Part shown: in pieces, positions 1 through 64,000 of the stretch | Layout of the letters: each line of letters opens with the position of its first letter | Position numbering within the stretch: the first letter of the stretch is position 1 | From: Chthoniobacteraceae bacterium | GTDB taxonomy: Bacteria > Verrucomicrobiota > Verrucomicrobiia > Chthoniobacterales > Chthoniobacteraceae | Direction: 5' to 3' | DNA length: 64,000 nt | NCBI GenBank assembly: GCA_028293625.1 | Contig: JAQGOL010000002.1 | Coordinates: 62,001-126,000 of the forward strand | Made by a program: the position numbers and the translations under genes | The notes under the pieces: generated by a model | What the model saw: the letters and a program-made list of their open reading frames with translations, nothing else | Databases searched by the model: none | What the model was told of the DNA's origin: nothing

Positions 1-818
1 CTGCGCTCAGTGACGACGATTTTGAGTTTATTGAAATACGCAACATCAGTGCCAACGCCATCGACCTGACCGGGGTCAGTTTCAGTGAAGGTTTGCGGTT
101 TACGTTTCCAAGCGGGACGACGCTTGCGGCCGGCGCCCACGTGGTAGTTGTCAGGAATAGTGCGGCGTTCGGGCTTCGCTACGGGGCTGCCAATGTTGCC
201 GGACAATACCTGGGCAACCTTGAAAACAGTGGGGACACCGTGGTTTTGCTCGCGGCGTCCGGCACTGAGATTGCACGCATTCATTACAGCGATGCGTGGA
301 GCGCCGCTTCCGATGGCGCGGGCTACACATTGACCTTGCTTGATCCCGCCAATGTTCCTGCCGACTACAGCAATCCCGCTGCCTGGGGGTTGAGTGGCAG
401 CATCCACGGCTCGCCCGGCGCCGCGAACGGCCCGGTCTTTACGAGCGATTTTACGCTCTGGCAGCGAAGCCATTTTGCAGGCGCCAGCCTTGCCGACCCG
501 GAGCGTAGCGGGCCGCTGGCCGACCCGGATCACGATGGGGCATCTAATCTTCTTGAAATGTCGCTGGCAACCGACCCCCTTGATTCAAGCTCCCGGCCCC
601 TGACTTTTCTTACTCTCCCCACTTTTACTTTCACCCGTTTACGTCAAACCCTCGGTATTAACTTCAGCGTTGAAGAAAGCCCTGATTGTCGCGTATGGAC
701 GGCGGTCAATACAGCTCTTCAGATCGTCTTACAGTCAGATACCACGGAAACCGTGCATGCAACGATTCCGCAAACGAATGCTCCCGCGAGATTTTTCCGC
801 CTTCGCGTAACCAAATAA
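1..818 (+). CDS. C-terminal part of a lamin-tail-domain surface/secreted protein (5' end outside window)
   Basis: The reading frame is open from base 3, so the gene begins upstream of the window. About 271 residues are visible. The first ~100 read as a lamin tail domain (LTD): FEFIEIRNIS, then IDLTGVSFS, then FTFPSGTTLAAGAHVVVVRN, the usual strand pattern of this Ig-like fold in secreted bacterial proteins. A calcium-loop-like DPDHDGASNLLE follows near the middle of the visible part, as in thrombospondin-3-type spacers. The end, ARFFRLRVTK, is a tail common on verrucomicrobial extracellular proteins. No PEP-CTERM anchor is present. The original protein is probably a large exported enzyme or adhesin, and its catalytic part cannot be seen here. 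Confidence 0.7.
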   Translation, partial: ALSDDDFEFIEIRNISANAIDLTGVSFSEGLRFTFPSGTTLAAGAHVVVVRNSAAFGLRYGAANVAGQYLGNLENSGDTVVLLAASGTEIARIHYSDAWSAASDGAGYTLTLLDPANVPADYSNPAAWGLSGSIHGSPGAANGPVFTSDFTLWQRSHFAGASLADPERSGPLADPDHDGASNLLEMSLATDPLDSSSRPLTFLTLPTFTFTRLRQTLGINFSVEESPDCRVWTAVNTALQIVLQSDTTETVHATIPQTNAPARFFRLRVTK

Positions 819-874
819 GCGGGAGTGGCCGGTCATTGAGCACCAACGATGACCATGATGCGAAAAGGCTTTAA

Positions 875-894
875 CAGCATAGGTCCTTATGCTG
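875..894. terminator. Small hairpin between convergent genes
   Basis: CAGCATA, a 6-base loop and TATGCTG form a 7-bp stem that covers the stop codon of the minus-strand gene and lies 56 bases after the stop of the plus-strand gene. There is no clean T-run on either side, so it is only a weak candidate for a two-way terminator. Confidence 0.35.
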
Positions 895-1705
895 GTTGCC
901 GGGCGAATGCCGCCGCTTTTTCAATCAACTCATCGTCAGGCCGCTGGCCGGTGTAGAGGACAAATTGTTCCACCGCCTGGAGCACGATTACTTCTGCGCC
1001 CGAGATTGTTTGTTTGCCCAGCGCTGCCGCCATCGTAATCAACGGGGTTTGGGCCGGCAGCGCGACAACATCAAAAATAACCTGTGCGGCGCGAATAGTC
1101 GCTTCAGGAAAAGAGAGCTGATCGGCTTCAGGCGCGCCCGCCATTCCAATGGGTGTCACGTTGATGAGAAGTCCGGGCGGCTCGTCTTCTTCCGGCTCTG
1201 TCTTGAATTGGTATTGCGCAGCCAATGCCGCGCCAGCCGCTTTGTTCCTTGCAAGAACGGTTCCATTTGTAAATCCGGCATCGCGCAAGGCGCAGGCGAC
1301 GGCCTTTGCCATGCCGCCGCTGCCAAGAAGCGCGAAGCGAAGTGCCGTGGAAATACGATGGGATCGAAGTAAAGAGGCGATTGCGATATAGTCAGTATTA
1401 TAGCCTTTAAGGAAGCCATCGGAGTTGACGATTGTATTGACTGACATGATCCCATTGGCGGAAGGATCAAGTTCATCGAGGTATTCCATGCAGGCTTCCT
1501 TAAAAGGCATCGAGACCGCACAACCGCGAATGCCAAGTGCTCGAACCCCGGTGATTGCGCCGCGCAGATCGGAGGTGCTGAACGCTTTGTAGATGAAGTT
1601 CAGTCCAAGTTCCCGGTAGAGGAAATTATGGAATCGGGTTCCGAAATTGCCCGGCCTTCCCGAGAGCGAGATGCAGAGCCGGGTATCCTTGTTGATGCTG
1701 GGGGC
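887..1705 (-). CDS. Shikimate dehydrogenase-like NAD(P)-dependent oxidoreductase (HI_0607/SdhL type)
   Basis: This is a member of the AroE superfamily, but of the shikimate-dehydrogenase-like branch typified by Haemophilus HI_0607. I recognise the shared start INKDTRLCISLSGRPGNFGT, the stretch GIRGCAVSMPFKE and the ending GKQTISGAEVIVLQAVEQF. The catalytic Lys (SMPFKE), the Asn of NTIVN, the Asp of NTDYIA and the nucleotide loop GSGGMAKAV are present. The open frame could start at a TTG at 1738, but a GTG at 1705 gives MAPSINKDTR, close to the family start, and has AAGG seven bases upstream, so I chose it. It lies 23 bases downstream of the aldo/keto reductase and is probably co-transcribed. 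The branch reduces dehydroshikimate poorly, so it need not be the pathway AroE. Confidence 0.85.
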   Translation of the reverse strand, partial: APSINKDTRLCISLSGRPGNFGTRFHNFLYRELGLNFIYKAFSTSDLRGAITGVRALGIRGCAVSMPFKEACMEYLDELDPSANGIMSVNTIVNSDGFLKGYNTDYIAIASLLRSHRISTALRFALLGSGGMAKAVACALRDAGFTNGTVLARNKAAGAALAAQYQFKTEPEEDEPPGLLINVTPIGMAGAPEADQLSFPEATIRAAQVIFDVVALPAQTPLITMAAALGKQTISGAEVIVLQAVEQFVLYTGQRPDDELIEKAAAFARQPA

Positions 1706-1728
1706 CACGGAGTTACCTTGAGAAGTCT

Positions 1729-2763
1729 TTACTGGCAAGGGAAGGGGTTGCGCTCTGAAAACCCTTGCTGATGCCAGTAAGGATAAGGCGCTGGAAGAGC
1801 GCTCGCCAAATCAAGCCGCGCTACTTGTTCCGGCGTGAGGTTCCAGCCGACGGCGCCGAGGTTCTGCCGTAGTTGTTCCTCGTTGCGCGCTCCGATGATG
1901 ACGGTGGAGACAGTCGGCCGCTGGAGTAGCCAGTTTAGCGCGATTTGCGGCACGCTTTTGCCTGTTTGCGCAGCAACTTCATCCAGTGCATCAACGACTT
2001 TAAATAAATATTCATCAGCGACTTGCGGGCCCGCATCCGTTGACGCCTTCTCGTTAAGACGGCTGCTTTGCGGACGCGGCGCGCCACGTCGGATTTTACC
2101 GGTGAGCCGGCCCCAACCAAGCGGGCTCCAGACCACCGCGCCCACTTTCTGATCGACGCCAAGCGGCATCAATTCCCACTCGTAATCCCGGCTGATGAGC
2201 GAGTAATAGGCTTGATTCGCCACATAACGCGGAAGCCCGTATTTTTCCGATACCGCGAGCGACTTCATCAGATGCCATCCGGAGAAGTTCGAGCATCCGA
2301 CATAGCGGATTTTGCCCGCGCGAACAAGATCGTCGAGTGCGCCGAGCGTTTCCTCAATGGGTGTCAGTGCGTCAAAGCCGTGTAATTGAAACAGGTCGAT
2401 GTAATCGGTATCAAGGCGGCGCAGACTTGCTTCAACCGAACGGATGAGATGATGTCTGGAAGAGCCGACATCATTAGGTCCGTCGCCCGCGCGAAAAGTT
2501 GCTTTGGTTGAAATGAGGACGGTGTCACGGCGTCCCTTGAGGGCTTTGCCAAGGATTTCCTCGGCTAGTCCACTTGAGTAGATATCCGCGGAGTCGAACA
2601 TATTGAGCCCCGCTTCAAGGCAGATGTCGATCAGGCGGGTAGCTTCCTCCACGCCGCTGTTTCCCCAGGAACGAAATAGATCGCCGCTGCCGCCGAATGT
2701 GCCGGTTCCGAGGCTGAGGACGGAAACCTTCAAGCCTGCGCCGCCAAGTTGTCTGTATTCCAT
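1729..2763 (-). CDS. Aldo/keto reductase
   Basis: The 344-residue protein has the normal length and start (MEYRQLGGAGLKVSVLSLGT) of the AKR superfamily. The catalytic tetrad is visible: Asp in FDSADIY, Tyr in the same motif, Lys in ISTKA and His in LFQLHGFD. The C-terminal NADPH site reads TVIIGARNEEQLRQNLGA. It resembles the YajO/YghZ-type oxidoreductases acting on small carbonyl or sugar substrates; the substrate cannot be deduced. It is the first gene of a probable two-gene unit with the shikimate-dehydrogenase-like gene. Confidence 0.9.
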   Translation of the reverse strand: MEYRQLGGAGLKVSVLSLGTGTFGGSGDLFRSWGNSGVEEATRLIDICLEAGLNMFDSADIYSSGLAEEILGKALKGRRDTVLISTKATFRAGDGPNDVGSSRHHLIRSVEASLRRLDTDYIDLFQLHGFDALTPIEETLGALDDLVRAGKIRYVGCSNFSGWHLMKSLAVSEKYGLPRYVANQAYYSLISRDYEWELMPLGVDQKVGAVVWSPLGWGRLTGKIRRGAPRPQSSRLNEKASTDAGPQVADEYLFKVVDALDEVAAQTGKSVPQIALNWLLQRPTVSTVIIGARNEEQLRQNLGAVGWNLTPEQVARLDLASALPAPYPYWHQQGFSERNPFPCQ

Positions 2764-3174
2764 AATGATATTGGTAGAACGGCGTATGAGAAGAGCCGCC
2801 TCTTGTATTCGTAAGCGTCCATGGTCCCGGATGAAAAGAATGAAAGCGGGATCGCGGACGGCGCCGGGCCGAAACGGGTTGATTTACCGCACGCTGTCCA
2901 GGGAAGGAAGTGTGTTTAACAAAATGGGGAAAATCTCTGGAAGCCAGGCGGGGCTTTGCTCAAAGCAAAAGAGGCGGTCCATTCTGATAAACAATTTGTC
3001 TTCTAGATGCTATAGCGCTTTTTTCAATGATCTAAATCATCTGCATCAAAGCAATCGGACTGACGCAAATTTTTCTCTGATTGGGATTTTTATCGGATGA
3101 CTTTTTTTCGAAGGCTCTTAGATTCCCCGCGCCACTCCCCGGTTCCCTCAAACGAAACTCTTCCTCCTTGAATC
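2764..3174. other. Intergenic region between divergent genes
   Basis: This 411-base stretch separates the aldo/keto reductase (minus) from the giant repeat gene (plus). No ORF looks real. The last ~180 bases are much richer in A/T than the surroundings and should hold the promoter of the large gene. A short GCTTTG-ct-CAAAGC hairpin followed by AAAAG lies near 2955. No clear -35/-10 pair or ribosome site was found. Confidence 0.5.
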
Positions 3175-6100
3175 ATGCGTTTTTCCCTTAATCCTCCCGT
3201 TCTGAGCACCTCCATCGCAGCTTTTCTGGGCCTCGCCTTGCTGGGGGTGCGCGCGCAGGCGCAATCCAATGGTGTTTTCTCAAACTCCGGAGCGCTCGGC
3301 TTCGGAGATGAGACGGCCAATGTCGGTTTGAACCCGGCAAAGACTTATCTTGAAGCGATCGATCTTGGTGATACGACGGATAGCACCGTGAATGGCGTGC
3401 CTTTCACCGGCTCGGGTGCCGCGGCCGCACCTTCGGGAACAGGCTGGGCGATTACCGGGACGCTCAATCTTTTTGGAGGCGGCGGGACAATTCCCGGGGG
3501 TGAAGTTGGAGCATTGACCAACAAATTTATTTATGGGGGCCTTCCGGCGACGTTGACCCTCAGCGACCTGACGGTTGGTCAAACCTACGTCGTGACTTTA
3601 TACAACCGCTCCTGGGACAGCGCCGGGTTGCGTGTGCAAAATATCACGGCTTCTGGCGCATCGGTCGGATCGACGGTGTTTGATGAAGACACGGGAGCCT
3701 CCGGGCAGGGGAACCTGAATCTGCTGCGGTATACTTTCCAGGCGGGTTCATCAACGCAGAGCTTGGCAATCGCGCCTCAGTTGGTGGGGAATACGATGCA
3801 TCTTTACGGGTTTAGCACCGAGCAGACGTTCAATAATACTCTGATCAGCGGCACGACCTGGAGCAATGCAACGTGGTCGCTCGGGCAGCCTGACGGCGTC
3901 GGTTCAAACGCATCGTTTGGGCCGGCGGCAGCGCCTACGACCTTTAATCTTGAAAGCGCCCGCACGTTGGGTCATCTGCAGTTTGATGGCACCAACGCAT
4001 GGACGCTTTCCGGCGTTGATCCGCTGACGCTCCAGGCCGATGTGGGAGGCGTTTCTGTTTTGAGCACGCTTGCCGGCGCGCATTCCATTTCTGCGCCGAT
4101 TGTGTTGAACAGCGATGCTGTAAAACTTGGCGCGGGAAGCCTTTCTTTAAACGGAACCATTTCCGGAGCAAATGCGCTCAATGTCAGCGCCGGGACGCTT
4201 ACTCTAGGAGCGGCCAACAGCTACAGTGGCGGCACTACCGTAAATAACGGGGCAACGCTTCAACTTGGCGTGGCGGGCGCGCTGGGAGCCACGACCGGCA
4301 ATCTTACCGTGAATGGATCAGGCTTGGTGAACCTGAACGGAAACACGCACAGCGTGGGAAACCTAAGCGGCACCGGGACTATTTCCAATAATGCAAGCGG
4401 CACAAATGTCACTCTGACGATTGGGACGGGCAGTGTCACAGATGCCACTTTTGGCGGCACGATTGCCGATCACACGACTGGAACCGGCACGGTGGCACTG
4501 ACAAAAGTTGATGCTTCTACCGCCACGCTCTCCGGCGCAAACAGCTACAGCGGGCTGACGACAATTACCGCGGGAAAACTTCAGCTCGACGGCGCCGCCG
4601 CAGCGGGAACGCTCTCTACCAGCGGGATCAACATTGACGCCGCGGGCGCCCTGGGATTTACAGCCGGCGCTGGCAGCACATTGTCACTGAAGGCAGGTTC
4701 AACATTAAGTCTTGGAGGCGGCACGATTGTGATGGATGTCGGTGATGTGGCGGCGAGCGACAAAATTTCCGCCAGCACGCTCGCGCTTACAGCCAACAGC
4801 GCTTTTGTATTCCGCCCGATTTCAGCTTTGGACATCGGTTCGACCTATACATTGGCCAGCTACAATACGCTGACTAATCCTAACAATTTCAGCGCTACGG
4901 GAAGCGTGATCGGGCGGCTCACCATCACCCCGGTCATCGGCGCCAATGCAATTACCATGGTGCCGAGTCTCGATAGCGGCATCTGGAATAATCCGACCGG
5001 CGGCACCTGGAGCGACGGCCCATGGAGTAACTACACGCCTACCGCGGCGGGCGACTCGGCGCTGTTTGGAAGCGCGCTCGCCGCAAACGGAACCGTGAGC
5101 ATCGATTCCGCGCGTAGCGTTGGGTATCTTACTTTTAACAACGGCACGGCCTCTTACACATTGGGCACCGCCGGAAGCAGCAACCTGACGATCGATAACG
5201 GCGACAACCGGGGAATTATTGATGTCAACGCCGGCACGCATACGATTCTGGAGAATGTTGCGCTGGCATCGAATCTGTCGGTCACAGCTGATCAGGGAGC
5301 TTCCCTGACCATGAGAGGAGTGATCAGCGGTGCAAAGGGAGTAAGCAAGTTCGGACAAGGCACGTTGATTCTTACCAACGCCCATACTTACAGTGGCGGC
5401 ACCACCATTCTCGGAGGAACCTTGCAGCTTGGAAACGGAGTGGCCAATGGCTCGGTAACGGGCGGTATCCTTAACAACGCCGCTCTCACATTCAACAATG
5501 CCAATGCACAGACCGCCCCCAATGCCATCAGCGGCACAGGCAGCGTGCTGAAACTCGGCGCTGGCACTCTGATATTGTCCGGGGCGAGCACCTTTACCGG
5601 TGGCCTGACCATCTCGGCCGGCATGGTCGATGTGGGTGGCGACACGGCGTTGGGCTCGGTTACCGGCCCAATTCTTAACAACAGCACTTTGCGATTCAGC
5701 CGGACCGGCGTGACGACGATCAACAGTGTTGTTAATGGAACGGGCAATACCATCATCGCGGGCGGGGCTTCACAAACCCTGGCAGCGGGCGCATCCATTA
5801 ATACTCCACGTCTGACGATCGGAGATTACTCGCAAGGATACCTTTACTTCTCCTCGCCGAACCAGCTCAACGGAACTACAGGCGTATTGCTTACGATCGG
5901 TGCGCATGCTGCCAACAGCCGGATCAACCTCAACGGATTCAGCCAGACTATTTCCGGCCTGATCGGCGCGGGCATCGTGCAGAGCGCCGAGGGTGGCACT
6001 GTTGCACCCGCGACGCTGACTATCAATGTGCCGGGCACCAACAGCTATAGCTGGACCGGCTTGATTCGCAATCAGGCACTGAGCGGGCCGCTTAGCTTGA

Positions 6101-9100
6101 CCAAAACCGGCACTGGCGAACAGGTGATGAACTTTGCCATCACTGATCCCAATTACACCGGCGCGACGACGGTAAACCAAGGGCGGCTTGTATTTGGCAG
6201 CACGCTTGCGGCGCCGATCTGGAACACCTCGGGAATCAGCGTCGATGCGGGAGCAGAAGTAGGATTGACCGGGGCGGGCACGGGTGTGGTGAGCTGGTCG
6301 GAAGGCGTTGTGATTTCAGGCGCCGGCGGCTTAACCAGGACGGGTGCTGATAATAACACGGTTACCATTACCAATAGGAATAACTCGTTTACCGGCGCCA
6401 CGAAACTTAGCGGCACCGGTATACTTTCAGTGAATTCACTGGCGAATATCGGGAACAACAGTGCGATTGGCAAAGGCACGGCTGTTGCCAATGCGGCATC
6501 GCTGATCCTTGATGGCGGCAAGCTGCGTTACACGGGAGCGGCGGCCAGTTCGGATCGTCTTTTTACCCTGACCCAAAATGGCGGCACGCTTGATGCCTCC
6601 GGCAGCGCGGCGCTCAATCTGACCAACAGCGGGGCCGTGGCGACCAGTGGCACCGGGGCGCGGAATCTGATTCTGACCGGAACCAATGTTGGAAACAACA
6701 CACTGGCGGCGGCGCTCACTGACGGCGCAGGCGGAGGGACTTCGTTAACGAAGAACCAGGACGGAACCTGGGTGTTAACCGGCGCGAGCAGCTATACGGG
6801 TGCCACTTCAATCAATGCCGGGCGTTTGCAGCTTAATGGAAATGCCGCGGCGAGCCCGCTGACCACAGTAAATCTCTCGGTCAACAGCGGGGGAACTCTC
6901 GGGTTTACTTCGGGAACAGGTGGCACCCTTACTTTGGCCAACACCCTGACGCTAAATGGCGGCACGACGGTGATTGACCTGGGGACGGCAACGGGCAGTG
7001 ACCAGATCACAGCCGGCACGCTTGTCATTGCGGCTGATAGTGTGCTGAGATTCAACCAGATCGCGATCTACGATTTCGGCTCCACTTACACGCTTGCTTC
7101 CTACAATACGTTAACCAATCCGGGGAACTTTAAGGTGACTGGCTTTGCCGCCGGCCGCCTCGCGCTTAATCCGGTGGTTGGCGCAAAAGCGATCACGCTC
7201 ACGCCGACCTTGGATAACGCGGTATGGAATAATTCGGGTGGCGGCGCCTGGAGCAGTGGCCCGTGGGTAAACTACACGCCCAATGCGGTGGGAGATGCGG
7301 CGCTTTTCGGGCCTGCATTAACTTCATCAGCCGTTGTGGTGGTCGATTCGCCCAAAACCGCCGGTTATCTGACCTTCAATAACAGCACGGCTTCCTATAC
7401 TATCGGAACACAGGGCAGCGCGAATCTAACACTTGCCAATACCGGCACGGCGGCCGCGCAGATCACCGTGACTGCTGGTACCCATACGATTGCTGAAGAT
7501 GTCACCCTGGCGAGTGACCTTGTTATTTTCAGCAATGCATCGACGGCGCTTAATCTAAACGGCGCGCTGGTCGGGCCGGCGAATTCGGTGACCAAGAGTG
7601 GCGGTGGAACTGTGACGCTCAACGGCACAAACAACTTCGGCACCGGTGTTGGGGCCGGATTTAATATCAACCAAGGGACCGTGGTGCTTGGGAGCGCAGC
7701 GGCATTGGCGGCTGACACGCGCGTCGCGGTCAATGGCGGCACGCTTGATCTCAATTCCAATGATACAACGATCGGCCATCTGAGCGGCAGTGGCGGCGTC
7801 GTCACGGATCGTTCGACCGCGGGTGGAACCACTACCCTGACGATTGCGCAGGCTGGCAACTCCACCTTCACGGGAGCTCTTTCCGATGGCAGCGCCCGCA
7901 CACTCGCCGTGGTGAAAAGCGGGGTCGGAAGCCTCACACTAAACGGAGCCAATACGTTTAGCGGCGGATTGACCATTTCCGAAGGCAGCCTGATTGCTGC
8001 AAACGGGACGGGCATTGCCGTTCCAGGGAGTGTCACGCTCGGCACCGGCATCGGTTCCGCCTGGCTGATCAGTGGCGCCTCAGCCCAACAGTACGGTGCT
8101 GATACAGTCGTGACATTTAATAACGGCGGCCTGGATGCGAAGCTTGAACTACGCGGCACCACCCAGACACTTGCCGGTGTTGATTCCTCCACAAACCAAA
8201 ATCTCTCAATCATCCAGAATGACGAAGCGACGTCACCCGGATATACGAGCGCACCTGGCAGTGCGACGTTGGTTCTTAACACGGCCACGGATCACAGTTT
8301 CTACGGGATTATCCGCAATCAGGACGGTGGCGCGCTGGGAATCACGAAGGAAGGGGTCGGCACGCAGGAACTCATCGCCCATTCCACTATCCAGGGATTC
8401 ACTTACAGCGGACCGACCATTATCAATAAGGGAGAGCTCATTTTAAATCTCTCAGGGGCGCCTTCCCCCGGCTTTGCCTCCGACATCACTGTCAACGCCG
8501 GCGGCACGCTTGGCCTTGACGGAAACTGGACACTGAGCCGCCCGGTAAACGGAGCCGGCGATGTGATCAAACAGGGATTTAATACGGTAACCGTTTCCGG
8601 AGCCCTCAATCACACGGGCAATACAACGATCGCCGCCGGCAGCCTGATACTGACCGGTTCGCTCTCCGGTTCACCCAGCATCGACGTGCAGAACGGCGCG
8701 ATCCTGGATGTGTCAGGCGTTGCCAGTGGGTTTAAGGTCGGCGCGGCGCAGACATTGAAAGGAAATGGCACCGTTTTGGGAGCCGTTGCTGTGAACGGAA
8801 AACTCGCGCCCGGCAACGGCATTGGAACGCTCACCACCGATGCATTGGCTTTCGGCACGGCCAGCGTGCTTGCCTTGGAAATCAATACAGGCGCCGTCAC
8901 CGGCTTGCTTGGCGCGTCGGATCTTGTCTCGGTCAATGGCAGTTTCTCCCTTGCGTCCGGAGCAGGCGGTTCATCCACGCTCAGCCTTACTGATCTTGGC
9001 GGCAATGTGCATGTCGCAAACAACACTCAGTTCACGCTGGTCACTTACAGCGGTGGATGGAACGGCGGCCTCTTTAATGTGGACGGCAACGTGATCCCCG

Positions 9101-9267
9101 ATGGCGGTTTGTTTACGTTCGGCGCCAATCAGTTCCAGCTCGATTATGACGCGGGCGGCTCAAACGTCGTGCTGACTGCCGTGCCGGAGCCGACGACGGC
9201 AGCCGCGCTTCTGGCAGGGCTCGGCACGCTGCTCGGCCTGCGCCGCCGCAGGAACCCGGCGCTTTAA
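3175..9267 (+). CDS. Giant autotransporter-type beta-strand-repeat protein with PEP-CTERM sorting signal
   Basis: This is a 2,030-residue exported protein. A signal peptide (hydrophobic residues ~10-30, ending ARAQAQS-like) is followed by a very Gly/Ser/Thr/Asn-rich body. At least nine copies of the passenger repeat seen in autotransporter-associated families occur, e.g. ANSYSGGTTVNNGATLQLG, ASTFTGGLTISAG, ASSYTGATSINAGRLQLNG and ANTFSGGLTISEGSL. Two long modules (around nt 4800-5200 and 7050-7440) are clear duplicates, both containing GSTYTLASYNTLTNP and WNN...GPW.NYTP. The C-terminus is not an autotransporter barrel but VPEPTTAAALLAG, a hydrophobic stretch and LRRRRNP, a PEP-CTERM signal for exosortase processing. 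A surface or biofilm-matrix fibre is likely. No exosortase gene lies in the window. Confidence 0.93.
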   Translation: MRFSLNPPVLSTSIAAFLGLALLGVRAQAQSNGVFSNSGALGFGDETANVGLNPAKTYLEAIDLGDTTDSTVNGVPFTGSGAAAAPSGTGWAITGTLNLFGGGGTIPGGEVGALTNKFIYGGLPATLTLSDLTVGQTYVVTLYNRSWDSAGLRVQNITASGASVGSTVFDEDTGASGQGNLNLLRYTFQAGSSTQSLAIAPQLVGNTMHLYGFSTEQTFNNTLISGTTWSNATWSLGQPDGVGSNASFGPAAAPTTFNLESARTLGHLQFDGTNAWTLSGVDPLTLQADVGGVSVLSTLAGAHSISAPIVLNSDAVKLGAGSLSLNGTISGANALNVSAGTLTLGAANSYSGGTTVNNGATLQLGVAGALGATTGNLTVNGSGLVNLNGNTHSVGNLSGTGTISNNASGTNVTLTIGTGSVTDATFGGTIADHTTGTGTVALTKVDASTATLSGANSYSGLTTITAGKLQLDGAAAAGTLSTSGINIDAAGALGFTAGAGSTLSLKAGSTLSLGGGTIVMDVGDVAASDKISASTLALTANSAFVFRPISALDIGSTYTLASYNTLTNPNNFSATGSVIGRLTITPVIGANAITMVPSLDSGIWNNPTGGTWSDGPWSNYTPTAAGDSALFGSALAANGTVSIDSARSVGYLTFNNGTASYTLGTAGSSNLTIDNGDNRGIIDVNAGTHTILENVALASNLSVTADQGASLTMRGVISGAKGVSKFGQGTLILTNAHTYSGGTTILGGTLQLGNGVANGSVTGGILNNAALTFNNANAQTAPNAISGTGSVLKLGAGTLILSGASTFTGGLTISAGMVDVGGDTALGSVTGPILNNSTLRFSRTGVTTINSVVNGTGNTIIAGGASQTLAAGASINTPRLTIGDYSQGYLYFSSPNQLNGTTGVLLTIGAHAANSRINLNGFSQTISGLIGAGIVQSAEGGTVAPATLTINVPGTNSYSWTGLIRNQALSGPLSLTKTGTGEQVMNFAITDPNYTGATTVNQGRLVFGSTLAAPIWNTSGISVDAGAEVGLTGAGTGVVSWSEGVVISGAGGLTRTGADNNTVTITNRNNSFTGATKLSGTGILSVNSLANIGNNSAIGKGTAVANAASLILDGGKLRYTGAAASSDRLFTLTQNGGTLDASGSAALNLTNSGAVATSGTGARNLILTGTNVGNNTLAAALTDGAGGGTSLTKNQDGTWVLTGASSYTGATSINAGRLQLNGNAAASPLTTVNLSVNSGGTLGFTSGTGGTLTLANTLTLNGGTTVIDLGTATGSDQITAGTLVIAADSVLRFNQIAIYDFGSTYTLASYNTLTNPGNFKVTGFAAGRLALNPVVGAKAITLTPTLDNAVWNNSGGGAWSSGPWVNYTPNAVGDAALFGPALTSSAVVVVDSPKTAGYLTFNNSTASYTIGTQGSANLTLANTGTAAAQITVTAGTHTIAEDVTLASDLVIFSNASTALNLNGALVGPANSVTKSGGGTVTLNGTNNFGTGVGAGFNINQGTVVLGSAAALAADTRVAVNGGTLDLNSNDTTIGHLSGSGGVVTDRSTAGGTTTLTIAQAGNSTFTGALSDGSARTLAVVKSGVGSLTLNGANTFSGGLTISEGSLIAANGTGIAVPGSVTLGTGIGSAWLISGASAQQYGADTVVTFNNGGLDAKLELRGTTQTLAGVDSSTNQNLSIIQNDEATSPGYTSAPGSATLVLNTATDHSFYGIIRNQDGGALGITKEGVGTQELIAHSTIQGFTYSGPTIINKGELILNLSGAPSPGFASDITVNAGGTLGLDGNWTLSRPVNGAGDVIKQGFNTVTVSGALNHTGNTTIAAGSLILTGSLSGSPSIDVQNGAILDVSGVASGFKVGAAQTLKGNGTVLGAVAVNGKLAPGNGIGTLTTDALAFGTASVLALEINTGAVTGLLGASDLVSVNGSFSLASGAGGSSTLSLTDLGGNVHVANNTQFTLVTYSGGWNGGLFNVDGNVIPDGGLFTFGANQFQLDYDAGGSNVVLTAVPEPTTAAALLAGLGTLLGLRRRRNPAL

Positions 9268-9397
9268 ATCGATCAAGCGCAGGAGTTCTTCTCTAATGAA
9301 GGGGTAAGACGTTGGTGATGACTGGCAATTGGTTCTCGGCTATTCGATATAAGCAGTGCGGAAATCCCCGTCCGCCCGAGACAATTCCCATTTTTTC

Positions 9398-10513
9398 ATG
9401 AACGCCACTATCCCCATCGAGCATACCGATTCCATTAACGCGAAGATTCTTGCGGTCTCCGAGGACCTGATCGTCGGCTTCCATCGCCAGCCTTTCCACG
9501 TGATAGCAAGGCAAGCGGGCGTTCCTCTGGAGACTGTGCTTGAACGGATCCATGCGATGGTGGAAGCCCGTGTGATTCGCCGGGTGCGCCAGACGCTGCT
9601 TTCCACCAAACTGGCGCATGGTGCGCTTGTGGCCTGGAAAGTGCCGGAGGAGAAACTCAACGCCGCTTTCGATTTCATGTCGTTGAATGACCCTTTTTCG
9701 GGTCACGTGGTCATTCGATCGACTGACACGGAGGTTTCCGGATCCGGTTACCGGCTCTGGACCACGCTGAAGGTCCCCGTGGGTGAGTCGCTTGATTTTC
9801 ACGCGAAGGCGCTTTTGCGGCTGACCGGCGCGACTGAATATCTGCTCATGCCGGCGCACGGTGTGTTTGCGCTCGGTGTGGGGCATGTGCGCAGAAAAAC
9901 GCTCGAGCCCGGGGATAAATCCGACGAGCCGGCCGTGATGATGACAACGGTTCCCGTGGAGCTTACCGCCGAGGAATGGAAGGTGTTGCTCGCGCTAAAG
10001 GAAGAGCTGACGCTCGATGAAATCGTTGAAAATCCATGGCAATCCCGTGCGGATCTTGCCGGTGTCTCGATTGAACGGTTTTGTGAGGTGGCCGAAACCT
10101 TGAATGCAAAGAAAGTCATCGGCCGTTTCTCCACTTTTCTCGAGCATGTGAAGCCTTCCTCAACCGGCGAGCGGGTGACGCGGTTTAATGGGCTTTTCCA
10201 TTGGGCGGTTCCCAAGGGCCGCGAGATGGAAGCGGGCGCCGAAGTGGGCCGCCATTTCTGCATGACTCACTGTTATTGGCGGGAAGGCGGCACGCAGTTC
10301 GCCGGCGTCAACATCATGGGTGTAATGCATGGGACCGAAAAAAGCCGCGTGATGGAGCACAAAGCAGCCATCGACCGCCACCTCGATGCCATCGGGCTGC
10401 CTGTCTCGTATACGAATGTCTTTTGGGGCGGCCGTTCCGAAATCAAGCCCTCGGAGATCTCCCCAAAAGTCTTCGCGGAATGGCATGCCCGGCACGCTTC
10501 CACGGAAGCATAA
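9398..10513 (+). CDS. Fused two-domain siroheme decarboxylase (AhbA/AhbB, NirD/L-like) or Lrp/AsnC-like protein
   Basis: The 371-residue protein carries two tandem units, each a winged-helix HTH followed by an AsnC-type ligand domain. Unit 1 has FHVIARQAGVPLETVLERI and RRVRQT, then FSGHVVIRSTDTEVSGSGYRLW. Unit 2 has LAGVSIERFCEVAETL and KKVIGRF, then RHFCMTHCYWR and NIMGVMHG. The pair THCY.R ... (N)I.GVMHG is typical of siroheme decarboxylase subunits (heme d1 and alternative heme pathways), normally made as two proteins that form a heterodimer. A GTG at 9356 would add 14 residues of no family likeness, so I chose the ATG at 9398. No other heme-pathway gene is adjacent. A plain Lrp/AsnC regulator is the alternative. 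Confidence 0.65.
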   Translation: MNATIPIEHTDSINAKILAVSEDLIVGFHRQPFHVIARQAGVPLETVLERIHAMVEARVIRRVRQTLLSTKLAHGALVAWKVPEEKLNAAFDFMSLNDPFSGHVVIRSTDTEVSGSGYRLWTTLKVPVGESLDFHAKALLRLTGATEYLLMPAHGVFALGVGHVRRKTLEPGDKSDEPAVMMTTVPVELTAEEWKVLLALKEELTLDEIVENPWQSRADLAGVSIERFCEVAETLNAKKVIGRFSTFLEHVKPSSTGERVTRFNGLFHWAVPKGREMEAGAEVGRHFCMTHCYWREGGTQFAGVNIMGVMHGTEKSRVMEHKAAIDRHLDAIGLPVSYTNVFWGGRSEIKPSEISPKVFAEWHARHASTEA

Positions 10514-10635
10514 ATCCGCGCCGCCTCTGCATACAATGGGCGGATAGGGCAATCGGAGCGCCGTCGAAATCCGATGCGGCCGGTTGGATTAGTGATATGC
10601 CTTAAGCGCCCCCCGGAGTTTGTCTCCCGCACCTC

Positions 10636-11802
10636 ATGACCGCCCCGTATCCCCATCGTTTTTTCCTGCTTGCGCTTGCTCCTCTTCTTTTTGGATTGGG
10701 CGGGTGCAATCGTTCCAAGAGCCAGCCGGTGCGCACCCAGAAAGCGGCGGTGCCGGTGGTGATCGGCGAAGTCATACGCAAGGATATGCCGGTCATTGTC
10801 CGGGCGATTGGCCGGGTGACCTCCTCGGCGACGGTATCGATCAAACCGCAGGTGACAGGAACCATTTCCGAAGTGCATTTCACCGATGGGCAATCGGTCC
10901 GGAAAGGCGATCCGCTTTTCACGATGGATAAACGGCCGTTTGAAGTGGCGCTTGACCAGGCAAAGGCCACACTCGCTGAAGCGCAGGTGAAAGCCGAGAA
11001 CGCCAGCACCCAGGCAAAGCGGTATTCGACCCTCGATAAATCAGGAAGCGTTTCCAAGGAGCAGCTCTCCGATATCGCGTCGACGGCGCAGGCTGCGTTA
11101 TCGACTGTGCAAGTGGCGGCCGCGGGAGTCAAAAACGCAGAGCTTCAGCTGGCTTATTGTTCGATTCATGCGCCGATTGACGGGCGTGCCGGAAAAGCGC
11201 TGGTGACCGAGGGCAACGTTGTTTCCGCCAATCAAACTGACCTGGTGGTGGTCAACCAAATCGCCCCGGTGCAGGTGACTTTCGCGGTCGCCGAGCAGCA
11301 CCTGATGGCGGTTCAGCGCGGAATGGCCGGTGGAAAGCCGAAGGTCACGGCCCGCACATCCGGCATCGAGCGGCAGAATGCGGTCGGGGAACTCATTTTT
11401 GTGGATAACACGGTGAAAGCCTCCACCGGCACCCTTGAATTAAAAGCTGCGTTTGCCAATGACCCGCAGGTGTTGTGGCCAGGGCAATTTGTCGGGCTGC
11501 GGGTGGAAGTGGGCATTGACCGGGAGGCTGTCGTGGCGCCCGCGGCGGCGGTGCAGGACGGGCAGGGCGGCTCGTATGTTTTTGTCATCGGACCGGATAA
11601 AAAGGCGGAGATGCGCAAAGTGGTGGTCGATCGAAGCGCCAATGAAGAATCGGTGATTCGCAGCGGGCTGACGGGCGGCGAACAGATCGTAATCGACGGC
11701 CAAAGCCGCCTGACTGTTGGCAGCGTGGTCGAGATTGTCCCGCCGGCGCCCGGGTTGACTTCCGTGGAGGCAAAGGCGGAACCGGTCCTGGCAAAGCCAT
11801 GA
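10636..11802 (+). CDS. RND efflux periplasmic adaptor lipoprotein (membrane fusion protein)
   Basis: This 388-residue HlyD/AcrA-family adaptor links the inner-membrane pump to an outer-membrane channel. A lipoprotein signal peptide ends in the lipobox GLGGC (Cys about residue 24). It is followed by the barrel-sandwich half-motif KPQVTGTISEVHFTDGQSV, a coiled-coil hairpin (AKATLAEAQVKAEN to AELQLAYCSI), the second lipoyl half HAPIDGRAGKALVTEGN, a beta-barrel and the C-terminal proximal domain with VVAPAAAVQDG. Its stop overlaps the next gene's start (ATGA), so the two are translated together. It resembles MdtA-type adaptors. No TolC-like channel gene is adjacent. Confidence 0.93.
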   Translation: MTAPYPHRFFLLALAPLLFGLGGCNRSKSQPVRTQKAAVPVVIGEVIRKDMPVIVRAIGRVTSSATVSIKPQVTGTISEVHFTDGQSVRKGDPLFTMDKRPFEVALDQAKATLAEAQVKAENASTQAKRYSTLDKSGSVSKEQLSDIASTAQAALSTVQVAAAGVKNAELQLAYCSIHAPIDGRAGKALVTEGNVVSANQTDLVVVNQIAPVQVTFAVAEQHLMAVQRGMAGGKPKVTARTSGIERQNAVGELIFVDNTVKASTGTLELKAAFANDPQVLWPGQFVGLRVEVGIDREAVVAPAAAVQDGQGGSYVFVIGPDKKAEMRKVVVDRSANEESVIRSGLTGGEQIVIDGQSRLTVGSVVEIVPPAPGLTSVEAKAEPVLAKP

Positions 11803-14800
11803 GCATTCCAGAGCTCTGTATCCGGCGCCCGGTCATGACCACGCTGATCATGATCGGCCTGGTCGCGTTCGGACTTCTCGCCTACCGTCAGTTGCCGGTG
11901 AGCGATCTGCCGACTGTCGATTTCCCCACCATCTCGGTGACCGCCACTCTGCCGGGCGCAAGTCCCGAAACAATGGCTGCCTCCGTCGCCACGCCGCTTG
12001 AAAAGCAGTTTTCCACCATTGCCGGGATCGATTCGATGGATTCGAGCAGTGGCCTCGGTACCACGAGCATCACGATTCAGTTCGCCCTCAACCGCGATAT
12101 CGACGCCGCCGCGCTCGATGTGCAGACTGCGATCTCGACCGCCTCGCGCAGCCTGCCTTCCTCCATGCCGGCGCCGCCTTCCTTTCGGAAGGTTAATCCG
12201 GCCGAATCGTCGATCCTGCTTCTCTCGCTGGTGTCGGAAACCTTGCCGCTCTCCAAGGTGGATCAATATGCGCAGACGCTTCTGTCGCCGCGAATTTCCA
12301 CCGTCTCGGGCGTTTCCCAGTTGCAGGTTTTCGGTTCGCAGAAATATGCGGTCCGTGTGCAGCTTGAACCATTGGCCCTTGCAGCCCGCGGGATCGGTTT
12401 GGGTGAAGTCAGCACAGCGATCCAGGGCGCCAACAGCAATACGCCGACAGGCATTCTTGACGGGAAAACGCGGATTTTCACCGTGGAAAGCAGTGGCGCG
12501 CTGAAGGACGCAGCCGATTTTCGTGAAGTGGTGGTGGCATATCGCGACGGAGCGCCCGTGCGTTTGGAGGACGTGGCGCTGGTGTCGGATTCGGTGGAAA
12601 ACACCCGGATTGCCGGCTGGTATAATGACACGCCGGGCATTGTGATGGGAGTCAAGCGGCAGCCGGGTGCCAACACGGTTGAAGTGGTCGATCAGATCCT
12701 GGCGCTGCTGCCCGATTTGCGCGAGCAGCTCCCGGCCGGCATTGAGTTGAAGGTGCTGATTGATCGTTCCAAAACGATCCGGGAATCGGTGCACGATGTG
12801 CAATTCACCCTGTTGTTGAGCATCGCGCTGGTGGTGCTGGTGATCTTCCTCTTTTTACGCCGGTTCACCGCCACCATCATCCCAAGCATCGCGATCATTC
12901 TCTCGATCATCGGGACTTTTGCCGTGATGCACCTTTTGGGCTTCAGCCTGAACAATCTCTCACTGATGGCGTTGACCTTGTGCGTCGGTTTCGTGGTCGA
13001 TGACGCCATCGTGGTGCTGGAGAACATCGTGCGCCACATGGAGGAAGGGGAGTCGCCCATGGATGCCGCCATGCGCGGCTCCAAAGAGATCGCTTTTACG
13101 GTCATCTCAATGACGATCTCGCTCGCCGCGGTGTTTCTCCCGGTGCTTTTCATGGGCGGCATTCTCGGACGTTTGTTCAATGAATTCGCGGTGACCATCG
13201 GCGTCGCGATTCTGATTTCGGGAGTCGTCTCCCTTACCCTCACTCCCATGCTCTGCAGCCGGTTTTTGCGCCCGGAAAAGGAAGCAAAAAAACCGGGCCT
13301 GACCGATCGGGCGATTGGAGCCATGTTCACGGCATACGAACGGACATTGCGCGTGGTCCTTCGTTTCCCGCGGCTCACCTTGCTGGTGACTTTCTGCACG
13401 ATCGCCGCCACGGCCTGGGGCTTTATTGCCATTCCCAAGGCGTTCATTCCTGCGGAGGACATCGGGCAAATTTCCATTGTCACCGAGGGAGCGCTCGATG
13501 CCTCGTTCCAATCGATGGTGGTGCATCAGCGTGCGGCCGCCAAAATCCTGCTCGCGCATCCCGCGGTTGACGGATTTTCCTCCAGCGTCGGTTCGGGCGG
13601 CGGCAATGCCACCAGCAACAGCGGCCGCTTTAATGTGCAATTGAAGCCCCGCAAACAACGAGCTTCGGCCCAGAAGGTGGTAGTTGAGCTTCGCGAACAA
13701 TTGTCCCGGGTTCCGGGAATTCGTGCGTTTCCATCGGTGCCGCCAGTGATCCGGATCGGCGGTGTGTCGTCCAAAAGCCCGTATCAATTCAGCCTTTCAA
13801 GTGTGAATCTGGAGGCGCTTTATAAAGCGGCCCCGCAGGTCGAAGCGAAACTTCGCTCGGTCCCGGGCCTGATCGATGTGACCTCCGACCTGCTTCTGAA
13901 TAGCCCCCAGGCGTTTGTGAAGATCGACCGGGATCGCGCCGGTTCCCTGGGCATCACCGCCGAGCAGATCGATTCGGCGCTCTATAATGCGTATGGCAGC
14001 CGCGAAGTTTCCAATATCTATACCGCGGCCGATGAATACTCGGTTATCCTGGAAGTCCGCCCATTGTTTCAGGAAACGCCCGAGCGGCTCTCGGCCATTT
14101 ACCTGCGCTCCGCGGCGGGCGACCTCGTCCCGCTGGATGCCGTGGCCGAAATCAGCAGCACCACCGGCCCGCTCACCATCAATCATCTTGGTCAATTGCC
14201 TGCGGTAACCGTCTCGTTCAACCTGGCGCCGGGCGTTTCCCTGGGTGAAGCGGTGAACCGGATCGAGGCGGCGGTAGCCGGGGTGGTCCCCATCGGCGTG
14301 ACCACGCGGTTCCAGGGAGAAGCGGCGGCGTTTCAATCGTCCCTGGGCAATCTCGGCCTGCTTCTGGTGATGGCGGTGCTCGTCATCTATCTGGTTCTCG
14401 GCATCCTTTACGAAAGCTTCATTCATCCGCTGACCATCTTGTCGGGCCTGCCGGCAGCCGGCGCCGGCGCGCTCGTGACCCTGATGCTTTTTGGCGAAGA
14501 CCTGAGCGTCTACGGGTTTGTTGGAATCCTGATGCTCATCGGGATCGTTAAAAAGAACGCGATCATGATGATCGACTTTGCGCTCGAAGCGGAACGCAAT
14601 CATGGCAAATCGCCGGCCGACTCCATTGTTGAAGCGTGCCTGGTCCGGTTTCGCCCGATCATGATGACGACCTTTGCGGCCCTGATGGGAGCGCTCCCGA
14701 TTGCGATGGGCATCGGAGCCGGAGCCGAATCCCGGCGTCCGCTCGGTCTGGCAGTGGTTGGGGGTCTGCTCTTTTCCCAGGTGCTGACCCTGTATATCAC

Positions 14801-14897
14801 TCCCGTTGTTTATTTATATATGGACCGGGTACAGCAGTGGTTCGGTCGCGATTCCCGCAAAGTGCCGGAATTAACGCCGGCACCGTTAAGCCACTGA
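11799..14897 (+). CDS. RND multidrug efflux transporter, inner-membrane subunit (AcrB/MdtBC-like)
   Basis: This 1,032-residue HAE-1 type RND pump has the usual length and twelve membrane helices with two large periplasmic loops. The start (IPELCIRRPVMTTLIMIGLV) and DLPTVDFPTISVTATLPGA are typical. The proton-relay residues are visible: the Asp pair in CVGFVVDDAIVVLENI in helix 4 and the Lys in IGIVKKNAIMMIDFA in helix 10. It needs the upstream adaptor and an outer-membrane factor from elsewhere. The substrate may be drugs, dyes or bile-like compounds; specificity cannot be read from sequence. The gene ends 20 bases before a strong terminator hairpin. Confidence 0.95.
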   Translation: MSIPELCIRRPVMTTLIMIGLVAFGLLAYRQLPVSDLPTVDFPTISVTATLPGASPETMAASVATPLEKQFSTIAGIDSMDSSSGLGTTSITIQFALNRDIDAAALDVQTAISTASRSLPSSMPAPPSFRKVNPAESSILLLSLVSETLPLSKVDQYAQTLLSPRISTVSGVSQLQVFGSQKYAVRVQLEPLALAARGIGLGEVSTAIQGANSNTPTGILDGKTRIFTVESSGALKDAADFREVVVAYRDGAPVRLEDVALVSDSVENTRIAGWYNDTPGIVMGVKRQPGANTVEVVDQILALLPDLREQLPAGIELKVLIDRSKTIRESVHDVQFTLLLSIALVVLVIFLFLRRFTATIIPSIAIILSIIGTFAVMHLLGFSLNNLSLMALTLCVGFVVDDAIVVLENIVRHMEEGESPMDAAMRGSKEIAFTVISMTISLAAVFLPVLFMGGILGRLFNEFAVTIGVAILISGVVSLTLTPMLCSRFLRPEKEAKKPGLTDRAIGAMFTAYERTLRVVLRFPRLTLLVTFCTIAATAWGFIAIPKAFIPAEDIGQISIVTEGALDASFQSMVVHQRAAAKILLAHPAVDGFSSSVGSGGGNATSNSGRFNVQLKPRKQRASAQKVVVELREQLSRVPGIRAFPSVPPVIRIGGVSSKSPYQFSLSSVNLEALYKAAPQVEAKLRSVPGLIDVTSDLLLNSPQAFVKIDRDRAGSLGITAEQIDSALYNAYGSREVSNIYTAADEYSVILEVRPLFQETPERLSAIYLRSAAGDLVPLDAVAEISSTTGPLTINHLGQLPAVTVSFNLAPGVSLGEAVNRIEAAVAGVVPIGVTTRFQGEAAAFQSSLGNLGLLLVMAVLVIYLVLGILYESFIHPLTILSGLPAAGAGALVTLMLFGEDLSVYGFVGILMLIGIVKKNAIMMIDFALEAERNHGKSPADSIVEACLVRFRPIMMTTFAALMGALPIAMGIGAGAESRRPLGLAVVGGLLFSQVLTLYITPVVYLYMDRVQQWFGRDSRKVPELTPAPLSH

Positions 14898-14917
14898 CCT
14901 TCTCCGCCTGAAAAGGG

Positions 14918-14948
14918 TGCGGGGCTGGCATTCGAAACCAGCCCCGCA
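14918..14948. terminator. Strong hairpin terminator between convergent RND pump and fasciclin genes
   Basis: TGCGGGGCTGG, a 9-base loop and CCAGCCCCGCA form a perfect 11-bp GC-rich stem in the 65-base gap between two converging genes. It can serve both strands. On the plus side it is followed by an A/T-containing stretch ending GGTTTTC. Confidence 0.8.
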
Positions 14949-14962
14949 TACAACCGGTTTTC

Positions 14963-15445
14963 TTACGGAATCAGAACAGTGTCGATGACGTGGATGACGC
15001 CATTGCTTGCGGCAATGTCTGTCTTGACGACATTGGCGGCGCCGACTGTCACTTTGCCCGCGTCCACTTTGATGGCGACTTCCTTGCCATTCACAGTCTT
15101 CGGGCTGGAGGTTTTGACGTCCGCCGCCATGACTTTGCCGGGCAGCACGTGATAGGTCAGAATGCCTGTCAGTTTGGCTTTGTTCTCAGGCTTCAGCAGC
15201 ATCTCAACCGTGCCCGCGGGAAGCTTGGCAAATGCTTCATCGGTAGGTGCAAAAACGGTGAATGGCCCTTTGCCGTTCAATGTATCGACCAGGCCCGCGG
15301 CTTTCACTGCGGCAACCAGGGTATTAAATTGGCCTGCTCCGGCGGCGACGCCGACGATGGTTTTTTCTTCGGCTGCCGACAGGTTGGCGGTAAACAGGGT
15401 TGAGACCGTTGCGAATGCTGCGGCAATGAGGATGAGTTTTTTCAT
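14963..15445 (-). CDS. Secreted fasciclin (FAS1) domain protein
   Basis: The 160-residue protein has a signal peptide ([25 protein letters not shown]) and one complete FAS1 domain. Both family motifs are visible: H1 as [15 protein letters not shown] and H2 as [12 protein letters not shown], with the intervening YHVLPGKV. Such single-domain proteins are secreted or anchored adhesion proteins; the mycobacterial relatives MPT70/MPT83 belong to the regulon of the ECF factor SigK. A SigK-like sigma gene and an anti-sigma-like gene sit just upstream here, which suggests the same control logic. Confidence 0.93.
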
Positions 15446-15697
15446 GGTTTGTTTAAGTTGCAGGGAGCGATGAGTCGGTCCCGCGAGCCACTTAACGTTC
15501 CGGCCTGGAGAGCGGGTGCGGGAATTCGTTTGAAAAAATCATCTTATCCGCGCATCCATTTGGAGTCCCCGCGGGCATTGTTGCGCCCGGGTTTTCCCGA
15601 TGCGGCGAGGCTTTAAAAAAGTCGTGCCAAAAAGTATCCGGCCGGGAAGCAGCGGCGTATAGCGTCCTGTTTGTCGATCCCACTGCCTCGCTTTCAA

Positions 15698-16273
15698 ATG
15701 CTTAACGAATTCTTGCAAAACCAAGCCGCGCTTTACGCTGCCGGCACAATGACTGCCAAAGAACGCGAGCAGTTTGAACTCGTCCTCGAATTTCATCAGG
15801 AGCTGCGCGAATGCGTGACCGGCTTGGCCGAGGTTGGCGCGGCGGTCATGCTTGCCACCCAGTCGTCCACGGGCGCGCTCCCTTCCCCCGGTATCAAGTC
15901 GCGTCTTGCCAGGCTCATAACAAAGCGTCCGCAGCATTCTGCCCAGGACGCGATGGTCATGTCGGGCCCTGACGGTCTCGTGCAGTGGATCAATCCGGCC
16001 TTCAGCACGATGTGTGGATATACCCTCGAAGAGCTGCGCGGCAGGAAGCTGGGTCCAATCTTGCAGGGCGTGAAAACCGATCCCGAGGTGGCGGCCAGGA
16101 TGCGCCGGGCAGTCAGTGAGTTGCGCGAGTGCCGGGAAACGATTCTCAATTACCACAAGAGCGGTTCGCCCTATTGGGTCGATGTTGCCATCACGCCGAT
16201 CCTTGATGACGCAGGCGAACTGTTATGGCTCGTTGCCCGGGAACGTGAGCTTACTGATCCGGCGGTTGCTTAA
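15698..16273 (+). CDS. Soluble anti-sigma-like protein fused to a LOV-like PAS domain without the photocysteine
   Basis: This is a 191-residue protein in two parts. Residues ~1-55 (NQAALYAAGTMTAKEREQFE...) look like the zinc-less anti-sigma domain of RskA-type proteins. Residues ~90-185 form a PAS/PAC domain of LOV style: WINPAFSTMCGYTLEELRGR, LQGVKTDPEV, ILNYHKSGSPYWV and ITPILDDAGELLW. True LOV domains have GRNCRFLQG with a flavin-reactive Cys; here the motif reads GRKLGPILQG, so no photocysteine exists. There is no membrane helix, unlike RskA. I used the ATG at 15698; an in-frame TTG at 15671 is possible. Its 3' end overlaps that of the convergent sigma-factor gene by 23 bases. Role as an anti-sigma factor is inferred. 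Confidence 0.75.
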   Translation: MLNEFLQNQAALYAAGTMTAKEREQFELVLEFHQELRECVTGLAEVGAAVMLATQSSTGALPSPGIKSRLARLITKRPQHSAQDAMVMSGPDGLVQWINPAFSTMCGYTLEELRGRKLGPILQGVKTDPEVAARMRRAVSELRECRETILNYHKSGSPYWVDVAITPILDDAGELLWLVARERELTDPAVA

Positions 16274-16895
16274 GGGGTTGTGAACGAAACGCCGCACGCT
16301 GCAGTTTTGGGCTGAGCAAATCCCTTAACTTCATCATTCCACGCCGAATACGCGCCTTGACCGTGTCGAGCGGTTCGTTGAGGCGCTCGGCGATCTGGGA
16401 TTGGGTGAGCGAGGAAAAAAACGCCAGTTCGATTGCCTGGCGTTGATCCGCTGTAAGCTTGTGAATCGCCTCGCGCACCAGCTGGCTTGTCTCCTCCGAG
16501 GCGACTGCGTCAAAGGAACTCCGGTCATCAAAGTGCTCAAACGTCTCGCGCTGCACGTCGTCCTGAAGCCGGCTCCGGCGTTGAGTGGAGCGCAGGCGGT
16601 CGATGGCTTTGTTCCGGGTCAAGGTGATCGCCCACGTCATCGGTTTGCCACGGGCCGGATCATAGAGCGGCGCTTTTTCCCAGATCTGGATGAAGACATC
16701 CTGAAGCACGTCCTCGGCAGCCTCCTGATTGTTTAGCACGCGGTAGGCGGTGGAAAACAAGATCCCGGAAAATCGATCGTAAAGCTCCTCAAACCCGAGG
16801 CGGTCGCCCTGCGCAATCCGCCGCAAAAGCGCGATCTCCGCTTCGAGTTCCAATTCAGGAGGGGGTTCCATGTCGGTCGAGCTTGATGGAGCCAT
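16251..16895 (-). CDS. ECF RNA polymerase sigma factor, SigK-like
   Basis: The protein has the full ECF layout. Region 2 is GFEELYDRFSGILFSTAYRV, LNNQEAAEDVLQDVFIQIW and ITLTRNKAIDRLRSTQRR. Region 4 is LTADQRQAIELAFFSSLTQ, SQIAERLNEPLDTVKARIRR and GMMKLRDLL. The wording of both regions is close to the SigK/RskA-controlled group. I chose the ATG at 16895; the frame runs on to 16961 but the extra residues look untranslated. It directs core polymerase to alternative promoters and is probably held by an anti-sigma factor, for which the convergent PAS gene is the local candidate. Confidence 0.9.
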   Translation of the reverse strand: MAPSSSTDMEPPPELELEAEIALLRRIAQGDRLGFEELYDRFSGILFSTAYRVLNNQEAAEDVLQDVFIQIWEKAPLYDPARGKPMTWAITLTRNKAIDRLRSTQRRSRLQDDVQRETFEHFDDRSSFDAVASEETSQLVREAIHKLTADQRQAIELAFFSSLTQSQIAERLNEPLDTVKARIRRGMMKLRDLLSPKLQRAAFRSQPLKQPPDQ

Positions 16896-16988
16896 GGCAC
16901 GCCGACAACAGAAACCGATATTGGCCCTCTCCCGGTGATCATCCCGGGCGCCGACGGGCAAGCGGTCGCATCCTACGAATGCTTTGCG

Positions 16989-17477
16989 TCACGAACCGTG
17001 CTTGTAGGCGCGTTCCACAACCGCGATGTCAGGCTTGCCCATTTGAAATATCGCCTGCATGGCGCGCTGGGAGTTTACGGACTCATGATCCTTGAGCAGT
17101 TCGGGGAAAATGCTCGGAACAATCTGCCAGGAAACGCCGAACTTGTCCTTGAGCCATCCGCATTGGTGCTCGGAGCCGCCCTCCGATAACTTCGCCCAGT
17201 AATAATCCACCTCTTCCTGCGTCTTGCAATCGACCTGAAAGGAGACCGCCTCGTTGAACTTGAACATGGGCCCGCCATTGAGCGCGGTGAAAGGCTGTCC
17301 GCGAATCTCAAAAGCCACGATCATGACTGTGCCGGGCGGCTTGCCATGGATCTCCTTGCCGGCTTCTCCATAACGGCCGATCTCTCCGATTTTGGAATCC
17401 GGAAAAATGGAGATGTAAAACTGAGCGGCTTCCTCGGCTTGATTATCAAACCAGAGACACGGGGTGATTGGTTTCAT
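16989..17477 (-). CDS. VOC-family protein of the PhnB / 3-demethylubiquinone methyltransferase-like group
   Basis: The 162-residue protein starts MKPITPCLWFDNQAEEAAQFY, followed by FPDSKIGEI and FTALNGGPMFKFNEAVSF, as in PhnB-like vicinal-oxygen-chelate proteins. The end has CGWLKDKFGVSWQIVPSIF and the motif AMQAIFQMGKPDIA. Members of this group have no settled substrate; the old name 3-demethylubiquinone methyltransferase is misleading. It is the last gene of a minus-strand run after DUF899, 15 bases downstream of it. Confidence 0.92.
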   Translation of the reverse strand: MKPITPCLWFDNQAEEAAQFYISIFPDSKIGEIGRYGEAGKEIHGKPPGTVMIVAFEIRGQPFTALNGGPMFKFNEAVSFQVDCKTQEEVDYYWAKLSEGGSEHQCGWLKDKFGVSWQIVPSIFPELLKDHESVNSQRAMQAIFQMGKPDIAVVERAYKHGS

Positions 17478-17492
17478 GGAAGTGGGGGTTGG

Positions 17493-18197
17493 TTAATATT
17501 CATCGTGACGCCGCCACCAGACATACGGCGCGGATTGTGGCCAGCCGGCCGGCGAGTCCTCCCAGGCCTCCTGCCGTCCGAAAGGCGTCCAATCAAGAAG
17601 AGTAAAGTTAGTGTCGACCGCTTCCAATGCCCGATCGGTGGTGAAATAGGTGTGAAAGATATCGCCGCCGTTGCGCAAAAAGACGCTGAGTCCGAACGTC
17701 TCGCCTTCCGGGGTGCTCACGCCAAAGTCCTCGTTGAAGGTGGTGCCCTCGGAGGAATACCAGGGAATTTTCCAGCCCATGCGCTGCTTGTAAGATTCGA
17801 GGTTTGCCAGCGGCGCGCGCGAGACCAGTGCAAGGGAAGTGTCGCGGGCATGCAGGTGGGCGAGGGGACCCATGTGATCGACAACCATTGAGCAGCCAGG
17901 ACAGCCCGCCGTTGGCCATCCACCCACCCCCGGCGCAAACATGAAGTGATAGATGATAAGCTGGCGGCGTCCTTCAAACAGATCGAGCAGGCTCGCCTTG
18001 CCGGTGTGGCCATCGAGGACGTAATCCTTTTCAATCCTCACCATCGGCAACCGGCGCCGTTCCGCGGCCAATGCATCGCGCGCCTGCGTGGCGGCTTTTT
18101 CTTTTACCAGCAATCGATCGCGTGCCCGTTGCCATTCCTCCCGTGAAACAATCGGCGGATGGCTGAGCAGTTCGTTATTGTTTGGTGCAGGATTCAT
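17493..18197 (-). CDS. DUF899 family thioredoxin-like protein
   Basis: Starting at MNPAPNNNELLSHPPIVSREE, this 234-residue protein matches the DUF899 family throughout: EEWQRARDRLLVKEKAATQ, YVLDGHTGKASLLDLFEGR, LIIYHFMFAP, a redox-like GCPGCSMVVDHMG (CPGC), and the end VDTNFTLLDWTPFGRQ. The fold is thioredoxin-like and the CxxC suggests a redox role, but the substrate is unknown. The frame could extend to 18305, but the ATG at 18197 lies in a 4-base overlap (ATGA) with a 31-codon gene upstream, which fixes the start. DUF899 genes often travel with VOC and stress genes. Confidence 0.9.
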   Translation of the reverse strand: MNPAPNNNELLSHPPIVSREEWQRARDRLLVKEKAATQARDALAAERRRLPMVRIEKDYVLDGHTGKASLLDLFEGRRQLIIYHFMFAPGVGGWPTAGCPGCSMVVDHMGPLAHLHARDTSLALVSRAPLANLESYKQRMGWKIPWYSSEGTTFNEDFGVSTPEGETFGLSVFLRNGGDIFHTYFTTDRALEAVDTNFTLLDWTPFGRQEAWEDSPAGWPQSAPYVWWRRHDEY

Positions 18198-18289
18198 CGT
18201 CTTTTTCTTTGGTTGAAAAATTTGCAGGCGGCGAAAGTGGTCAATCCTCCCGTTGCCAGCGCGATCGTTGCCAGACAGAACGGACCCAT
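18194..18289 (-). CDS. 31-residue single-span membrane peptide, translationally coupled on both sides
   Basis: ATG at 18289 opens a 31-codon frame whose start overlaps the stop of the NTF2-like gene (TGATG) and whose TGA overlaps the start of the DUF899 gene (ATGA). The product has a hydrophobic first part (LATIALATGGLTTFAA) and a strongly basic end (NQRKRR), as expected of a one-helix inner-membrane peptide with the positive end in the cytoplasm. I know of no family. The double overlap argues that it is translated rather than chance, but this is inference. Confidence 0.55.
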   Translation of the reverse strand: MGPFCLATIALATGGLTTFAACKFFNQRKRR

Positions 18290-18762
18290 CAGGCGTCCTT
18301 TTCAAAGCCTTGCTTCAACACGGCGCGTCCCGAGACAGGATCAAACGGCACGGAAACGTGTTCATGGACGACGCGCCACTGGCCTTCCTGCCGTTGATAA
18401 CAGACGGTCGCACGCACCCAGCCGCACGTGGCCGCTTCCCGAGTCTCCGCGTTGACAATCCGGGTAAGGCAATGCGCGAAGGCAAGGTCGCCGCTCACTT
18501 TAATCTTCAGGTCGCGCTGTTCGGTTTCGATCCGCGCCGGGAGATATGGAAAGAAACCGCCGAATTTTTCCCGATACCCTTCCACTCCCGTTGTTTGGAA
18601 CGGTGGCACCACATCGAAGAAAACAATATCGGACGAATAATTCGCGGTAAGCCGCTGAAGGTCCTTATCACAAAGGGCGCTTTGCCACTCTTTGATTAGG
18701 CGGCGGATCTGGTCTTCGCTCGCAATCTCCCGGTCGCCGGTTTCCGTGGTTTCGTTACTCAT
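18289..18762 (-). CDS. NTF2-like / SnoaL-like (DUF4440, SgcJ type) protein
   Basis: This 157-residue protein starts at MSNETTETGD (ATG at 18762, preceded by GAAGG); the longer frame upstream is not family-like. Features: IRRLIKEWQSALCDKDLQRL helix, YSSDIVFFDVVPPF, GVEGYREKFGGFF, LAFAHCLTRI and GQWRVVHEHVSVPFD, the ending typical of the SgcJ/EcaC ketosteroid-isomerase-like group. The fold has a cone-shaped pocket; substrate is unknown. It heads a run with the 31-residue peptide, DUF899 and VOC genes. Confidence 0.88.
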   Translation of the reverse strand: MSNETTETGDREIASEDQIRRLIKEWQSALCDKDLQRLTANYSSDIVFFDVVPPFQTTGVEGYREKFGGFFPYLPARIETEQRDLKIKVSGDLAFAHCLTRIVNAETREAATCGWVRATVCYQRQEGQWRVVHEHVSVPFDPVSGRAVLKQGFEKDA

Positions 18763-18879
18763 GCTTAAACCTTCAACGAACAACCCTGTTGGAAAAGGAC
18801 GCGGTTCGAAATTATCCGCAAATGACGCGCACGGACCCGTGAAAAAACATGGAGGAACCGACAACGCCTATTAATTGTT

Positions 18880-21831
18880 TTACCGGGGCACAAGCCAGGT
18901 GCCGCCCAGGTAATCGTGCGGGCCGCGTTCCAACCGGTGAAGAGACCAAAGTGTTCCGCCCAGCGCGAGCGCCAGCGCCGCAATCGCAATTTCCACGGCG
19001 AGACGAAACGTCTCCCCCTGCAAGGTTGGCGCCATCGCCATTGCCACTCCGGCAATGAAGATGGGACTCCATCCAAGCAATCCTCGAACGAGCACCCGGA
19101 CGCGGGAGGCAGTGCGGCCATTCGCCCCCACAATCGCAAGATCATTGAGGCGCAGCAACGGGGGTGTGCCGGCAATGGCCGCCCAGATCAGGCCAAGGAA
19201 CGCGCCGGCAGCCAGGATCACGGCGCCGATTCCGAGCGGGATAAGGAAAGCGGCGTGTTTCTCGAATTGACGCATTTCCCGCAGCTGGGGTTTAAGGGCG
19301 AGTTCCGCTTGCCTGAGTTCCCCGGGAGTGACCGCCGGGCGCATCCGCACGGCCATGTCGATCAGGTCGCGCATGGCACGGGTGTCGCTTTGCTCGGCAA
19401 TCGGTCCGCTCCAAAACGGGTTGGCGCCTTTCAGGTCGCCGTAGCGTCCGGCCAGGACGGTGTAACAATTGGCGAGGACAGCCAGATCGGAGTTGCTGTC
19501 GTGGATTGCAATAATCTGGCGTGGCGAGACGCGTCCGGGCTGCGCCTGCGTCCATTGCTCTTCAAATCGGCGTGTCTCATGCAAATCGAGTTTTGTCCCG
19601 ATCAGCGCGAGAAACAGAGCGGCCATGATCGGTGCCGCCACGCTGATAAGCCGGGGGCGTAAGGAGATGGCAGCAGGTTTTTCAAGATCGGCCCGGAGAT
19701 TGCCCGCGACCAGCGCCATCGCTTCAAAACGGCTGGCCTCCAGGGTCTCGATAAATTGACGGGCATGGAGTGGTCCGCGGGGGGCGAGGGCCGCGCGGCC
19801 AATCGCGGAAAGAAACTCCTGCGCCTGAATCTGATTTTCGATCGAGGCGCGGGCCATGATCGGAGCGCCGGGAGCGGGAAAATCCAAAAGCACGACACGG
19901 CCATCGCGGGTCATCCACAAAGAATCGAACCCGATTTGGTTGGGCAGAGTGCCGTCATCGAGTCCGGCCCGGAATTCATCCGCGAGGTCAAACAGCCAGG
20001 TGCGGAGTTGCGACCATGGCTGTCCGGCGTCAAAGAGCTCAAGGAGCGGACGGCCTTCAGGCGCCTCGTAGGCGTCCCAATTTCCCTCAACGCCGCGCAT
20101 GCCCGACAACCAGCGGAGCCGCCCAGGCCGGCCAAGATCGCGCCGCGCAACGGCCAGGGGCGGCGTTTCCACCGGCCATTGCCGAATCCAAACGTGCCGG
20201 CGTAATGCTTCATCAAATGCCAGGATGAGCGCGCCGCCAACCTGTGGGCCCGTGATAAAAGGGCCAATTTTCCGGCCATCGGCGGGAACCGGCGGGAAAG
20301 CGGGAACCGGCACAGCGCGCAGGGCCAGGGGGGCCGGAGCGATCACTACCCGTGTCTTGGTCAGCAGATCGTAAACGGTGGCGAACCCGTTGCGACGGCG
20401 CATGGTCACGTAGAGGAGCAGAAGCAGGGGGATCGGCAAAACATCCTCCCAGAAGAACATCGACTGAATCCAGCCTGCGCGATACTCGGCTCCGGTGTGG
20501 TTAAGCAGCACAAAGGCGGCGTGGCAATACGCGGCAAAAGCAATCACACCCCACCGCGCCAATGAACGGCTCATTCCGGGCACATCCCCGTTGAGGCGAA
20601 CCACGCGCAGCCCGCAAAGTGTCTTGCCCAGACCCGCACCCCAGCGGCCTTCGGGCAGGATAACAGCCACGATTTCCCAGAGCCACATTGCCACGAGAAT
20701 GGCGGCGGCCGCGGCATTCCTGTTGATCAGAAAATTGGTTTCGGGATCAAAGCCAATGGCTCCCATCGCCACAATCCAGGGGACCGCGACGACGAGGGCA
20801 TCGATCAGGCCCGCCAGCATTCGCAGGCTGAGCGGCGCCGGTTCCGGCGCCAGGGAGCGGAAAGGAAGGAGGGCCGTTCGCAGGACATTGTAATTGTCAA
20901 AGCGGGCCGCCGCCTGGCGGCTTAAGCAGCGCATGACGATCCGGCAGAGCGCCGCAGGTAGTTCAGGGCGGAGCTTTTGCGGATCAACGGGATCGCGTTC
21001 CAGCACGGCGGCAATGAGCGCGACCAAAGTGGGCGCGTCGTGGGCCGGCTCTCCCGTGAGCAGGAAATAGAGGGTGGCGCCAACCGAATAAATGTCGGAG
21101 CGCACATCAATCTCCCGGGCCCTCAGTTGTTCCGGCGACGCGAATGCGGGCGTGCCGAGAACCGTGCCGGAATGGGTGAGTTGCCGCTCGGCTTTGACCA
21201 GGGTGGAAATGGAAAGCCCGAAGTCGCCAATCTTCACCGTGCCACCGGCGCCGGCAAAACAGTTGGCTGGTTTGATGTCCCGATGCAACACCCCGCCGGC
21301 ATGGGCAGCCTCCAGGCCGTCGATGATTTGCAAAACCGCGTCGACCGCTTCCGCCATCGGCATTGGCCCGGATTCCCTGACTCGATCCTTGAGCGTGCCA
21401 CCGGGCACAAGTTCCATGGCGATCACGGGAACGCCCTCGATCTCTTCAGTGGAAAAAACCGTGACTGAATTGGGATGCCGAATGGCGGCCGCAAGCTGGC
21501 CTTCGCGCAGGAAACGCTGGCGCATCTCCGGATTATCCAGGGTGTGTCCAAGCACTTTAAGCGCGACGCGCCGTCCGGTTGAACGTTGTTCGGCTTCATA
21601 CACGGCGCCCATTCCGCCTTTGCCCAAAAGACGCACGATTTGATAACCGCCGAATTCAAACGGTTCGAGAATGCTACCGTCGGGAGTCAATCCGATGGCC
21701 GTGGCGGGCAGGGTGCCGCTGGCGAGCTGGCTGGCCAGGCCGAGGCGAAGAAGACAGCGCGGGCAAAGGCCGCCGGCGTCGGCGGCGGTGAGGGCGGTGC
21801 CACATTCCAGACAGGAGGAGAGAGGATTCAT
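18880..21831 (-). CDS. Membrane Ser/Thr protein kinase with zinc ribbon, RDD domain and a degenerate second kinase-like domain
   Basis: This 983-residue protein starts at MNPLSSCLECG. A zinc ribbon (CLEC ... CPRC) is followed by a complete Hanks kinase: glycine loop LGKGGMGAVYEA (~70), Lys in VALKVLG (~92), HRDIKPAN (~183), DFGLSI (~203) and SPEQL. An RDD membrane domain (~340-500) begins LRMLAGLIDALVVAVPW. Residues ~515-655 look like a worn second kinase fold: GPFITGPQVGGAL, then LRRHVWIRQW, then DGRVVLLDFPAPG in place of a DFG loop, without an HRD. A final hydrophobic region with several helices follows. The sigma-factor gene 50 bases upstream is the usual genomic partner in Planctomycetes and Verrucomicrobia. 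Confidence 0.92.
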   Translation of the reverse strand: MNPLSSCLECGTALTAADAGGLCPRCLLRLGLASQLASGTLPATAIGLTPDGSILEPFEFGGYQIVRLLGKGGMGAVYEAEQRSTGRRVALKVLGHTLDNPEMRQRFLREGQLAAAIRHPNSVTVFSTEEIEGVPVIAMELVPGGTLKDRVRESGPMPMAEAVDAVLQIIDGLEAAHAGGVLHRDIKPANCFAGAGGTVKIGDFGLSISTLVKAERQLTHSGTVLGTPAFASPEQLRAREIDVRSDIYSVGATLYFLLTGEPAHDAPTLVALIAAVLERDPVDPQKLRPELPAALCRIVMRCLSRQAAARFDNYNVLRTALLPFRSLAPEPAPLSLRMLAGLIDALVVAVPWIVAMGAIGFDPETNFLINRNAAAAAILVAMWLWEIVAVILPEGRWGAGLGKTLCGLRVVRLNGDVPGMSRSLARWGVIAFAAYCHAAFVLLNHTGAEYRAGWIQSMFFWEDVLPIPLLLLLYVTMRRRNGFATVYDLLTKTRVVIAPAPLALRAVPVPAFPPVPADGRKIGPFITGPQVGGALILAFDEALRRHVWIRQWPVETPPLAVARRDLGRPGRLRWLSGMRGVEGNWDAYEAPEGRPLLELFDAGQPWSQLRTWLFDLADEFRAGLDDGTLPNQIGFDSLWMTRDGRVVLLDFPAPGAPIMARASIENQIQAQEFLSAIGRAALAPRGPLHARQFIETLEASRFEAMALVAGNLRADLEKPAAISLRPRLISVAAPIMAALFLALIGTKLDLHETRRFEEQWTQAQPGRVSPRQIIAIHDSNSDLAVLANCYTVLAGRYGDLKGANPFWSGPIAEQSDTRAMRDLIDMAVRMRPAVTPGELRQAELALKPQLREMRQFEKHAAFLIPLGIGAVILAAGAFLGLIWAAIAGTPPLLRLNDLAIVGANGRTASRVRVLVRGLLGWSPIFIAGVAMAMAPTLQGETFRLAVEIAIAALALALGGTLWSLHRLERGPHDYLGGTWLVPR

Positions 21832-21881
21832 AGGTTCACTCCTGCAAAAGGAAAATGGCATGAATGGTTACCGAAAAAGTT

Positions 21882-22613
21882 TTACGAACCGAGCGCGTCC
21901 AAAAGGTGGCGCAATTCGGCATCCACTTCGGCGGCGGTGGTCACGGTCTCGGCGATCTGCGCGCGCAACGCGATCCCGTAACGTTGGCGAAGCCGGTGGA
22001 CCGCAATCTTGATGGCGCCTTCATTCATTCCCAGCGTGACGCCGAGCTCCGCATACGGCCGCGCCTCTTCAGGCGCGGCCAGCAGAGGTCGTAAAGCTTC
22101 GAAAAGTGCGCCTTTTCCAAGTGCGTTATACTCGGCGCGGAGACGGGCCAGCGCCTGCTCAATGACCGCCAGCGCCCAGCGCCGATCAAAGAGCCGATCG
22201 GGGGAAAGCTCATCGAGCGGTTCCAGCGCGTAACGTTGCTCGGCTGTGCAGCTCTCAAGCGAAACCGGGCAATGTCCGCCGCCGCGCTTTTGGGCGTGGG
22301 CGCGGTCGCGTTCATCCGCCAAAAAGTGCTTGAGAGAAGCGAGCAGGAAAGTGCGAAATCGGCCTTTTTCGCGATCCACCGAGCCAAGAACCTGTTTGCC
22401 GAGCAGATGAACAAAAAATCCCTGCGTCGCATCTTCGGCGTCGTGCGGAGTGAGTCCGTAACGCCTGACAAACGCATAAAGCGGAAACCAATAAGCACGG
22501 CATAATATGGCAAGAGCCGCTGCCGCGTCGGGGCTGTCGGTGGTGGCGGTAAGAATAACACTCCAGCGTGTCGCCGAAAAGTGCCTGACATCAAAAGCGT
22601 CCGGCGCGCTCAC
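21882..22613 (-). CDS. ECF-type sigma factor paired with the Ser/Thr kinase
   Basis: The 243-residue protein opens with FSATRWSVILTATTDSPDAA and continues LCRAYWFPLYAFVRRYGL, AEDATQGFFVHLL and KGRFRTFLLASLKHFLADE, the signature of the planctomycete/verrucomicrobial sigma-70-like group that sits beside Ser/Thr kinase genes. Region 4 is weaker but visible: YAELGVTLGMNEGAIKIAVHRLRQRYG. It is transcribed ahead of the kinase with a 50-base gap, so the two are probably one unit. The kinase may phosphorylate or otherwise control this factor; this is known for related pairs only in outline. Confidence 0.92.
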   Translation of the reverse strand: MSAPDAFDVRHFSATRWSVILTATTDSPDAAAALAILCRAYWFPLYAFVRRYGLTPHDAEDATQGFFVHLLGKQVLGSVDREKGRFRTFLLASLKHFLADERDRAHAQKRGGGHCPVSLESCTAEQRYALEPLDELSPDRLFDRRWALAVIEQALARLRAEYNALGKGALFEALRPLLAAPEEARPYAELGVTLGMNEGAIKIAVHRLRQRYGIALRAQIAETVTTAAEVDAELRHLLDALGS

Positions 22614-23138
22614 CGGAGCCTCCCATAAAAATCACCCGGCATCCTCACGGGAAATTGAACCCGCCGGGAATCGTGCGCCCGGCATATCACGATTCGATTC
22701 AGAAGGCAGGCATGTGGCGTGCAGCGGTTCATGCTGAGCAGGTGTCGCATGAATTCCCCTGCAAGATCCACCTGCAAAGCATCCATATTCGCTCCGAAGG
22801 ACTGCCGGAAAATCAACCAGAGCTATCAGAGCCCTTGAATCGGCCGCATGTTCTTTCCACCCGCAGGGGGCGCCTGGAAATTAGCCGATGGCGCCAGCCA
22901 CCGGAACGCAAACAATGGCAATCGGCCCCGGATGGGGCGGATTCCGTTCGGGAAATTCCGGTGGCTGACGCCACCGGCTGATTTCCGATCGGCCCTCCGG
23001 GCCGTGCAAGAGACATACGGGGGTAAGGACGACAAAAACAATGGACGGCGTTTTTTTGTATTTGTACCAACCACGGGCTGGCCGATAAGCGCAAAAGCGG
23101 AGGGCGGTTCGTCCTGAGGTTTCAACACCCAATTATTT
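22614..23138. other. Intergenic region with a long inverted repeat
   Basis: This gap of 525 bases lies between the divergent sigma-factor and DoxX genes. Apparent ORFs on both strands mirror each other across an inverted repeat and are not genes. The stretch after the repeat (23000-23138) holds an A/T-rich tract with seven T's and should contain the DoxX promoter. Confidence 0.5.
22876..22986. repeat. Long imperfect inverted repeat (31-base arms)
   Basis: Arms at 22876-22906 and 22956-22986 match as reverse complements at 28 of 31 positions by eye; each contains the core CAGCCACCGGAA / TTCCGGTGGCTG. A second hairpin, GCCCC-ggat-GGGGC, sits in the 49-base centre, and the right arm itself holds GGTGGC-tgac-GCCACC-like symmetry. 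The whole could fold as a cruciform with a four-way shape. It resembles large REP-type or non-autonomous elements; no transposase is nearby. Confidence 0.7.
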
Positions 23139-23612
23139 ATGTTAAAAGCGCTATTCAAAACCCCCGATGACGTTGTTCCGCTCATTTTGCGCGTCCTGTT
23201 GGGGGCTGTGTTTTTTCCGCATGGCGCCCAGAAGGTGCTTGGATGGTTTGGCGGCCACGGCTTTAGCGCCACGATGGCTGCGTTCACCGGGCAAATGCAT
23301 ATTCCCGCCCTGTTTGCTTTTCTGGCAATTGCCGCGGAGTTCGCGGGTTCGCTTGCATTGATCACCGGCTTTTTTACCCGGGTCGCCGCGTTTGGGATTG
23401 CCGCGGTGATGGCGGTTGCCATGACGATTCATTGGCGCAATGGCTTCTTTATGAACTGGTCGGGAACTCAAGCGGGCGAAGGTTTTGAGTATCACCTAAT
23501 GGCCGCCGGCATCGCTCTGGTGCTTATCATTCGCGGAGGCGGCAAGTGGTCGCTTGATGCCGCGATTGAAAAGAAGTTTGCGGCATCTGATTCAAGCGCG
23601 GTGCCGGTCTAA
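23139..23612 (+). CDS. DoxX family membrane protein
   Basis: This 157-residue protein has four predicted membrane helices and the usual DoxX wording: LILRVLLGAVFFPHGAQKVLGWFGG near the start (split by the first helix), IPALFAFLAIAAEFAGSLAL, LITGFFTRVAAFGIAAVM, HWRNGFFMNW and YHLMAAGIALVLIIRGGG. The family is linked to respiratory or redox-stress functions in the inner membrane; the exact role is unknown. A VOC-family gene follows 74 bases downstream. Confidence 0.92.
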   Translation: MLKALFKTPDDVVPLILRVLLGAVFFPHGAQKVLGWFGGHGFSATMAAFTGQMHIPALFAFLAIAAEFAGSLALITGFFTRVAAFGIAAVMAVAMTIHWRNGFFMNWSGTQAGEGFEYHLMAAGIALVLIIRGGGKWSLDAAIEKKFAASDSSAVPV

Positions 23613-23686
23613 CGGTTCGCGGCATACTGCACGATCGTCAAAAAACCTGGTTGCAGCGGTCGGCCGCGATCCCTGTAAGCTTAAGA

Positions 23687-24181
23687 ATGCCATCAACACA
23701 ACCCATACATCCCGGAGTCCGGATCGGTCATGTGCATCTTAAAGTAGCTGATCTGGAACGCGCGCTGGCATTTTACTGCGGCGTGCTTGGCTTTGAGTTA
23801 ATGCAGCGGTACGGTCGATCGGCCGCGTTCATCTCCGCGGGCGGTTATCATCATCACATCGGGCTTAACACCTGGGAAAGTCTCGGTGGCTCGCCTCCGC
23901 CGCGCGGCAGCACCGGGCTCTTTCATCTGGCGATCGTTTACCCGACTCGCGCCGCGCTGGCTGATGCACTGCTTCGGCTGGGACGGGCCGGCATTTCACT
24001 CGATGGTGCATCGGACCACGGAGTCAGTGAAGCGCTTTACCTGCGCGATCCCGACGACAACGGGGTAGAGCTTTACTGGGATCGCCCGGTCGAAGAATGG
24101 CCGCGGAGCACCGATGGCACACTGGAAATGGGGACCTCGCGGCTCGATCTTGACCGTTTACTTGCCGAAGCGGAATCCTGA
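23687..24181 (+). CDS. VOC-family dioxygenase-like protein (catechol-2,3-dioxygenase CatE-like)
   Basis: The 164-residue product from the ATG at 23687 has the metal-binding pattern of extradiol dioxygenases: His in IGHVHLKVADL, His in GLFHLAIVYP and Glu in DNGVELYWDRP. Other family motifs are LAFYCGVLGFEL and YHHHIGLNTWES. An in-frame TTG at 23651 adds residues with no likeness. It carries one full VOC domain plus tail, shorter than two-domain CatE, so it may be a relative without ring-cleaving activity. It probably shares a transcript with doxX. Confidence 0.88.
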   Translation: MPSTQPIHPGVRIGHVHLKVADLERALAFYCGVLGFELMQRYGRSAAFISAGGYHHHIGLNTWESLGGSPPPRGSTGLFHLAIVYPTRAALADALLRLGRAGISLDGASDHGVSEALYLRDPDDNGVELYWDRPVEEWPRSTDGTLEMGTSRLDLDRLLAEAES

Positions 24182-24328
24182 GCCAGCTCGCGTCAGGGCT
24201 TCGCTTTTGACAGAATAGCAAGGAGCACCTTTAGGAAGAGTAAACTTCATCGTGTCGTGCCAGGCGATGCCTGGGCTGTTGTAAGCAAGGCAACACGAAG
24301 AAACAGAATTTTTAAGCACAACGGCAGT

Positions 24329-24736
24329 TTAGTTGTGCTGCGTGGGAATCGAGAGGGTTGCTGCGACGGCCTGATTTATTAGCGGGTTGGAAGCGTCGTG
24401 GGGATGCGCGGCTCGATACACGCGTGCCATCTCAATGGCTTCTGCCGCCCACGCGGCTTCGCGCTGCTCTCGGGATACGCCGTGATAAGCCGGACCCAGT
24501 CCGATAAGATCGCCGTCAAGATAGTTCTCAAGAATGTTCACCGCCCGGTCGTGCTCGCCCGTGCGCAGGAGTTTTAAAAGCAGAGTGGATCGGGTTGAGG
24601 CGGAGGCAGTAAATGTAAGCGGCATGCGTTGCAGGAGCTCGTCTATTGGGCGCTGCTGCCAACATTGAAAACCGACACCCGCGCCGAAGGCGGCAGCTAT
24701 GGCCGTGAAACCAGTAATCACTGAAATAAGCTTCAT
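24329..24736 (-). CDS. Hypothetical protein with N-terminal membrane anchor
   Basis: The 135-residue protein starts with a membrane helix or signal anchor (MKLISVITGFTAIAAAFGAG). The rest is helical and soluble: STLLLKLLRTGEHDRAVNIL followed by ENYLDGDLIGLG and a final helix with AIEMARVYRAAHP. The region around RTGEHDRAVNILENYL looks like a single TPR-like hairpin. I do not recognise a family. It stands alone on the minus strand, 37 bases downstream of the HAD gene's... opposite neighbour end, so it could be transcribed after that HAD gene's upstream partner only weakly; function unknown. Confidence 0.6.
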   Translation of the reverse strand: MKLISVITGFTAIAAAFGAGVGFQCWQQRPIDELLQRMPLTFTASASTRSTLLLKLLRTGEHDRAVNILENYLDGDLIGLGPAYHGVSREQREAAWAAEAIEMARVYRAAHPHDASNPLINQAVAATLSIPTQHN

Positions 24737-24773
24737 GGCTTTTAAATGTGATTATTTAACGGTTTTTTACTTG

Positions 24774-25589
24774 TCACGCTGGAAAAGGTTGTGGGCTTAG
24801 TGCCAGGTCGACCGCTCTGGCAAATGCCGTCTCGGGCGGGCCGATCGGGGAGATCAATCGCGCAGCTTTTCTGGCACTTTCCCGGCCATGATCCATGGCA
24901 ACCGAGAGACCGGCCCAGCCGAGCAGTTCGACGTCATTGTTGCCGTCGCCGAAAGCGAGCGCATTGATTGAGGCGAGTCCCAAATGCTTCGCGAGGCCTT
25001 TCGCCCCATGCGCCTTATTTCCAGCAGGCGCGAGAAACTCCAGGAGATGCGCATTGGTTGGGACGACATATAGCCGGCCGGCGAACTGGTTGCGAAGCTT
25101 CGGCGCGAGCCTGCTGATTAGCACGGGATCCTCCGCCCAGATGATTTTTTGAAAACCATCGGCGGGGAGGCTCTCCATGGCCACGCGCTTAGGAGTCCAG
25201 CCAGCTTCCCTCGCATATAAATCGGTCCACGAGGAATCACGTTCGATATAGGCGCCGTCGCGATGGTAGGCAATCAGGCTCATTCCAAGCGCACGGCCTT
25301 GCTCGCAGACTTCCCTGACCAGCGCCGCGGGCATGGTTGTTTCCAGCAGGATCTGGCCGGTTTTGGCGTGGCTGATCACCGCGCCATTTGAAGAGAGCAC
25401 CCATTCCTGGAGCCCGATCTGGTCGAAAGAGACGATGTTCTGGTAGTGGCGCCCCGAGGCGACGGCAACCTGCACGCCGGCTTCACGCAGCCGCTCCAAA
25501 GCGGCAAGGTTGGCGGCGCTGATTTTCTTGTCCGGCCCCAGGAGGGTGTCGTCGAGGTCGACGAAAGCAATTTGGTAACTGTTTTTCAT
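24774..25589 (-). CDS. HAD-superfamily hydrolase, Cof/YidA type (class IIB sugar-phosphatase-like)
   Basis: The 271-residue product from the ATG at 25589 carries all HAD motifs: I as FVDLDDTLLG, II as VASGRHYQ, III with the Lys of NKAHGAKGLAKHLGL, and IV as ALAFGDGNNDVELLGWAG. The C2-type cap lies between motifs II and III, as in Cof-type phosphatases that act on sugar phosphates, FMN or PLP. The open frame runs further upstream to 25877, but that part overlaps the divergent LysR gene and is not coding. The small anchored protein gene follows 37 bases downstream. Confidence 0.92.
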   Translation of the reverse strand: MKNSYQIAFVDLDDTLLGPDKKISAANLAALERLREAGVQVAVASGRHYQNIVSFDQIGLQEWVLSSNGAVISHAKTGQILLETTMPAALVREVCEQGRALGMSLIAYHRDGAYIERDSSWTDLYAREAGWTPKRVAMESLPADGFQKIIWAEDPVLISRLAPKLRNQFAGRLYVVPTNAHLLEFLAPAGNKAHGAKGLAKHLGLASINALAFGDGNNDVELLGWAGLSVAMDHGRESARKAARLISPIGPPETAFARAVDLALSPQPFPA

Positions 25590-25641
25590 AAGATTATTTG
25601 CCGCAAAGGATGGCGCCAAATGACGGCCCTCTCGCTGCTTC

Positions 25642-25680
25642 ATTGGAGAAGCGTCGTGGAAAATCGCGAATTCCTCCAAT
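25642..25680. promoter_or_regulatory. Inverted repeat in the LysR/HAD divergent promoter region
   Basis: ATTGGAG and CTCCAAT lie 25 bases apart in the 124-base gap, ending 33 bases before the LysR start. LysR regulators often bind spaced dyads in such gaps. The site is a weak candidate for autoregulation, and chance cannot be excluded. Confidence 0.3.
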
Positions 25681-25713
25681 CGCATCATTTCATGACGGTG
25701 ATAACCTCTGGCT

Positions 25714-26583
25714 ATGGAAATGCGCGAAGTCCGCTCCTTTGTCACCCTCGCCAGCCAACTCCATTTTGGCCGCGCCGCCAGTTTGCTCAATCTCAGCCAG
25801 CCCGCTCTGACCAAACAAATCGCGCGACTTGAAGAGGCGGTCGGCGGCGCTCTGTTCACGCGTGGACGCCATGGCACGCAGCTGACTTCCCTTGGACAAC
25901 AATTTCTGCGCGGTTCGCGTTCCCTGCTCCGGGATTTCGATGAGCTGCTCGATCAGGCCCAGCGGGCCGCCCGCGGGGAGACCGGCCGTCTGCGCATCGG
26001 GTTCGGATTTCACACTTTTGAGTTGGTGCCGCGGATTATCGTCCGTCTGCGAAAGAGTATTCCTTCCATTGAGATCAGTCTTCGCGACATGTCCACCGCG
26101 GAGCAGGTCGAAGCGTTGCGCGCGGAAAAACTTGACCTCGGTTTTGTGCGGCTTCCGGTGCCCTCGGAGTTTGAAACCCGCCCCGCCATCGAGGATCGAG
26201 TGATGCTGGTTTCAAGCACTTTGGCGAAGCTCCCCGTGGAGCTCACGCTGGCTGACTGCCGGGACAGGCCGTTTGTCTTAATCTCGCAGGATCGCGCGCC
26301 GACTTTTCACCGGCACGTTCTCACGCTCTTTTCCAAACACGGCTTTCATCCTCACGTGGTGCAGGAAGTGCCCGAAGTCACCACCGCATTGGCTCTGGTG
26401 AGGGCGGGTCTTGGATTAACCATGATTCCGCAGTCCTTTGGCACATCGCGATTCGCCGGAGTGCGCTTTCACCTTCTCAAAGACCGTGAGGCGCGCTGGA
26501 GGGTCGGCGCGGCCTGGCGCAAAGGAGATGACAATCCGCTGATCGAGCGATTTCTCACCCTGCTTAACCCTGAAGTGAAATAG
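25714..26583 (+). CDS. LysR-family transcriptional regulator
   Basis: The 289-residue protein has the standard N-terminal winged HTH: MEMREVRSFVTLASQLHFGR, AASLLNLSQPALTKQIARLE and EAVGGALFTR. The effector domain follows, with LRIGFGFHTFELVPRII, a receptor half with PSIEISLRDMSTAEQVEAL, and LTMIPQ near the end. It is divergent from the HAD hydrolase and convergent with the aminotransferase; by the usual LysR logic it may control the HAD gene. The effector is unknown. Confidence 0.93.
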   Translation: MEMREVRSFVTLASQLHFGRAASLLNLSQPALTKQIARLEEAVGGALFTRGRHGTQLTSLGQQFLRGSRSLLRDFDELLDQAQRAARGETGRLRIGFGFHTFELVPRIIVRLRKSIPSIEISLRDMSTAEQVEALRAEKLDLGFVRLPVPSEFETRPAIEDRVMLVSSTLAKLPVELTLADCRDRPFVLISQDRAPTFHRHVLTLFSKHGFHPHVVQEVPEVTTALALVRAGLGLTMIPQSFGTSRFAGVRFHLLKDREARWRVGAAWRKGDDNPLIERFLTLLNPEVK

Positions 26584-26584
26584 T

Positions 26585-26644
26585 GGGAAGTTCGTCCATT
26601 TGCGCCCGTTAAGTCGGAGGGATACTCTGGCTTGAGAACTTCCC
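26585..26644. terminator. Inverted repeat between convergent LysR and aminotransferase genes
   Basis: GGGAAGTTC just after the LysR stop pairs with GAACTTCCC just before the aminotransferase stop (9-bp perfect stem, 42-base loop). Its place in a 65-base convergent gap suits a two-way terminator, though the loop is long and no T-run is seen. Confidence 0.45.
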
Positions 26645-26648
26645 AACC

Positions 26649-27803
26649 TTAGGTTTGTTCCCGTAGAGCCAGCAGCCGCTTGCCTGCCGCATGAAGAGTC
26701 TCCTCGCGTTTAGCGAAATGAAAGCGCACAAAACGATGCTCGGGCTCGTGGAAAAAGCTTGAGCCCGGCACTGCAGCCACGCCGATTTCACGCGCCATCC
26801 ATAATGCGAACGCCGTGTCGTCCTCGCCGAATTCTGAAATATCGACCAGCACATAATAAGCTCCCTGAGGCTCGGAAAAACGCAGGCCGGCAGCTCGCAG
26901 GTAACCAAGAAAAAGATCGCGCCGGCGTGTATAGCCGGCCAGGAGCTCATGGTAATAGGAGTCCGGGAAGTTAAGCGCCGTAACAGCCGCCTCCTGCAAC
27001 GGGTGCGGCGCTCCGACGGTTAGAAAATCATGCACTTTCCGGGCCTGGGCGATGATTTCCGGCGGCGCCAATATAAATCCCAGCCGCCATCCCGTGATCG
27101 CGTAGGTTTTGGAAAGAGAGCCGACGGTCAAAGTCCGTGACCAAAGTCCAGGCAGCGCCGCGGCATAGGTATGCGTGTGCGGGGCGTAGACGATGTGCTC
27201 ATAGACTTCGTCGGTTATGATGAATGCATCCGCCTCGGTCGCAAGTTCCCCGATGAATTGGAGTTCTTCCCGCGTAAATACTTTCCCGCATGGGTTGGAT
27301 GGATTGCAAATGATGATCGCACGCGGCTTTCGAGCAAAAGCGCGCCGCAATTCCTCAGGGTCAAATTGAAAATCGGGAGCGTGGAGCGGCACATAGATCG
27401 GACGTGCTCCGGCAAGAATCGTGTCGGCCCCGTAGTTCTCGTAAAAAGGCGAAAAGATGATGACCTCGTCTCCCGGATTACAGACCGTCATCAGGGCGAC
27501 CAGCATCGCTTCAGTCCCGCCGCAGGTAATGACGAGATGGGCGTCGGGATCCACCTCCAAACCCATAAAACGCGATTGTTTGCGCGCCAGCGCGGAACGC
27601 AGATTCGACGAACCCCAAGTGACTGAATACTGATGGAAGTCGCCTTCCAGGGCGCTCCGGGCCGCGGCAACCAGTTCCGGAGGCGGGCCATAATCGGGGT
27701 AGCCTTGGGAAAGGTTGATCGCGCCGTGCTGCTGAGCCACACGGGACATTTCTCGGATCACCGATTCGGTGAATGCATGGAGACGGAGGGCGGTGCTGGG
27801 CAT
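26649..27803 (-). CDS. PLP-dependent aminotransferase, class I (methionine/kynurenine aminotransferase type)
   Basis: The 384-residue fold-type I aminotransferase has the usual start (INLSQGYPDYGPP), GTEAMLVALM for phosphate binding, CNPSNPCGKVFT with the substrate-binding Asn, DEVYEHIVY with the PLP-binding Asp and Tyr, and the Schiff-base Lys in SLSKTYAITGWRLG. RFVRFHFAKREETL holds the carboxylate-binding Arg. It is closest in wording to the YbdL/kynurenine aminotransferase group that handles methionine, glutamine or aromatic acids. It is a single gene on this strand. Confidence 0.93.
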   Translation of the reverse strand: MPSTALRLHAFTESVIREMSRVAQQHGAINLSQGYPDYGPPPELVAAARSALEGDFHQYSVTWGSSNLRSALARKQSRFMGLEVDPDAHLVITCGGTEAMLVALMTVCNPGDEVIIFSPFYENYGADTILAGARPIYVPLHAPDFQFDPEELRRAFARKPRAIIICNPSNPCGKVFTREELQFIGELATEADAFIITDEVYEHIVYAPHTHTYAAALPGLWSRTLTVGSLSKTYAITGWRLGFILAPPEIIAQARKVHDFLTVGAPHPLQEAAVTALNFPDSYYHELLAGYTRRRDLFLGYLRAAGLRFSEPQGAYYVLVDISEFGEDDTAFALWMAREIGVAAVPGSSFFHEPEHRFVRFHFAKREETLHAAGKRLLALREQT

Positions 27804-27866
27804 AAAAAAAGGAGGGGTGGATCGTTTCCAAACAGCAATGGTGCGGTAAGACGAGCGGATTTATAG

Positions 27867-27900
27867 GTCTACTGTTATAGTTTATACTATTTTAGTAGAC
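27867..27900. promoter_or_regulatory. 34-base AT-rich palindrome, candidate operator over a promoter
   Basis: GTCTACT-gtt-ATAGT-ttat-ACTAT-ttt-AGTAGAC is symmetric with two perfect paired arms (7 and 5 bp) around a 4-base centre. It lies between the divergent aminotransferase and haloperoxidase-like genes. A -10-like TATACT (27883-27888) falls inside it, so a bound protein would block a promoter. The regulator is unknown. Confidence 0.5.
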
Positions 27901-28005
27901 TTGGAAATTTTCGTCTGCTTGATTCGTTTTGCAACAAAAACTTCCCGAGGCCCATCGACGGTGCGTACCGAGAGCGGGGCGGAGGTTCGGCTATCCGAAA
28001 AAAAT

Positions 28006-29274
28006 ATGAAATCCCACTACGCACCCACTCTTCTGGCAATTCTCGCACTCCTGCCGTCGGCGCGCGCCGACGTCGTAACCGACTGGAATCTCACCTCGAT
28101 TCAAGTCAGCAAAGCTCAGGCGCCATTTTCAGGCGCCGCACTCAATACGAACCTGGCCACGCGCATTCATGCCATTGAATCAGTCGCGGTCTACAACGCG
28201 GTCAATTCGATCCTGCAATTTGGCACATCTTATGGGGAGTATGATGTTCCTGCGCCGGCAACGGCATCAGTCGAGGCTGCGGCGGCAAAGGCGGCGCGCG
28301 ATGTACTGGCCAACTATTTCCCTTCCCAAACCGCGACGCTCGACTCCCTTTATGAAGCAAGCATCGCAGCGATTGCCGACGGACAGGACAAAACAGATGG
28401 GATCTTGGCTGGTTCGGAGGCTGCCAGCCATATTATAGCGTTGCGTGCAAACGACGGATCGAGTCCCAACGTCACTTATGCGGGGCCTGCGGCTCCGGGA
28501 GTGGGTGTCTATCAGCTCACGCCAAACATTCCTCCGGCGACAGTGCCGCCCTTTACTTTTGCCAATGGAATCAACCAGCAATGGGCTGCGGTTACTCCGT
28601 TTATTTTAAGTTCGCCCGGGCAGTTTCGTCCATTGCCTCCGCCCGCTGTCGGCACCGCCCGTTATGTAAAGGCGCTTAACCAGGTAAAGGTTTACGGTGA
28701 CCCGGCCAATCCTCGTCATACGGCGGAACTCCAGCACATCGCGCAATTCTACAAGCAGGATGCGGAGATCCTCGACAACGAAGCGGCGCGACTACTCTCC
28801 GCCTCGCACAACCTTTCCGTTGCGGACAACGCGTTGTTTTTTGTCACGCTCGACACAGCAATTGCCGACACGCGGATCGCGGAATGGGAAGCCAAGTATT
28901 TCTACCTTTATTGGCGCCCAATCACGGCGCTAAACGCGAATGGAAGCGGTGCGGTGACCAACAACTACGCGGCATGGAAACCGGCGCTTGTTACTCCCAA
29001 TCATCCCTCCTATCCAAGCGGACATAGCGGCACCGTGGTGGCGATCGAAGTATTGCGGGCCTACTTTGGCGATTTCAATACACTGACTCTTCATACCACG
29101 ACGGCCGGCGAACCCGCGCGCACGGTGACTTCACTAACCCAGATCGAGGTCGACAATGGGTTAAGCCGGATCTACGGCGGCATCCATTTCTCTTTTGACA
29201 ACGAGGCAGGGCAGAAGCTTGGGCGCAATGTTGCGAACTATGTTTTGGCCAACGGACCTCAGCTCAACCCGTAA
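28006..29274 (+). CDS. Secreted vanadium-haloperoxidase / PAP2-type acid phosphatase
   Basis: The 422-residue protein starts at MKSHYAPTLLAILALLPSAR, a signal peptide; the longer open frame upstream lacks likeness. The three PAP2/vanadium-haloperoxidase motifs are visible near the C-terminus: KYFYLYWRP (KxxxxxxRP), YPSGHSGTV (PSGH), and SRIYGGIHFSFDNEAG (SRxxxxxHxxxD). These residues bind vanadate or phosphate. Whether it halogenates or dephosphorylates cannot be told from sequence. A PEP-CTERM gene follows after 6 bases, which suggests one exported unit. Confidence 0.9.
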   Translation: MKSHYAPTLLAILALLPSARADVVTDWNLTSIQVSKAQAPFSGAALNTNLATRIHAIESVAVYNAVNSILQFGTSYGEYDVPAPATASVEAAAAKAARDVLANYFPSQTATLDSLYEASIAAIADGQDKTDGILAGSEAASHIIALRANDGSSPNVTYAGPAAPGVGVYQLTPNIPPATVPPFTFANGINQQWAAVTPFILSSPGQFRPLPPPAVGTARYVKALNQVKVYGDPANPRHTAELQHIAQFYKQDAEILDNEAARLLSASHNLSVADNALFFVTLDTAIADTRIAEWEAKYFYLYWRPITALNANGSGAVTNNYAAWKPALVTPNHPSYPSGHSGTVVAIEVLRAYFGDFNTLTLHTTTAGEPARTVTSLTQIEVDNGLSRIYGGIHFSFDNEAGQKLGRNVANYVLANGPQLNP

Positions 29275-29280
29275 ACCCAC

Positions 29281-30003
29281 ATGAATAAATCAACTGCATT
29301 CCAGCGCCGCATCATTCTTGGCGCGTTCGCGATTCTTGTCAGCTCTGTCTCTTTCGGCAGCACACTGGCCAACGGAGGCTTTGAGTCCGGCACCTCGGGA
29401 TGGACCGAGGCCGGAGGAAGCGGTCTCTTTTCCACGGTGTCATCGTTGCCCGGATTCTATCAGACAATCAATCCGCCTCAGTCCGGCGCGTTCGGCTTGC
29501 TCTCCAACAATGGAGTGGATGCCGAGAGTATCTCGCAAACATTCGAGATTACCGACAACTATCTGATTTTCAGTTATCGGTTTTTGACTGATGAATACAA
29601 TAGCGGACCGGATTACAACGACTCGGCACATGCGACTCTTACCATAGGCGGAGTTACGAGCTTTCTCTTAACGCTCTCCCGGGATCAGCTCCAGGCTGGC
29701 GGAGAAGAGGCACTCCTGAATGGCGCGGCTTTTTTAGATAACAGCGAGTCGGGTCATGATATCGGCCAGAGCGCATGGCAGACTTTGGCGGTCAATGTCT
29801 CCTCATTCATTGGCCAGCCGGCGACGCTCTCTTTTGATCTGAACAACGTCAACGACAGCACCTCTGATATTGGAGTCAGCCAGCTTGGCGTGGATGACGT
29901 TCACTTTGCTTCTGTTCCGGAACCCGCTTCTGCCACCGTGGCATTCTTTTTAATAGGAATGGCTGGAATCGCACGCTTGCGCCGAGCGAGCTCTGTAGCG
30001 TAA
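29281..30003 (+). CDS. PEP-CTERM sorted extracellular protein
   Basis: This 240-residue protein has a signal peptide (residues ~10-28), a jelly-roll-like body (NGGFESGTSGWTEAGGSG, ISQTFEITDNYLIFSYRFL, DDVHF) typical of choice-of-anchor or carbohydrate-binding-like domains, and a C-terminal PEP-CTERM signal: VPEPASATVAFFLIGMAGIA then RLRRA. It would be cleaved by an exosortase, which is not in the window. It is coupled by a 6-base gap to the haloperoxidase-like gene and is followed by a strong terminator. Confidence 0.9.
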   Translation: MNKSTAFQRRIILGAFAILVSSVSFGSTLANGGFESGTSGWTEAGGSGLFSTVSSLPGFYQTINPPQSGAFGLLSNNGVDAESISQTFEITDNYLIFSYRFLTDEYNSGPDYNDSAHATLTIGGVTSFLLTLSRDQLQAGGEEALLNGAAFLDNSESGHDIGQSAWQTLAVNVSSFIGQPATLSFDLNNVNDSTSDIGVSQLGVDDVHFASVPEPASATVAFFLIGMAGIARLRRASSVA

Positions 30004-30023
30004 CCGAAAACCAGGGATCAAAA

Positions 30024-30051
30024 ACCCGCGCCGTCATTGACCGGCGCGGGT
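30024..30051 (+). terminator. Rho-independent-type hairpin after the PEP-CTERM gene
   Basis: ACCCGCGCCG, an 8-base loop and CGGCGCGGGT form a perfect 10-bp stem 20 bases after the stop codon, followed by CGTGTT. It ends the haloperoxidase/PEP-CTERM unit. Confidence 0.75.
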
Positions 30052-30136
30052 CGTGTTAACGCTGGCGCAACCGCGCATTCTTTTCCAATCACCCCGTTTA
30101 TTGCTGCGCAATAACCGCGTCTTCAAAAATCAGCAC

Positions 30137-31540
30137 ATGACATTTATGAAAGCTCTCTCCATTCTTTTCCTGGCCGCCTTCGCTACGGCTTCGCATGCGG
30201 CCGATGCGCCGCGGCCAAACATTATTTTCCTGATCGCCGACGATCTTGGACATCACGATGTGGGGTTCACCGGCGGAAAAGAGATCAAAACCCCGAACCT
30301 CGACAAGCTCGCGGCAAGCGGCGCACGGCTCGATGCTTTTTATGTGCAACCGGTTTGTTCACCGACACGGGCTGCGCTGCTGACGGGGCGTTATCCTTCG
30401 CGGCTTGGCTTGCAGACCGGGGTCGTTCGGCCTTGGGCGCAGTATGGATTGCCACTTGAGGAACGCACCCTGGCCCAAGCGTTGCATGAAGCCGGTTACG
30501 CCACCGCCATTACCGGCAAATGGCATCTGGGTCATTTTCAGCCCGAGTATCTTCCCACGCGGCGTGGATTTGATCATCAATATGGGCATTATAACGGGGC
30601 GCTCGATTATTTCACCCACATCCGCGATGGTGGCTTTGACTGGCACCGCGATGACCGCGAGATTCACGATGAAGGGTATTCAACGCATCTCATTGCACGG
30701 GAGGCGGTTCGGCTGATCAAGGAACGCGACAAAACCAAGCCGCTCTTTCTTTACGTGCCTTTTAACGGCGTTCACGCACCGCTCCAGGTGCCGGAAAGTT
30801 ATCAGACCCCTTACGCGCAACTTAAGGGAAAGCGGCGGGTTTACGCCGGCATGGTCGCCGCCGTGGATGAAGCGGTGGGTCAGATTACCAGCGCGATCGG
30901 GGCGGAAGGACTCAATGGCGACACGCTCTTTTTCTTCTCCAGCGACAATGGCGGCCCGCAGCCGGGCACGGTGACTGACAACGGCCCGTTGCGCGCCGGA
31001 AAAGCGACCCTTTACGAGGGCGGCGTCCGGGTTGCCGCGCTGGCGGCATGGGAGGGGCATATCAAACCCGGTACCGTCGTCACGCAGCCGCTTCATGTCG
31101 TTGATTGGTATCCCACCTTGCTCAAGCTCGCAGGGGCGAAGAATGAGCAACCGCTCCCGCTCGATGGCCGTGATGCCTGGGCCACCATTGCCGAGGGCGC
31201 TCCATCGCCGCATGACGATATCCTTATCAACACCACGCCAACAGGCGGTGCAATCCGCGCCGGCGATTGGAAGCTCGTGCTGAACGGGGTGGAAACCGGC
31301 AACGAGAACGCCGAGCCTGATGAGACCCTGCCTGAATCCCCCAAGTCCGTCGGGAAGGTGGAGCTTTTTGATCTCTCCAAGGATCTTTCCGAAAAACAAA
31401 ACCTCGCCGCGGAGCATCCCGAAAAAGTGCAGGAACTCCGGGCGCGCTATGAGGTTTATGCGCGCCAGGCGGTGCCTCCGAAGGCGCGTCCGAAGAGCCC
31501 CGGTTTTCAGACCCCGAAAGTCTGGGGCCAGCCTGACTGA
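30137..31540 (+). CDS. Secreted sulfatase
   Basis: The ~467-residue type I sulfatase has a signal peptide (MKALSILFLAAFATASHA), then the metal-binding PNIIFLIADDLG. The active-site Cys that is turned into formylglycine sits in VCSPTRAALLTGRYP (CxPxR type, needing a maturase). Other motifs are ITGKWHLGHF, FFFSSDNGGPQPGT and LYEGGVRV. The length and order match the arylsulfatase A-like group that desulfates polysaccharides or aryl sulfates. Start is ATG 30137 or 30146. It is not clearly in an operon. Confidence 0.94.
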   Translation: MTFMKALSILFLAAFATASHAADAPRPNIIFLIADDLGHHDVGFTGGKEIKTPNLDKLAASGARLDAFYVQPVCSPTRAALLTGRYPSRLGLQTGVVRPWAQYGLPLEERTLAQALHEAGYATAITGKWHLGHFQPEYLPTRRGFDHQYGHYNGALDYFTHIRDGGFDWHRDDREIHDEGYSTHLIAREAVRLIKERDKTKPLFLYVPFNGVHAPLQVPESYQTPYAQLKGKRRVYAGMVAAVDEAVGQITSAIGAEGLNGDTLFFFSSDNGGPQPGTVTDNGPLRAGKATLYEGGVRVAALAAWEGHIKPGTVVTQPLHVVDWYPTLLKLAGAKNEQPLPLDGRDAWATIAEGAPSPHDDILINTTPTGGAIRAGDWKLVLNGVETGNENAEPDETLPESPKSVGKVELFDLSKDLSEKQNLAAEHPEKVQELRARYEVYARQAVPPKARPKSPGFQTPKVWGQPD

Positions 31541-31758
31541 AAAGCGATTCTGTCGCACATTGGTCTATTTGCCGGATGGTGGTGAAAGGGTTTTTTTGAA
31601 TGAACTAAAAGAACCGTCACAGTGGCATACTCAGCGAGATTCCCGGCCACTCCGGGAGCGTTCCGCGAATTGATCATGCTCCCAGGATCCCGTTGGGTTG
31701 GCGGTCGATTGATAAGAAGATCGCCGGCCGCACCAGCCGATCCTGTGAACGATGCCCG

Positions 31759-32772
31759 ATGACCAACTTTTCCAATACCTGCTGCCTTCTCCTCATGCTC
31801 GCGATCGTCCCGTTCGAGCTTCACAGCCAGGAGGAGGAGGGCCCCCAGCGTCCCACGGCGATTTCCAAGCCTTCGAGCAGTCCCTTCCACCTCCTTGCAG
31901 AGGGTGAGCTTCCGATTGGTTCAGCCGGTGCAATCGTCCTCGATTCCTATTCCGGTGCGACGCTTTACGAAAAGGGCGCTGATCTTCCACTTTATCCGGC
32001 GAGCACCACGAAGATTATGACCGCGCTGCTGGTTATTGAAGCGGGTAATCTCGATCAGGAGGTCGAGATCGCGGTGGAAGACAGCAAGGTGGGCGAAAGC
32101 AGCCTGAGCATCCTGCCAGGGGAACGGTTTACCCGCCGGCAAATGCTCTTTGGGTTGATGCTTAAGAGTGCCAACGATGTCGCCCACGCGCTTGCCCGGG
32201 ACAATGCCGGCACCGTGGAAGCCTTTGCCGTCAAGATGACAACACGGGCGAAAGAACTCGGCGCATTAAACACCAGCTTCCGCAACCCGCACGGCTTGCA
32301 TAATCCGCAGCACTTCACTACCGCGCGTGATCTTGCAATCATCGGTCGTGCGGCCATGTCACAGCCCTACTTTCGCCAGGTCGCCGGCACCAAAACTTAC
32401 TCCTGGACCCATCTTCGGCGTGAAGCTCCGGCAAAACCGGTTGCTCTCCGCAAAGCGTCCACTACTCGCAACGCTCCGGCCGCGCCCGTCGCAACTCCGG
32501 TGCCCCCTCCCGGTCCGCCGGTCATGGAGACCTGGGCACTGCGTAATCATCACCGCATGCTCTTTGAATTTCCGGGCTGCACCGGGGGCAAAACCGGCTT
32601 CACCAACCCCGCGCAACACACCTTGGTCACCGCCGCGCTTCGCGACGGCCGGGAAGTCATTGCTGCCGTGATGAAAGGTAGCCGGGCCGGGAAGTGGGAA
32701 GACACCCGCATCTTGCTGACCTACGGCTTCGAGCATCCGCCGGGCGGCGGAAAGCCTGCGCCTAAATTCTGA
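31759..32772 (+). CDS. D-alanyl-D-alanine carboxypeptidase (DacA/PBP5-like) with a Pro/Ala-rich insert
   Basis: The 337-residue protein starts at MTNFSNTCCLLLMLAIVPFE (signal peptide). The penicillin-binding motifs are present: SxxK as PASTTKIMTA, SxN as KSANDVAHAL, and KTG as GGKTGFTNPAQH. It trims the terminal D-Ala of peptidoglycan stem peptides in the periplasm. Between SxN and KTG there is an unusual Pro/Ala/Lys-rich stretch (APAKPVALRKAS ... PVATPVPPPGPP). The C-terminal membrane-anchoring helix of PBP5 is missing, so the protein may be soluble. Confidence 0.93.
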   Translation: MTNFSNTCCLLLMLAIVPFELHSQEEEGPQRPTAISKPSSSPFHLLAEGELPIGSAGAIVLDSYSGATLYEKGADLPLYPASTTKIMTALLVIEAGNLDQEVEIAVEDSKVGESSLSILPGERFTRRQMLFGLMLKSANDVAHALARDNAGTVEAFAVKMTTRAKELGALNTSFRNPHGLHNPQHFTTARDLAIIGRAAMSQPYFRQVAGTKTYSWTHLRREAPAKPVALRKASTTRNAPAAPVATPVPPPGPPVMETWALRNHHRMLFEFPGCTGGKTGFTNPAQHTLVTAALRDGREVIAAVMKGSRAGKWEDTRILLTYGFEHPPGGGKPAPKF

Positions 32773-33000
32773 CGAAGTTGCGCAGTAGACTGCAGCTTGT
32801 TGCGGCAAAACGCCGCGAATCTCCAAGGTTGGAATCCGGCAAGCCATGTTCGTCAGGCGGAGCAGGCAGAGTGGGTGAGCAGAGAGTCTTTGAGCGTCAG
32901 TGAACCGGAAAACTAAAGTGACGATCTAATGCACCTGAGTCTCAGTTTCCAAATTCTCTGTCTACTCTGTTTATATCTCTCGGCAACTTGCGACTAAGTG

Positions 33001-35154
33001 TCATCGGCGCGACAGCTTGGCGGCCGCATCGATCAGTGGGTCGCGCCCATGCAGGAAGTCATCGAAAGAGGGGCGAGCTACTGATAGATCCGGCATCAAG
33101 GGGCCGTGGGCACCATAATGGGCGGAAATTTTTTGTGTCGGATAAAATATCTGGATTTGAGTATTCGGCAGCGTAAGGGGCTTGGGCGCCGAATAGAAAG
33201 CGAGTTCTCCGCCAGTTGGTTCACCCATAAGAACCGCCCCCAACTCCTCTTTTAGCGCCAGCGCATTGATGACCGTCGCGGAGTTTGAGCCGTTTCCAAT
33301 CAGAACCCGGATGCGTCCGCTTGAAAAAATAGGCGAGCGCTGCTTCAAGCCACGCATAAGCGGCGCGATTAAATCAATCTTTCCGCCTGCATTAAACCTT
33401 AGATCGATGATTATTTGGGAAGCTGCACGCTCGTCAGCCAGGCGAAGCATGGCATGCGCGAACTGGGCGAATGAACCAAACGGATTGTCCGCGCGATCCA
33501 TACATGAGTCGTATCGTATGTAGAGTGTATTCGGATACTCCTGAAGAATACCTCCCCAGTAATTTTGGGCATGCTTCAACTGGTCGGCCGGCATCGGCGA
33601 TATCAACGGGGGCCGGGACGAGGAAAGGAGAGACTCTGCCATGGCGGAAGCCTGCGAAGGGGCAATTACGATTTCCTGGATCGCGCCATTGTCATCCATA
33701 CAACGCAGGGGAAGGCTCCTGTCCTCGTTTGTGAGTTTGAGCATTTGCAGGAGTCCAGGCCAATTCAACGCATTGGGGATGCACTGATGGAGCCAAAACC
33801 TGTTCTCGCAGGAGAGGTAAGGAGAAATCATCTCCTCTACTTTATCAGGAGTCGTTGCGCCGAATCCGGCAACGCGCAACGTTTGCGACGGGGAATCAGA
33901 TGCGCCGTCGTTGACGCGAGTGAATACAAGGGCATCAGAAAGCCAGTCAAAGCGAACCGGATAAACGTTCTGCTGATGAGCGATCACGTAGGAATGAGCG
34001 ACGCGCAGCTTGGCGATCACTCTTCTGATTTGAAGCGCGATTTGCGCATTGCCTGAGGTCGGCACGCTCAATTTGATCTGGTTGATCTCAGCCTTGAACG
34101 CGCTCTCCGACATCAGTCTGTCAAAGTCGAGATGACTTTCCGGATATTCAGATGCCAGGAAATCGAGGTCGTCGAGCCAGCCGGCATTCCGCTCTGCGGG
34201 ACGGGCTCCCGGATGAGCTTTGGAGGTCGTGCGCGCCATCAGAGCGCCGAGCATGCTGCATATTGCAAAAAGAATAACAAGCCGGAGAGCGCCGCGATTG
34301 CCGCACCGATAGGTGGAAAGCGCCGTGAGTAGCACGACAACGCCGAGGTAAGCGCTGCAGATGGCCGCGATTTGGCTCGTTGTGTGCCGGCCAAAACCAT
34401 AAGGATAATCGGCAAATCCGTTCAGCAGGAACGTCAGGAACGCGTTCGCCGTGATCAACGAGAAGATCGATGCTCCTCGGTAGCGGGCAATTCCGAAAGG
34501 GACGGCAACCAGCGCGAGCATGAGCGCCCGCTCCAATCCACGGCTTGTATCCAGGCCGACACCTCCGAGCCGATCAATCAAGCATACATGCCATACTCCA
34601 AGCAATACGCTGCTGAGGACGATGCCAAGCACGCGCCGCCGTCTCAACGCTTGGACCAAGAGACCGTGAAACCATAGTTCCTCCACCGCTGAAACCGCAC
34701 CGATTCTCCAGGCATCAGAGAAGTTAAAAAAACCGGAGGCGCCCGGTTCAAAAGTAACAAATAGTAAAGAGCCCAATCCCAGAATCAATCCCAACGCCAG
34801 ATGCGACTGGCGAAATGGATGCGAAAATTCTTCCTTCGGAAGGAACCGCAAAGCAAGGGCCACTCCAACCGCCAGATCGACAAAGGGCAGAAATAAAATA
34901 ATGGCGCTTCGGATCGCCCCCTCATAGCTCCACTTGATGCCGTGAACATCAAAGAAAAAATGGTACGAGTAGCTATTGCCGTAACTAAGCCACACGGCAT
35001 CGAGAGGAATGAGGGTTGATGCGAAAAAAAGAATCCAAAGTGCTGCCACCGCGAGTTTAATTACAACGCTTTCTGGCTGCCGGTGCGGCTCCGTTGCACG
35101 GCTGCGAAACGCGCCGAAGGCGGCTTGCGACTTCCGGAAAAGAGAGTGAGTCAT
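33001..35154 (-). CDS. Fusion of CPBP intramembrane metalloprotease and S41-like serine peptidase domains
   Basis: The 717-residue protein has two parts. Residues ~30-305 are membrane helices carrying CPBP (CAAX protease and bacteriocin-processing) motifs: SAVEELWFHGLLVQALRR, an EExxF site at 158-162 with His in place of the usual Arg, and LLGVWHVC with His 189. Residues ~320-717 are an exported tail like C-terminal-processing S41 peptidases: IIIDLRFNAGG at 581-591, a candidate nucleophile in GNGSNSATVIN (Ser 623/625) and MGEPTGGELAF. No PDZ domain is visible. The joining of two protease folds in one chain is unusual. It stands alone, downstream end facing the D,D-carboxypeptidase. Confidence 0.78.
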   Translation of the reverse strand: MTHSLFRKSQAAFGAFRSRATEPHRQPESVVIKLAVAALWILFFASTLIPLDAVWLSYGNSYSYHFFFDVHGIKWSYEGAIRSAIILFLPFVDLAVGVALALRFLPKEEFSHPFRQSHLALGLILGLGSLLFVTFEPGASGFFNFSDAWRIGAVSAVEELWFHGLLVQALRRRRVLGIVLSSVLLGVWHVCLIDRLGGVGLDTSRGLERALMLALVAVPFGIARYRGASIFSLITANAFLTFLLNGFADYPYGFGRHTTSQIAAICSAYLGVVVLLTALSTYRCGNRGALRLVILFAICSMLGALMARTTSKAHPGARPAERNAGWLDDLDFLASEYPESHLDFDRLMSESAFKAEINQIKLSVPTSGNAQIALQIRRVIAKLRVAHSYVIAHQQNVYPVRFDWLSDALVFTRVNDGASDSPSQTLRVAGFGATTPDKVEEMISPYLSCENRFWLHQCIPNALNWPGLLQMLKLTNEDRSLPLRCMDDNGAIQEIVIAPSQASAMAESLLSSSRPPLISPMPADQLKHAQNYWGGILQEYPNTLYIRYDSCMDRADNPFGSFAQFAHAMLRLADERAASQIIIDLRFNAGGKIDLIAPLMRGLKQRSPIFSSGRIRVLIGNGSNSATVINALALKEELGAVLMGEPTGGELAFYSAPKPLTLPNTQIQIFYPTQKISAHYGAHGPLMPDLSVARPSFDDFLHGRDPLIDAAAKLSRR

Positions 35155-35518
35155 CTAAGGCCGCGCTTCTTTTTATTGAGCAGCATCGTTATTCCTGAAC
35201 TTGAGGCGGACATGAAGAGGGGTTTCAATAAAAAATGCGACGTAATCCAGGAATGCGTGCCGATCATCTGGTCTCAAGATGTTCGGCAGGACGCGAGAGT
35301 ATTGGGCAGGGAATTTTGAACGCTAAAGGAGAGAACGTTGCTGAATCTTGTCCAAATGTCGTTACTATAAAACTTTCTCAGAGTTCCCGGTTTGGGCAGC
35401 GACGGGTCCGAGCCCGTCCACCCCTCAAACGCTTTTCCGATTTGAACCGGTCAGATCCACTTTTGCGCGCAATTTTGCGGGCTTGCTTACCCAGGTTGCG
35501 AAGGGCGCGCAATTTATC
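35155..35518. other. Intergenic region with hairpin and repeats
   Basis: This 364-base gap separates the fusion protease (starting at 35154, minus) from the end of chrA (minus). No credible gene is visible. It holds a perfect hairpin at 35401-35418 (GACGGG-tccgag-CCCGTC), a direct repeat GCGCGCAATTT (35465 and 35505), and one arm of a 13-base inverted repeat. Confidence 0.5.
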
Positions 35519-35536
35519 TTATAAGAAAGTTTTATA
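35366..35536. repeat. 171-base segment bounded by 13-base perfect inverted repeats
   Basis: TATAAAACTTTCT at 35366-35378 is the exact reverse complement of AGAAAGTTTTATA at 35524-35536. The right arm encodes the last codons of chrA (...YKTFL-stop). The segment also contains the 35401 hairpin and the GCGCGCAATTT repeats. It could be a miniature inserted element or only a long-range terminator; no target duplication is evident. Confidence 0.4.
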
Positions 35537-36859
35537 AAGTATCCCTAAAGCGCCCGCGGCGAAGACGACTGGGATGATGCCCCACTTCCATCGCAATAGG
35601 CCGGTGAAAGTAATTGCGGCAACGGTGATCGCGAACCAATCAGCCGTGTGGTTGCCTGGAAAGAGGACGTGCAAGCCAAACCAGACAGCCAGGTTGGAGA
35701 TCACGCCAACTACTGCGGCCGTGACGGATGAAAGCGATGCGGACAAATTTTTGTTCCCACGCAATTGTTCAATATGAGGCGCGCCGAGAAAAATCCAGAG
35801 GAAGCACGGGATGAACGTAGTCCAGGTCGTGATAAATGCTCCAATGGTCGCACTCAGGAGCGGCGATAGGGAGCCGGGTTGGTTCCAGCCGCCCAGAAAT
35901 CCGACAAATTGCAGCACTATAATGAGCGGGCCCGGGGTGGTTTCCGCGAGGCCAATTCCGTCCAGCATTTGCGTTGCAGCCAGCCAGTGATGCGTCTCAA
36001 CGGCCTGCTGGGAGACGTATGGCAGCACTGCGTAGGCTCCGCCAAAAGTCACCATGGAAGCTTTACTGAAAAAGATTGCCTCGCGAAAAAGCGCGTGACC
36101 AGTTCCAAGCCACAATCCAAGCGCGAGCACCGGGCAAATCCAAAGTGTACCCCATGTGGCAAACACCTTCAAAGCCCGGCCAATCGATGGCCGGGTATGC
36201 TCGGCTGATTCCGCTTCATCGCTGATCACTGTCTCGTGCGCAGACGCAGTAGACGCTGCATCGTGGCCGCCGATAACCAGAAACTTGTCGGGCCGTACCT
36301 TCCCTCCAATAAAACCGATCAGAGCCGCAGCCACAATGATGAGTGGGAACGGCACTTTCAGGAAAAAAATCGCGATAAAAGCGAGTGCCGCAAGCGTCCA
36401 CATCACCTCGTTTTTCAGAGCCCGTCCGCCGATGCGGATCACAGCGGAAGCGACAATCGCGAGCACGGCCGGCTTTAATCCATAGAAGAGCGCGGCTACC
36501 CAAGGGAGCGCGCCGTAACTTACATAGATGAAGCTAAGCGCCCATAAGATGAACATGGATGGAATGACAAAGAGCGCTCCGGCAACCACTCCGCCCGCGG
36601 TTTTATGCAGCAGCCAGCCGACATAAGTGGCGAGCTGCTGCGCTTCGGGTCCGGGTAGCAGCATGCAGTAGTTCAGCGCGTGCAGAAACCGCGCCTCGCT
36701 TATCCAGCGTTTCTTCTCCACCAACTCCGAATGCATGATCGCGATCTGGCCCGCCGGGCCGCCGAAGCTGATCAATCCCAGTTTGAACCAAAAACGGGTG
36801 GCCGCACCGAATGAGGGACGCACTGGGGAACGCGGTTTTTCGACGGTGGAATCGTTCAT
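35519..36859 (-). CDS. chrA: Chromate efflux transporter ChrA
   Basis: This 446-residue CHR-superfamily long-chain transporter has two homologous halves. The family motif appears as FGGPAGQIAIMH in half 1 with LPGPEAQQLATYVGWLLHK, and as FGGAYAVLPYVSQQAVETH with GLAETTPGPLIIVLQFVGFL in half 2. It exports chromate from the cytoplasm using the membrane potential. Its start overlaps the stop of the beta-propeller gene by 4 bases. With DUF1259 and divergent chrB it forms a chromate locus. Confidence 0.95.
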   Translation of the reverse strand: MNDSTVEKPRSPVRPSFGAATRFWFKLGLISFGGPAGQIAIMHSELVEKKRWISEARFLHALNYCMLLPGPEAQQLATYVGWLLHKTAGGVVAGALFVIPSMFILWALSFIYVSYGALPWVAALFYGLKPAVLAIVASAVIRIGGRALKNEVMWTLAALAFIAIFFLKVPFPLIIVAAALIGFIGGKVRPDKFLVIGGHDAASTASAHETVISDEAESAEHTRPSIGRALKVFATWGTLWICPVLALGLWLGTGHALFREAIFFSKASMVTFGGAYAVLPYVSQQAVETHHWLAATQMLDGIGLAETTPGPLIIVLQFVGFLGGWNQPGSLSPLLSATIGAFITTWTTFIPCFLWIFLGAPHIEQLRGNKNLSASLSSVTAAVVGVISNLAVWFGLHVLFPGNHTADWFAITVAAITFTGLLRWKWGIIPVVFAAGALGILYKTFL

Positions 36860-37869
36860 TCAGCGGGGTTCAGATCGTAAATACGAATCTCTGCGCTCTG
36901 TGCACCCCAATGAGGAACGGCCAGGTAAAAGGCGCCGAACTTTGCGCTATAGAAGGCGGTCCTTGCGCCGGGAGCGGTGGAGAGTTGCTGTGTCCGGACA
37001 AGGCTTGCCGGCGCGACATATTGAAACACGTCAATGAATCCATCCCCGCATGAAGCAAGGAGGCGGTTGGTTGAAGCCTCAAAGAAAAGATCGTCCACAT
37101 CGCCGCTCATCGGAGTTTCCGCGATCGGTTTTCCCAGGGCTGTATCAAACGTGACCAACTGCGCGGGCTGGCGGCACCCTACAAACAGGCGGTGTTCATT
37201 AAGGGCCATTGGGAAGTTCGCGTGCAACTTTCCCATCAGCCACGTTGCCACGACTTTGCCTTCCACACGGTCTACCACGGCAATCCGGTTAGCACCCGGT
37301 ATGTTCACGAAGATGCGTGGACCATCCTGCTCCAACTGGAAGGCTTCGGGATGTTTTGGAAGAAAGATATTACCAACGAGCTTCCTTGTGGCTGGATCGA
37401 TGACTCCGAGCGCTCCCTCTCCATAGCCGAGATAGATGCGTTGTGCTTTTGCATCAAAGCGCAGGTTGTCGGCATCCTCCAGACCTGTAAGGCGGCTATG
37501 TTCCTTGTAGCTTGTGCCATCGTAGAAGCGGCATGTGCCATCATCGCCGTTTGCCACGACCAACAGATTGGAGTCAGGCAGAAACAGCACGCCCGTTGGT
37601 TTACTTAACCCGGTGATGGTGTGCAGACGTTTTCCTGAAACTACCTCCACAACTTCGAGCGTGTTATTTTCTAAAGCCGCGAAAAAGAGCCGGTGCGTCG
37701 CAGGATCGAGGGCGGCGTGATCGAAGCGGCCTTCCACTCCGGGTAGTGCGATGGCCGCCTTCAGCCTTGGCGGTGGCGCTGTTCCCTCCCCATCGAGTAA
37801 TCCAGTCAGTAGCAGGCTGACAAAAGAGATAAGCACGTGGCTCATACCTTTTTCATTGAGAATTCTCAT
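36856..37869 (-). CDS. Exported YncE-like beta-propeller protein in the chromate operon
   Basis: The ~337-residue protein has an N-terminal hydrophobic export segment (MSHVLISFVSLLLTGLLDG) and repeated propeller blades such as RFDHAALDPATHRLFFAAL, HTITGLSKPTGVLFLPDS, LRFDAKAQRIYLGYGEGAL and FEASTNRLLASCGDGFIDV. This is the YncE/lactonase-like seven-blade family; no enzyme site is clear. The start at 37869 forms an ATGA overlap with the DUF1259 stop; a second ATG at 37845 follows. Its stop also overlaps the chrA start. Such tight coupling implies a role tied to chromate export or sensing. Confidence 0.85.
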   Translation of the reverse strand: MRILNEKGMSHVLISFVSLLLTGLLDGEGTAPPPRLKAAIALPGVEGRFDHAALDPATHRLFFAALENNTLEVVEVVSGKRLHTITGLSKPTGVLFLPDSNLLVVANGDDGTCRFYDGTSYKEHSRLTGLEDADNLRFDAKAQRIYLGYGEGALGVIDPATRKLVGNIFLPKHPEAFQLEQDGPRIFVNIPGANRIAVVDRVEGKVVATWLMGKLHANFPMALNEHRLFVGCRQPAQLVTFDTALGKPIAETPMSGDVDDLFFEASTNRLLASCGDGFIDVFQYVAPASLVRTQQLSTAPGARTAFYSAKFGAFYLAVPHWGAQSAEIRIYDLNPAE

Positions 37870-38753
37870 TTCTTCTGAGTTCCGATCGCCGACTTCACGG
37901 TTTTTGCCAGCTCGACGGCGTTTCCTTTGCCCCAATAATGAAGGAACAGGTAGCGCGGCTCCTCCATGATCATGTGATGATGGATGGCAACGATATTTAT
38001 ACCTCCATCACGGAGCGTTTTTAGCACCGCTTGAAGCTCGGTTTCGAGCACACAGAAATCACCGTCCACAACAGCACTCTCATCCGTGCCGGCGAATGCC
38101 GCCCACGTATTGACCCCCATCTCTTTTCCTACTTCACAACCACACGGCATCTTGCTGACACGACCGAAGACAAACTTCGCCATTCCGTCCTTTGCTGTCG
38201 CCTTGCCGCCCATTTCAGCTTCCAAAGGTGCGCTGGTGATACTGTTAGCTCCAGGCGCGAATCCTTTGCCGAACATCTTCTCAGGCACGGGATTCACAGC
38301 CCGAATTTCTTTCGTTTTATCCAGCGCCGCCTTCACTGCCGCGCTGAGCTTATCCGCCGTACCCTCCCCGCCGATGTGCATAAAATACACTTTTGGTTCG
38401 TCGTAGAAGAAATGGTTATGCAAGGCGGTGACGCTTAACCCTGCATTGAGCGCCACACTCATGACGGGATTAACTTCATCCTGGAAGAGAACTAAATCGC
38501 CCATCACCATTGCTTCCTCTTTTTTACCGGGAAGAAAACTCGCCCAGGAGGTGAGTCCCATAAACGGGGGCATCTGCCAGCCGTCCACGTTGATTTTCAC
38601 ATCATTGCGCGGCGCGCTGACCTTGAAGACGCCTTCTGCTTCATTAAGGGCACCTTTTAATCCGGTGACGGCTTCGATCTTCGCCGTGTCGAGTGCGGCG
38701 AACGAAAGCGATGGGAGAATTGCGAGGAGGAAGAGGAGAGATTTGCTTTTCAT
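37866..38753 (-). CDS. DUF1259 (LppY/LpqO-like) exported protein with two tandem domains
   Basis: The 295-residue protein starts at MKSKSLLFLLAILPSLSFAA, a signal peptide. Two DUF1259 copies follow: copy 1 holds LNAGLSVTALHNHFFYDEPK with FMHIGGEG, and copy 2 holds DGGINIVAIHHHMIMEEPRY with FLHYWGKG. The His clusters look like metal ligands. The family has no proven function but is often beside chromate transporters. It heads the operon DUF1259 - propeller - chrA, with a 4-base overlap to the next gene. Confidence 0.9.
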   Translation of the reverse strand: MKSKSLLFLLAILPSLSFAALDTAKIEAVTGLKGALNEAEGVFKVSAPRNDVKINVDGWQMPPFMGLTSWASFLPGKKEEAMVMGDLVLFQDEVNPVMSVALNAGLSVTALHNHFFYDEPKVYFMHIGGEGTADKLSAAVKAALDKTKEIRAVNPVPEKMFGKGFAPGANSITSAPLEAEMGGKATAKDGMAKFVFGRVSKMPCGCEVGKEMGVNTWAAFAGTDESAVVDGDFCVLETELQAVLKTLRDGGINIVAIHHHMIMEEPRYLFLHYWGKGNAVELAKTVKSAIGTQKK

Positions 38754-38790
38754 AGAAGAGGGATTCTTTGCTTGGCGGATCAAACGCATT

Positions 38791-38804
38791 GAAATAGCTA
38801 TTTC
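38791..38804. promoter_or_regulatory. Perfect 14-base palindrome in the divergent chrB / DUF1259 promoter
   Basis: GAAATAGCTATTTC is fully symmetric and lies in the only 60-base gap between the two divergent transcripts, 9 bases before the chrB start and 37 bases upstream of the DUF1259 start. ChrB proteins are reported as chromate-responsive regulators in other bacteria, so this is a natural operator candidate. Binding is inferred. Confidence 0.55.
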
Positions 38805-38813
38805 TCTCCTGTT

Positions 38814-39752
38814 ATGACGTCAACATTCAACTTTTCTCAGGCTTGGCTCCTGTTTCTTTACACGCTGCCGGCGAAAGAAACGGCCGGGCGCGTAAACCTA
38901 TGGAGGAAGTTGAAAAAGACGGGCGCCTTGTCTCTTAAAACATCCGGATACGTATTGCCCGATGAGCCTGTTCACTTCGAGCGGTTCCAATGGTTTGTGC
39001 AACAGGTACGTGATGCTCGGGGCGAGGCCACGCTTGCGCGGGTGACAGCAATCGAAGGGCTGTCAAATGAAACCATCGCTTCCTTGTTCAATGAAGCGCG
39101 CGCCGAGGAATACGAGGCACTGATCAAGCTTCTCAATGATTTCATCGCAACCAACCGTAAGAAGCGTCTTGAAGGCTCCGAGGAGATTCTAAAGAAACTC
39201 CAGCGACAGTTTCAGGAACTGCGTGCGATCGACTATTTTTCGTGCCCGGCTGCCCATGACGTTGAAACGCTTCTTCAGCGTGCCGCCAAGTTGGCGGAGC
39301 CTCGGAAAAGATCCGCTAACTTACTTGTGGCAAAAGAGTATCAGCATCGAATCTGGCTGACTCGGCCGCGGCCTGAAATTGACCGTGTCGGTTCCGCCTG
39401 GCTCATACGCAAACACATTGACCCGCACGCCACGTTTGTTTTCGCGCCAATAAAAGAAGCGCATCCCGAGGCTCTTCCTTACGACATGCTGGATGTGGAA
39501 TTCACACATCACGGCGACGATTGCACCTTTGAGACGCTACTTAAACGCTTTGCAATCACCGACGCTGCTACCGGCCGTATCGGAGAGATGATTCACGATG
39601 CTGACATCGAAGATGGCAAATTTCAGCGCCCTGAATGCAGCGGACTTGACCTCCTCTTCAAAGGCTGGGCGCGTCTGGGCTGCAGCGACGCTGAGATATT
39701 GGAAAAAGGATTTGCGTGCTTTGACGCACTCCACGCATCACTACGGAAATAA
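38814..39752 (+). CDS. chrB: Chromate resistance protein ChrB
   Basis: The 312-residue protein has the ChrB N-terminal domain (LLFLYTLPAKETAGRVNLWR, KLKKTGALSLKTSGYVLP) and the C-terminal rhodanese-like ChrB domain (IWLTRPRPEIDRVGSAWLIR, KHIDPHATFVFAP, VEFTHHGDDCTFETLLKRF, IHDADIEDGKF). ChrB is a chromate-sensing regulator or accessory factor of ChrA. Here it is divergent from the chrA operon instead of upstream in it, with a palindrome between. Start is the ATG at 38814. Confidence 0.93.
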   Translation: MTSTFNFSQAWLLFLYTLPAKETAGRVNLWRKLKKTGALSLKTSGYVLPDEPVHFERFQWFVQQVRDARGEATLARVTAIEGLSNETIASLFNEARAEEYEALIKLLNDFIATNRKKRLEGSEEILKKLQRQFQELRAIDYFSCPAAHDVETLLQRAAKLAEPRKRSANLLVAKEYQHRIWLTRPRPEIDRVGSAWLIRKHIDPHATFVFAPIKEAHPEALPYDMLDVEFTHHGDDCTFETLLKRFAITDAATGRIGEMIHDADIEDGKFQRPECSGLDLLFKGWARLGCSDAEILEKGFACFDALHASLRK

Positions 39753-39983
39753 AAGACGGAGCAATCAGAATTCAATCCCAAGTCCGGCAACGCGATGGTT
39801 AAAGCGCGTTGCGATGCCTTTGGAGAGCGCGTTGAAAGCGTATGGCAATGGAAAAGTCCTGGCGGTTTGATAATAAATGTTACAAGACTGCTAGCTATGC
39901 GGGCACAGCGGCTGTAGGTGTTTCCGGCGGCAGTCTTCCAGCAAGCTGACGCACCCAAAATGCGACATGCCACCCCTCTTAGA

Positions 39984-42900
39984 ATGAAAACAGCTCGTAG
40001 CCGGATCTTAAGCATCCTCGCACTCCTTCTTCTTTTTGGAACACCAATCTGGGGAACGCCTGTCGTGACCATGCAGCCGCTGCAAAACCAGGTTGTTGAC
40101 GAAAATGTGCCTGTGACTTTCGCCATCGCCGCTGAGGGAAGCGGGGAATTGAGTTACCAGTGGTTTCATAACGGGGTGCCGGTTGCCGGAGCTAACGGGA
40201 ACACATTAACCCTGGCCAGTGCCCAGTATTCGGATCGAGGCTACTATCAAGCCAGAGTCGCGGACTCGACAGGGATGAGCCGCAGTCACGCGGCATTTCT
40301 CAATCTGCGTGTGGCCAATGAGATCGTCACCTGGGGAGGTTTAAATGTAATTGCGCCATCCGGACTCAACAACGTTCTGGCAATCAGCTTGGGAGATGCT
40401 TACGGGAGCTTGTCTCCAGACACGTACTGTTTCGTGCTTAAATCGGATGGAACCGTTGTTGGATTGGGTGGTGGAGCTCCTGCCGTACCGGCCGAACTTT
40501 CGGACGTTGTTGCCATTGCTGCCGGTGGCAGTCGCCGCACTTGTTTTGCACTTAAATCGGATGGAACGATGGTTGGCTGGACCGAGTTTCGCGAAGTGCC
40601 CGCGTACGTTCCGGCCGGACTTTCCAGAGTCGTGGCCATTGCGACACACGGCGACGTAGCGATGGCGCTCAAGGACGATGGAACGGTGGTCACATGGATT
40701 ATCGGGTTCGCCCCGGACAATGATCAATTCGCCCGCGAAACCGATGTCATTGCTATTGCCGCCGGCCATGAGACGATGCTGGTGTTGAAATCAGACGGCA
40801 CAGCCGTTCCTGCGACTCGCTTTGCCGGGGCGCCTACTGACCTGGTGGCGATCTCTGAGGGGGGGACCAGTCCCACTTTTAGTCTCGCACTTCGATCCAA
40901 TGGAACTGTTATTTCCAGCCTTGGCGATGTTCCGGCCGGACTTTCTGATGTCATCGCGATCGCGGCGGGCTTTTCGCATTCTCTGGCTTTAAAAGCAAAC
41001 GGCACGGTAGTTGCCTGGGGCGATAATTCAAAGGGGGCTGCAACAGTTCCCGCCGGGCTTTCCGGAGTGATAGCTATCGATGCGGACTTTCACACCAGCG
41101 GCGTCATTAGAAGGATAGTGAAGCCGCTCATCACAGTTCAGCCGCAACCGGCTTCCCAGACTTTGGCTTCTCTTTCTTCTATTACTTACTCGGTGACGGC
41201 CACGGGCAATGGCTTAAGCTATCAATGGAACAAGGATGGCGTCCCGATTCCCAGCGCCACGGAAAGTACATATACCAATGGCCGTCTCGATCCCAACGAT
41301 AGCGGCAGCTATACGGTGACAGTCAGCAACGCTCTTGGGAGTGTTACCAGCAACGGCGCGGCTCTTTTGGTGAAAGGTCCCGCATTCACAAAAAATCCTG
41401 AGCCAAGCCAGGTTGTTAATAACAGTGCAGCCGTCACAATGAACGCTGTGGCCACCAGCACAGGAGCGATCACCTATCAGTGGCTGCATAACGGACTGCC
41501 GGTTGCCGGCGCCACTGGAACTTCAATGACGTTGGCCCATGCCCGCTATAGCGATCGCGGCTACTACCAACTCAAAGCCACGGATGCCTCCGGGACAACC
41601 ATTAGCAAAGCCGGATTTATAAATGTCCTGGTTCCGGCCACCCTGAAGGTTTGGGGTTACAATCGAGATGGCTTAAACACACCGCCCGCCGGGCTTTCCG
41701 GCGTCGTCGCATTCTCAGCGGGAGAGAATCAGAATTTGGCACTTAAATCCGATGGCACGGTTGTCGCATGGGGCTCGGACGACGCGGCAAACCAAGTGCC
41801 GCCAGGGCTTTCAAATGTGGTTGCGATCTCCTGCAAAACTTTCAATGTGGCGCTTAAGTCCGACGGCACCATTGTTGCCTGGGGCAAACCTTACAGCGAT
41901 CAGCGTGCGGCATTTTCAGGCCTTTCCGACGTTGTCGCCGTGAGCGAGCACTTTGTGGTGAAATCCGACGGAACGGTCGGCTCCTGGGGCTTTCCAGGCG
42001 AGCAGCCTCCTGTTGTTGGGGCGGGATTCTCGGATGTCTCCGTCATCTCCGCGAGCGGAACTCATCTTCTTGCTCTCAAAACCAACGGCACCGTGCGTGA
42101 TTCTTATTCCTGGAAGGGAAATCCCGTGCCCTTTTGGCTCGCGAACGTGGCGGCCGTTTCGGTCTGTGATTCATTCAGCGCGGCTGTGAAGACCGATGGA
42201 ACCGTGGTCACTTGGAATTACGACGGTTATGGACGCTCCGCTATACCCGCGGAGTGTTCGGAAATCGCCGCTATTTCTTCAGGCGCCGATCATGTTGTGG
42301 CCCTGAAGTCTAATGGAACGGTTGTGGCCTGGGGCAAACCCAACCCCAATTTTGGCGGGCAAGAGGCTGTGCCGGCAACGCTGGGCGATGTCATTGCCAT
42401 TGATGCAGGCAGTTATTACAATCTCGCGCTGGAGATCCCATTGCCTGTTCCCGCGGTCACCACGAAAGCGGCTACTGCAATTTACTCCGGCTCAGCCACT
42501 TTTAACGCGGATGTCATCCCGGGCGGCTTTCCGGCGACTTTTAACGGTGATGACATCCCGGGCGGCCTTCCAGCCAATGTCTACTTCCAACTCCGCACCG
42601 AGGCGTTCTCTTACGAGACCGTGACAAGGACGCAGGAAGTGGGCAGCGGAAACACGCAAGTCGCTATCAGCGCATCGGTTGCCAATCTGCCTGCCGGCAA
42701 GACACTCTACTACCGCGCGGTGGTGACCAATGGCCGCGTCATCATTTATGGAGCTGATCAAGCGTTTATCACTCTGCCTCTTCCGCCGTTGGTGACCGCG
42801 GTTAACTCGGGAACTGCCACACTCTCCGGCTTGTTTAACCCGAATGGACTGACAGCGAGCGCTTATTTTGAATATCAAACCGGGGCCGGCCCCGCCCTCC

Positions 42901-44963
42901 AGACCATCGCCCAGGAGTTTGGCGCCAGCAATGCGCCTGTTACTCTGATGCAGACTTTAAGCGGTTTGCAGGGCGGGCAGACTTATCAAGTCCGCCTGGT
43001 TAGTACTAGCACGGCTGGAACGTCCTATAGTGACTACCAGATATTTTTCACCGCTACCAACCCGCGTCCGTCCGTAAGAAGTGCCTCGGTGTCTGGAGTT
43101 CCTTCCCTTAACCTGCTTTTCAATGCGAGCATCAATCCGAATGGATTGGCAGCCAACGTCTACTTTGAATATGGCGCGACCAACGCATACGGGAGCAAAA
43201 CCGCACCGCAAAAAGTGACGGCGGGTTATAGCGAGGTGACCGTAAGCGCCACGGTAAATGGACTGCTGGAGAACCCGGTTATTCATTACCGGGCCGTGGC
43301 TTCGAACTTGAATGGCATCAGCTATGGCGAAGACCAGACTTTTACGGGAAGCGCGGCAGCGCCTGCTCTCTCAAAGCCGTTTTCCAGCGTGCGAATCAGC
43401 GGGGATCGAATCGTGGTCAGCGGCACGTGCAATCCAAATGGTGCCGCAACCAATTTGCGCGTCGAATCACGTGGTTCCGGCTATACCAGCGTCAGAGCTA
43501 CTCAGGAAATTGGAAGCAGTTTGGTGCCGGTGCCAATTTCCTTCACTCTAACAAACGATGGCTATAATTTTCCTTACAATGTAGACCATTACATAGTTGT
43601 CGCCACCAACGCGCTGGGCACAGATTCCGCCTCTTTAGTATTTAAAACATCTGTATCTGCATTGGCAGTGGATGACATTATAAGCGGCGGAGCCAAGCCG
43701 TTTCGAATCAACGTGCTTGCCAACGACACTTCTTTTAATGGTTATAGGCGAGCTATCTCATCAGTTACTCAAGGCACCAGCGGCACGGTTTCAATCAAAT
43801 CTGACCTAACTATTCAATATTCGCCCGGCAGCAATTTCACTGGTTCAGATACATTTACCTATACGATTCCAGACGGGCTGGGCGGTTTTTCAACCGCAAC
43901 TGTAAAGATTCTTGGCGATTCCATCGTGACTCCAGGCACCTACGTTGGCCTGGCGCTTTCCAATTCGCCGCTTCATGAGACTGGCAGTTATCTGCGGGCA
44001 ACCGTCACAAAAACCGGAGTGATGAGCGGCCGCTTGCAATATGCGGGCTACAGCTTCGCGGTAAAAGGTTCCTTAGCTTTTGGCAACACTGTCACCATGA
44101 GCATCCAGCCGCCTGGGCAGCCTTTACTTTCGGTCAACTTTAGCGCGGGAGAGATGGGCGGAGCGCCGATCAAAGTCGTTGCGTACCATCAAACCGGAGC
44201 AACGGCGCCGGTCGTGGAGTTTGAAGCGCACCACTCCCCTTATTCAAGAACCAGCCCGTGGGATTTGCCGGCAAGGTATACCGCCACACTTTCTTTAGAA
44301 ACTAACTCAAGCGATCCCGCCCTGCCCAAAGCAGCCGGATACGCTGCGATCATCATAAACCGGCTTGGAGCTGCACGCGTTGTTGGCAAGCTGGGCGATG
44401 GCACGCCGATTTCCGTAGAGGGTCTCGTGGACGACACCCGCCAGCTTCCCTTCTATACTGGACTCTATGGCAGGAACTCCGGCAGCAAGGGGAGCATCTT
44501 CGGAAAGATCAACTTCCAGACGCTAGAGAACGTGCCGCAATGCTCGGGGTTGCTCTATTGGCATAAACCTGCGCAGGCCGGCGATCGGCGTTACTCCAAT
44601 GGCTTCACAACGAAGCTTAGCCTGACCGGCGGATCTTATACTTCGTCCGCGCCAGCGCTTACGCTGCTGAAGGCGCAGCCTAACGCGGACTTGACCATCA
44701 GCGGCGGCAACCTGGCAGATGAGATGCACAAGGAACTCAGCGTTGCTTCGTCCTATCGGGCACGCATTACGAACCCGGCGGCTGATCGCATGGCAGTGCG
44801 TTTTAATCCCGTGACAGGATTTTTCTCCGGCAGTTTCCGGGACATCTCACAGAATGTCACCCGAACCTTTAATGGTGTGCTCCTCCAACACGAAAACATC
44901 GGCACCGGGCTCTTTTTAGGCGAATCTGAGACTGGCGGGGTGCTTCTTAAGCCAAGGCCGTAA
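39984..44963 (+). CDS. Giant secreted protein with Ig-like, RCC1-type, fibronectin-like and cadherin-like repeats
   Basis: About 1,659 residues long, with a signal peptide (MKTARSRILSILALLLLFG). The layout: Ig-like domain (~25-110, SYQWFHNGVPVAGANG); an RCC1-type propeller block (~113-375, repeats with LKSDGTVVGLGGG and SHSLALKANGTVVAWGDN); two Ig-like domains (~380-550); a second RCC1 block (~552-817, LKSDGTVVAWGSDD); fibronectin-like repeats (~820-1215, e.g. GLTASAYFEYQTG); one Ig/cadherin-like unit (FRINVLANDTSF, GSDTFTYTIPDGLGG); and a C-terminal beta domain (GTYVGLALSNSPLHETGSY). A GTG at 39918 or ATG at 39960 are other starts. It has no PEP-CTERM. A surface recognition protein is likely; partner unknown. 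Confidence 0.88.
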   Translation: MKTARSRILSILALLLLFGTPIWGTPVVTMQPLQNQVVDENVPVTFAIAAEGSGELSYQWFHNGVPVAGANGNTLTLASAQYSDRGYYQARVADSTGMSRSHAAFLNLRVANEIVTWGGLNVIAPSGLNNVLAISLGDAYGSLSPDTYCFVLKSDGTVVGLGGGAPAVPAELSDVVAIAAGGSRRTCFALKSDGTMVGWTEFREVPAYVPAGLSRVVAIATHGDVAMALKDDGTVVTWIIGFAPDNDQFARETDVIAIAAGHETMLVLKSDGTAVPATRFAGAPTDLVAISEGGTSPTFSLALRSNGTVISSLGDVPAGLSDVIAIAAGFSHSLALKANGTVVAWGDNSKGAATVPAGLSGVIAIDADFHTSGVIRRIVKPLITVQPQPASQTLASLSSITYSVTATGNGLSYQWNKDGVPIPSATESTYTNGRLDPNDSGSYTVTVSNALGSVTSNGAALLVKGPAFTKNPEPSQVVNNSAAVTMNAVATSTGAITYQWLHNGLPVAGATGTSMTLAHARYSDRGYYQLKATDASGTTISKAGFINVLVPATLKVWGYNRDGLNTPPAGLSGVVAFSAGENQNLALKSDGTVVAWGSDDAANQVPPGLSNVVAISCKTFNVALKSDGTIVAWGKPYSDQRAAFSGLSDVVAVSEHFVVKSDGTVGSWGFPGEQPPVVGAGFSDVSVISASGTHLLALKTNGTVRDSYSWKGNPVPFWLANVAAVSVCDSFSAAVKTDGTVVTWNYDGYGRSAIPAECSEIAAISSGADHVVALKSNGTVVAWGKPNPNFGGQEAVPATLGDVIAIDAGSYYNLALEIPLPVPAVTTKAATAIYSGSATFNADVIPGGFPATFNGDDIPGGLPANVYFQLRTEAFSYETVTRTQEVGSGNTQVAISASVANLPAGKTLYYRAVVTNGRVIIYGADQAFITLPLPPLVTAVNSGTATLSGLFNPNGLTASAYFEYQTGAGPALQTIAQEFGASNAPVTLMQTLSGLQGGQTYQVRLVSTSTAGTSYSDYQIFFTATNPRPSVRSASVSGVPSLNLLFNASINPNGLAANVYFEYGATNAYGSKTAPQKVTAGYSEVTVSATVNGLLENPVIHYRAVASNLNGISYGEDQTFTGSAAAPALSKPFSSVRISGDRIVVSGTCNPNGAATNLRVESRGSGYTSVRATQEIGSSLVPVPISFTLTNDGYNFPYNVDHYIVVATNALGTDSASLVFKTSVSALAVDDIISGGAKPFRINVLANDTSFNGYRRAISSVTQGTSGTVSIKSDLTIQYSPGSNFTGSDTFTYTIPDGLGGFSTATVKILGDSIVTPGTYVGLALSNSPLHETGSYLRATVTKTGVMSGRLQYAGYSFAVKGSLAFGNTVTMSIQPPGQPLLSVNFSAGEMGGAPIKVVAYHQTGATAPVVEFEAHHSPYSRTSPWDLPARYTATLSLETNSSDPALPKAAGYAAIIINRLGAARVVGKLGDGTPISVEGLVDDTRQLPFYTGLYGRNSGSKGSIFGKINFQTLENVPQCSGLLYWHKPAQAGDRRYSNGFTTKLSLTGGSYTSSAPALTLLKAQPNADLTISGGNLADEMHKELSVASSYRARITNPAADRMAVRFNPVTGFFSGSFRDISQNVTRTFNGVLLQHENIGTGLFLGESETGGVLLKPRP
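42498..42575 (+). repeat. 39-base tandem duplication inside the RCC1/Ig gene
   Basis: Two adjacent 39-base units encode TFNADVIPGGFPA and TFNGDDIPGGLPA. The unit is in frame and adds 13 residues at the start of the fibronectin-like part. Confidence 0.85.
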
Positions 44964-44979
44964 CCGTTTAGATTAATCG

Positions 44980-45362
44980 ATGAAAACCAATTTTGGCGGT
45001 GCATTCCGCGGGCTGCTTTTGCTTCTCTTTGCATCTGTGGCTCAAAATTGGGGCGTACTCACCATTATTGTACAGCCGCTGCGGAGCTAGGTGGTGAAAG
45101 CCAGGAGTCCGGTTACTTTCAGCGTTGTCGCGCAGGGGAGTGGTACCTTGAGCTATCAGTGGCTGCACAATGGCCAGCCCGTTGCCGCGGCTACCGGGAC
45201 CGGTTTAGCGCTGGCAACGCGCAATATTCAGCCCGGGGCTGGTATCAAGTTAAAGTAACCGATTCCACGGGCACCGAAGTTAGCCAGGCGGGCTTTCTCA
45301 ATGTCGTAGTTTAAGGCGCAGTGCGCACTTGGGGTTATAATGTGGACGGCCACGCCGCATAA
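44980..45362 (+). pseudogene. Decayed partial copy of the Ig/RCC1 giant gene
   Basis: An ATG at 44980 opens a signal peptide (MKTNFGGAFRGLLLLLFASV) and TIIVQPLRS, then a TAG stops it at 45088. Past the stop the same frame continues SPVTFSVVAQGSGTLSYQWL and HNGQPVAAATGT, clearly like the upstream gene's first Ig domain. A frameshift then moves to AQYSARGWYQVKVTDSTGTE and FLNVVV-stop. After that comes AVRTWGYNVDGHAA, matching the giant's KVWGYNRDG. So the fragment retains signal peptide, one Ig domain and the first RCC1 strand, with two stops and one frameshift. It begins 17 bases after the intact gene. Confidence 0.85.
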
Positions 45363-45671
45363 GCCGTTCACCAGACTTTTACAAAACGGCGAGCAAGCCC
45401 TGCCGTACGATCGTCGTAAATCATGCGGAATTGGTCTGTCTTGACCGCAAAGCTGACGGTCAAATCTGTATAAGATGTACCATGCTCGTTGTGCCCTCAC
45501 GTTTGCCATCGGACTTCGATTACGCCTGCTCCACGTAAATCAGGATGAAAAACCACTCCGCCTGTTTCTGTCGTAAAAGACTCCGCAAGACGGCGAGGGC
45601 ATCTCTACCTCCGTCTCGACGACTTAATTGAAACCACTCATGGAGTCGAGTGCCGGTTGCCGGTATCTGCG

Positions 45672-45720
45672 GCCGGCGGCCTCGAAGAGCCCAAGGTGCA
45701 AAACCTAATTGTACTTTAAC
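45672..45720 (+). repeat. Dispersed repeat, copy 1
   Basis: The stretch holding GAAGAGCCCAAGGTGCAAAA and CCTAATTGTACTTTAAC matches the segment at 52698-52748 (GAAAAGCCCCAGTGCAAAA, CCGAATTGCATTC). In both copies one frame would end ...P-VQN-I--L-stop (VQNLIVL and VQNRIAFL), so this could be the shared 3' end of a lost gene instead of a noncoding repeat. Confidence 0.5.
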
Positions 45721-45731
45721 ATATGTCTACC

Positions 45732-45860
45732 GAAAATAAAGTCGACAACTTTCACCGGTTCGCACCCAGGGCGGGAAATAAGCTGGCGGAAATAGAGTCG
45801 ATAACTAATTACTTTATTAATTAGTGCGCGTGGCGATAAGAAAAATAAAGTCTACGACTT
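45732..45860 (+). repeat. Three A/T-rich direct repeats
   Basis: GAAAATAAAGTCGACAACT (45732), GAAATAGAGTCGATAACT (45789) and AAAATAAAGTCTACGACTT (45842) recur at 57- and 53-base steps. They share the pattern AAATAnAGTCnAnnACT. The spacers differ and there are only three units, so this is not a CRISPR array; iterated protein-binding sites or eroded element ends are possible. Confidence 0.5.
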
Positions 45861-46344
45861 AGACTGGGCCTCCTTTGCCCGCCTTCGTTCAAGCTTGGGG
45901 GTAGGAACAGAAGAGCCATCCTACAAGCAAAATAGGCGCCAGTCTTTAAATCTGGAGGCTAGGGGCACCAACCCCGAGCGACAACGCCGTGCAATGCTGA
46001 AAAATCCGGAAGTAAGAGACATCCTGCAGGACACGCCCTGGCCGGATGCGTCCTGATGTTGACTTCGAGGCGTCCGTCGCGCATCCAAGGTGGCCCACCA
46101 GATGAACGCAACCAAACGGCCCAGTCGTAGGAACGCGTCTCACTGCGACCGCGTGCTTGTCTGGAAGCGCACGTTCTCAACCCGGGGAAAATCGTTGTCC
46201 ATGCAACGCACCACTCTCTCTCACGGCCCAAGCCCGGGGTAGATGTGGATGGTCAGTGGCTTACGTTTGACTAGCCCACTCGCGTAATTCCGCCCTTGCA
46301 GAAAACGGCGGGATTACCCCACGGCGCTTAGTAGGTGGTAAATA

Positions 46345-46377
46345 GTTTCTATCTGAATTTGCCAACTAGTTAGAAAC
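46345..46377 (-). terminator. Candidate terminator hairpin downstream of the quinone oxidoreductase
   Basis: GTTTCTA and TAGAAAC form a 7-bp stem with a 19-base loop about 50 bases past the stop of the minus-strand gene. No run of T's follows, so the call is weak. Confidence 0.3.
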
Positions 46378-46423
46378 CATTCCTTCATATTTTTCGTTAG
46401 CAGACATGAGGCTCTTCAAAACC

Positions 46424-47365
46424 TTATGCGAACTCAATTACTAGACGGCCTCTTGTCCCGCCCGCCTCAAGCCGTTGGTGTGCCGCTGCTGCCCGTTCTT
46501 TGGGATAGGTTGCAGCAAGCCGTAAAGACAGCGTTCCGTTTTCGACTTGCCGACGCAGATGATCAAGTTTTTCGAACTCACCGTCGTAATTCATGACAAA
46601 GGTTCGGGAAAAGCTGATCTCCCTCTGCGGTTTGCCTTGAAAACCGCGCACTGAAGTAAATGCACCCCCATCGCGAACTGCGGGAATGACGAGTTCATTG
46701 AGCACTGCTCCGTCGGCCAATCCATCAACGCCATTGGGAAAGTACTCGCGAATCCGGCTGGCAACATCGTCACCCCGGCGAATCACAATGTCGGCCCCAA
46801 GCGACTTAACCAGTTGCTCATCCTGTTCAGAGGCATCTGCAATTACCCTCAAACCCTCGGCCTTTGCGAGCTGGATCACATAGCCACCATAGGCTCCGGC
46901 TGCGCCCGTAACGGCAATGGTTTGGCCGGCCGGCAGGTTCAGAAGATCGAGCGACATTCGCGCCGTCAGTCCGTTCATCGGGAGCGTGCAGGCTTCGGTA
47001 AATGACTTTCCTGCCGGCACGGGAACTACGGATCGTGCGCTTAGAACAATCTGCTCTCGATATGCACCATGATCTCCACGAGGAATTACCAATCCCAGAA
47101 CCGAGTCACCGACCTTAACACCAGTCGCAACGCCTTTTCCGACTTCATCGACAATCCCGGCGGCTTCCATTCCAGGAACGTAAGGCGGTGCAATGCCCTT
47201 TTGTTGTCCAGACTGCAGTCCGGTGCGCGCCATGATGTCCGTGGGATTGACCGTCGCGGCGTAATTGCGAATCCGCACTTGTCCGAAGCCGGCATGAATT
47301 TCAGGGAGATTGTAAATCTCTAGAACCTCCGGGCCGCCGTATTTCATATATCCGATTGCATGCAT
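46424..47365 (-). CDS. NADPH:quinone oxidoreductase-like MDR protein (zinc-independent alcohol dehydrogenase family)
   Basis: The 313-residue medium-chain reductase has the start [20 protein letters not shown], the GroES-like part with [16 protein letters not shown] and [17 protein letters not shown], and the NADPH loop [19 protein letters not shown]. The structural and catalytic Cys/His set for zinc is absent, so it is of the quinone-oxidoreductase type. It probably detoxifies quinones or alkenals with NADPH. It lies 69 bases downstream of the MFS gene and is likely co-transcribed. Confidence 0.92.
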
Positions 47366-47434
47366 TTTATGACCTCCTGGTTGACCGCCAAACCCTTTCA
47401 GTGACCTGTTGTTTCATGATGTGCTCCGATTCGA

Positions 47435-48718
47435 TCAGGCTGCTCTATCTGCCTGCTGGAACAGGGGCTCTCCCGTTTCATACTGAGCGACTGGCAAAGG
47501 GATAGAGATCGCTCGGGCTCCGGCACGTGCCGCCAGAACGGCAAGAGCGGCCGCGATGAAGAGGAGCGCCGCGCTCATCTGGAAGGTAGCCCTATAACCG
47601 TTCATATCAAACAGGACGCCGCCAATAGTCGCGCCGCCCGTGATCGCAAGCTGAACGACAGCCACCATTAGCCCACCACCGGCCTCCGCATCCTGCGGCA
47701 GGGTCCTCGCCAGCCATGTCCACCAGCCAACCGGCGCCGCCGTTGCGAGAAGCCCCCAGATTCCGAGTAGGACTGCGGTCACAGCGACCGAACCACCGAA
47801 AGAAACAAGGGCCAGAGCGATCCCTGCCATCAACAGCGGGATGATGATCAGTGTGCGGTAGAGATTTTCCTTCAGGAACCTCCCGATCAAAATCGTGCCG
47901 ACCAAACCGGCTACTCCGATAATGAGGAGCATGAGAGAAAGCGTGGAAACGTCAACGCGGGTCACGCTTTCAAGGAATGGCCGCAGATAGGTGAACAACG
48001 CGAACTGACCCATGAAGAAGATACTGACCGCAGCCATGCCCAACGCGACGGAAGGCTGCTTTAGCAGCTTGAAGACATTTCCGGCACCCGGTCCACGTCC
48101 TGCCTTCATCGAGGGGAGGCTGATGAGCTGCCAAATGAAAACAAGCGCCGCGACTGGAACAACGCAAAAGAATGCACCTCGCCAGCCGATGATTGCGCCA
48201 AGAAAGCTTCCCAAGGGCGCAGCCACGACCGTCGCCAGCGCATTTCCGCCGTTCACGATGGCCAACGCCCGCGGGACCTGGTCGTCCGGTACGAGCCGTA
48301 TAGCCGTCGCGGCCGACATTGACCAAAAGCCGCCGATGGCAACGCCGATGAGTGCCCGTCCGATCATGAAGGTCACATAATTGTGAGCCAATGCCACGAC
48401 CGTTCCCGATACGATCGTCAGAAGCATCAGCGAAAGGAGCAATAGCTTTCGGTCCAGCCGGCCGGCCAGCGTCGAGATGACGAGACTCGTCAGTAGGGCA
48501 AACGCACCAGAGACGGAGATGGCCTGACCGCCCTGCCCCTCGCTGATGTGCAAATCTGCCGCGATTGGCGTCAGCAGACTGACGGGCATGAACTCGGACG
48601 CAACCAAGGCGAATGCGCCGAGCGACATTGCGAGAACGGCACCCCACGCGGCTGCTTGCCGGGGTAGCTCACCGTCAGTATTCGTCACTGCGCGGCTGAC
48701 GTTCGTAGGATTGTTCAT
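47435..48718 (-). CDS. MFS transporter of the sugar/drug efflux (AraJ/YdhP-like, DHA1) type
   Basis: The 427-residue protein has twelve predicted helices. Typical wording: LGAFALVASEFMPVSLLTPI, AADLHISEGQGGQAISVSG, the loop 2-3 motif LAGRLDRKLLLL, and GRALIGVAIGGFWSMSAATA. It is a proton-driven exporter of sugars or drugs. The open frame extends 112 codons further upstream, but that part encodes a broken AraC HTH, so I start at ATG 48718 (MNNPTNVSRA). With the downstream quinone oxidoreductase it forms a detoxification pair that was probably once ruled by the now-broken AraC gene. Confidence 0.92.
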   Translation of the reverse strand: MNNPTNVSRAVTNTDGELPRQAAAWGAVLAMSLGAFALVASEFMPVSLLTPIAADLHISEGQGGQAISVSGAFALLTSLVISTLAGRLDRKLLLLSLMLLTIVSGTVVALAHNYVTFMIGRALIGVAIGGFWSMSAATAIRLVPDDQVPRALAIVNGGNALATVVAAPLGSFLGAIIGWRGAFFCVVPVAALVFIWQLISLPSMKAGRGPGAGNVFKLLKQPSVALGMAAVSIFFMGQFALFTYLRPFLESVTRVDVSTLSLMLLIIGVAGLVGTILIGRFLKENLYRTLIIIPLLMAGIALALVSFGGSVAVTAVLLGIWGLLATAAPVGWWTWLARTLPQDAEAGGGLMVAVVQLAITGGATIGGVLFDMNGYRATFQMSAALLFIAAALAVLAARAGARAISIPLPVAQYETGEPLFQQADRAA

Positions 48719-48789
48719 AATGGATCTTTGATTATTGCGCACCCGAACGGTCCGAGCGCGTGACAGGAGCATCTGACATGAAACGCGAG

Positions 48790-49057
48790 GCTTCTCGCGT
48801 GATCCTGCGCGGCCTAGCGCATTCTTGCGGTAAAAGAGCGCTGGCCATTTTTGAAGGCTGCTGCGGAACTCCTTCGGTCCCACCCAGTCACGCGCCGAAA
48901 AACCTTGGCGAAGTAACTCGGACTCTGTGTAGCCGACCTGCGGCGCGATCTCGGCCAGGCCGCGGGAGGTCTCTTGCATGAACTGCCGGCCGTAGGTAAT
49001 CCGCTCGCTCGTGACGAACTGCAAAGGCAACATTCCCATGGCTTGCTTGAACACTCT
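48790..49057 (-). pseudogene. Remnant of an AraC-family regulator (C-terminal HTH only)
   Basis: Reading the minus strand gives VFKQAMGMLPLQFVTSERIT, then EIAPQVGYTES, clearly like the intact AraC gene nearby (VFKHATGMSPLQFVTRERIT, DIGLEVGYTSP). A one-base insertion after VGYT moves the frame so that PSYFAKVFRRVTG is read in a second frame. A compensating shift returns to PKEFRSSL. The N-terminal ~200 residues are absent. Beyond the HTH, similarity to the intact gene continues as NALGRAGSRE. The remnant runs into the MFS frame and would otherwise be mistaken for its N-terminus. Confidence 0.85.
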
Positions 49058-49194
49058 GCATATATGATCGCGATCAGCATGTGGCTGTCCCCGCGGGCGA
49101 CCCGTGAACTCGTGCAGGTTGCAATTTAACCTTCGTCGAAAACCGCGAAGCCCTTGGCGGGAGCGCGCCGGGATGGCTGCGCTGCTCTATGCGT

Positions 49195-49641
49195 TCACTT
49201 CAGCTCGAATGTAACCGTTGCTTTTCCCGAGCCGACCGCCGCAGAAAGCCCCGAAGCGTCATTGATACGACCAAGCCTTGTATAGCTGTATGAGGTCGGA
49301 AAAGTCTTATAGAAAAGAACTAGGCTCCGAGAGGTCCAAATCATCAAGTCGCCAGCGTGGATACGCCCGGGATTTGCGTCATCGGCGGGCAGGTCGGCTG
49401 ACAGGCGGACAACTTTTTCGTTATCATTCAGGTCGCCCATAGTCAGGGTAAGTGGCAACATCGCCTTGAATGCAGTTGCCGTGGCATTATCGGCAAGTGT
49501 GGCGGTGAAGGTCTTTTCTCCGATCTTAACTATCATCTGATTCTTCGTCGTGTCTTTGTTGCCATCACTTCCGTTGGCTGCGGGCAAAGTGCCGCCTAGA
49601 AACGCACCGGCAAGTACGATCGAAAATATAGTGTTCTTCAT
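49195..49641 (-). CDS. Exported cyclophilin-like fold protein
   Basis: The 148-residue product from ATG 49641 starts with a signal peptide (MKNTIFSIVLAGAFLGGTLP). The body matches the small bacterial cyclophilin-like family: IVKIGEKTFTATLADNATA, TAFKAMLPLTLTMGDLN, IHAGDLMIWTSRSLVLFYK and YSYTRLGRI. Members share the cyclophilin barrel but not the prolyl-isomerase site residues; the role is unknown. They are often beside AraC regulators, short-chain dehydrogenases and alpha/beta hydrolases, as here. The longer frame to 49782 covers the SDR remnant. Confidence 0.88.
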   Translation of the reverse strand: MKNTIFSIVLAGAFLGGTLPAANGSDGNKDTTKNQMIVKIGEKTFTATLADNATATAFKAMLPLTLTMGDLNDNEKVVRLSADLPADDANPGRIHAGDLMIWTSRSLVLFYKTFPTSYSYTRLGRINDASGLSAAVGSGKATVTFELK

Positions 49642-49664
49642 ATTAGGATGTATGACTTGAGTGC

Positions 49665-49819
49665 TTACGGTTCTTCGATCAGGCGCACCGTTTCCTGGAT
49701 GCATCCTTCTGATTGACCGACCACTGCCACGCTGGCGCCTTCGCGCGGCCAATGCCGCTTCCTGCTCCGGTGACGAAGGCAACTTTACCGGTGAAATTTC
49801 CGTTTGAGTTCGTTGACAT
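49665..49819 (-). pseudogene. Remnant of a short-chain dehydrogenase/reductase (SDR)
   Basis: ATG 49819 gives MSTNSNGNFTGKVAFVTGAG then SGIGRA, the classical SDR nucleotide motif TGxxxGIG. Then about six codons are missing and the frame is shifted; REGASVAVVGQSE continues in another frame and ends with RLIEEP-stop at 49665. The rest (catalytic YxxxK) is absent. So only about 50 codons remain of a ~250-residue enzyme between the hydrolase and cyclophilin-like genes. Confidence 0.8.
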
Positions 49820-49837
49820 ATTTTTTCATCTTGTGGG

Positions 49838-50890
49838 TTATTGATTTTGAGGGCAGCAGGAACCTGAAAGATGCTGCTTGAAGAAGGCCGTCAACTTGTC
49901 GAACGGGATAAGGTTCACCCGATCGTAAAGATCGACATGCCCCGCGCCCGGAACAATGACCAGCTCCTTGGGTTCCCCGGCAAGCCTGTAGGCCTCCTCG
50001 CTGAACTCTCTGGAATGAGCGACGTCACCCGTGATGAAGAGCAGGGGACGAGGAGAAATCGTCTCGATATCCGTAAATGGGTAGAAATTCATGAACTTGA
50101 TGCTGCTGCTAAGCGTCGGGTGAGTGGTGAGTTTCGGCGAGCTGCCCTTGGGCGTGAACTCACCACGCGGAGTGCGGTAGAAGTCATAAAACTCTCGCTG
50201 AATTGGGTGAGTGTTCTCATCGAGTTCGTGGGCCGTTCCGCCGGTGTATTTGGTTTCACCACCCGAAAACTCGACATACCGTTGCTCTGCTGCCGCCTTA
50301 AAAGCTTCCTTTCGCTGTTCGAGGGTTTGGGAATGCCTGAGCCCGTTGCGGCTGACAGCACCCATATCATACATGCTGACCGTCGCGATGGCCTTCATTC
50401 GCGGGTCAATTTTGGCGGCACTGATGACAAAGCTTCCGCTGCCGCATATTCCGAGCACACCAATCCGTTCCCTGTCGATGAAGGGCCTCGTGCCTAGGAA
50501 ATCTACCGCCGCACTAAAAGCTTCAGAGTAAGCTTCAGGCAAAACAGCGTTCCGCGGCTGGCCTTCACTTTCCCCCCAGAACGGCAGGTCAATGGCCAAG
50601 GTGACGAATCCCTGATCAGCTAGTTTTTGAGCATACAGATCCGAACTCTGTTCCTTTACCGCACCCATCGGGTGCCCGACAATGATCGCGGGACTCTTGG
50701 TGTTCGGATTTGCGTTCTTGGGAGTGAAAAGACTCCCCGCGACGGTCATGTTGTATTGATTCTTAAAGGTGACATTTTGCGTAGTTACCTTATCGCTCTT
50801 ATAGAAGTTATCCGCCCCATTGGACATATCTGCGCCCATGGCGGCGAATGAGCCTGCCAGAAGTGTTAGTGACATAATTAGATTTTTCAT
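49838..50890 (-). CDS. Secreted alpha/beta hydrolase of the YcjY / dienelactone-hydrolase-like type
   Basis: The 350-residue protein has a signal peptide (MKNLIMSLTLLAGSFAAMGA). The fold is clear: TVAGSLFTPKN, SPAIIVGHPMGAVKEQSS, LAIDLPFWGESEG, the nucleophile elbow RIGVLGICGSGSFV (Cys in the place of the usual Ser), an acid around FITGDVAHSRE and His in VPGAGHVDLYD. The substrate is unknown. It is followed by the SDR remnant and the cyclophilin-like gene, apparently one unit; the AraC gene upstream on the same strand is the probable regulator. Confidence 0.9.
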   Translation of the reverse strand: MKNLIMSLTLLAGSFAAMGADMSNGADNFYKSDKVTTQNVTFKNQYNMTVAGSLFTPKNANPNTKSPAIIVGHPMGAVKEQSSDLYAQKLADQGFVTLAIDLPFWGESEGQPRNAVLPEAYSEAFSAAVDFLGTRPFIDRERIGVLGICGSGSFVISAAKIDPRMKAIATVSMYDMGAVSRNGLRHSQTLEQRKEAFKAAAEQRYVEFSGGETKYTGGTAHELDENTHPIQREFYDFYRTPRGEFTPKGSSPKLTTHPTLSSSIKFMNFYPFTDIETISPRPLLFITGDVAHSREFSEEAYRLAGEPKELVIVPGAGHVDLYDRVNLIPFDKLTAFFKQHLSGSCCPQNQ

Positions 50891-51171
50891 TGGGTTTTCT
50901 TGTAGTTAGCTAATGGTTTAAATAGGTGGAAATTCGGGACATGTGCTTTGTCGATGCGGCCGTTTATTACAAAGTGGCAGCGGATGAACTTGCGTCGACC
51001 CGGCACGACCGTGCCGCAGCTTGCATTGGGTTCTGAGGTTCTGATGGATGACAGTTCGTGCTCATGAAATTGATTCGAGACGACAGGAATATCCGTTTTC
51101 CTGACGCACCCGTCTCGCGCGATCCTGCTCGACCTAGCCCGTTCCTGCGGGAAAAGAAGCGTGCCCCCCCC

Positions 51172-52077
51172 TCAGAGGGTGCTGCGGAATACCTTGGGAG
51201 TCATCCCAACCACGCGCCCGAAAACTTTACTAAAGTAGCTCGGGCTCGTGTAGCCGACCTCCAGGCCAATATCGATGAGGCTGCGGGAGGTCTCCCGGAT
51301 GAGCTGCTGCGCGTGCGTGATCCGCTCTCGCGTTACGAACTGTAGCGGCGACATTCCGGTCGCATGTTTGAACACACGGGAAAAGTGGAATGGACTCAAG
51401 TCCACCAGTTGGGCCAAAGCCTCGACGGAAACATCCTCCGCAAGGTGCTCGCGCACATGATCCTCCACCTTGCGGAGCTGCCGGATTGGCAAGCCACCGC
51501 GAAAGTCAGTCTTTTCGGAGACGGCGTCGGTGTATTTCTCCGCGAGAAATGAAGCGATAAGCTGAGTAAAATCAGCGAGGCGTTTGGAGTTGCCTGAAGT
51601 GCCTGTGGAAAGCATCTCGGCGCACGCAAAGCACAGATGCGCAAGCGCCTCATCGCGTCCAAAAAAGTCGATCACGTCTACCTCATCACCCTTGCCTGGA
51701 TACACCGCCTCCAACGACGCGAGCCATTGATCCACCGCAACGTGGACTTGGATGATTTCAAGCTCTTGGCCGGCAGGCGAACTGTGGCGCACTTCGTAAG
51801 GGGTCTTCGAGCGAGTGACAAAAATATCGCCGGGCCCTATCTGGCGCGTCACCCAGGTTTCGCCAAACTCGCGCTCACGGAACTCCGCGGACCCTGCAAG
51901 GCCGCAGGAGATCAACGGCTCGGGAGTGGCAGGCACGAGGAAGCGATCAACTACGCGAGGAAACCGATAGCGCCGCACGTAGAGCCCTGGCCACTGGAGA
52001 GAGGCGCTGTCAGCCAAAGCCTCGCCCGCCGCATATCGTGGAAATGCCGCTGCAGTGGTTCGCTCGGGCGTGTTCAC
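51172..52077 (-). CDS. AraC-family transcriptional regulator
   Basis: The C-terminal double HTH is complete: LRKVEDHVREHLAEDVSVEA, LAQLVDLSPFHFSRVFKHAT, GMSPLQFVTRERITHAQQLI, VGYTSPSYFSKVFGRVVG and MTPKVFRSTL. The N-terminal part is an AraC ligand-binding-like domain (LYVRRYRFPRVVDRFLVPA, EFREREFGETW, GDIFVTRSKTPYEVRH). The frame is open to 52197, but family likeness begins near the GTG at 52077 (VNTPERTTAA), so I place the start there with low certainty. It probably activates the adjacent hydrolase unit. Similarity to the remnant at 48.8-49.06 kb continues past its stop. Confidence 0.87.
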   Translation of the reverse strand: MNTPERTTAAAFPRYAAGEALADSASLQWPGLYVRRYRFPRVVDRFLVPATPEPLISCGLAGSAEFREREFGETWVTRQIGPGDIFVTRSKTPYEVRHSSPAGQELEIIQVHVAVDQWLASLEAVYPGKGDEVDVIDFFGRDEALAHLCFACAEMLSTGTSGNSKRLADFTQLIASFLAEKYTDAVSEKTDFRGGLPIRQLRKVEDHVREHLAEDVSVEALAQLVDLSPFHFSRVFKHATGMSPLQFVTRERITHAQQLIRETSRSLIDIGLEVGYTSPSYFSKVFGRVVGMTPKVFRSTL

Positions 52078-52771
52078 GAGATGCAGTTTAGCACGCAAGG
52101 CCGAACGTTGACAACGGCGGTCGCTCTGCCCGGCGCTCGATGCGGTCTTGAAATGGGCGGCAGTGCGACCGTTGTAGCAGCTCAGTTTGCGGGCCACGGC
52201 GACAGCGGCCCGGGACTAATGTTACCAGGCCCGTCCCGAAAGTGGTCGGATTTCACCAATCAACGGTGGGCCTCCAAACCCGCTTTTGTGCGGTGCTTGC
52301 CGGTGCCGGCCGTCTTCGGATCCCTGATTCTCACCGGTTTCCGTGGGTCATCGGGGATGAAGTTACAGAGGAAACGCAGGGGATTTGACCGTTTTCATTT
52401 CGGTCAATTTGTCCTTTTTCAGAGCGGCCGCGCAAAAATTGCTCAAAAAGCTATCCTGAGCGGATTTAGGCCAGTCGTTTGCCACAGCGCTGGAAAAACT
52501 GGTGAATTCTAATTCGTCACCGGACGATCCGCCGGAAATCCCGCCTCAGACCGGTGCTGCAGCCTTCCTCACACGCCACCGAGGTGGCCGACTGAGAGAG
52601 GCGGGTCACGTTAATCAGGGCTAGATGGGGCCAGGCCTCACTCGGCGCGGATGCGTGTATGGAGAGTAGTGCATCTCAATTTCCTCTGTAAAAGAATAAT
52701 TCCCCGGCCGAAAAGCCCCAGTGCAAAACCGAATTGCATTCCTATAACACGCTGCAGCTGCGCTTGCCGGC
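52078..52771. other. Intergenic region without recognised genes
   Basis: This 694-base region lies between the AraC start and the glmS stop. Open frames here are antisense or mixed. It contains TTGACCG and CGGTCAA as a 7-bp hairpin (52385-52407) and the second copy of the dispersed repeat. Probably it includes eroded sequence at the border of the accessory segment. Confidence 0.5.
52698..52748 (+). repeat. Dispersed repeat, copy 2
   Basis: GAAAAGCCCCAGTGCAAAA followed by CCGAATTGCATTC matches the copy near 45672-45720. It lies just beyond the end of glmS. A frame ending APVQNRIAFL-stop is shared in style with the other copy. Confidence 0.5.
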
Positions 52772-54622
52772 TTACTCCACCGTCACACTTTTTGCCAGGT
52801 TGCGGGGTTTATCGACGTCGCAGCCTAACTTGACGGCGGTGTGATAGGCGAGGAGCTGGAGCGGGATCGAGGTTAATATGGGGGAGAGATAATCGGGGCA
52901 GCTTGGGATGTAGATGACATCATTGGCGATCTTTTCAAGTTCCGTGCAGCCTTCAGTACCGATGGCAATAATCGGGCCCTTGCGCGCTTTGACTTCCTCG
53001 ATGTTGGAGATGTTTTTGTCGTAAACACTGTCCTTTGGAACAATAACCACGCTCGGCAACTCCGGAGTGATAAGCGCGATGACTCCATGTTTGAGTTCCG
53101 CGCTAGGATGGCCGCTGGCGTGAATATAACTGACTTCCTTCATCTTAAGCGCGCCTTCCAACGCTGCCGGATAGTTGAATTGGCGGCCGAGGAACATCAT
53201 CGCCGAGGCACCGGCGTACTTTTCCGCAATCGCTTTGATGTGGCTGTTTGCTTTGAGGATCTCAGCGACCTTGTCGGGAAGCGCCTCGAGTTCATCAATA
53301 ATCCGAAGTCCTTCAGTGGTGCTCTGGTGGCGGATCCGGCCCATGAGCAGCCCGATCAGCGTGAGGATGGTGACTTGCGAAGTAAACGACTTGGTGGCCG
53401 CCACTCCGATCTCAGGTCCGGCATGCATGTAGACGCCGCCGTCGCTTTCGCGCGCGATCGTGCTCGCCACGTTGTTGCAAATGCCAAGGGTCCTGTTGCC
53501 TTTGCGGCGGCTTTCGCGCAACGCGGCCAATGTATCAGCGGTCTCGCCGCTTTGGCTTAGGCAAAAAACCAGGGTATCACGGGTAAGCGGCATGTTGCGG
53601 TAGCGGAACTCGCTTGCAAACTCCACCTCGCAAGGGATATGGGCGAGCGCTTCGATTAAATACTCGCCGCACATGGCCGCGTGGCTGGCGGTGCCGCATC
53701 CGGTGAGAATGATGCGGTCGACATCGCGCAGTTCGGCGTTGCTCATGCCGAGGCCGCCGAGAACCGCGGTGGCCTCCTCGCGGGAAAGCCGGCCGCGCAT
53801 GGCGTCGCGGATGGTGGCCGGCTGCTCGAAAATTTCCTTGAGCATGTAATGCGGGTAGACGCCCTTGCTGACGTCTTCCTCGCTGAATTCCACTTTGGTG
53901 ACTTCAAACCCGCTTGCCCCGCCGAGCAGGCTGGTGATTTCAAACGCATCGCGTCCGAGGGAAACGATGTCGTAATCCTTTAAATAAATGGCCTCGCGGG
54001 TATGGGCGACCACGGCGCTCACATCGCTTGCAAAAAAGTTTTCACCTTTGCCAAGGCCAAGCACGAGCGGGCTGCCGCGCCGGGCGCCAATGATGACATC
54101 GGGCAGATCGCGATGCAGCAGGACGATGCCGTAGGTGCCCACCACTTGTTTAAGGGCAACGCGCAGCGCTTCAATGAGCCGCGCTTTGGTCGTGTCGCCG
54201 CCTGCATCGTCGTAGTGTTTGCCAATCAGATGAGCCAGCACCTCGGTGTCGGTTTGCGACACAAAAACGTGGCCTTCCTGAACGAGCGACTCGCGCAGGG
54301 TCGCATAATTTTCAATGACCCCATTATGGACAAGCGCCAGCTTGCCGCTCTGGTCAAAATGCGGGTGCGCGTTCGAATCGGTGACTTCGCCGTGGGTGGC
54401 CCAGCGGGTGTGGGAAATGCCGGCGGTGCCGGGGGCGGGGGATTCGAGGAGCAATTCAGCCAGATTGGCAATGCGGCCGCAGCGTTTTCGCACGGCAATC
54501 GCGCCATCGTTCAGCACCGCGATTCCGGCACTGTCGTACCCGCGATATTCGAGCCGCCTCAGACCGTCAAGGAGAACGGGGACAGCCATGTTTTTGCCAA
54601 TATATCCGATGATGCCGCACAT
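52772..54622 (-). CDS. glmS: Glutamine--fructose-6-phosphate aminotransferase (isomerizing)
   Basis: The 616-residue enzyme makes glucosamine-6-phosphate from fructose-6-phosphate and glutamine, the first step to UDP-GlcNAc. The N-terminal glutaminase has the nucleophile Cys directly after Met (MCGIIGYIGKNMAV), RRLEYRGYDSAGIAV, SHTRWATHGEVTDSNAHPH and HNGVIENY. Two SIS domains follow (ILTGCGTASHAAMCGEYLIE and FCLSQSGETADTLAAL). The end PRNLAKSVTVE is canonical. Length is normal. It is divergent from glgC. No glmS-type ribozyme or operon partner was noticed. Confidence 0.97.
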   Translation of the reverse strand: MCGIIGYIGKNMAVPVLLDGLRRLEYRGYDSAGIAVLNDGAIAVRKRCGRIANLAELLLESPAPGTAGISHTRWATHGEVTDSNAHPHFDQSGKLALVHNGVIENYATLRESLVQEGHVFVSQTDTEVLAHLIGKHYDDAGGDTTKARLIEALRVALKQVVGTYGIVLLHRDLPDVIIGARRGSPLVLGLGKGENFFASDVSAVVAHTREAIYLKDYDIVSLGRDAFEITSLLGGASGFEVTKVEFSEEDVSKGVYPHYMLKEIFEQPATIRDAMRGRLSREEATAVLGGLGMSNAELRDVDRIILTGCGTASHAAMCGEYLIEALAHIPCEVEFASEFRYRNMPLTRDTLVFCLSQSGETADTLAALRESRRKGNRTLGICNNVASTIARESDGGVYMHAGPEIGVAATKSFTSQVTILTLIGLLMGRIRHQSTTEGLRIIDELEALPDKVAEILKANSHIKAIAEKYAGASAMMFLGRQFNYPAALEGALKMKEVSYIHASGHPSAELKHGVIALITPELPSVVIVPKDSVYDKNISNIEEVKARKGPIIAIGTEGCTELEKIANDVIYIPSCPDYLSPILTSIPLQLLAYHTAVKLGCDVDKPRNLAKSVTVE

Positions 54623-54841
54623 ATGGGCGGAGCATTACCAGTGCAATGGGTGCTGGGCAAACGGACTTTTGCCCAAACGTCAAAGAAGCCGGTTTCGATT
54701 GATCAAATGAAAGCGGCTGAAAATCATGGAAGCACGTTTTGGTTGTCCTCTTGTCGGGTGGCATGTTGACAATTTGAAGACGGGCCGAATTGGTTCTCGG
54801 CATCCGCTTGAGCCAAATTGTAAACTTCTGATCTTCCCCAT

Positions 54842-56134
54842 ATGCCAATCTCCAACTGGTCTTCTATCAACGAAAAAACGCTCGCAATTGTCATGGGTGG
54901 CGGTGCCGGCACCCGGCTCTTTCCGCTAACCAAAGAGCGAAGCAAGCCGGCGGTGCCTCTTGCCGGGAAGTATCGGCTGGTCGATATCCCGATTAGCAAT
55001 TGCATTAACTCAGGGCTGCGCCGTATTTACGTGCTGACACAGTTTAACAGCGCTTCGTTGCATAGACATATCTCGTCGAGCTACAACTTCGATACTTTCT
55101 CCCGCAGCTTTGTCGAAATCCTCGCAGCCCAGCAAACGCCCACCGACACGACGTGGTATCAAGGCACCGCCGATGCCGTGCGCCAGAACCTGCGCGATTT
55201 TCTCCAGTATCCGTACGAGTATTATGTGATCCTAAGCGGTGATCAGCTTTACCGGATGGATTTCCGCGACGTACTCAGGCAGCACATCGAGTCAAAAGCG
55301 GAGCTGACCATCGCCACGCTGCCGGTCGGACGCGAATCGGCGAGCGACTTCGGCATCATGCATACCGATCCGGCCCGGAAGATCACGCGCTTTGTGGAGA
55401 AGCCAAAGGAAGCGGCCCTTCTTGATGAGTTGCGTATTCCGGCTGAGCTGCTTGAAACGCTTGGCCATCCGGCCGATGCCGAGCTCTACCAGGCTTCGAT
55501 GGGGATTTATATTTTCAACCGGGAATCACTCGTGCGGGCCCTCGACAACACGCATGTCGATTTCGGGAAGCACATCATCCCGGACATGATCAAGGAAAGC
55601 CGCGTCATGGCTTATATCTTCCAGGGTTACTGGGAGGATATCGGGACTATCCGCTCCTTTTTCGAAGCCAACCTCAATCTGACCAATCCGGTTCCTGAGT
55701 TCAGCTTTTTCGATACCTCCTCGCCCATCTACACGCATGCGCGGTTTCTGCCGGGCAGCAAGATCAACGGGGCATCAATTCGCCAGGCCATTGTTTCCGA
55801 TGGTTGTATTATCGACAACGCGACTATCGAACGCGCGGTAATCGGGATACGCAGTTATATTAAAAGCGGCACCACGATTCGTAATAGCATCGTCATGGGC
55901 GCCGATTTCTACGATGTCGATATCGCTTCGCGCACCAACGGCCCCGAGCTCGGCATCGGACGCAATTGCGTGATCGAGCATGCGATCATCGATAAGAATG
56001 CGCGCATCGGCGACGGCGTGGTAATTACCCCTAAGGGGAAGCCCGATAATTTTGATGGCCCGAATTTTTATGTTCGTGACGGCATTATCGTCGTGCCAAA
56101 AGGAATGGTGATTCCGGACGGCTCCTGGCTCTGA
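54842..56134 (+). CDS. glgC: Glucose-1-phosphate adenylyltransferase
   Basis: The 430-residue enzyme makes ADP-glucose for glycogen. Motifs: VMGGGAGTRLFPLTKERSKP for the nucleotide, PLAGKYRLVDIPISNCINSG, WYQGTADAVRQNL, ILSGDQLYRMDFRD with the catalytic Asp, FVEKPKE and a C-terminal left-handed beta-helix (IRNSIVMGADFYD, NCVIEHAIIDKNARIGDG). The ending IPDGSWL is typical of cyanobacterial and plant-like forms. No other glycogen gene is adjacent. It is divergent from glmS, which also consumes a sugar phosphate. Confidence 0.96.
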   Translation: MPISNWSSINEKTLAIVMGGGAGTRLFPLTKERSKPAVPLAGKYRLVDIPISNCINSGLRRIYVLTQFNSASLHRHISSSYNFDTFSRSFVEILAAQQTPTDTTWYQGTADAVRQNLRDFLQYPYEYYVILSGDQLYRMDFRDVLRQHIESKAELTIATLPVGRESASDFGIMHTDPARKITRFVEKPKEAALLDELRIPAELLETLGHPADAELYQASMGIYIFNRESLVRALDNTHVDFGKHIIPDMIKESRVMAYIFQGYWEDIGTIRSFFEANLNLTNPVPEFSFFDTSSPIYTHARFLPGSKINGASIRQAIVSDGCIIDNATIERAVIGIRSYIKSGTTIRNSIVMGADFYDVDIASRTNGPELGIGRNCVIEHAIIDKNARIGDGVVITPKGKPDNFDGPNFYVRDGIIVVPKGMVIPDGSWL

Positions 56135-56150
56135 GGCCTGGCGGGCGAAG

Positions 56151-57611
56151 TTATTCGAGTTTTACGTAAGAGAGCAGTCCGTGAACGCCGCCCTCGCGCC
56201 CGAACCCGCTCTCTTTGTATCCGCCAAACGGGCTTGCCGGGTCGAACTTGTTATAAGTATTGGCCCAGACGACCCCAGCGCGAAGTTTTGAGACAAGATC
56301 GAATACTTTGCTCCCTTTATCGCTCCAGATTCCGGCGCTCAGGCCATACGGGGTGTTGTTGGCGCGTTCGATCGCTTCGCCTGGGGTGCGAAAAGTCATC
56401 ACGCTAAGCACCGGCCCGAAGATTTCCTCCCGGGCAACGCGGTGGGTGGCGGTGACTCCGTTGAGAAGCGTGGGTGGAAACCAATAGCCGCGGCCCGGCA
56501 GGCTGCATGACGGCTGAATGAGCTCGGCCCCTTCCTCAACCGCGCCGCCAACCAGCTCACGGATTTTATCGAGCTGGGGGCGGGAATGAATCGCGCCGAG
56601 ATCGGTGTTTTTGTCCATCGGATCGCCGACACGCAGAGTGGCGATGCGATCGCGCAATTTGGCAAGCACGGCCGGAAGGATCGATTCCTGGACCAGAAGC
56701 CGGGAGCCGGCGCAGCAGACATGGCCCTGGTTGAAAAAAATACCCGCCACGATTCCCTCGATGGCCTGGTCAATCGGCGCGTCTTCGAAGATCAGATGGG
56801 CCGCTTTGCCGCCGAGTTCAAGCGTCAGCTTTTTGTTTGTCGGCGCGACGGTGTGGGCGATCTGTTTTCCCACTTCGGTTGATCCGGTGAACGCGATTTT
56901 GTCAATGCCCGCATGTTCAACCAAAGCCCGCCCCGTTTCAGCCGGCCCGGTAAGGATGTTGACAACGCCTTCGGGCAGTTCGGCTTCCTGCAGGATTTGG
57001 GCAAGATGGAGCGCACTGATACTGCTGGTCTCTGCCGGCTTGAGCACGCAGGTATTGCCGCAAGCCAGAGCGGGGGCGAGTTTCCAGGCGGCCATCAGCA
57101 AAGGGAAATTCCAGGGAATGATCTGGCCGCAAACTCCGAGCGGCTTTGCCCGCCGGCCCGGGAATGCGTAGTCGAGTTTATCGGCCCAGCCGGCGTAATA
57201 GAAAAAGTGCGCGGCGGCTTGCGGCAAATCGAAGTCGCGCGATTCCTTGATCGGCTTGCCGCCATCGAGCGTTTCGATTACTGCGAGTTCGCGCGATTTT
57301 TCCTGAATCAGCCGCGCGATCCGGAAGAGATATTTGCCACGCTCGCGTCCCGGCATTTTGCTCCACGGTTCAAAGGCGCGCCGGGCCGCGGCAACGGCGG
57401 CATCGAGATCGGCGGATTCGGCGCGGGCGATTTCCGTTAACGGCTCTTCGGTGGCCGGATTGATGGAAGCAAAGTAGCCGCCGCCTTTTGGAGGAACGAA
57501 CTTTCCATCAATGAAAAGTTCGTATCGGGGAGCAATCGGCACCGTGGCACTTTCAAGCGCCGGTGCGTAGGTCCATTTGCCGCCAAAGTTCAATCGCCGT
57601 TCCTCGGTCAT
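56151..57611 (-). CDS. Aldehyde dehydrogenase (NAD(P)+)
   Basis: The 486-residue product from ATG 57611 (MTEERRLNFGGKWTYAPALE) has the ALDH superfamily motifs: IIPWNFPLLMAAWKLAPALA for the cofactor, KPAETSSISAL, FTGSTEVGKQI, LELGGKAAHLIF with the general-base Glu and FNQGHVCCAGSRLLVQ with the catalytic Cys. The end NKFDPASPFGGYKESGFGRE is typical. It oxidises an aldehyde to the acid; substrate is open, likely betaine-type or general. The longer frame to 57788 overlaps the channel gene and was rejected. It follows the channel gene after 16 bases. Confidence 0.94.
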   Translation of the reverse strand: MTEERRLNFGGKWTYAPALESATVPIAPRYELFIDGKFVPPKGGGYFASINPATEEPLTEIARAESADLDAAVAAARRAFEPWSKMPGRERGKYLFRIARLIQEKSRELAVIETLDGGKPIKESRDFDLPQAAAHFFYYAGWADKLDYAFPGRRAKPLGVCGQIIPWNFPLLMAAWKLAPALACGNTCVLKPAETSSISALHLAQILQEAELPEGVVNILTGPAETGRALVEHAGIDKIAFTGSTEVGKQIAHTVAPTNKKLTLELGGKAAHLIFEDAPIDQAIEGIVAGIFFNQGHVCCAGSRLLVQESILPAVLAKLRDRIATLRVGDPMDKNTDLGAIHSRPQLDKIRELVGGAVEEGAELIQPSCSLPGRGYWFPPTLLNGVTATHRVAREEIFGPVLSVMTFRTPGEAIERANNTPYGLSAGIWSDKGSKVFDLVSKLRAGVVWANTYNKFDPASPFGGYKESGFGREGGVHGLLSYVKLE

Positions 57612-57627
57612 TTTTGCGTGAAGAGAT

Positions 57628-59292
57628 TCAGAGTTCAAAGAAAGAGTAAAGCCGTTCGAGGATGCCTTCGGTGTACTCGCGCTGTTTGGCGCTGATCTCC
57701 GGGCGGGCGGTGCTGGCGGCGAGCACCCCTTCGAGTTCCATGCGGCGTTTGGCGAGCAGTTCGCCGAGTTTTGCCACCAACCCTTCATTTTGCTGCAGGA
57801 TCTCAGCCAGCACCGCTTTTTGAATTTCCCACATCTCGCAGTCGGAGCGAGCCACTACGGTGGCGCTTCGGGGTTCGCCGGTCAGCAGCGACATTTCTCC
57901 GAAATAATCGCCCGCCTTGAGCGTGGCGACGCGGGTGTCGTGGCTTTGCGCTTTGACAAGAACTTCGGCTTCCCCGCTCGAGACAATAAACATCGAAAGG
58001 CCCTGGTCGCCTTGTTCGATCACCCGTTCGCCCCGGCCGAATCGGAGCATGCGCGCATTGGAAAGCAGCTTGCTTGCCTGGTTCTCATCCAGGAGCTTGA
58101 GAAAAGGCTGTTTGCGCATCGAAGCACGGGCGGCTTCCAGCTTGTCGTCTTCTTTTGAGCCGCGGGCTTTTTCGATGTGCAGGGTGCGGACGGGAAAGGG
58201 AATGGGAATGTTGGCGCGCTGGGCTTCATACCAGACATTGGTGCGCACCGAGTCACAGATCTCGTTGTAATGGGCTTCCTCGAGGATCCAGAATCTGATT
58301 TCGTAGATGGCGAATGACTCGCCGAATTCGCGCAGGTAAACCTTGGGCAGCGGCGTGCCAAGGACTCCATTGGCGCGCAACGCCGCGCGCACCACGCATT
58401 CCTTGATCCTGTTGGGCGGGATGTTGTAACCAAAATTAAGCCGGAGCCGCACCCCATGCTGCTGGGTGGGATAGCTCAGGTTGGTGATGATGGAGCCAGC
58501 TACCGTCTTGTTGGGAAGATCGAGATGGATATCGTCGTTGGTCCGCAGCCGGGTTGAGCGCCAGTTTACTTCAATGACCTCGGCCCGATGAGTGTCGACA
58601 ATGAGCCAGTCGCCTATTTTAAACGGTTTGCCGATCTCAAGCGCGATGCCGGCAATGATATTGCCCAAAAGATCCTGCATCGCGAAGCCGACAATGCCGA
58701 CAACCACGGTCGACCCGAAAACAAACGCGGTGAGATCCTTGCCGTAATCAACGGCCACGATCGTCAGCACCGTGCCGATAAAAAGGAGCAAACTGAGGAG
58801 CTGGCTGAGGAACTTCGGCGCGGGCGACTTCTGTTTCCGTTCAAACCAGAGCTCCCAGAAATACCGCCGCAACAGGGCGATGATGACAAAAGTGCTTAAA
58901 AGCGTCAGCACTGCCGTCAAATGCCGCATCAATGCGGAACGGGGAACCGAACCGTGCCCGGCCAACGCAACCGGAGTCTCCTTTCCAAGTTGCTCGCGGG
59001 TGGCTTTTAGCGTGGCTTCGAGCCCGGCGATCTGCTTTTCGATCTCCTTGAGCTGCCCGGCCTGTGTGAGTGCGGTTGGAGCCGGTGTTTTTTGCGGCAA
59101 AATCTGCGGCCCAAAGAAAGCGAGCGGCACATAGATGGAGAGCACCGCGCAGAAAAGCAGATAAAAGAACCCGAGGCTCACGCCCTGGCGGCGTTTAAGC
59201 CAGCGGCCCACCGCGAGAGTGCTGATAAACAGCAGGGGAACCATGGCCACCGCGATGATGGCGGATTGAGTCATTGGCTGGACGGCAAACAT
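57628..59292 (-). CDS. MscS-type channel with C-terminal cyclic-nucleotide-binding domain (bCNG-like)
   Basis: The 554-residue membrane protein starts with several helices and a coiled coil (EIEKQIAGLEATLKATREQL). The MscS core follows: GSTVVVGIVGFAMQDLLGNI, IAGIALEIGKPFKIGDWLI and VIEVNWRSTRLRTNDD. The C-terminal quarter is a cyclic-nucleotide-binding domain (FGRGERVIEQGDQGLSMFIV, AGDYFGEMSLLTGEPRSATV), whose Arg is the usual cyclic-phosphate contact. This matches the bacterial cyclic-nucleotide-gated channels of the MscS superfamily, which respond poorly to tension. It precedes the aldehyde dehydrogenase by 16 bases. Confidence 0.92.
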   Translation of the reverse strand: MFAVQPMTQSAIIAVAMVPLLFISTLAVGRWLKRRQGVSLGFFYLLFCAVLSIYVPLAFFGPQILPQKTPAPTALTQAGQLKEIEKQIAGLEATLKATREQLGKETPVALAGHGSVPRSALMRHLTAVLTLLSTFVIIALLRRYFWELWFERKQKSPAPKFLSQLLSLLLFIGTVLTIVAVDYGKDLTAFVFGSTVVVGIVGFAMQDLLGNIIAGIALEIGKPFKIGDWLIVDTHRAEVIEVNWRSTRLRTNDDIHLDLPNKTVAGSIITNLSYPTQQHGVRLRLNFGYNIPPNRIKECVVRAALRANGVLGTPLPKVYLREFGESFAIYEIRFWILEEAHYNEICDSVRTNVWYEAQRANIPIPFPVRTLHIEKARGSKEDDKLEAARASMRKQPFLKLLDENQASKLLSNARMLRFGRGERVIEQGDQGLSMFIVSSGEAEVLVKAQSHDTRVATLKAGDYFGEMSLLTGEPRSATVVARSDCEMWEIQKAVLAEILQQNEGLVAKLGELLAKRRMELEGVLAASTARPEISAKQREYTEGILERLYSFFEL

Positions 59293-59348
59293 TCGCGGAA
59301 AAGAAGAGAACGGGTTTTTAGCGGTGGGAACCGGACATTTGGCACCGC

Positions 59349-60269
59349 TTAGCCCGGTTTTTCGAGGAAGATCTGTTTTGCTTTTCGGCGGACATGAATG
59401 GAGCCGGCTAAATTGGCTTTGGCGGTGACAGTGGAAAGGAGCGAGCGCACCCGTTCAACGGCATCGAACCCGGCATGAGGGACTTCATGCCGGAGAAGCC
59501 ATGCGTGGATCAGACGGCGTTGGAGCGCCACTGGCATGCTTCTTAGCTCGGGCACCGAGAGTTTTTCAGGCGGCACTCCGACCTGGGCGCGCATCCATTC
59601 ATCCTCGCTTCGAAGCAGCTCGCCCGCGCGCCGGATCGAATGCCGGATGCCGCAACCGAACGACTTTTCAATCGCGGGGATAATCTGGTGGCGGAGCCGG
59701 TTGCGTGTATGGGCCGGATCCAGGTTTGAATGGTCTTCGCGAAACTCGAGCGAATGGGCGGCAATATAGGCGTCGATTTCCTCCCTCCAAACTCCCAGGA
59801 GCGGCCGCAGCACTCGGAGCTCGGTTCCAGCCACTTGCATGAGGTGGTCGACGTGCATTCCAGCCAGACCGCCGGTTCCCGCGCCGCGGAACAGGTTAAA
59901 AAGAAGCGTTTCCACCTGGTCGTCGGCATGATGTGCCAGGAACAATCGGGGCGTGTCAAATTGCCGGGCCGCGCGCGCGAAAAACTCGTATCGCACCTGG
60001 CGGGCGGCGGTTTCAATGGAACAATGCCGAAGCCGGGCTTGCTCCCCGACATTCTCGCTCGCGATGAAGAGTTCGAGTCCATGCCGGCGGCCAAGTTTTT
60101 GTATGAACCCGGCCTCCTCTGCGCTCTCGGGCCGCAATCCGTGATCGAGATGACAAAGGATCAGCGTGCGATATCCCGCTTCAAGCAGCATATGCAGCAG
60201 CGCCACCGAATCGCGTCCGCCGGAAAGCCCGAGAAGATGGGATTCCGCCGGAGACGACGTCAACTGCAT
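59349..60269 (-). CDS. tilS: tRNA(Ile)-lysidine synthase
   Basis: The 306-residue enzyme modifies C34 of the minor tRNA-Ile to lysidine so that it reads AUA. The N-type PP-loop is GLSGGRDSVALLHMLLEAG near residue 13; further motifs are CHLDHGLRPESAEEAGF, LFLAHHADDQVETLLFNLFR and GAGTGGLAGM, plus NRLRHQIIPAI. It is short: the C-terminal TilS domains of long forms are missing, as in other compact versions. It starts 2 bases after the serS stop, so the two are probably coupled. Confidence 0.93.
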   Translation of the reverse strand: MQLTSSPAESHLLGLSGGRDSVALLHMLLEAGYRTLILCHLDHGLRPESAEEAGFIQKLGRRHGLELFIASENVGEQARLRHCSIETAARQVRYEFFARAARQFDTPRLFLAHHADDQVETLLFNLFRGAGTGGLAGMHVDHLMQVAGTELRVLRPLLGVWREEIDAYIAAHSLEFREDHSNLDPAHTRNRLRHQIIPAIEKSFGCGIRHSIRRAGELLRSEDEWMRAQVGVPPEKLSVPELRSMPVALQRRLIHAWLLRHEVPHAGFDAVERVRSLLSTVTAKANLAGSIHVRRKAKQIFLEKPG

Positions 60270-60271
60270 GG

Positions 60272-61543
60272 CTAGCCGATCTTTGCCGAACCGAAATAGG
60301 ATTGAAGCGCGAAGGGGATGAGCACTGTGCCATCGGCTTGCTGATAGGTCTCAAGCAGCGCGACAAAAAGCCTTGGAAGAGCGGTGCCCGAGCCGTTGAT
60401 TGTGTGGCAAAACTGGTTTTTGCCGTCTTCGCCTTTGAAGCGCAGGTTCATGCGGCGGGCCTGGAAATCGCCAAAGTTGGAGCAACTCGAGACTTCCAAA
60501 AACGCATTCTGGCCGGGCGCCCAGACTTCAATGTCGTAGGTTTTGGTGGAACCAAAGCCGATGTCGCCGGTGCAGAGCTCGATGACCTGGTAATGCAGGC
60601 CGAGGAGCTGAAGGATTTTTTCCGCGTCGCCCGTCAACGCTTCCAGCTCTTCAAAAGAGCTGGCGGGCTCGACGATTTTGACCAACTCAACCTTGTCGAA
60701 CTGATGCATCCGGATCAGGCCGCGGGTGCCGAGGCCGGCCGAGCCTGCTTCCCGCCGAAAACACGGGGTATAAGCGGCGTATTTTTTCGGCAGCTCTTTT
60801 AAAGGAAGAATTTCTTCGCGATGCAGATTGGTGACGGGAACTTCCGCCGTGGGCAACAGATAGGAATCGTCGCGTTCACACCGGTAAAGCTGGTCTTCAA
60901 ACTTGGGAAGCTGCGTGGTTCCAACCAGCGGTTCAGGACGCAAAAGCAGCGGCGGATTGATTTCCATATAACCATGCTCGCGGGTCTGCACATCGAGCAG
61001 GAAATTGATGAGCGCGCGCTCAAGCCTCGCCCCGGCCCCGGTGAAAACCACAAACCCGCTGCCACTGATTTTTGTGGCGCGTTCAAAATCAAGCAACCCG
61101 AGCTTTTCGCTGAGCTCGACGTGGCTTTTAGGGGTAAAAGAAAACTCCGGCCTCTCGCCCCAGGTCCGTACGACCGGATTGGCGCTGGCATCGTGGCCAA
61201 TCGGCGCGCCGGTGTGCGGCAGGTTGGGCAGCTCGAGCAGCAGGTCGCGTTGCCGGATTTCCAGCGCCGCCGCTTTTTCATGAAGCCCGGAAATTTCATC
61301 CCCGATGCCGCGCACCTGCGACTCGATGTCCGAAGTATCCTCGCCGCGCGCCTTGCTGCCTCCGATTTCTTTGCTGACGCGTTTGCGTTCGGCCTGAAGG
61401 TGTTGGAGACGGGTTTCAACCGAGCGCCGGTCCCGGTCGCACTCAAGGATTTCGTCGACGCGCGCACTGGAGTCGCCGCCGCGTGTGGCAAGCCGTGTTT
61501 TAACGAAGTCTGGGTTGTCGCGAATGAGCCTGATATCTAGCAT
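60272..61543 (-). CDS. serS: Seryl-tRNA synthetase
   Basis: The 423-residue class II synthetase starts MLDIRLIRDNPDFVKTRLAT (ATG 61543). The N-terminal tRNA-binding coiled coil spans ~25-105. Motif 2 reads YAAYTPCFRREAGSAGLGTR and GLIRMHQFDKVELV; the serine site has TAEVPVTNLH; motif 3 is NGSGTALPRLFVALLETYQ. It charges tRNA-Ser in the cytoplasm. The open frame continues upstream to 61618, but that segment is not like the family. It is followed by tilS at 2 bases. Confidence 0.97.
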   Translation of the reverse strand: MLDIRLIRDNPDFVKTRLATRGGDSSARVDEILECDRDRRSVETRLQHLQAERKRVSKEIGGSKARGEDTSDIESQVRGIGDEISGLHEKAAALEIRQRDLLLELPNLPHTGAPIGHDASANPVVRTWGERPEFSFTPKSHVELSEKLGLLDFERATKISGSGFVVFTGAGARLERALINFLLDVQTREHGYMEINPPLLLRPEPLVGTTQLPKFEDQLYRCERDDSYLLPTAEVPVTNLHREEILPLKELPKKYAAYTPCFRREAGSAGLGTRGLIRMHQFDKVELVKIVEPASSFEELEALTGDAEKILQLLGLHYQVIELCTGDIGFGSTKTYDIEVWAPGQNAFLEVSSCSNFGDFQARRMNLRFKGEDGKNQFCHTINGSGTALPRLFVALLETYQQADGTVLIPFALQSYFGSAKIG

Positions 61544-61623
61544 GACAGCGCAGGCTATGGGCGCGGCGCGGCGAAGGCAATCCTTGCGGGTAAGAAGAAA
61601 AATGGCGCCCCCTCTCAAGAACC

Positions 61624-61659
61624 CGGCAGCCGCGAAATAGCGTGCGGCCGTTTTTTTTT
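61624..61659 (+). terminator. GC stem followed by nine T's on the plus strand
   Basis: GCCGC (61649 side left arm at ~61629-61633) pairs with GCGGC (61644-61648), directly followed by CG and a T-run up to 61659. It has the shape of a Rho-independent terminator for plus-strand transcription, but both neighbouring genes run on the minus strand. It might block antisense transcripts or act weakly the other way. Confidence 0.35.
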
Positions 61660-62965
61660 AAAAGAACAAGGAGGTTGTCAGGCCGAACCAATGGGCCGTG
61701 ATGCGCGTGCTGCTGTTATTATACTCAGGCGCCAGCTTGCTGGTTCCGACGTTTTCACTCGCGGGCAGGTTCCACTGCCAGGCCAGGTCGACGCGCGCAT
61801 TCTTCCAGCGATAGCCCGCGCCGGCCGACAAGGAATGTTCCATGATCACGGCTGTCAGCGGGTTCAACGTTTCAGCGGGAACAGGATTGCGGCCGTAGCT
61901 ATAACCCGCGCGCACGGTCCAATGATCGGTGGCAAGGTATTCAAGCCCCAATCGGCCGACAAATTGGTCGCGCCAGTTCAGGGGAATGTCTTCATCAATA
62001 TGGTTGGCGCTGATAAGCCCGTTGAGGTCGCGGTTATTGCTATGGCGCAGGCGGACATCCAATGTATCGAACGAGTTTTCCCAGTTGATCCAGTCAAGCT
62101 GACCGGTGACTGCCAGCTTCGGCACAATTTGCCAGGAGATGCCGCCACTGATAATCTGCGGGAACTTATTGGTGACTTCTGCGTCAAAGGCGGTATGGGA
62201 GCGCGCGGCGCCGAGCCCGACATTTTTAAGCTGCACCGAAGTATCGGCATAAGCGCGGCCTTCACTGACTACCTTCGACTCGGTTGTGTAGCTTAGCCCG
62301 AGGCGCACTTTTTCGACCGGCTTCCATGTGAGTCCAAACTGCGCGTTCCAGCCATGGCCGTCCGTTTGCAGGTCGAGCAATGTTTTAGCCGAGCGCAGCA
62401 CCGGCTCGGTTTGGAACGTGTAAGGAGCTATCAGCGTATTCTCGTTATAGAGAAGTCCGATACTTGCGCCTGCGGAAAGCTTGTCCGTAATCCTGTAGCT
62501 GGCGCCGAATGCAATTCGCAGAAGGCGGATCTCCGATTCGTATTGCCGCACACCATAACTGGTGGCGCCGCCAAGGCCGCCCGGGGCGTCGCGAAACCGC
62601 CAGTTGGCGCGCATCGCCGCATCCGTGATTAAACCGAGTCCGAAAGAAAACGGACCATAAGAAGCGCCTACGGCCCCCTGGGGAAAGGCGCCAAAAGAGT
62701 TCATGGTCGAGCTGTGGTTAGCTCGATTGCTGAACTCTCCGTGCGCGAATGCAGCCGTGCCGCCAAGGTCGAGTTCCAGGTGGCTTATCTCCGAAAGCGC
62801 GCTCGGATTGGCGGCAAGCGCGTCAAGAGGCCCGGAGGCAATCGCTGTGTTATTTCCGCCCAGGGCCATCGAGCGCGCGCTCGAGCTGTCGAGGAAAATA
62901 CCGGACGCGCGTACGGAAGCGATCGGTCCAATACAAAGCATTAGAAGAAGAATGGATTTGGACAT
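61658..62965 (-). CDS. Outer-membrane long-chain fatty-acid / hydrocarbon porin (FadL/OmpP1/TodX family)
   Basis: The 435-residue protein begins at MSKSILLLMLCIGPIASVRA (signal peptide, ATG 62965). The mature N-terminus SGIFLDSSSARSMALGGNNT and ALAANPSALSEI is the family's hatch region, followed by amphipathic beta strands (YRITDKLSAGASIGLLYNEN, GLTWKPVEKVRLGLSYTTES, WTVRAGYSYGRNPVP) and an aromatic end (WFGLTTSLFF) for the barrel-assembly machinery. It passes hydrophobic compounds across the outer membrane. It is a single gene between serS and the TraB-like gene, all on the minus strand. Confidence 0.93.
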   Translation of the reverse strand: MSKSILLLMLCIGPIASVRASGIFLDSSSARSMALGGNNTAIASGPLDALAANPSALSEISHLELDLGGTAAFAHGEFSNRANHSSTMNSFGAFPQGAVGASYGPFSFGLGLITDAAMRANWRFRDAPGGLGGATSYGVRQYESEIRLLRIAFGASYRITDKLSAGASIGLLYNENTLIAPYTFQTEPVLRSAKTLLDLQTDGHGWNAQFGLTWKPVEKVRLGLSYTTESKVVSEGRAYADTSVQLKNVGLGAARSHTAFDAEVTNKFPQIISGGISWQIVPKLAVTGQLDWINWENSFDTLDVRLRHSNNRDLNGLISANHIDEDIPLNWRDQFVGRLGLEYLATDHWTVRAGYSYGRNPVPAETLNPLTAVIMEHSLSAGAGYRWKNARVDLAWQWNLPASENVGTSKLAPEYNNSSTRITAHWFGLTTSLFF

Positions 62966-63108
62966 GACTCGCCGGATTGAGAAAGCAGCAGGCACGCCAA
63001 CTTGTTTCAAAAACGAGCGATCCTGATGGCCGCGAGAAAATAAACCAAGCCGAGCCGTGAATCGTTCTTAAAACTCGTTGCACCGGCATCGTTGGCCGGT
63101 CGCGCTTT

Positions 63109-64000
63109 TCACGGCTTTTTGTCCGGAGACGAGCCGGCCGCGCTCCGCTTTTGGAAGCTGAACGCTTTACGCTGAAAACGTTGGGTCTCCTTGAAGCCCC
63201 ACTTCTCAAGCTTGGCTTGAATGACGGGCAAATGCATCGCGCCCCAGGGAATGACAAGCGTGTCGTAAGCGGGAAGCGCTTTTTCAATTTCTGTAATCAG
63301 GTGCTCGTTGCGCTTGTCGAGGATATCGGCAAAAACCAGTTCAGCCTCCGCGTCGTTGGTTAAAGGCGAGTCGGGAGTCTGAATCACCACGAGCGCTTCG
63401 GAGAGGGTTTTGCTTCCAAGCAAATTGCCTAATGCCTCCAGAAAATGGAGGGTAACCGGGCTGAAAACCGCCACGTCCACGTCCGCCGCCACGTAGGCGA
63501 TTTCCTGGGAAATCGCGGGATTCCTAATCGTTTCTTTTTCCGGGAGAGGAGCTGATTCGGGTTGGGCAACACCGTTCCTGGCATTTTTTTGGAAGGTGCT
63601 GTCGGACTGGGAAGTAAGGCCAAGCGCGCCGGCTATATTTGAGTAGCCGAACTTCTTCTTTAAAAGGTTGCCTTCGTCGCTGACACCTTCAAGCAGGACC
63701 GCCGCGGACTTGTTCTCCGGGAGTGTGTTGGCAATCTCCTCATAGAAATCGCGCTGTGCGATATGCACCATCGCCACAAGCCGGACTTCCTTGTCCGTGC
63801 GTTGGAAACGGCGTTCCTCCATGAAAGCGCCGGAGGGCCGGATCCGGACGTAGCCATTGGTTTTCTTCGCGATCATGAACGCGCCCGCGTGCAGGAGAAG
63901 CGCGCTGAATATAACGGCGGCGCAGGCGCTAAGGCCGGTCGAGAGGAGGAAATTTCTCCAGGTAAAAAAGGGCCTCTGACGGGCATCCTCGCGGGAAGTC
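63109..64000 (-). CDS. TraB/GumN-like membrane-anchored protein (5' end outside window)
   Basis: The visible ~296 residues run off the right edge with no stop: the frame before Met 63876 continues RQRPFFTWRNFLLSTGLSAC and AAVIFSALLLHAGAF, a membrane anchor, so 63876 is not the true start. The family pattern is seen in LVAMVHIAQRDFYEEIANTL, LLEGVSDEGNLL and VIPWGAMHLPVIQAKLEKWG (the GxxH of TraB/PrgY/GumN proteins). These are thought to be metal-dependent proteases or related, though evidence is limited. Role here is unknown. Confidence 0.75.
   Translation of the reverse strand, partial: TSREDARQRPFFTWRNFLLSTGLSACAAVIFSALLLHAGAFMIAKKTNGYVRIRPSGAFMEERRFQRTDKEVRLVAMVHIAQRDFYEEIANTLPENKSAAVLLEGVSDEGNLLKKKFGYSNIAGALGLTSQSDSTFQKNARNGVAQPESAPLPEKETIRNPAISQEIAYVAADVDVAVFSPVTLHFLEALGNLLGSKTLSEALVVIQTPDSPLTNDAEAELVFADILDKRNEHLITEIEKALPAYDTLVIPWGAMHLPVIQAKLEKWGFKETQRFQRKAFSFQKRSAAGSSPDKKP

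Follow-up and report, generated by a model that had tools for sequence, protein, structure and literature searches.

CPBP (Rce1-like) proteases (PF02517) are membrane proteins of eight helices, with a Glu-Glu pair in TM4, a histidine in TM5, and a third motif in TM7. In MrtX and MmRce1, the first and third of these motifs take the form EExxxR in TM4 and HxxxN in TM7 (PMC11980579). In MmRce1, Glu140 and His173 act as the catalytic pair, and the enzyme is severely impaired when Glu141, His227, or Asn231 is mutated (PMC12067869). For SpdC (LyrA) of S. aureus, a CPBP protein associated with the external hydrolase SagB, a partner role without protease activity has been proposed (PMC12214887, PMC12272431). 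A kinship between PrsW and CPBP proteins has been remarked upon in a paper on polymorphic toxins (PMC3482391). CPBP domains also occur in a described fusion family, NCBIfam NF041647, in which the partner is an ABC permease.

The S41 peptidases (PF03572) include CPAF and tricorn, with a Ser-His-Glu active site, the Prc/CtpA type, with a catalytic Lys behind GEPTxG, and a set of stand-alone proteins without a PDZ domain, which we found in Phycisphaerales (L030-L034), Terriglobia (L029), and Ensifer and Bosea (L035-L048) and which share the fold of 4GHN. An S41-type fold can also exist without peptidase function, as in the IRBP proteins. A search of the open-access literature for a fusion of CPBP and S41 returned nothing relevant.

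Here, we analyze a gene that joins the two families, located in a window of 64,000 nucleotides (the whole stretch of DNA under study) from a Chthoniobacteraceae bacterium. The fusion is real, apparently unique, and carries altered residues in both active sites. Our preferred but tentative reading is a fusion specific to one lineage, with the CPBP half acting as a scaffold that keeps an S41-type domain at the membrane, on its outer side.

The gene runs on the minus strand from 35154 to 33001 and comprises 717 codons with an ATG start and no internal stop, whereas the plus strand over the same interval holds many stops. It is the sole copy in its genome, where four further S41 genes and three ordinary CPBP genes that stand alone were also found. 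The initial annotation had placed a single uninterrupted frame here and had named its halves CPBP and S41; both points hold, since both Pfam families score above their curated cut-offs, PF02517 with 33.6 bits (cut-off 22.4) over residues 154-240 (34435..34695, minus strand, as for all features below), and PF03572 with 38.7 bits (cut-off 24) in the C-terminal half. A local profile of 32 CPBP relatives matches nearly the same segment (residues 153-242). NF041647, in contrast, is not the family of this protein, which it matches weakly (10.3 bits against a cut-off of 435).

Nine hydrophobic helices are predicted, at residues 28-48, 77-103, 113-134, 145-171, 175-196, 203-225, 230-247, 259-282, and 288-310, of which hydropathy alone finds seven. 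The first eight form the CPBP/Rce1-like membrane domain (residues 28-282, 34309..35073), with E158-E159 in TM4 and the third motif in TM7, the positions of EExxxR and HxxxN in MmRce1 and MrtX; H189 falls in TM5. The presumed inner loops hold 17 Lys and Arg residues against four in the outer loops, consistent with a cytoplasmic N-terminus. Nine helices combined with this positive-inside pattern place the C-terminus, and therefore the S41 half, outside the cytoplasm, in agreement with the previously suggested topology of a membrane half followed by an exported peptidase-like half. TM9 (residues 288-310, 34225..34293) lies at the position of the signal peptide or anchor of the stand-alone S41 relatives, and many of these align by BLAST from query residues 274-320 onward, a start that coincides with or closely follows the hydrophobic stretch at their own N-terminus. 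We read TM9 as a signal anchor inherited from a stand-alone S41 enzyme without a PDZ domain. In the simplest history, we infer, a CPBP gene was joined to an S41 gene and the signal anchor was retained. GTG274, ATG301, and ATG306 are possible internal starts, and a separate S41 protein made from one of them is conceivable, but no strong Shine-Dalgarno sequence was found just 5' of any of the three.

The active site of the CPBP half was compared with that of 32 CPBP proteins from the same genome and its relatives. These were picked by a motif that permits either Arg or His after the Glu pair and that does not use the third motif; every picked locus gave a sequence with Arg even though His was allowed, so the Arg count is little biased. 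The catalytic dyad residues are present: E158 and E159 lie in the first motif, EELWFH (residues 158-163, 34666..34683), and H189 (34588..34590) corresponds to a His found in 32/32 relatives. Around them, conserved positions have changed. H163 takes the place of the Arg of EExxxR (Arg in all 32 relatives), an Arg-to-His replacement that had already been noted at this locus, and L185 takes the place of the Phe of FxxxH (Phe likewise in all 32). The third motif reads NAFLT (residues 237-241, 34432..34446), with N237 and T241 in place of the His (32/32) and Asn (29/32) of the HxxxN oxyanion motif; an HMM built without the fusion protein reproduces this register. Beyond H189, the CPBP half contains just one more His, H257, which lies in a loop on the outer side. 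The earlier description of the site as EE followed by two histidines therefore stands for the Glu pair and H189, but not for the third motif. Comparison with the MmRce1 residues indicates that the dyad has been kept and the oxyanion pair changed. The protease site is thus altered and, as far as these motifs can tell, probably weak or inactive, although Asn237 could still help to hold an oxyanion. The half itself modelled with low confidence (the mean pLDDT of a single-sequence model was 51.6, too poor for a structure search), and its fold is therefore assigned from sequence profiles; hhalign of this half against the alignment of relatives aligned motifs 1 and 2 only.

The S41 half (residues 320-717, 33004..34197) is better defined. 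AlphaFold2 with 19 relatives modelled most of it well, with pLDDT values of 70-97 except at about residues 500-530, and no PDZ domain was recognized. Among solved structures, 4GHN fits best (Z 27.2 over 340 residues), followed by matches that include CPAF (Z 19.3 over 356 residues), tricorn (Z 10.9), and IRBP. The half thus models as an S41 fold; a non-peptidase model would have counted against the original proposal. Identity is about 22-30% to the stand-alone relatives over the whole half and 13-16% to CPAF and tricorn.

The two motifs first picked out from the sequence are confirmed: DLRFNAGG spans residues 584-591 (33382..33405), with D584, R586, N588, G590, and G591 invariant in 49/49 S41 relatives, and GEPTGG spans residues 644-649. 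The presumed catalytic His387 (33994..33996), in the sequence AHS, is found in 48/49 relatives, and the presumed nucleophile Ser625 (33280..33282) in 47/49. The His, the Ser, DLRxNxGG, and GEPxG are thus shared with the stand-alone proteins, whereas two features are not: the nucleophile is preceded by SN (giving SNS), where nearly all relatives have TF (giving TFS), and residue 656, within a stretch that aligns without gaps from GEPTGG to LPN, is Ala (33187..33189) in a column that holds E in 35 relatives, D in 6, Q in 6, N in 1, and A in 1, and is therefore acidic in 41/49. Like CPAF and tricorn, and unlike Prc/CtpA, the protein has no Lys behind GEPTGG; E650 occupies that position, for which an S41 paralogue from the same genome (L007) reads GETTFGKG. 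The Glu of CPAF and tricorn, which we take to lie about six residues before a conserved Pro, would be Ala682 in the fusion, a position that is not conserved in its S41 subfamily.

In the S41 tree, the branch of the fusion is very long, and its nearest relative (support 0.90) is Terriglobia L029, which has Gly in place of the nucleophile. The half possibly still cuts exposed peptides through its Ser-His dyad, or it may be inactive, as Ala656, the altered TFS, and the Ser-less nearest relative would suggest. Two S41 relatives lack the nucleophile, namely L029 (4995-6305, Gly) and L061 (1129-2355, Ala), the latter also without the His; judged by these residues, both are likely inactive members of the subfamily.

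No second CPBP-S41 fusion was found in protein searches of 147 relatives, 387 genomes of the phylum, 399 genomes of the class of L029, and 397 of that of L030, or in a profile search of 384 genomes of the fusion's own class. These genome sets are samples, and BLAST cannot detect distant CPBP halves. A full-length pattern scan of genome contigs with the fusion protein gave no relative; another pattern scan of genome contigs yielded 21 S41 relatives, and plasmids gave 15. About 65 S41 relatives were read out, from Terriglobia, Phycisphaerae, Alpha- and Gammaproteobacteria, Bacteroidota, Rhodothermota, and other groups. All are stand-alone and lack a CPBP half, none shows more than one or two hydrophobic stretches, and a Pfam scan of 20 proteins recognized a CPBP domain in the fusion protein only. 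One relative (L109, 892-2694) has an N-terminal stretch that looks tetratricopeptide-like by eye. When the genomes that carry the nearest S41 relatives were searched for the CPBP half, there was no match, a weak result from a search run without a positive control, and neither phage and viral collections nor PADLOC gave a match. As far as was searched, all relatives of the S41 half are separate genes and the fusion is unique, the very finding that the initial annotation had named as counting against its proposal. With residues lost in both halves and the pair present in no other searched genome, the gene looks like a one-off fusion.

The neighborhood does not suggest a substrate. A chromate transporter lies 364 bases upstream on the same strand, accompanied by genes for a beta-propeller protein, a DUF1259 protein, and a divergent ChrB, and a convergent gene for an S11 D-Ala-D-Ala carboxypeptidase lies downstream. 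No small gene resembling a substrate was found on the strand of the fusion, which stands alone between these neighbors; the conserved small neighbors proposed as candidate substrates therefore did not materialize. The relatives of the flanking genes were not found as a kept pair in the three other species of the genus, and an empty site could therefore not be shown. The upstream genes form a chromate-resistance-like cluster at 35519-39752 (ChrA transporter, beta-propeller protein, and DUF1259 protein on the minus strand, with ChrB divergent). Elsewhere, the window encodes a small exported protein that ends in a PEP-CTERM sorting tag (29281-30003), a 993-residue protein in which a Ser/Thr kinase domain is fused to an RDD membrane domain (18880-21861), a 1681-residue protein with RCC1 repeats, Ig domains, and a Big_9 domain (39918-44963), and a 2030-residue, autotransporter-like protein with passenger-associated-transport repeats (3175-9267).

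In the scaffold model, the eight-helix CPBP half, its site altered, would serve mainly as a membrane anchor for the protein, perhaps with a partner in the membrane to which it binds. TM9, as the former S41 signal anchor, would leave the S41 domain hanging on the outer side of the cytoplasmic membrane. There, the domain would bind, and perhaps slowly cut, the exposed ends of extracytoplasmic peptides or proteins with its Ser-His dyad. The loss of the motif-3 His and Asn alongside retention of the S41 His and Ser speaks for this model, as do the fold matches to 4GHN and CPAF and the position of TM9 at the start of the stand-alone relatives. Against it, a pure scaffold has no need of E158, E159, and H189, the S41 half may itself be inactive, and the CPBP half modelled with low confidence, so that its fold is assigned from profiles.

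A possible though on balance unlikely alternative is that neither half is catalytically competent any longer, or that both are decaying. The protein would then be either a recent, weakly constrained fusion or a binding protein made from two former proteases. The changes that both halves show at conserved columns of their active sites fit this reading, as do the long branch, the Ser-less nearest relative, and the restriction to one genome; however, 717 codons are free of stops, and E158, E159, H189, H387, S625, and DLRFNxGG are all kept, more residues than one would expect to survive drift.

The initial annotation had proposed a two-step processing machine, in which cleavage by the CPBP half inside the membrane would release a tail for the S41 half to trim on the outer side. 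The domains and the topology are indeed the right ones, and the dyads E158/H189 and H387/S625 are kept; on the other hand, the CPBP oxyanion pair and the S41 acid column are replaced, and the fusion is not conserved. Since active-site residues are missing in both halves and no substrate-like neighbor exists, we regard this machine as an unsupported guess, and an improbable one. Two active sites working in sequence are nevertheless conceivable, because both dyads remain, but no other finding favors them. A true two-site membrane protease, with an unusual Asn...Thr oxyanion site in the CPBP half and a Ser-His S41 site, that releases and trims an exported protein or peptide is in our view a long shot.

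It is also very unlikely that both halves are active on unrelated substrates and are merely co-placed in the membrane by the fusion. The same intact dyads would allow it, and the three stand-alone CPBP genes of the genome encode complete proteins, so that this organism does not couple the two functions as a rule; the residues missing from both active sites argue against it. That the gene is an assembly or sequencing chimera is scarcely credible even though the fusion is confined to one draft genome of 43 contigs, for the gene lies internal to its contig, the frame is unbroken, nothing around residue 310, the place singled out earlier for a check, suggests a join, the two sides of the junction are alike in base composition (GC3 0.59 and 0.61) and both score positive for in-frame codon usage, and the junction coincides with a natural domain border.

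The scaffold model finds its nearest parallel in SagB-SpdC, which it resembles in its working only: a CPBP membrane protein that places an external hydrolase. There, the two are separate proteins and the hydrolase is a glycosidase, whereas the fusion is one chain. If the two halves do work together, the idea of a CPBP protein as the membrane partner of an external hydrolase would extend to a protease partner, and the gene would illustrate how one chain can combine the fold of an intramembrane protease with a tail-cutting protease on the outside. As it stands, with one gene in one genome, the finding is mainly a caution against reading a "double protease" from motifs alone.
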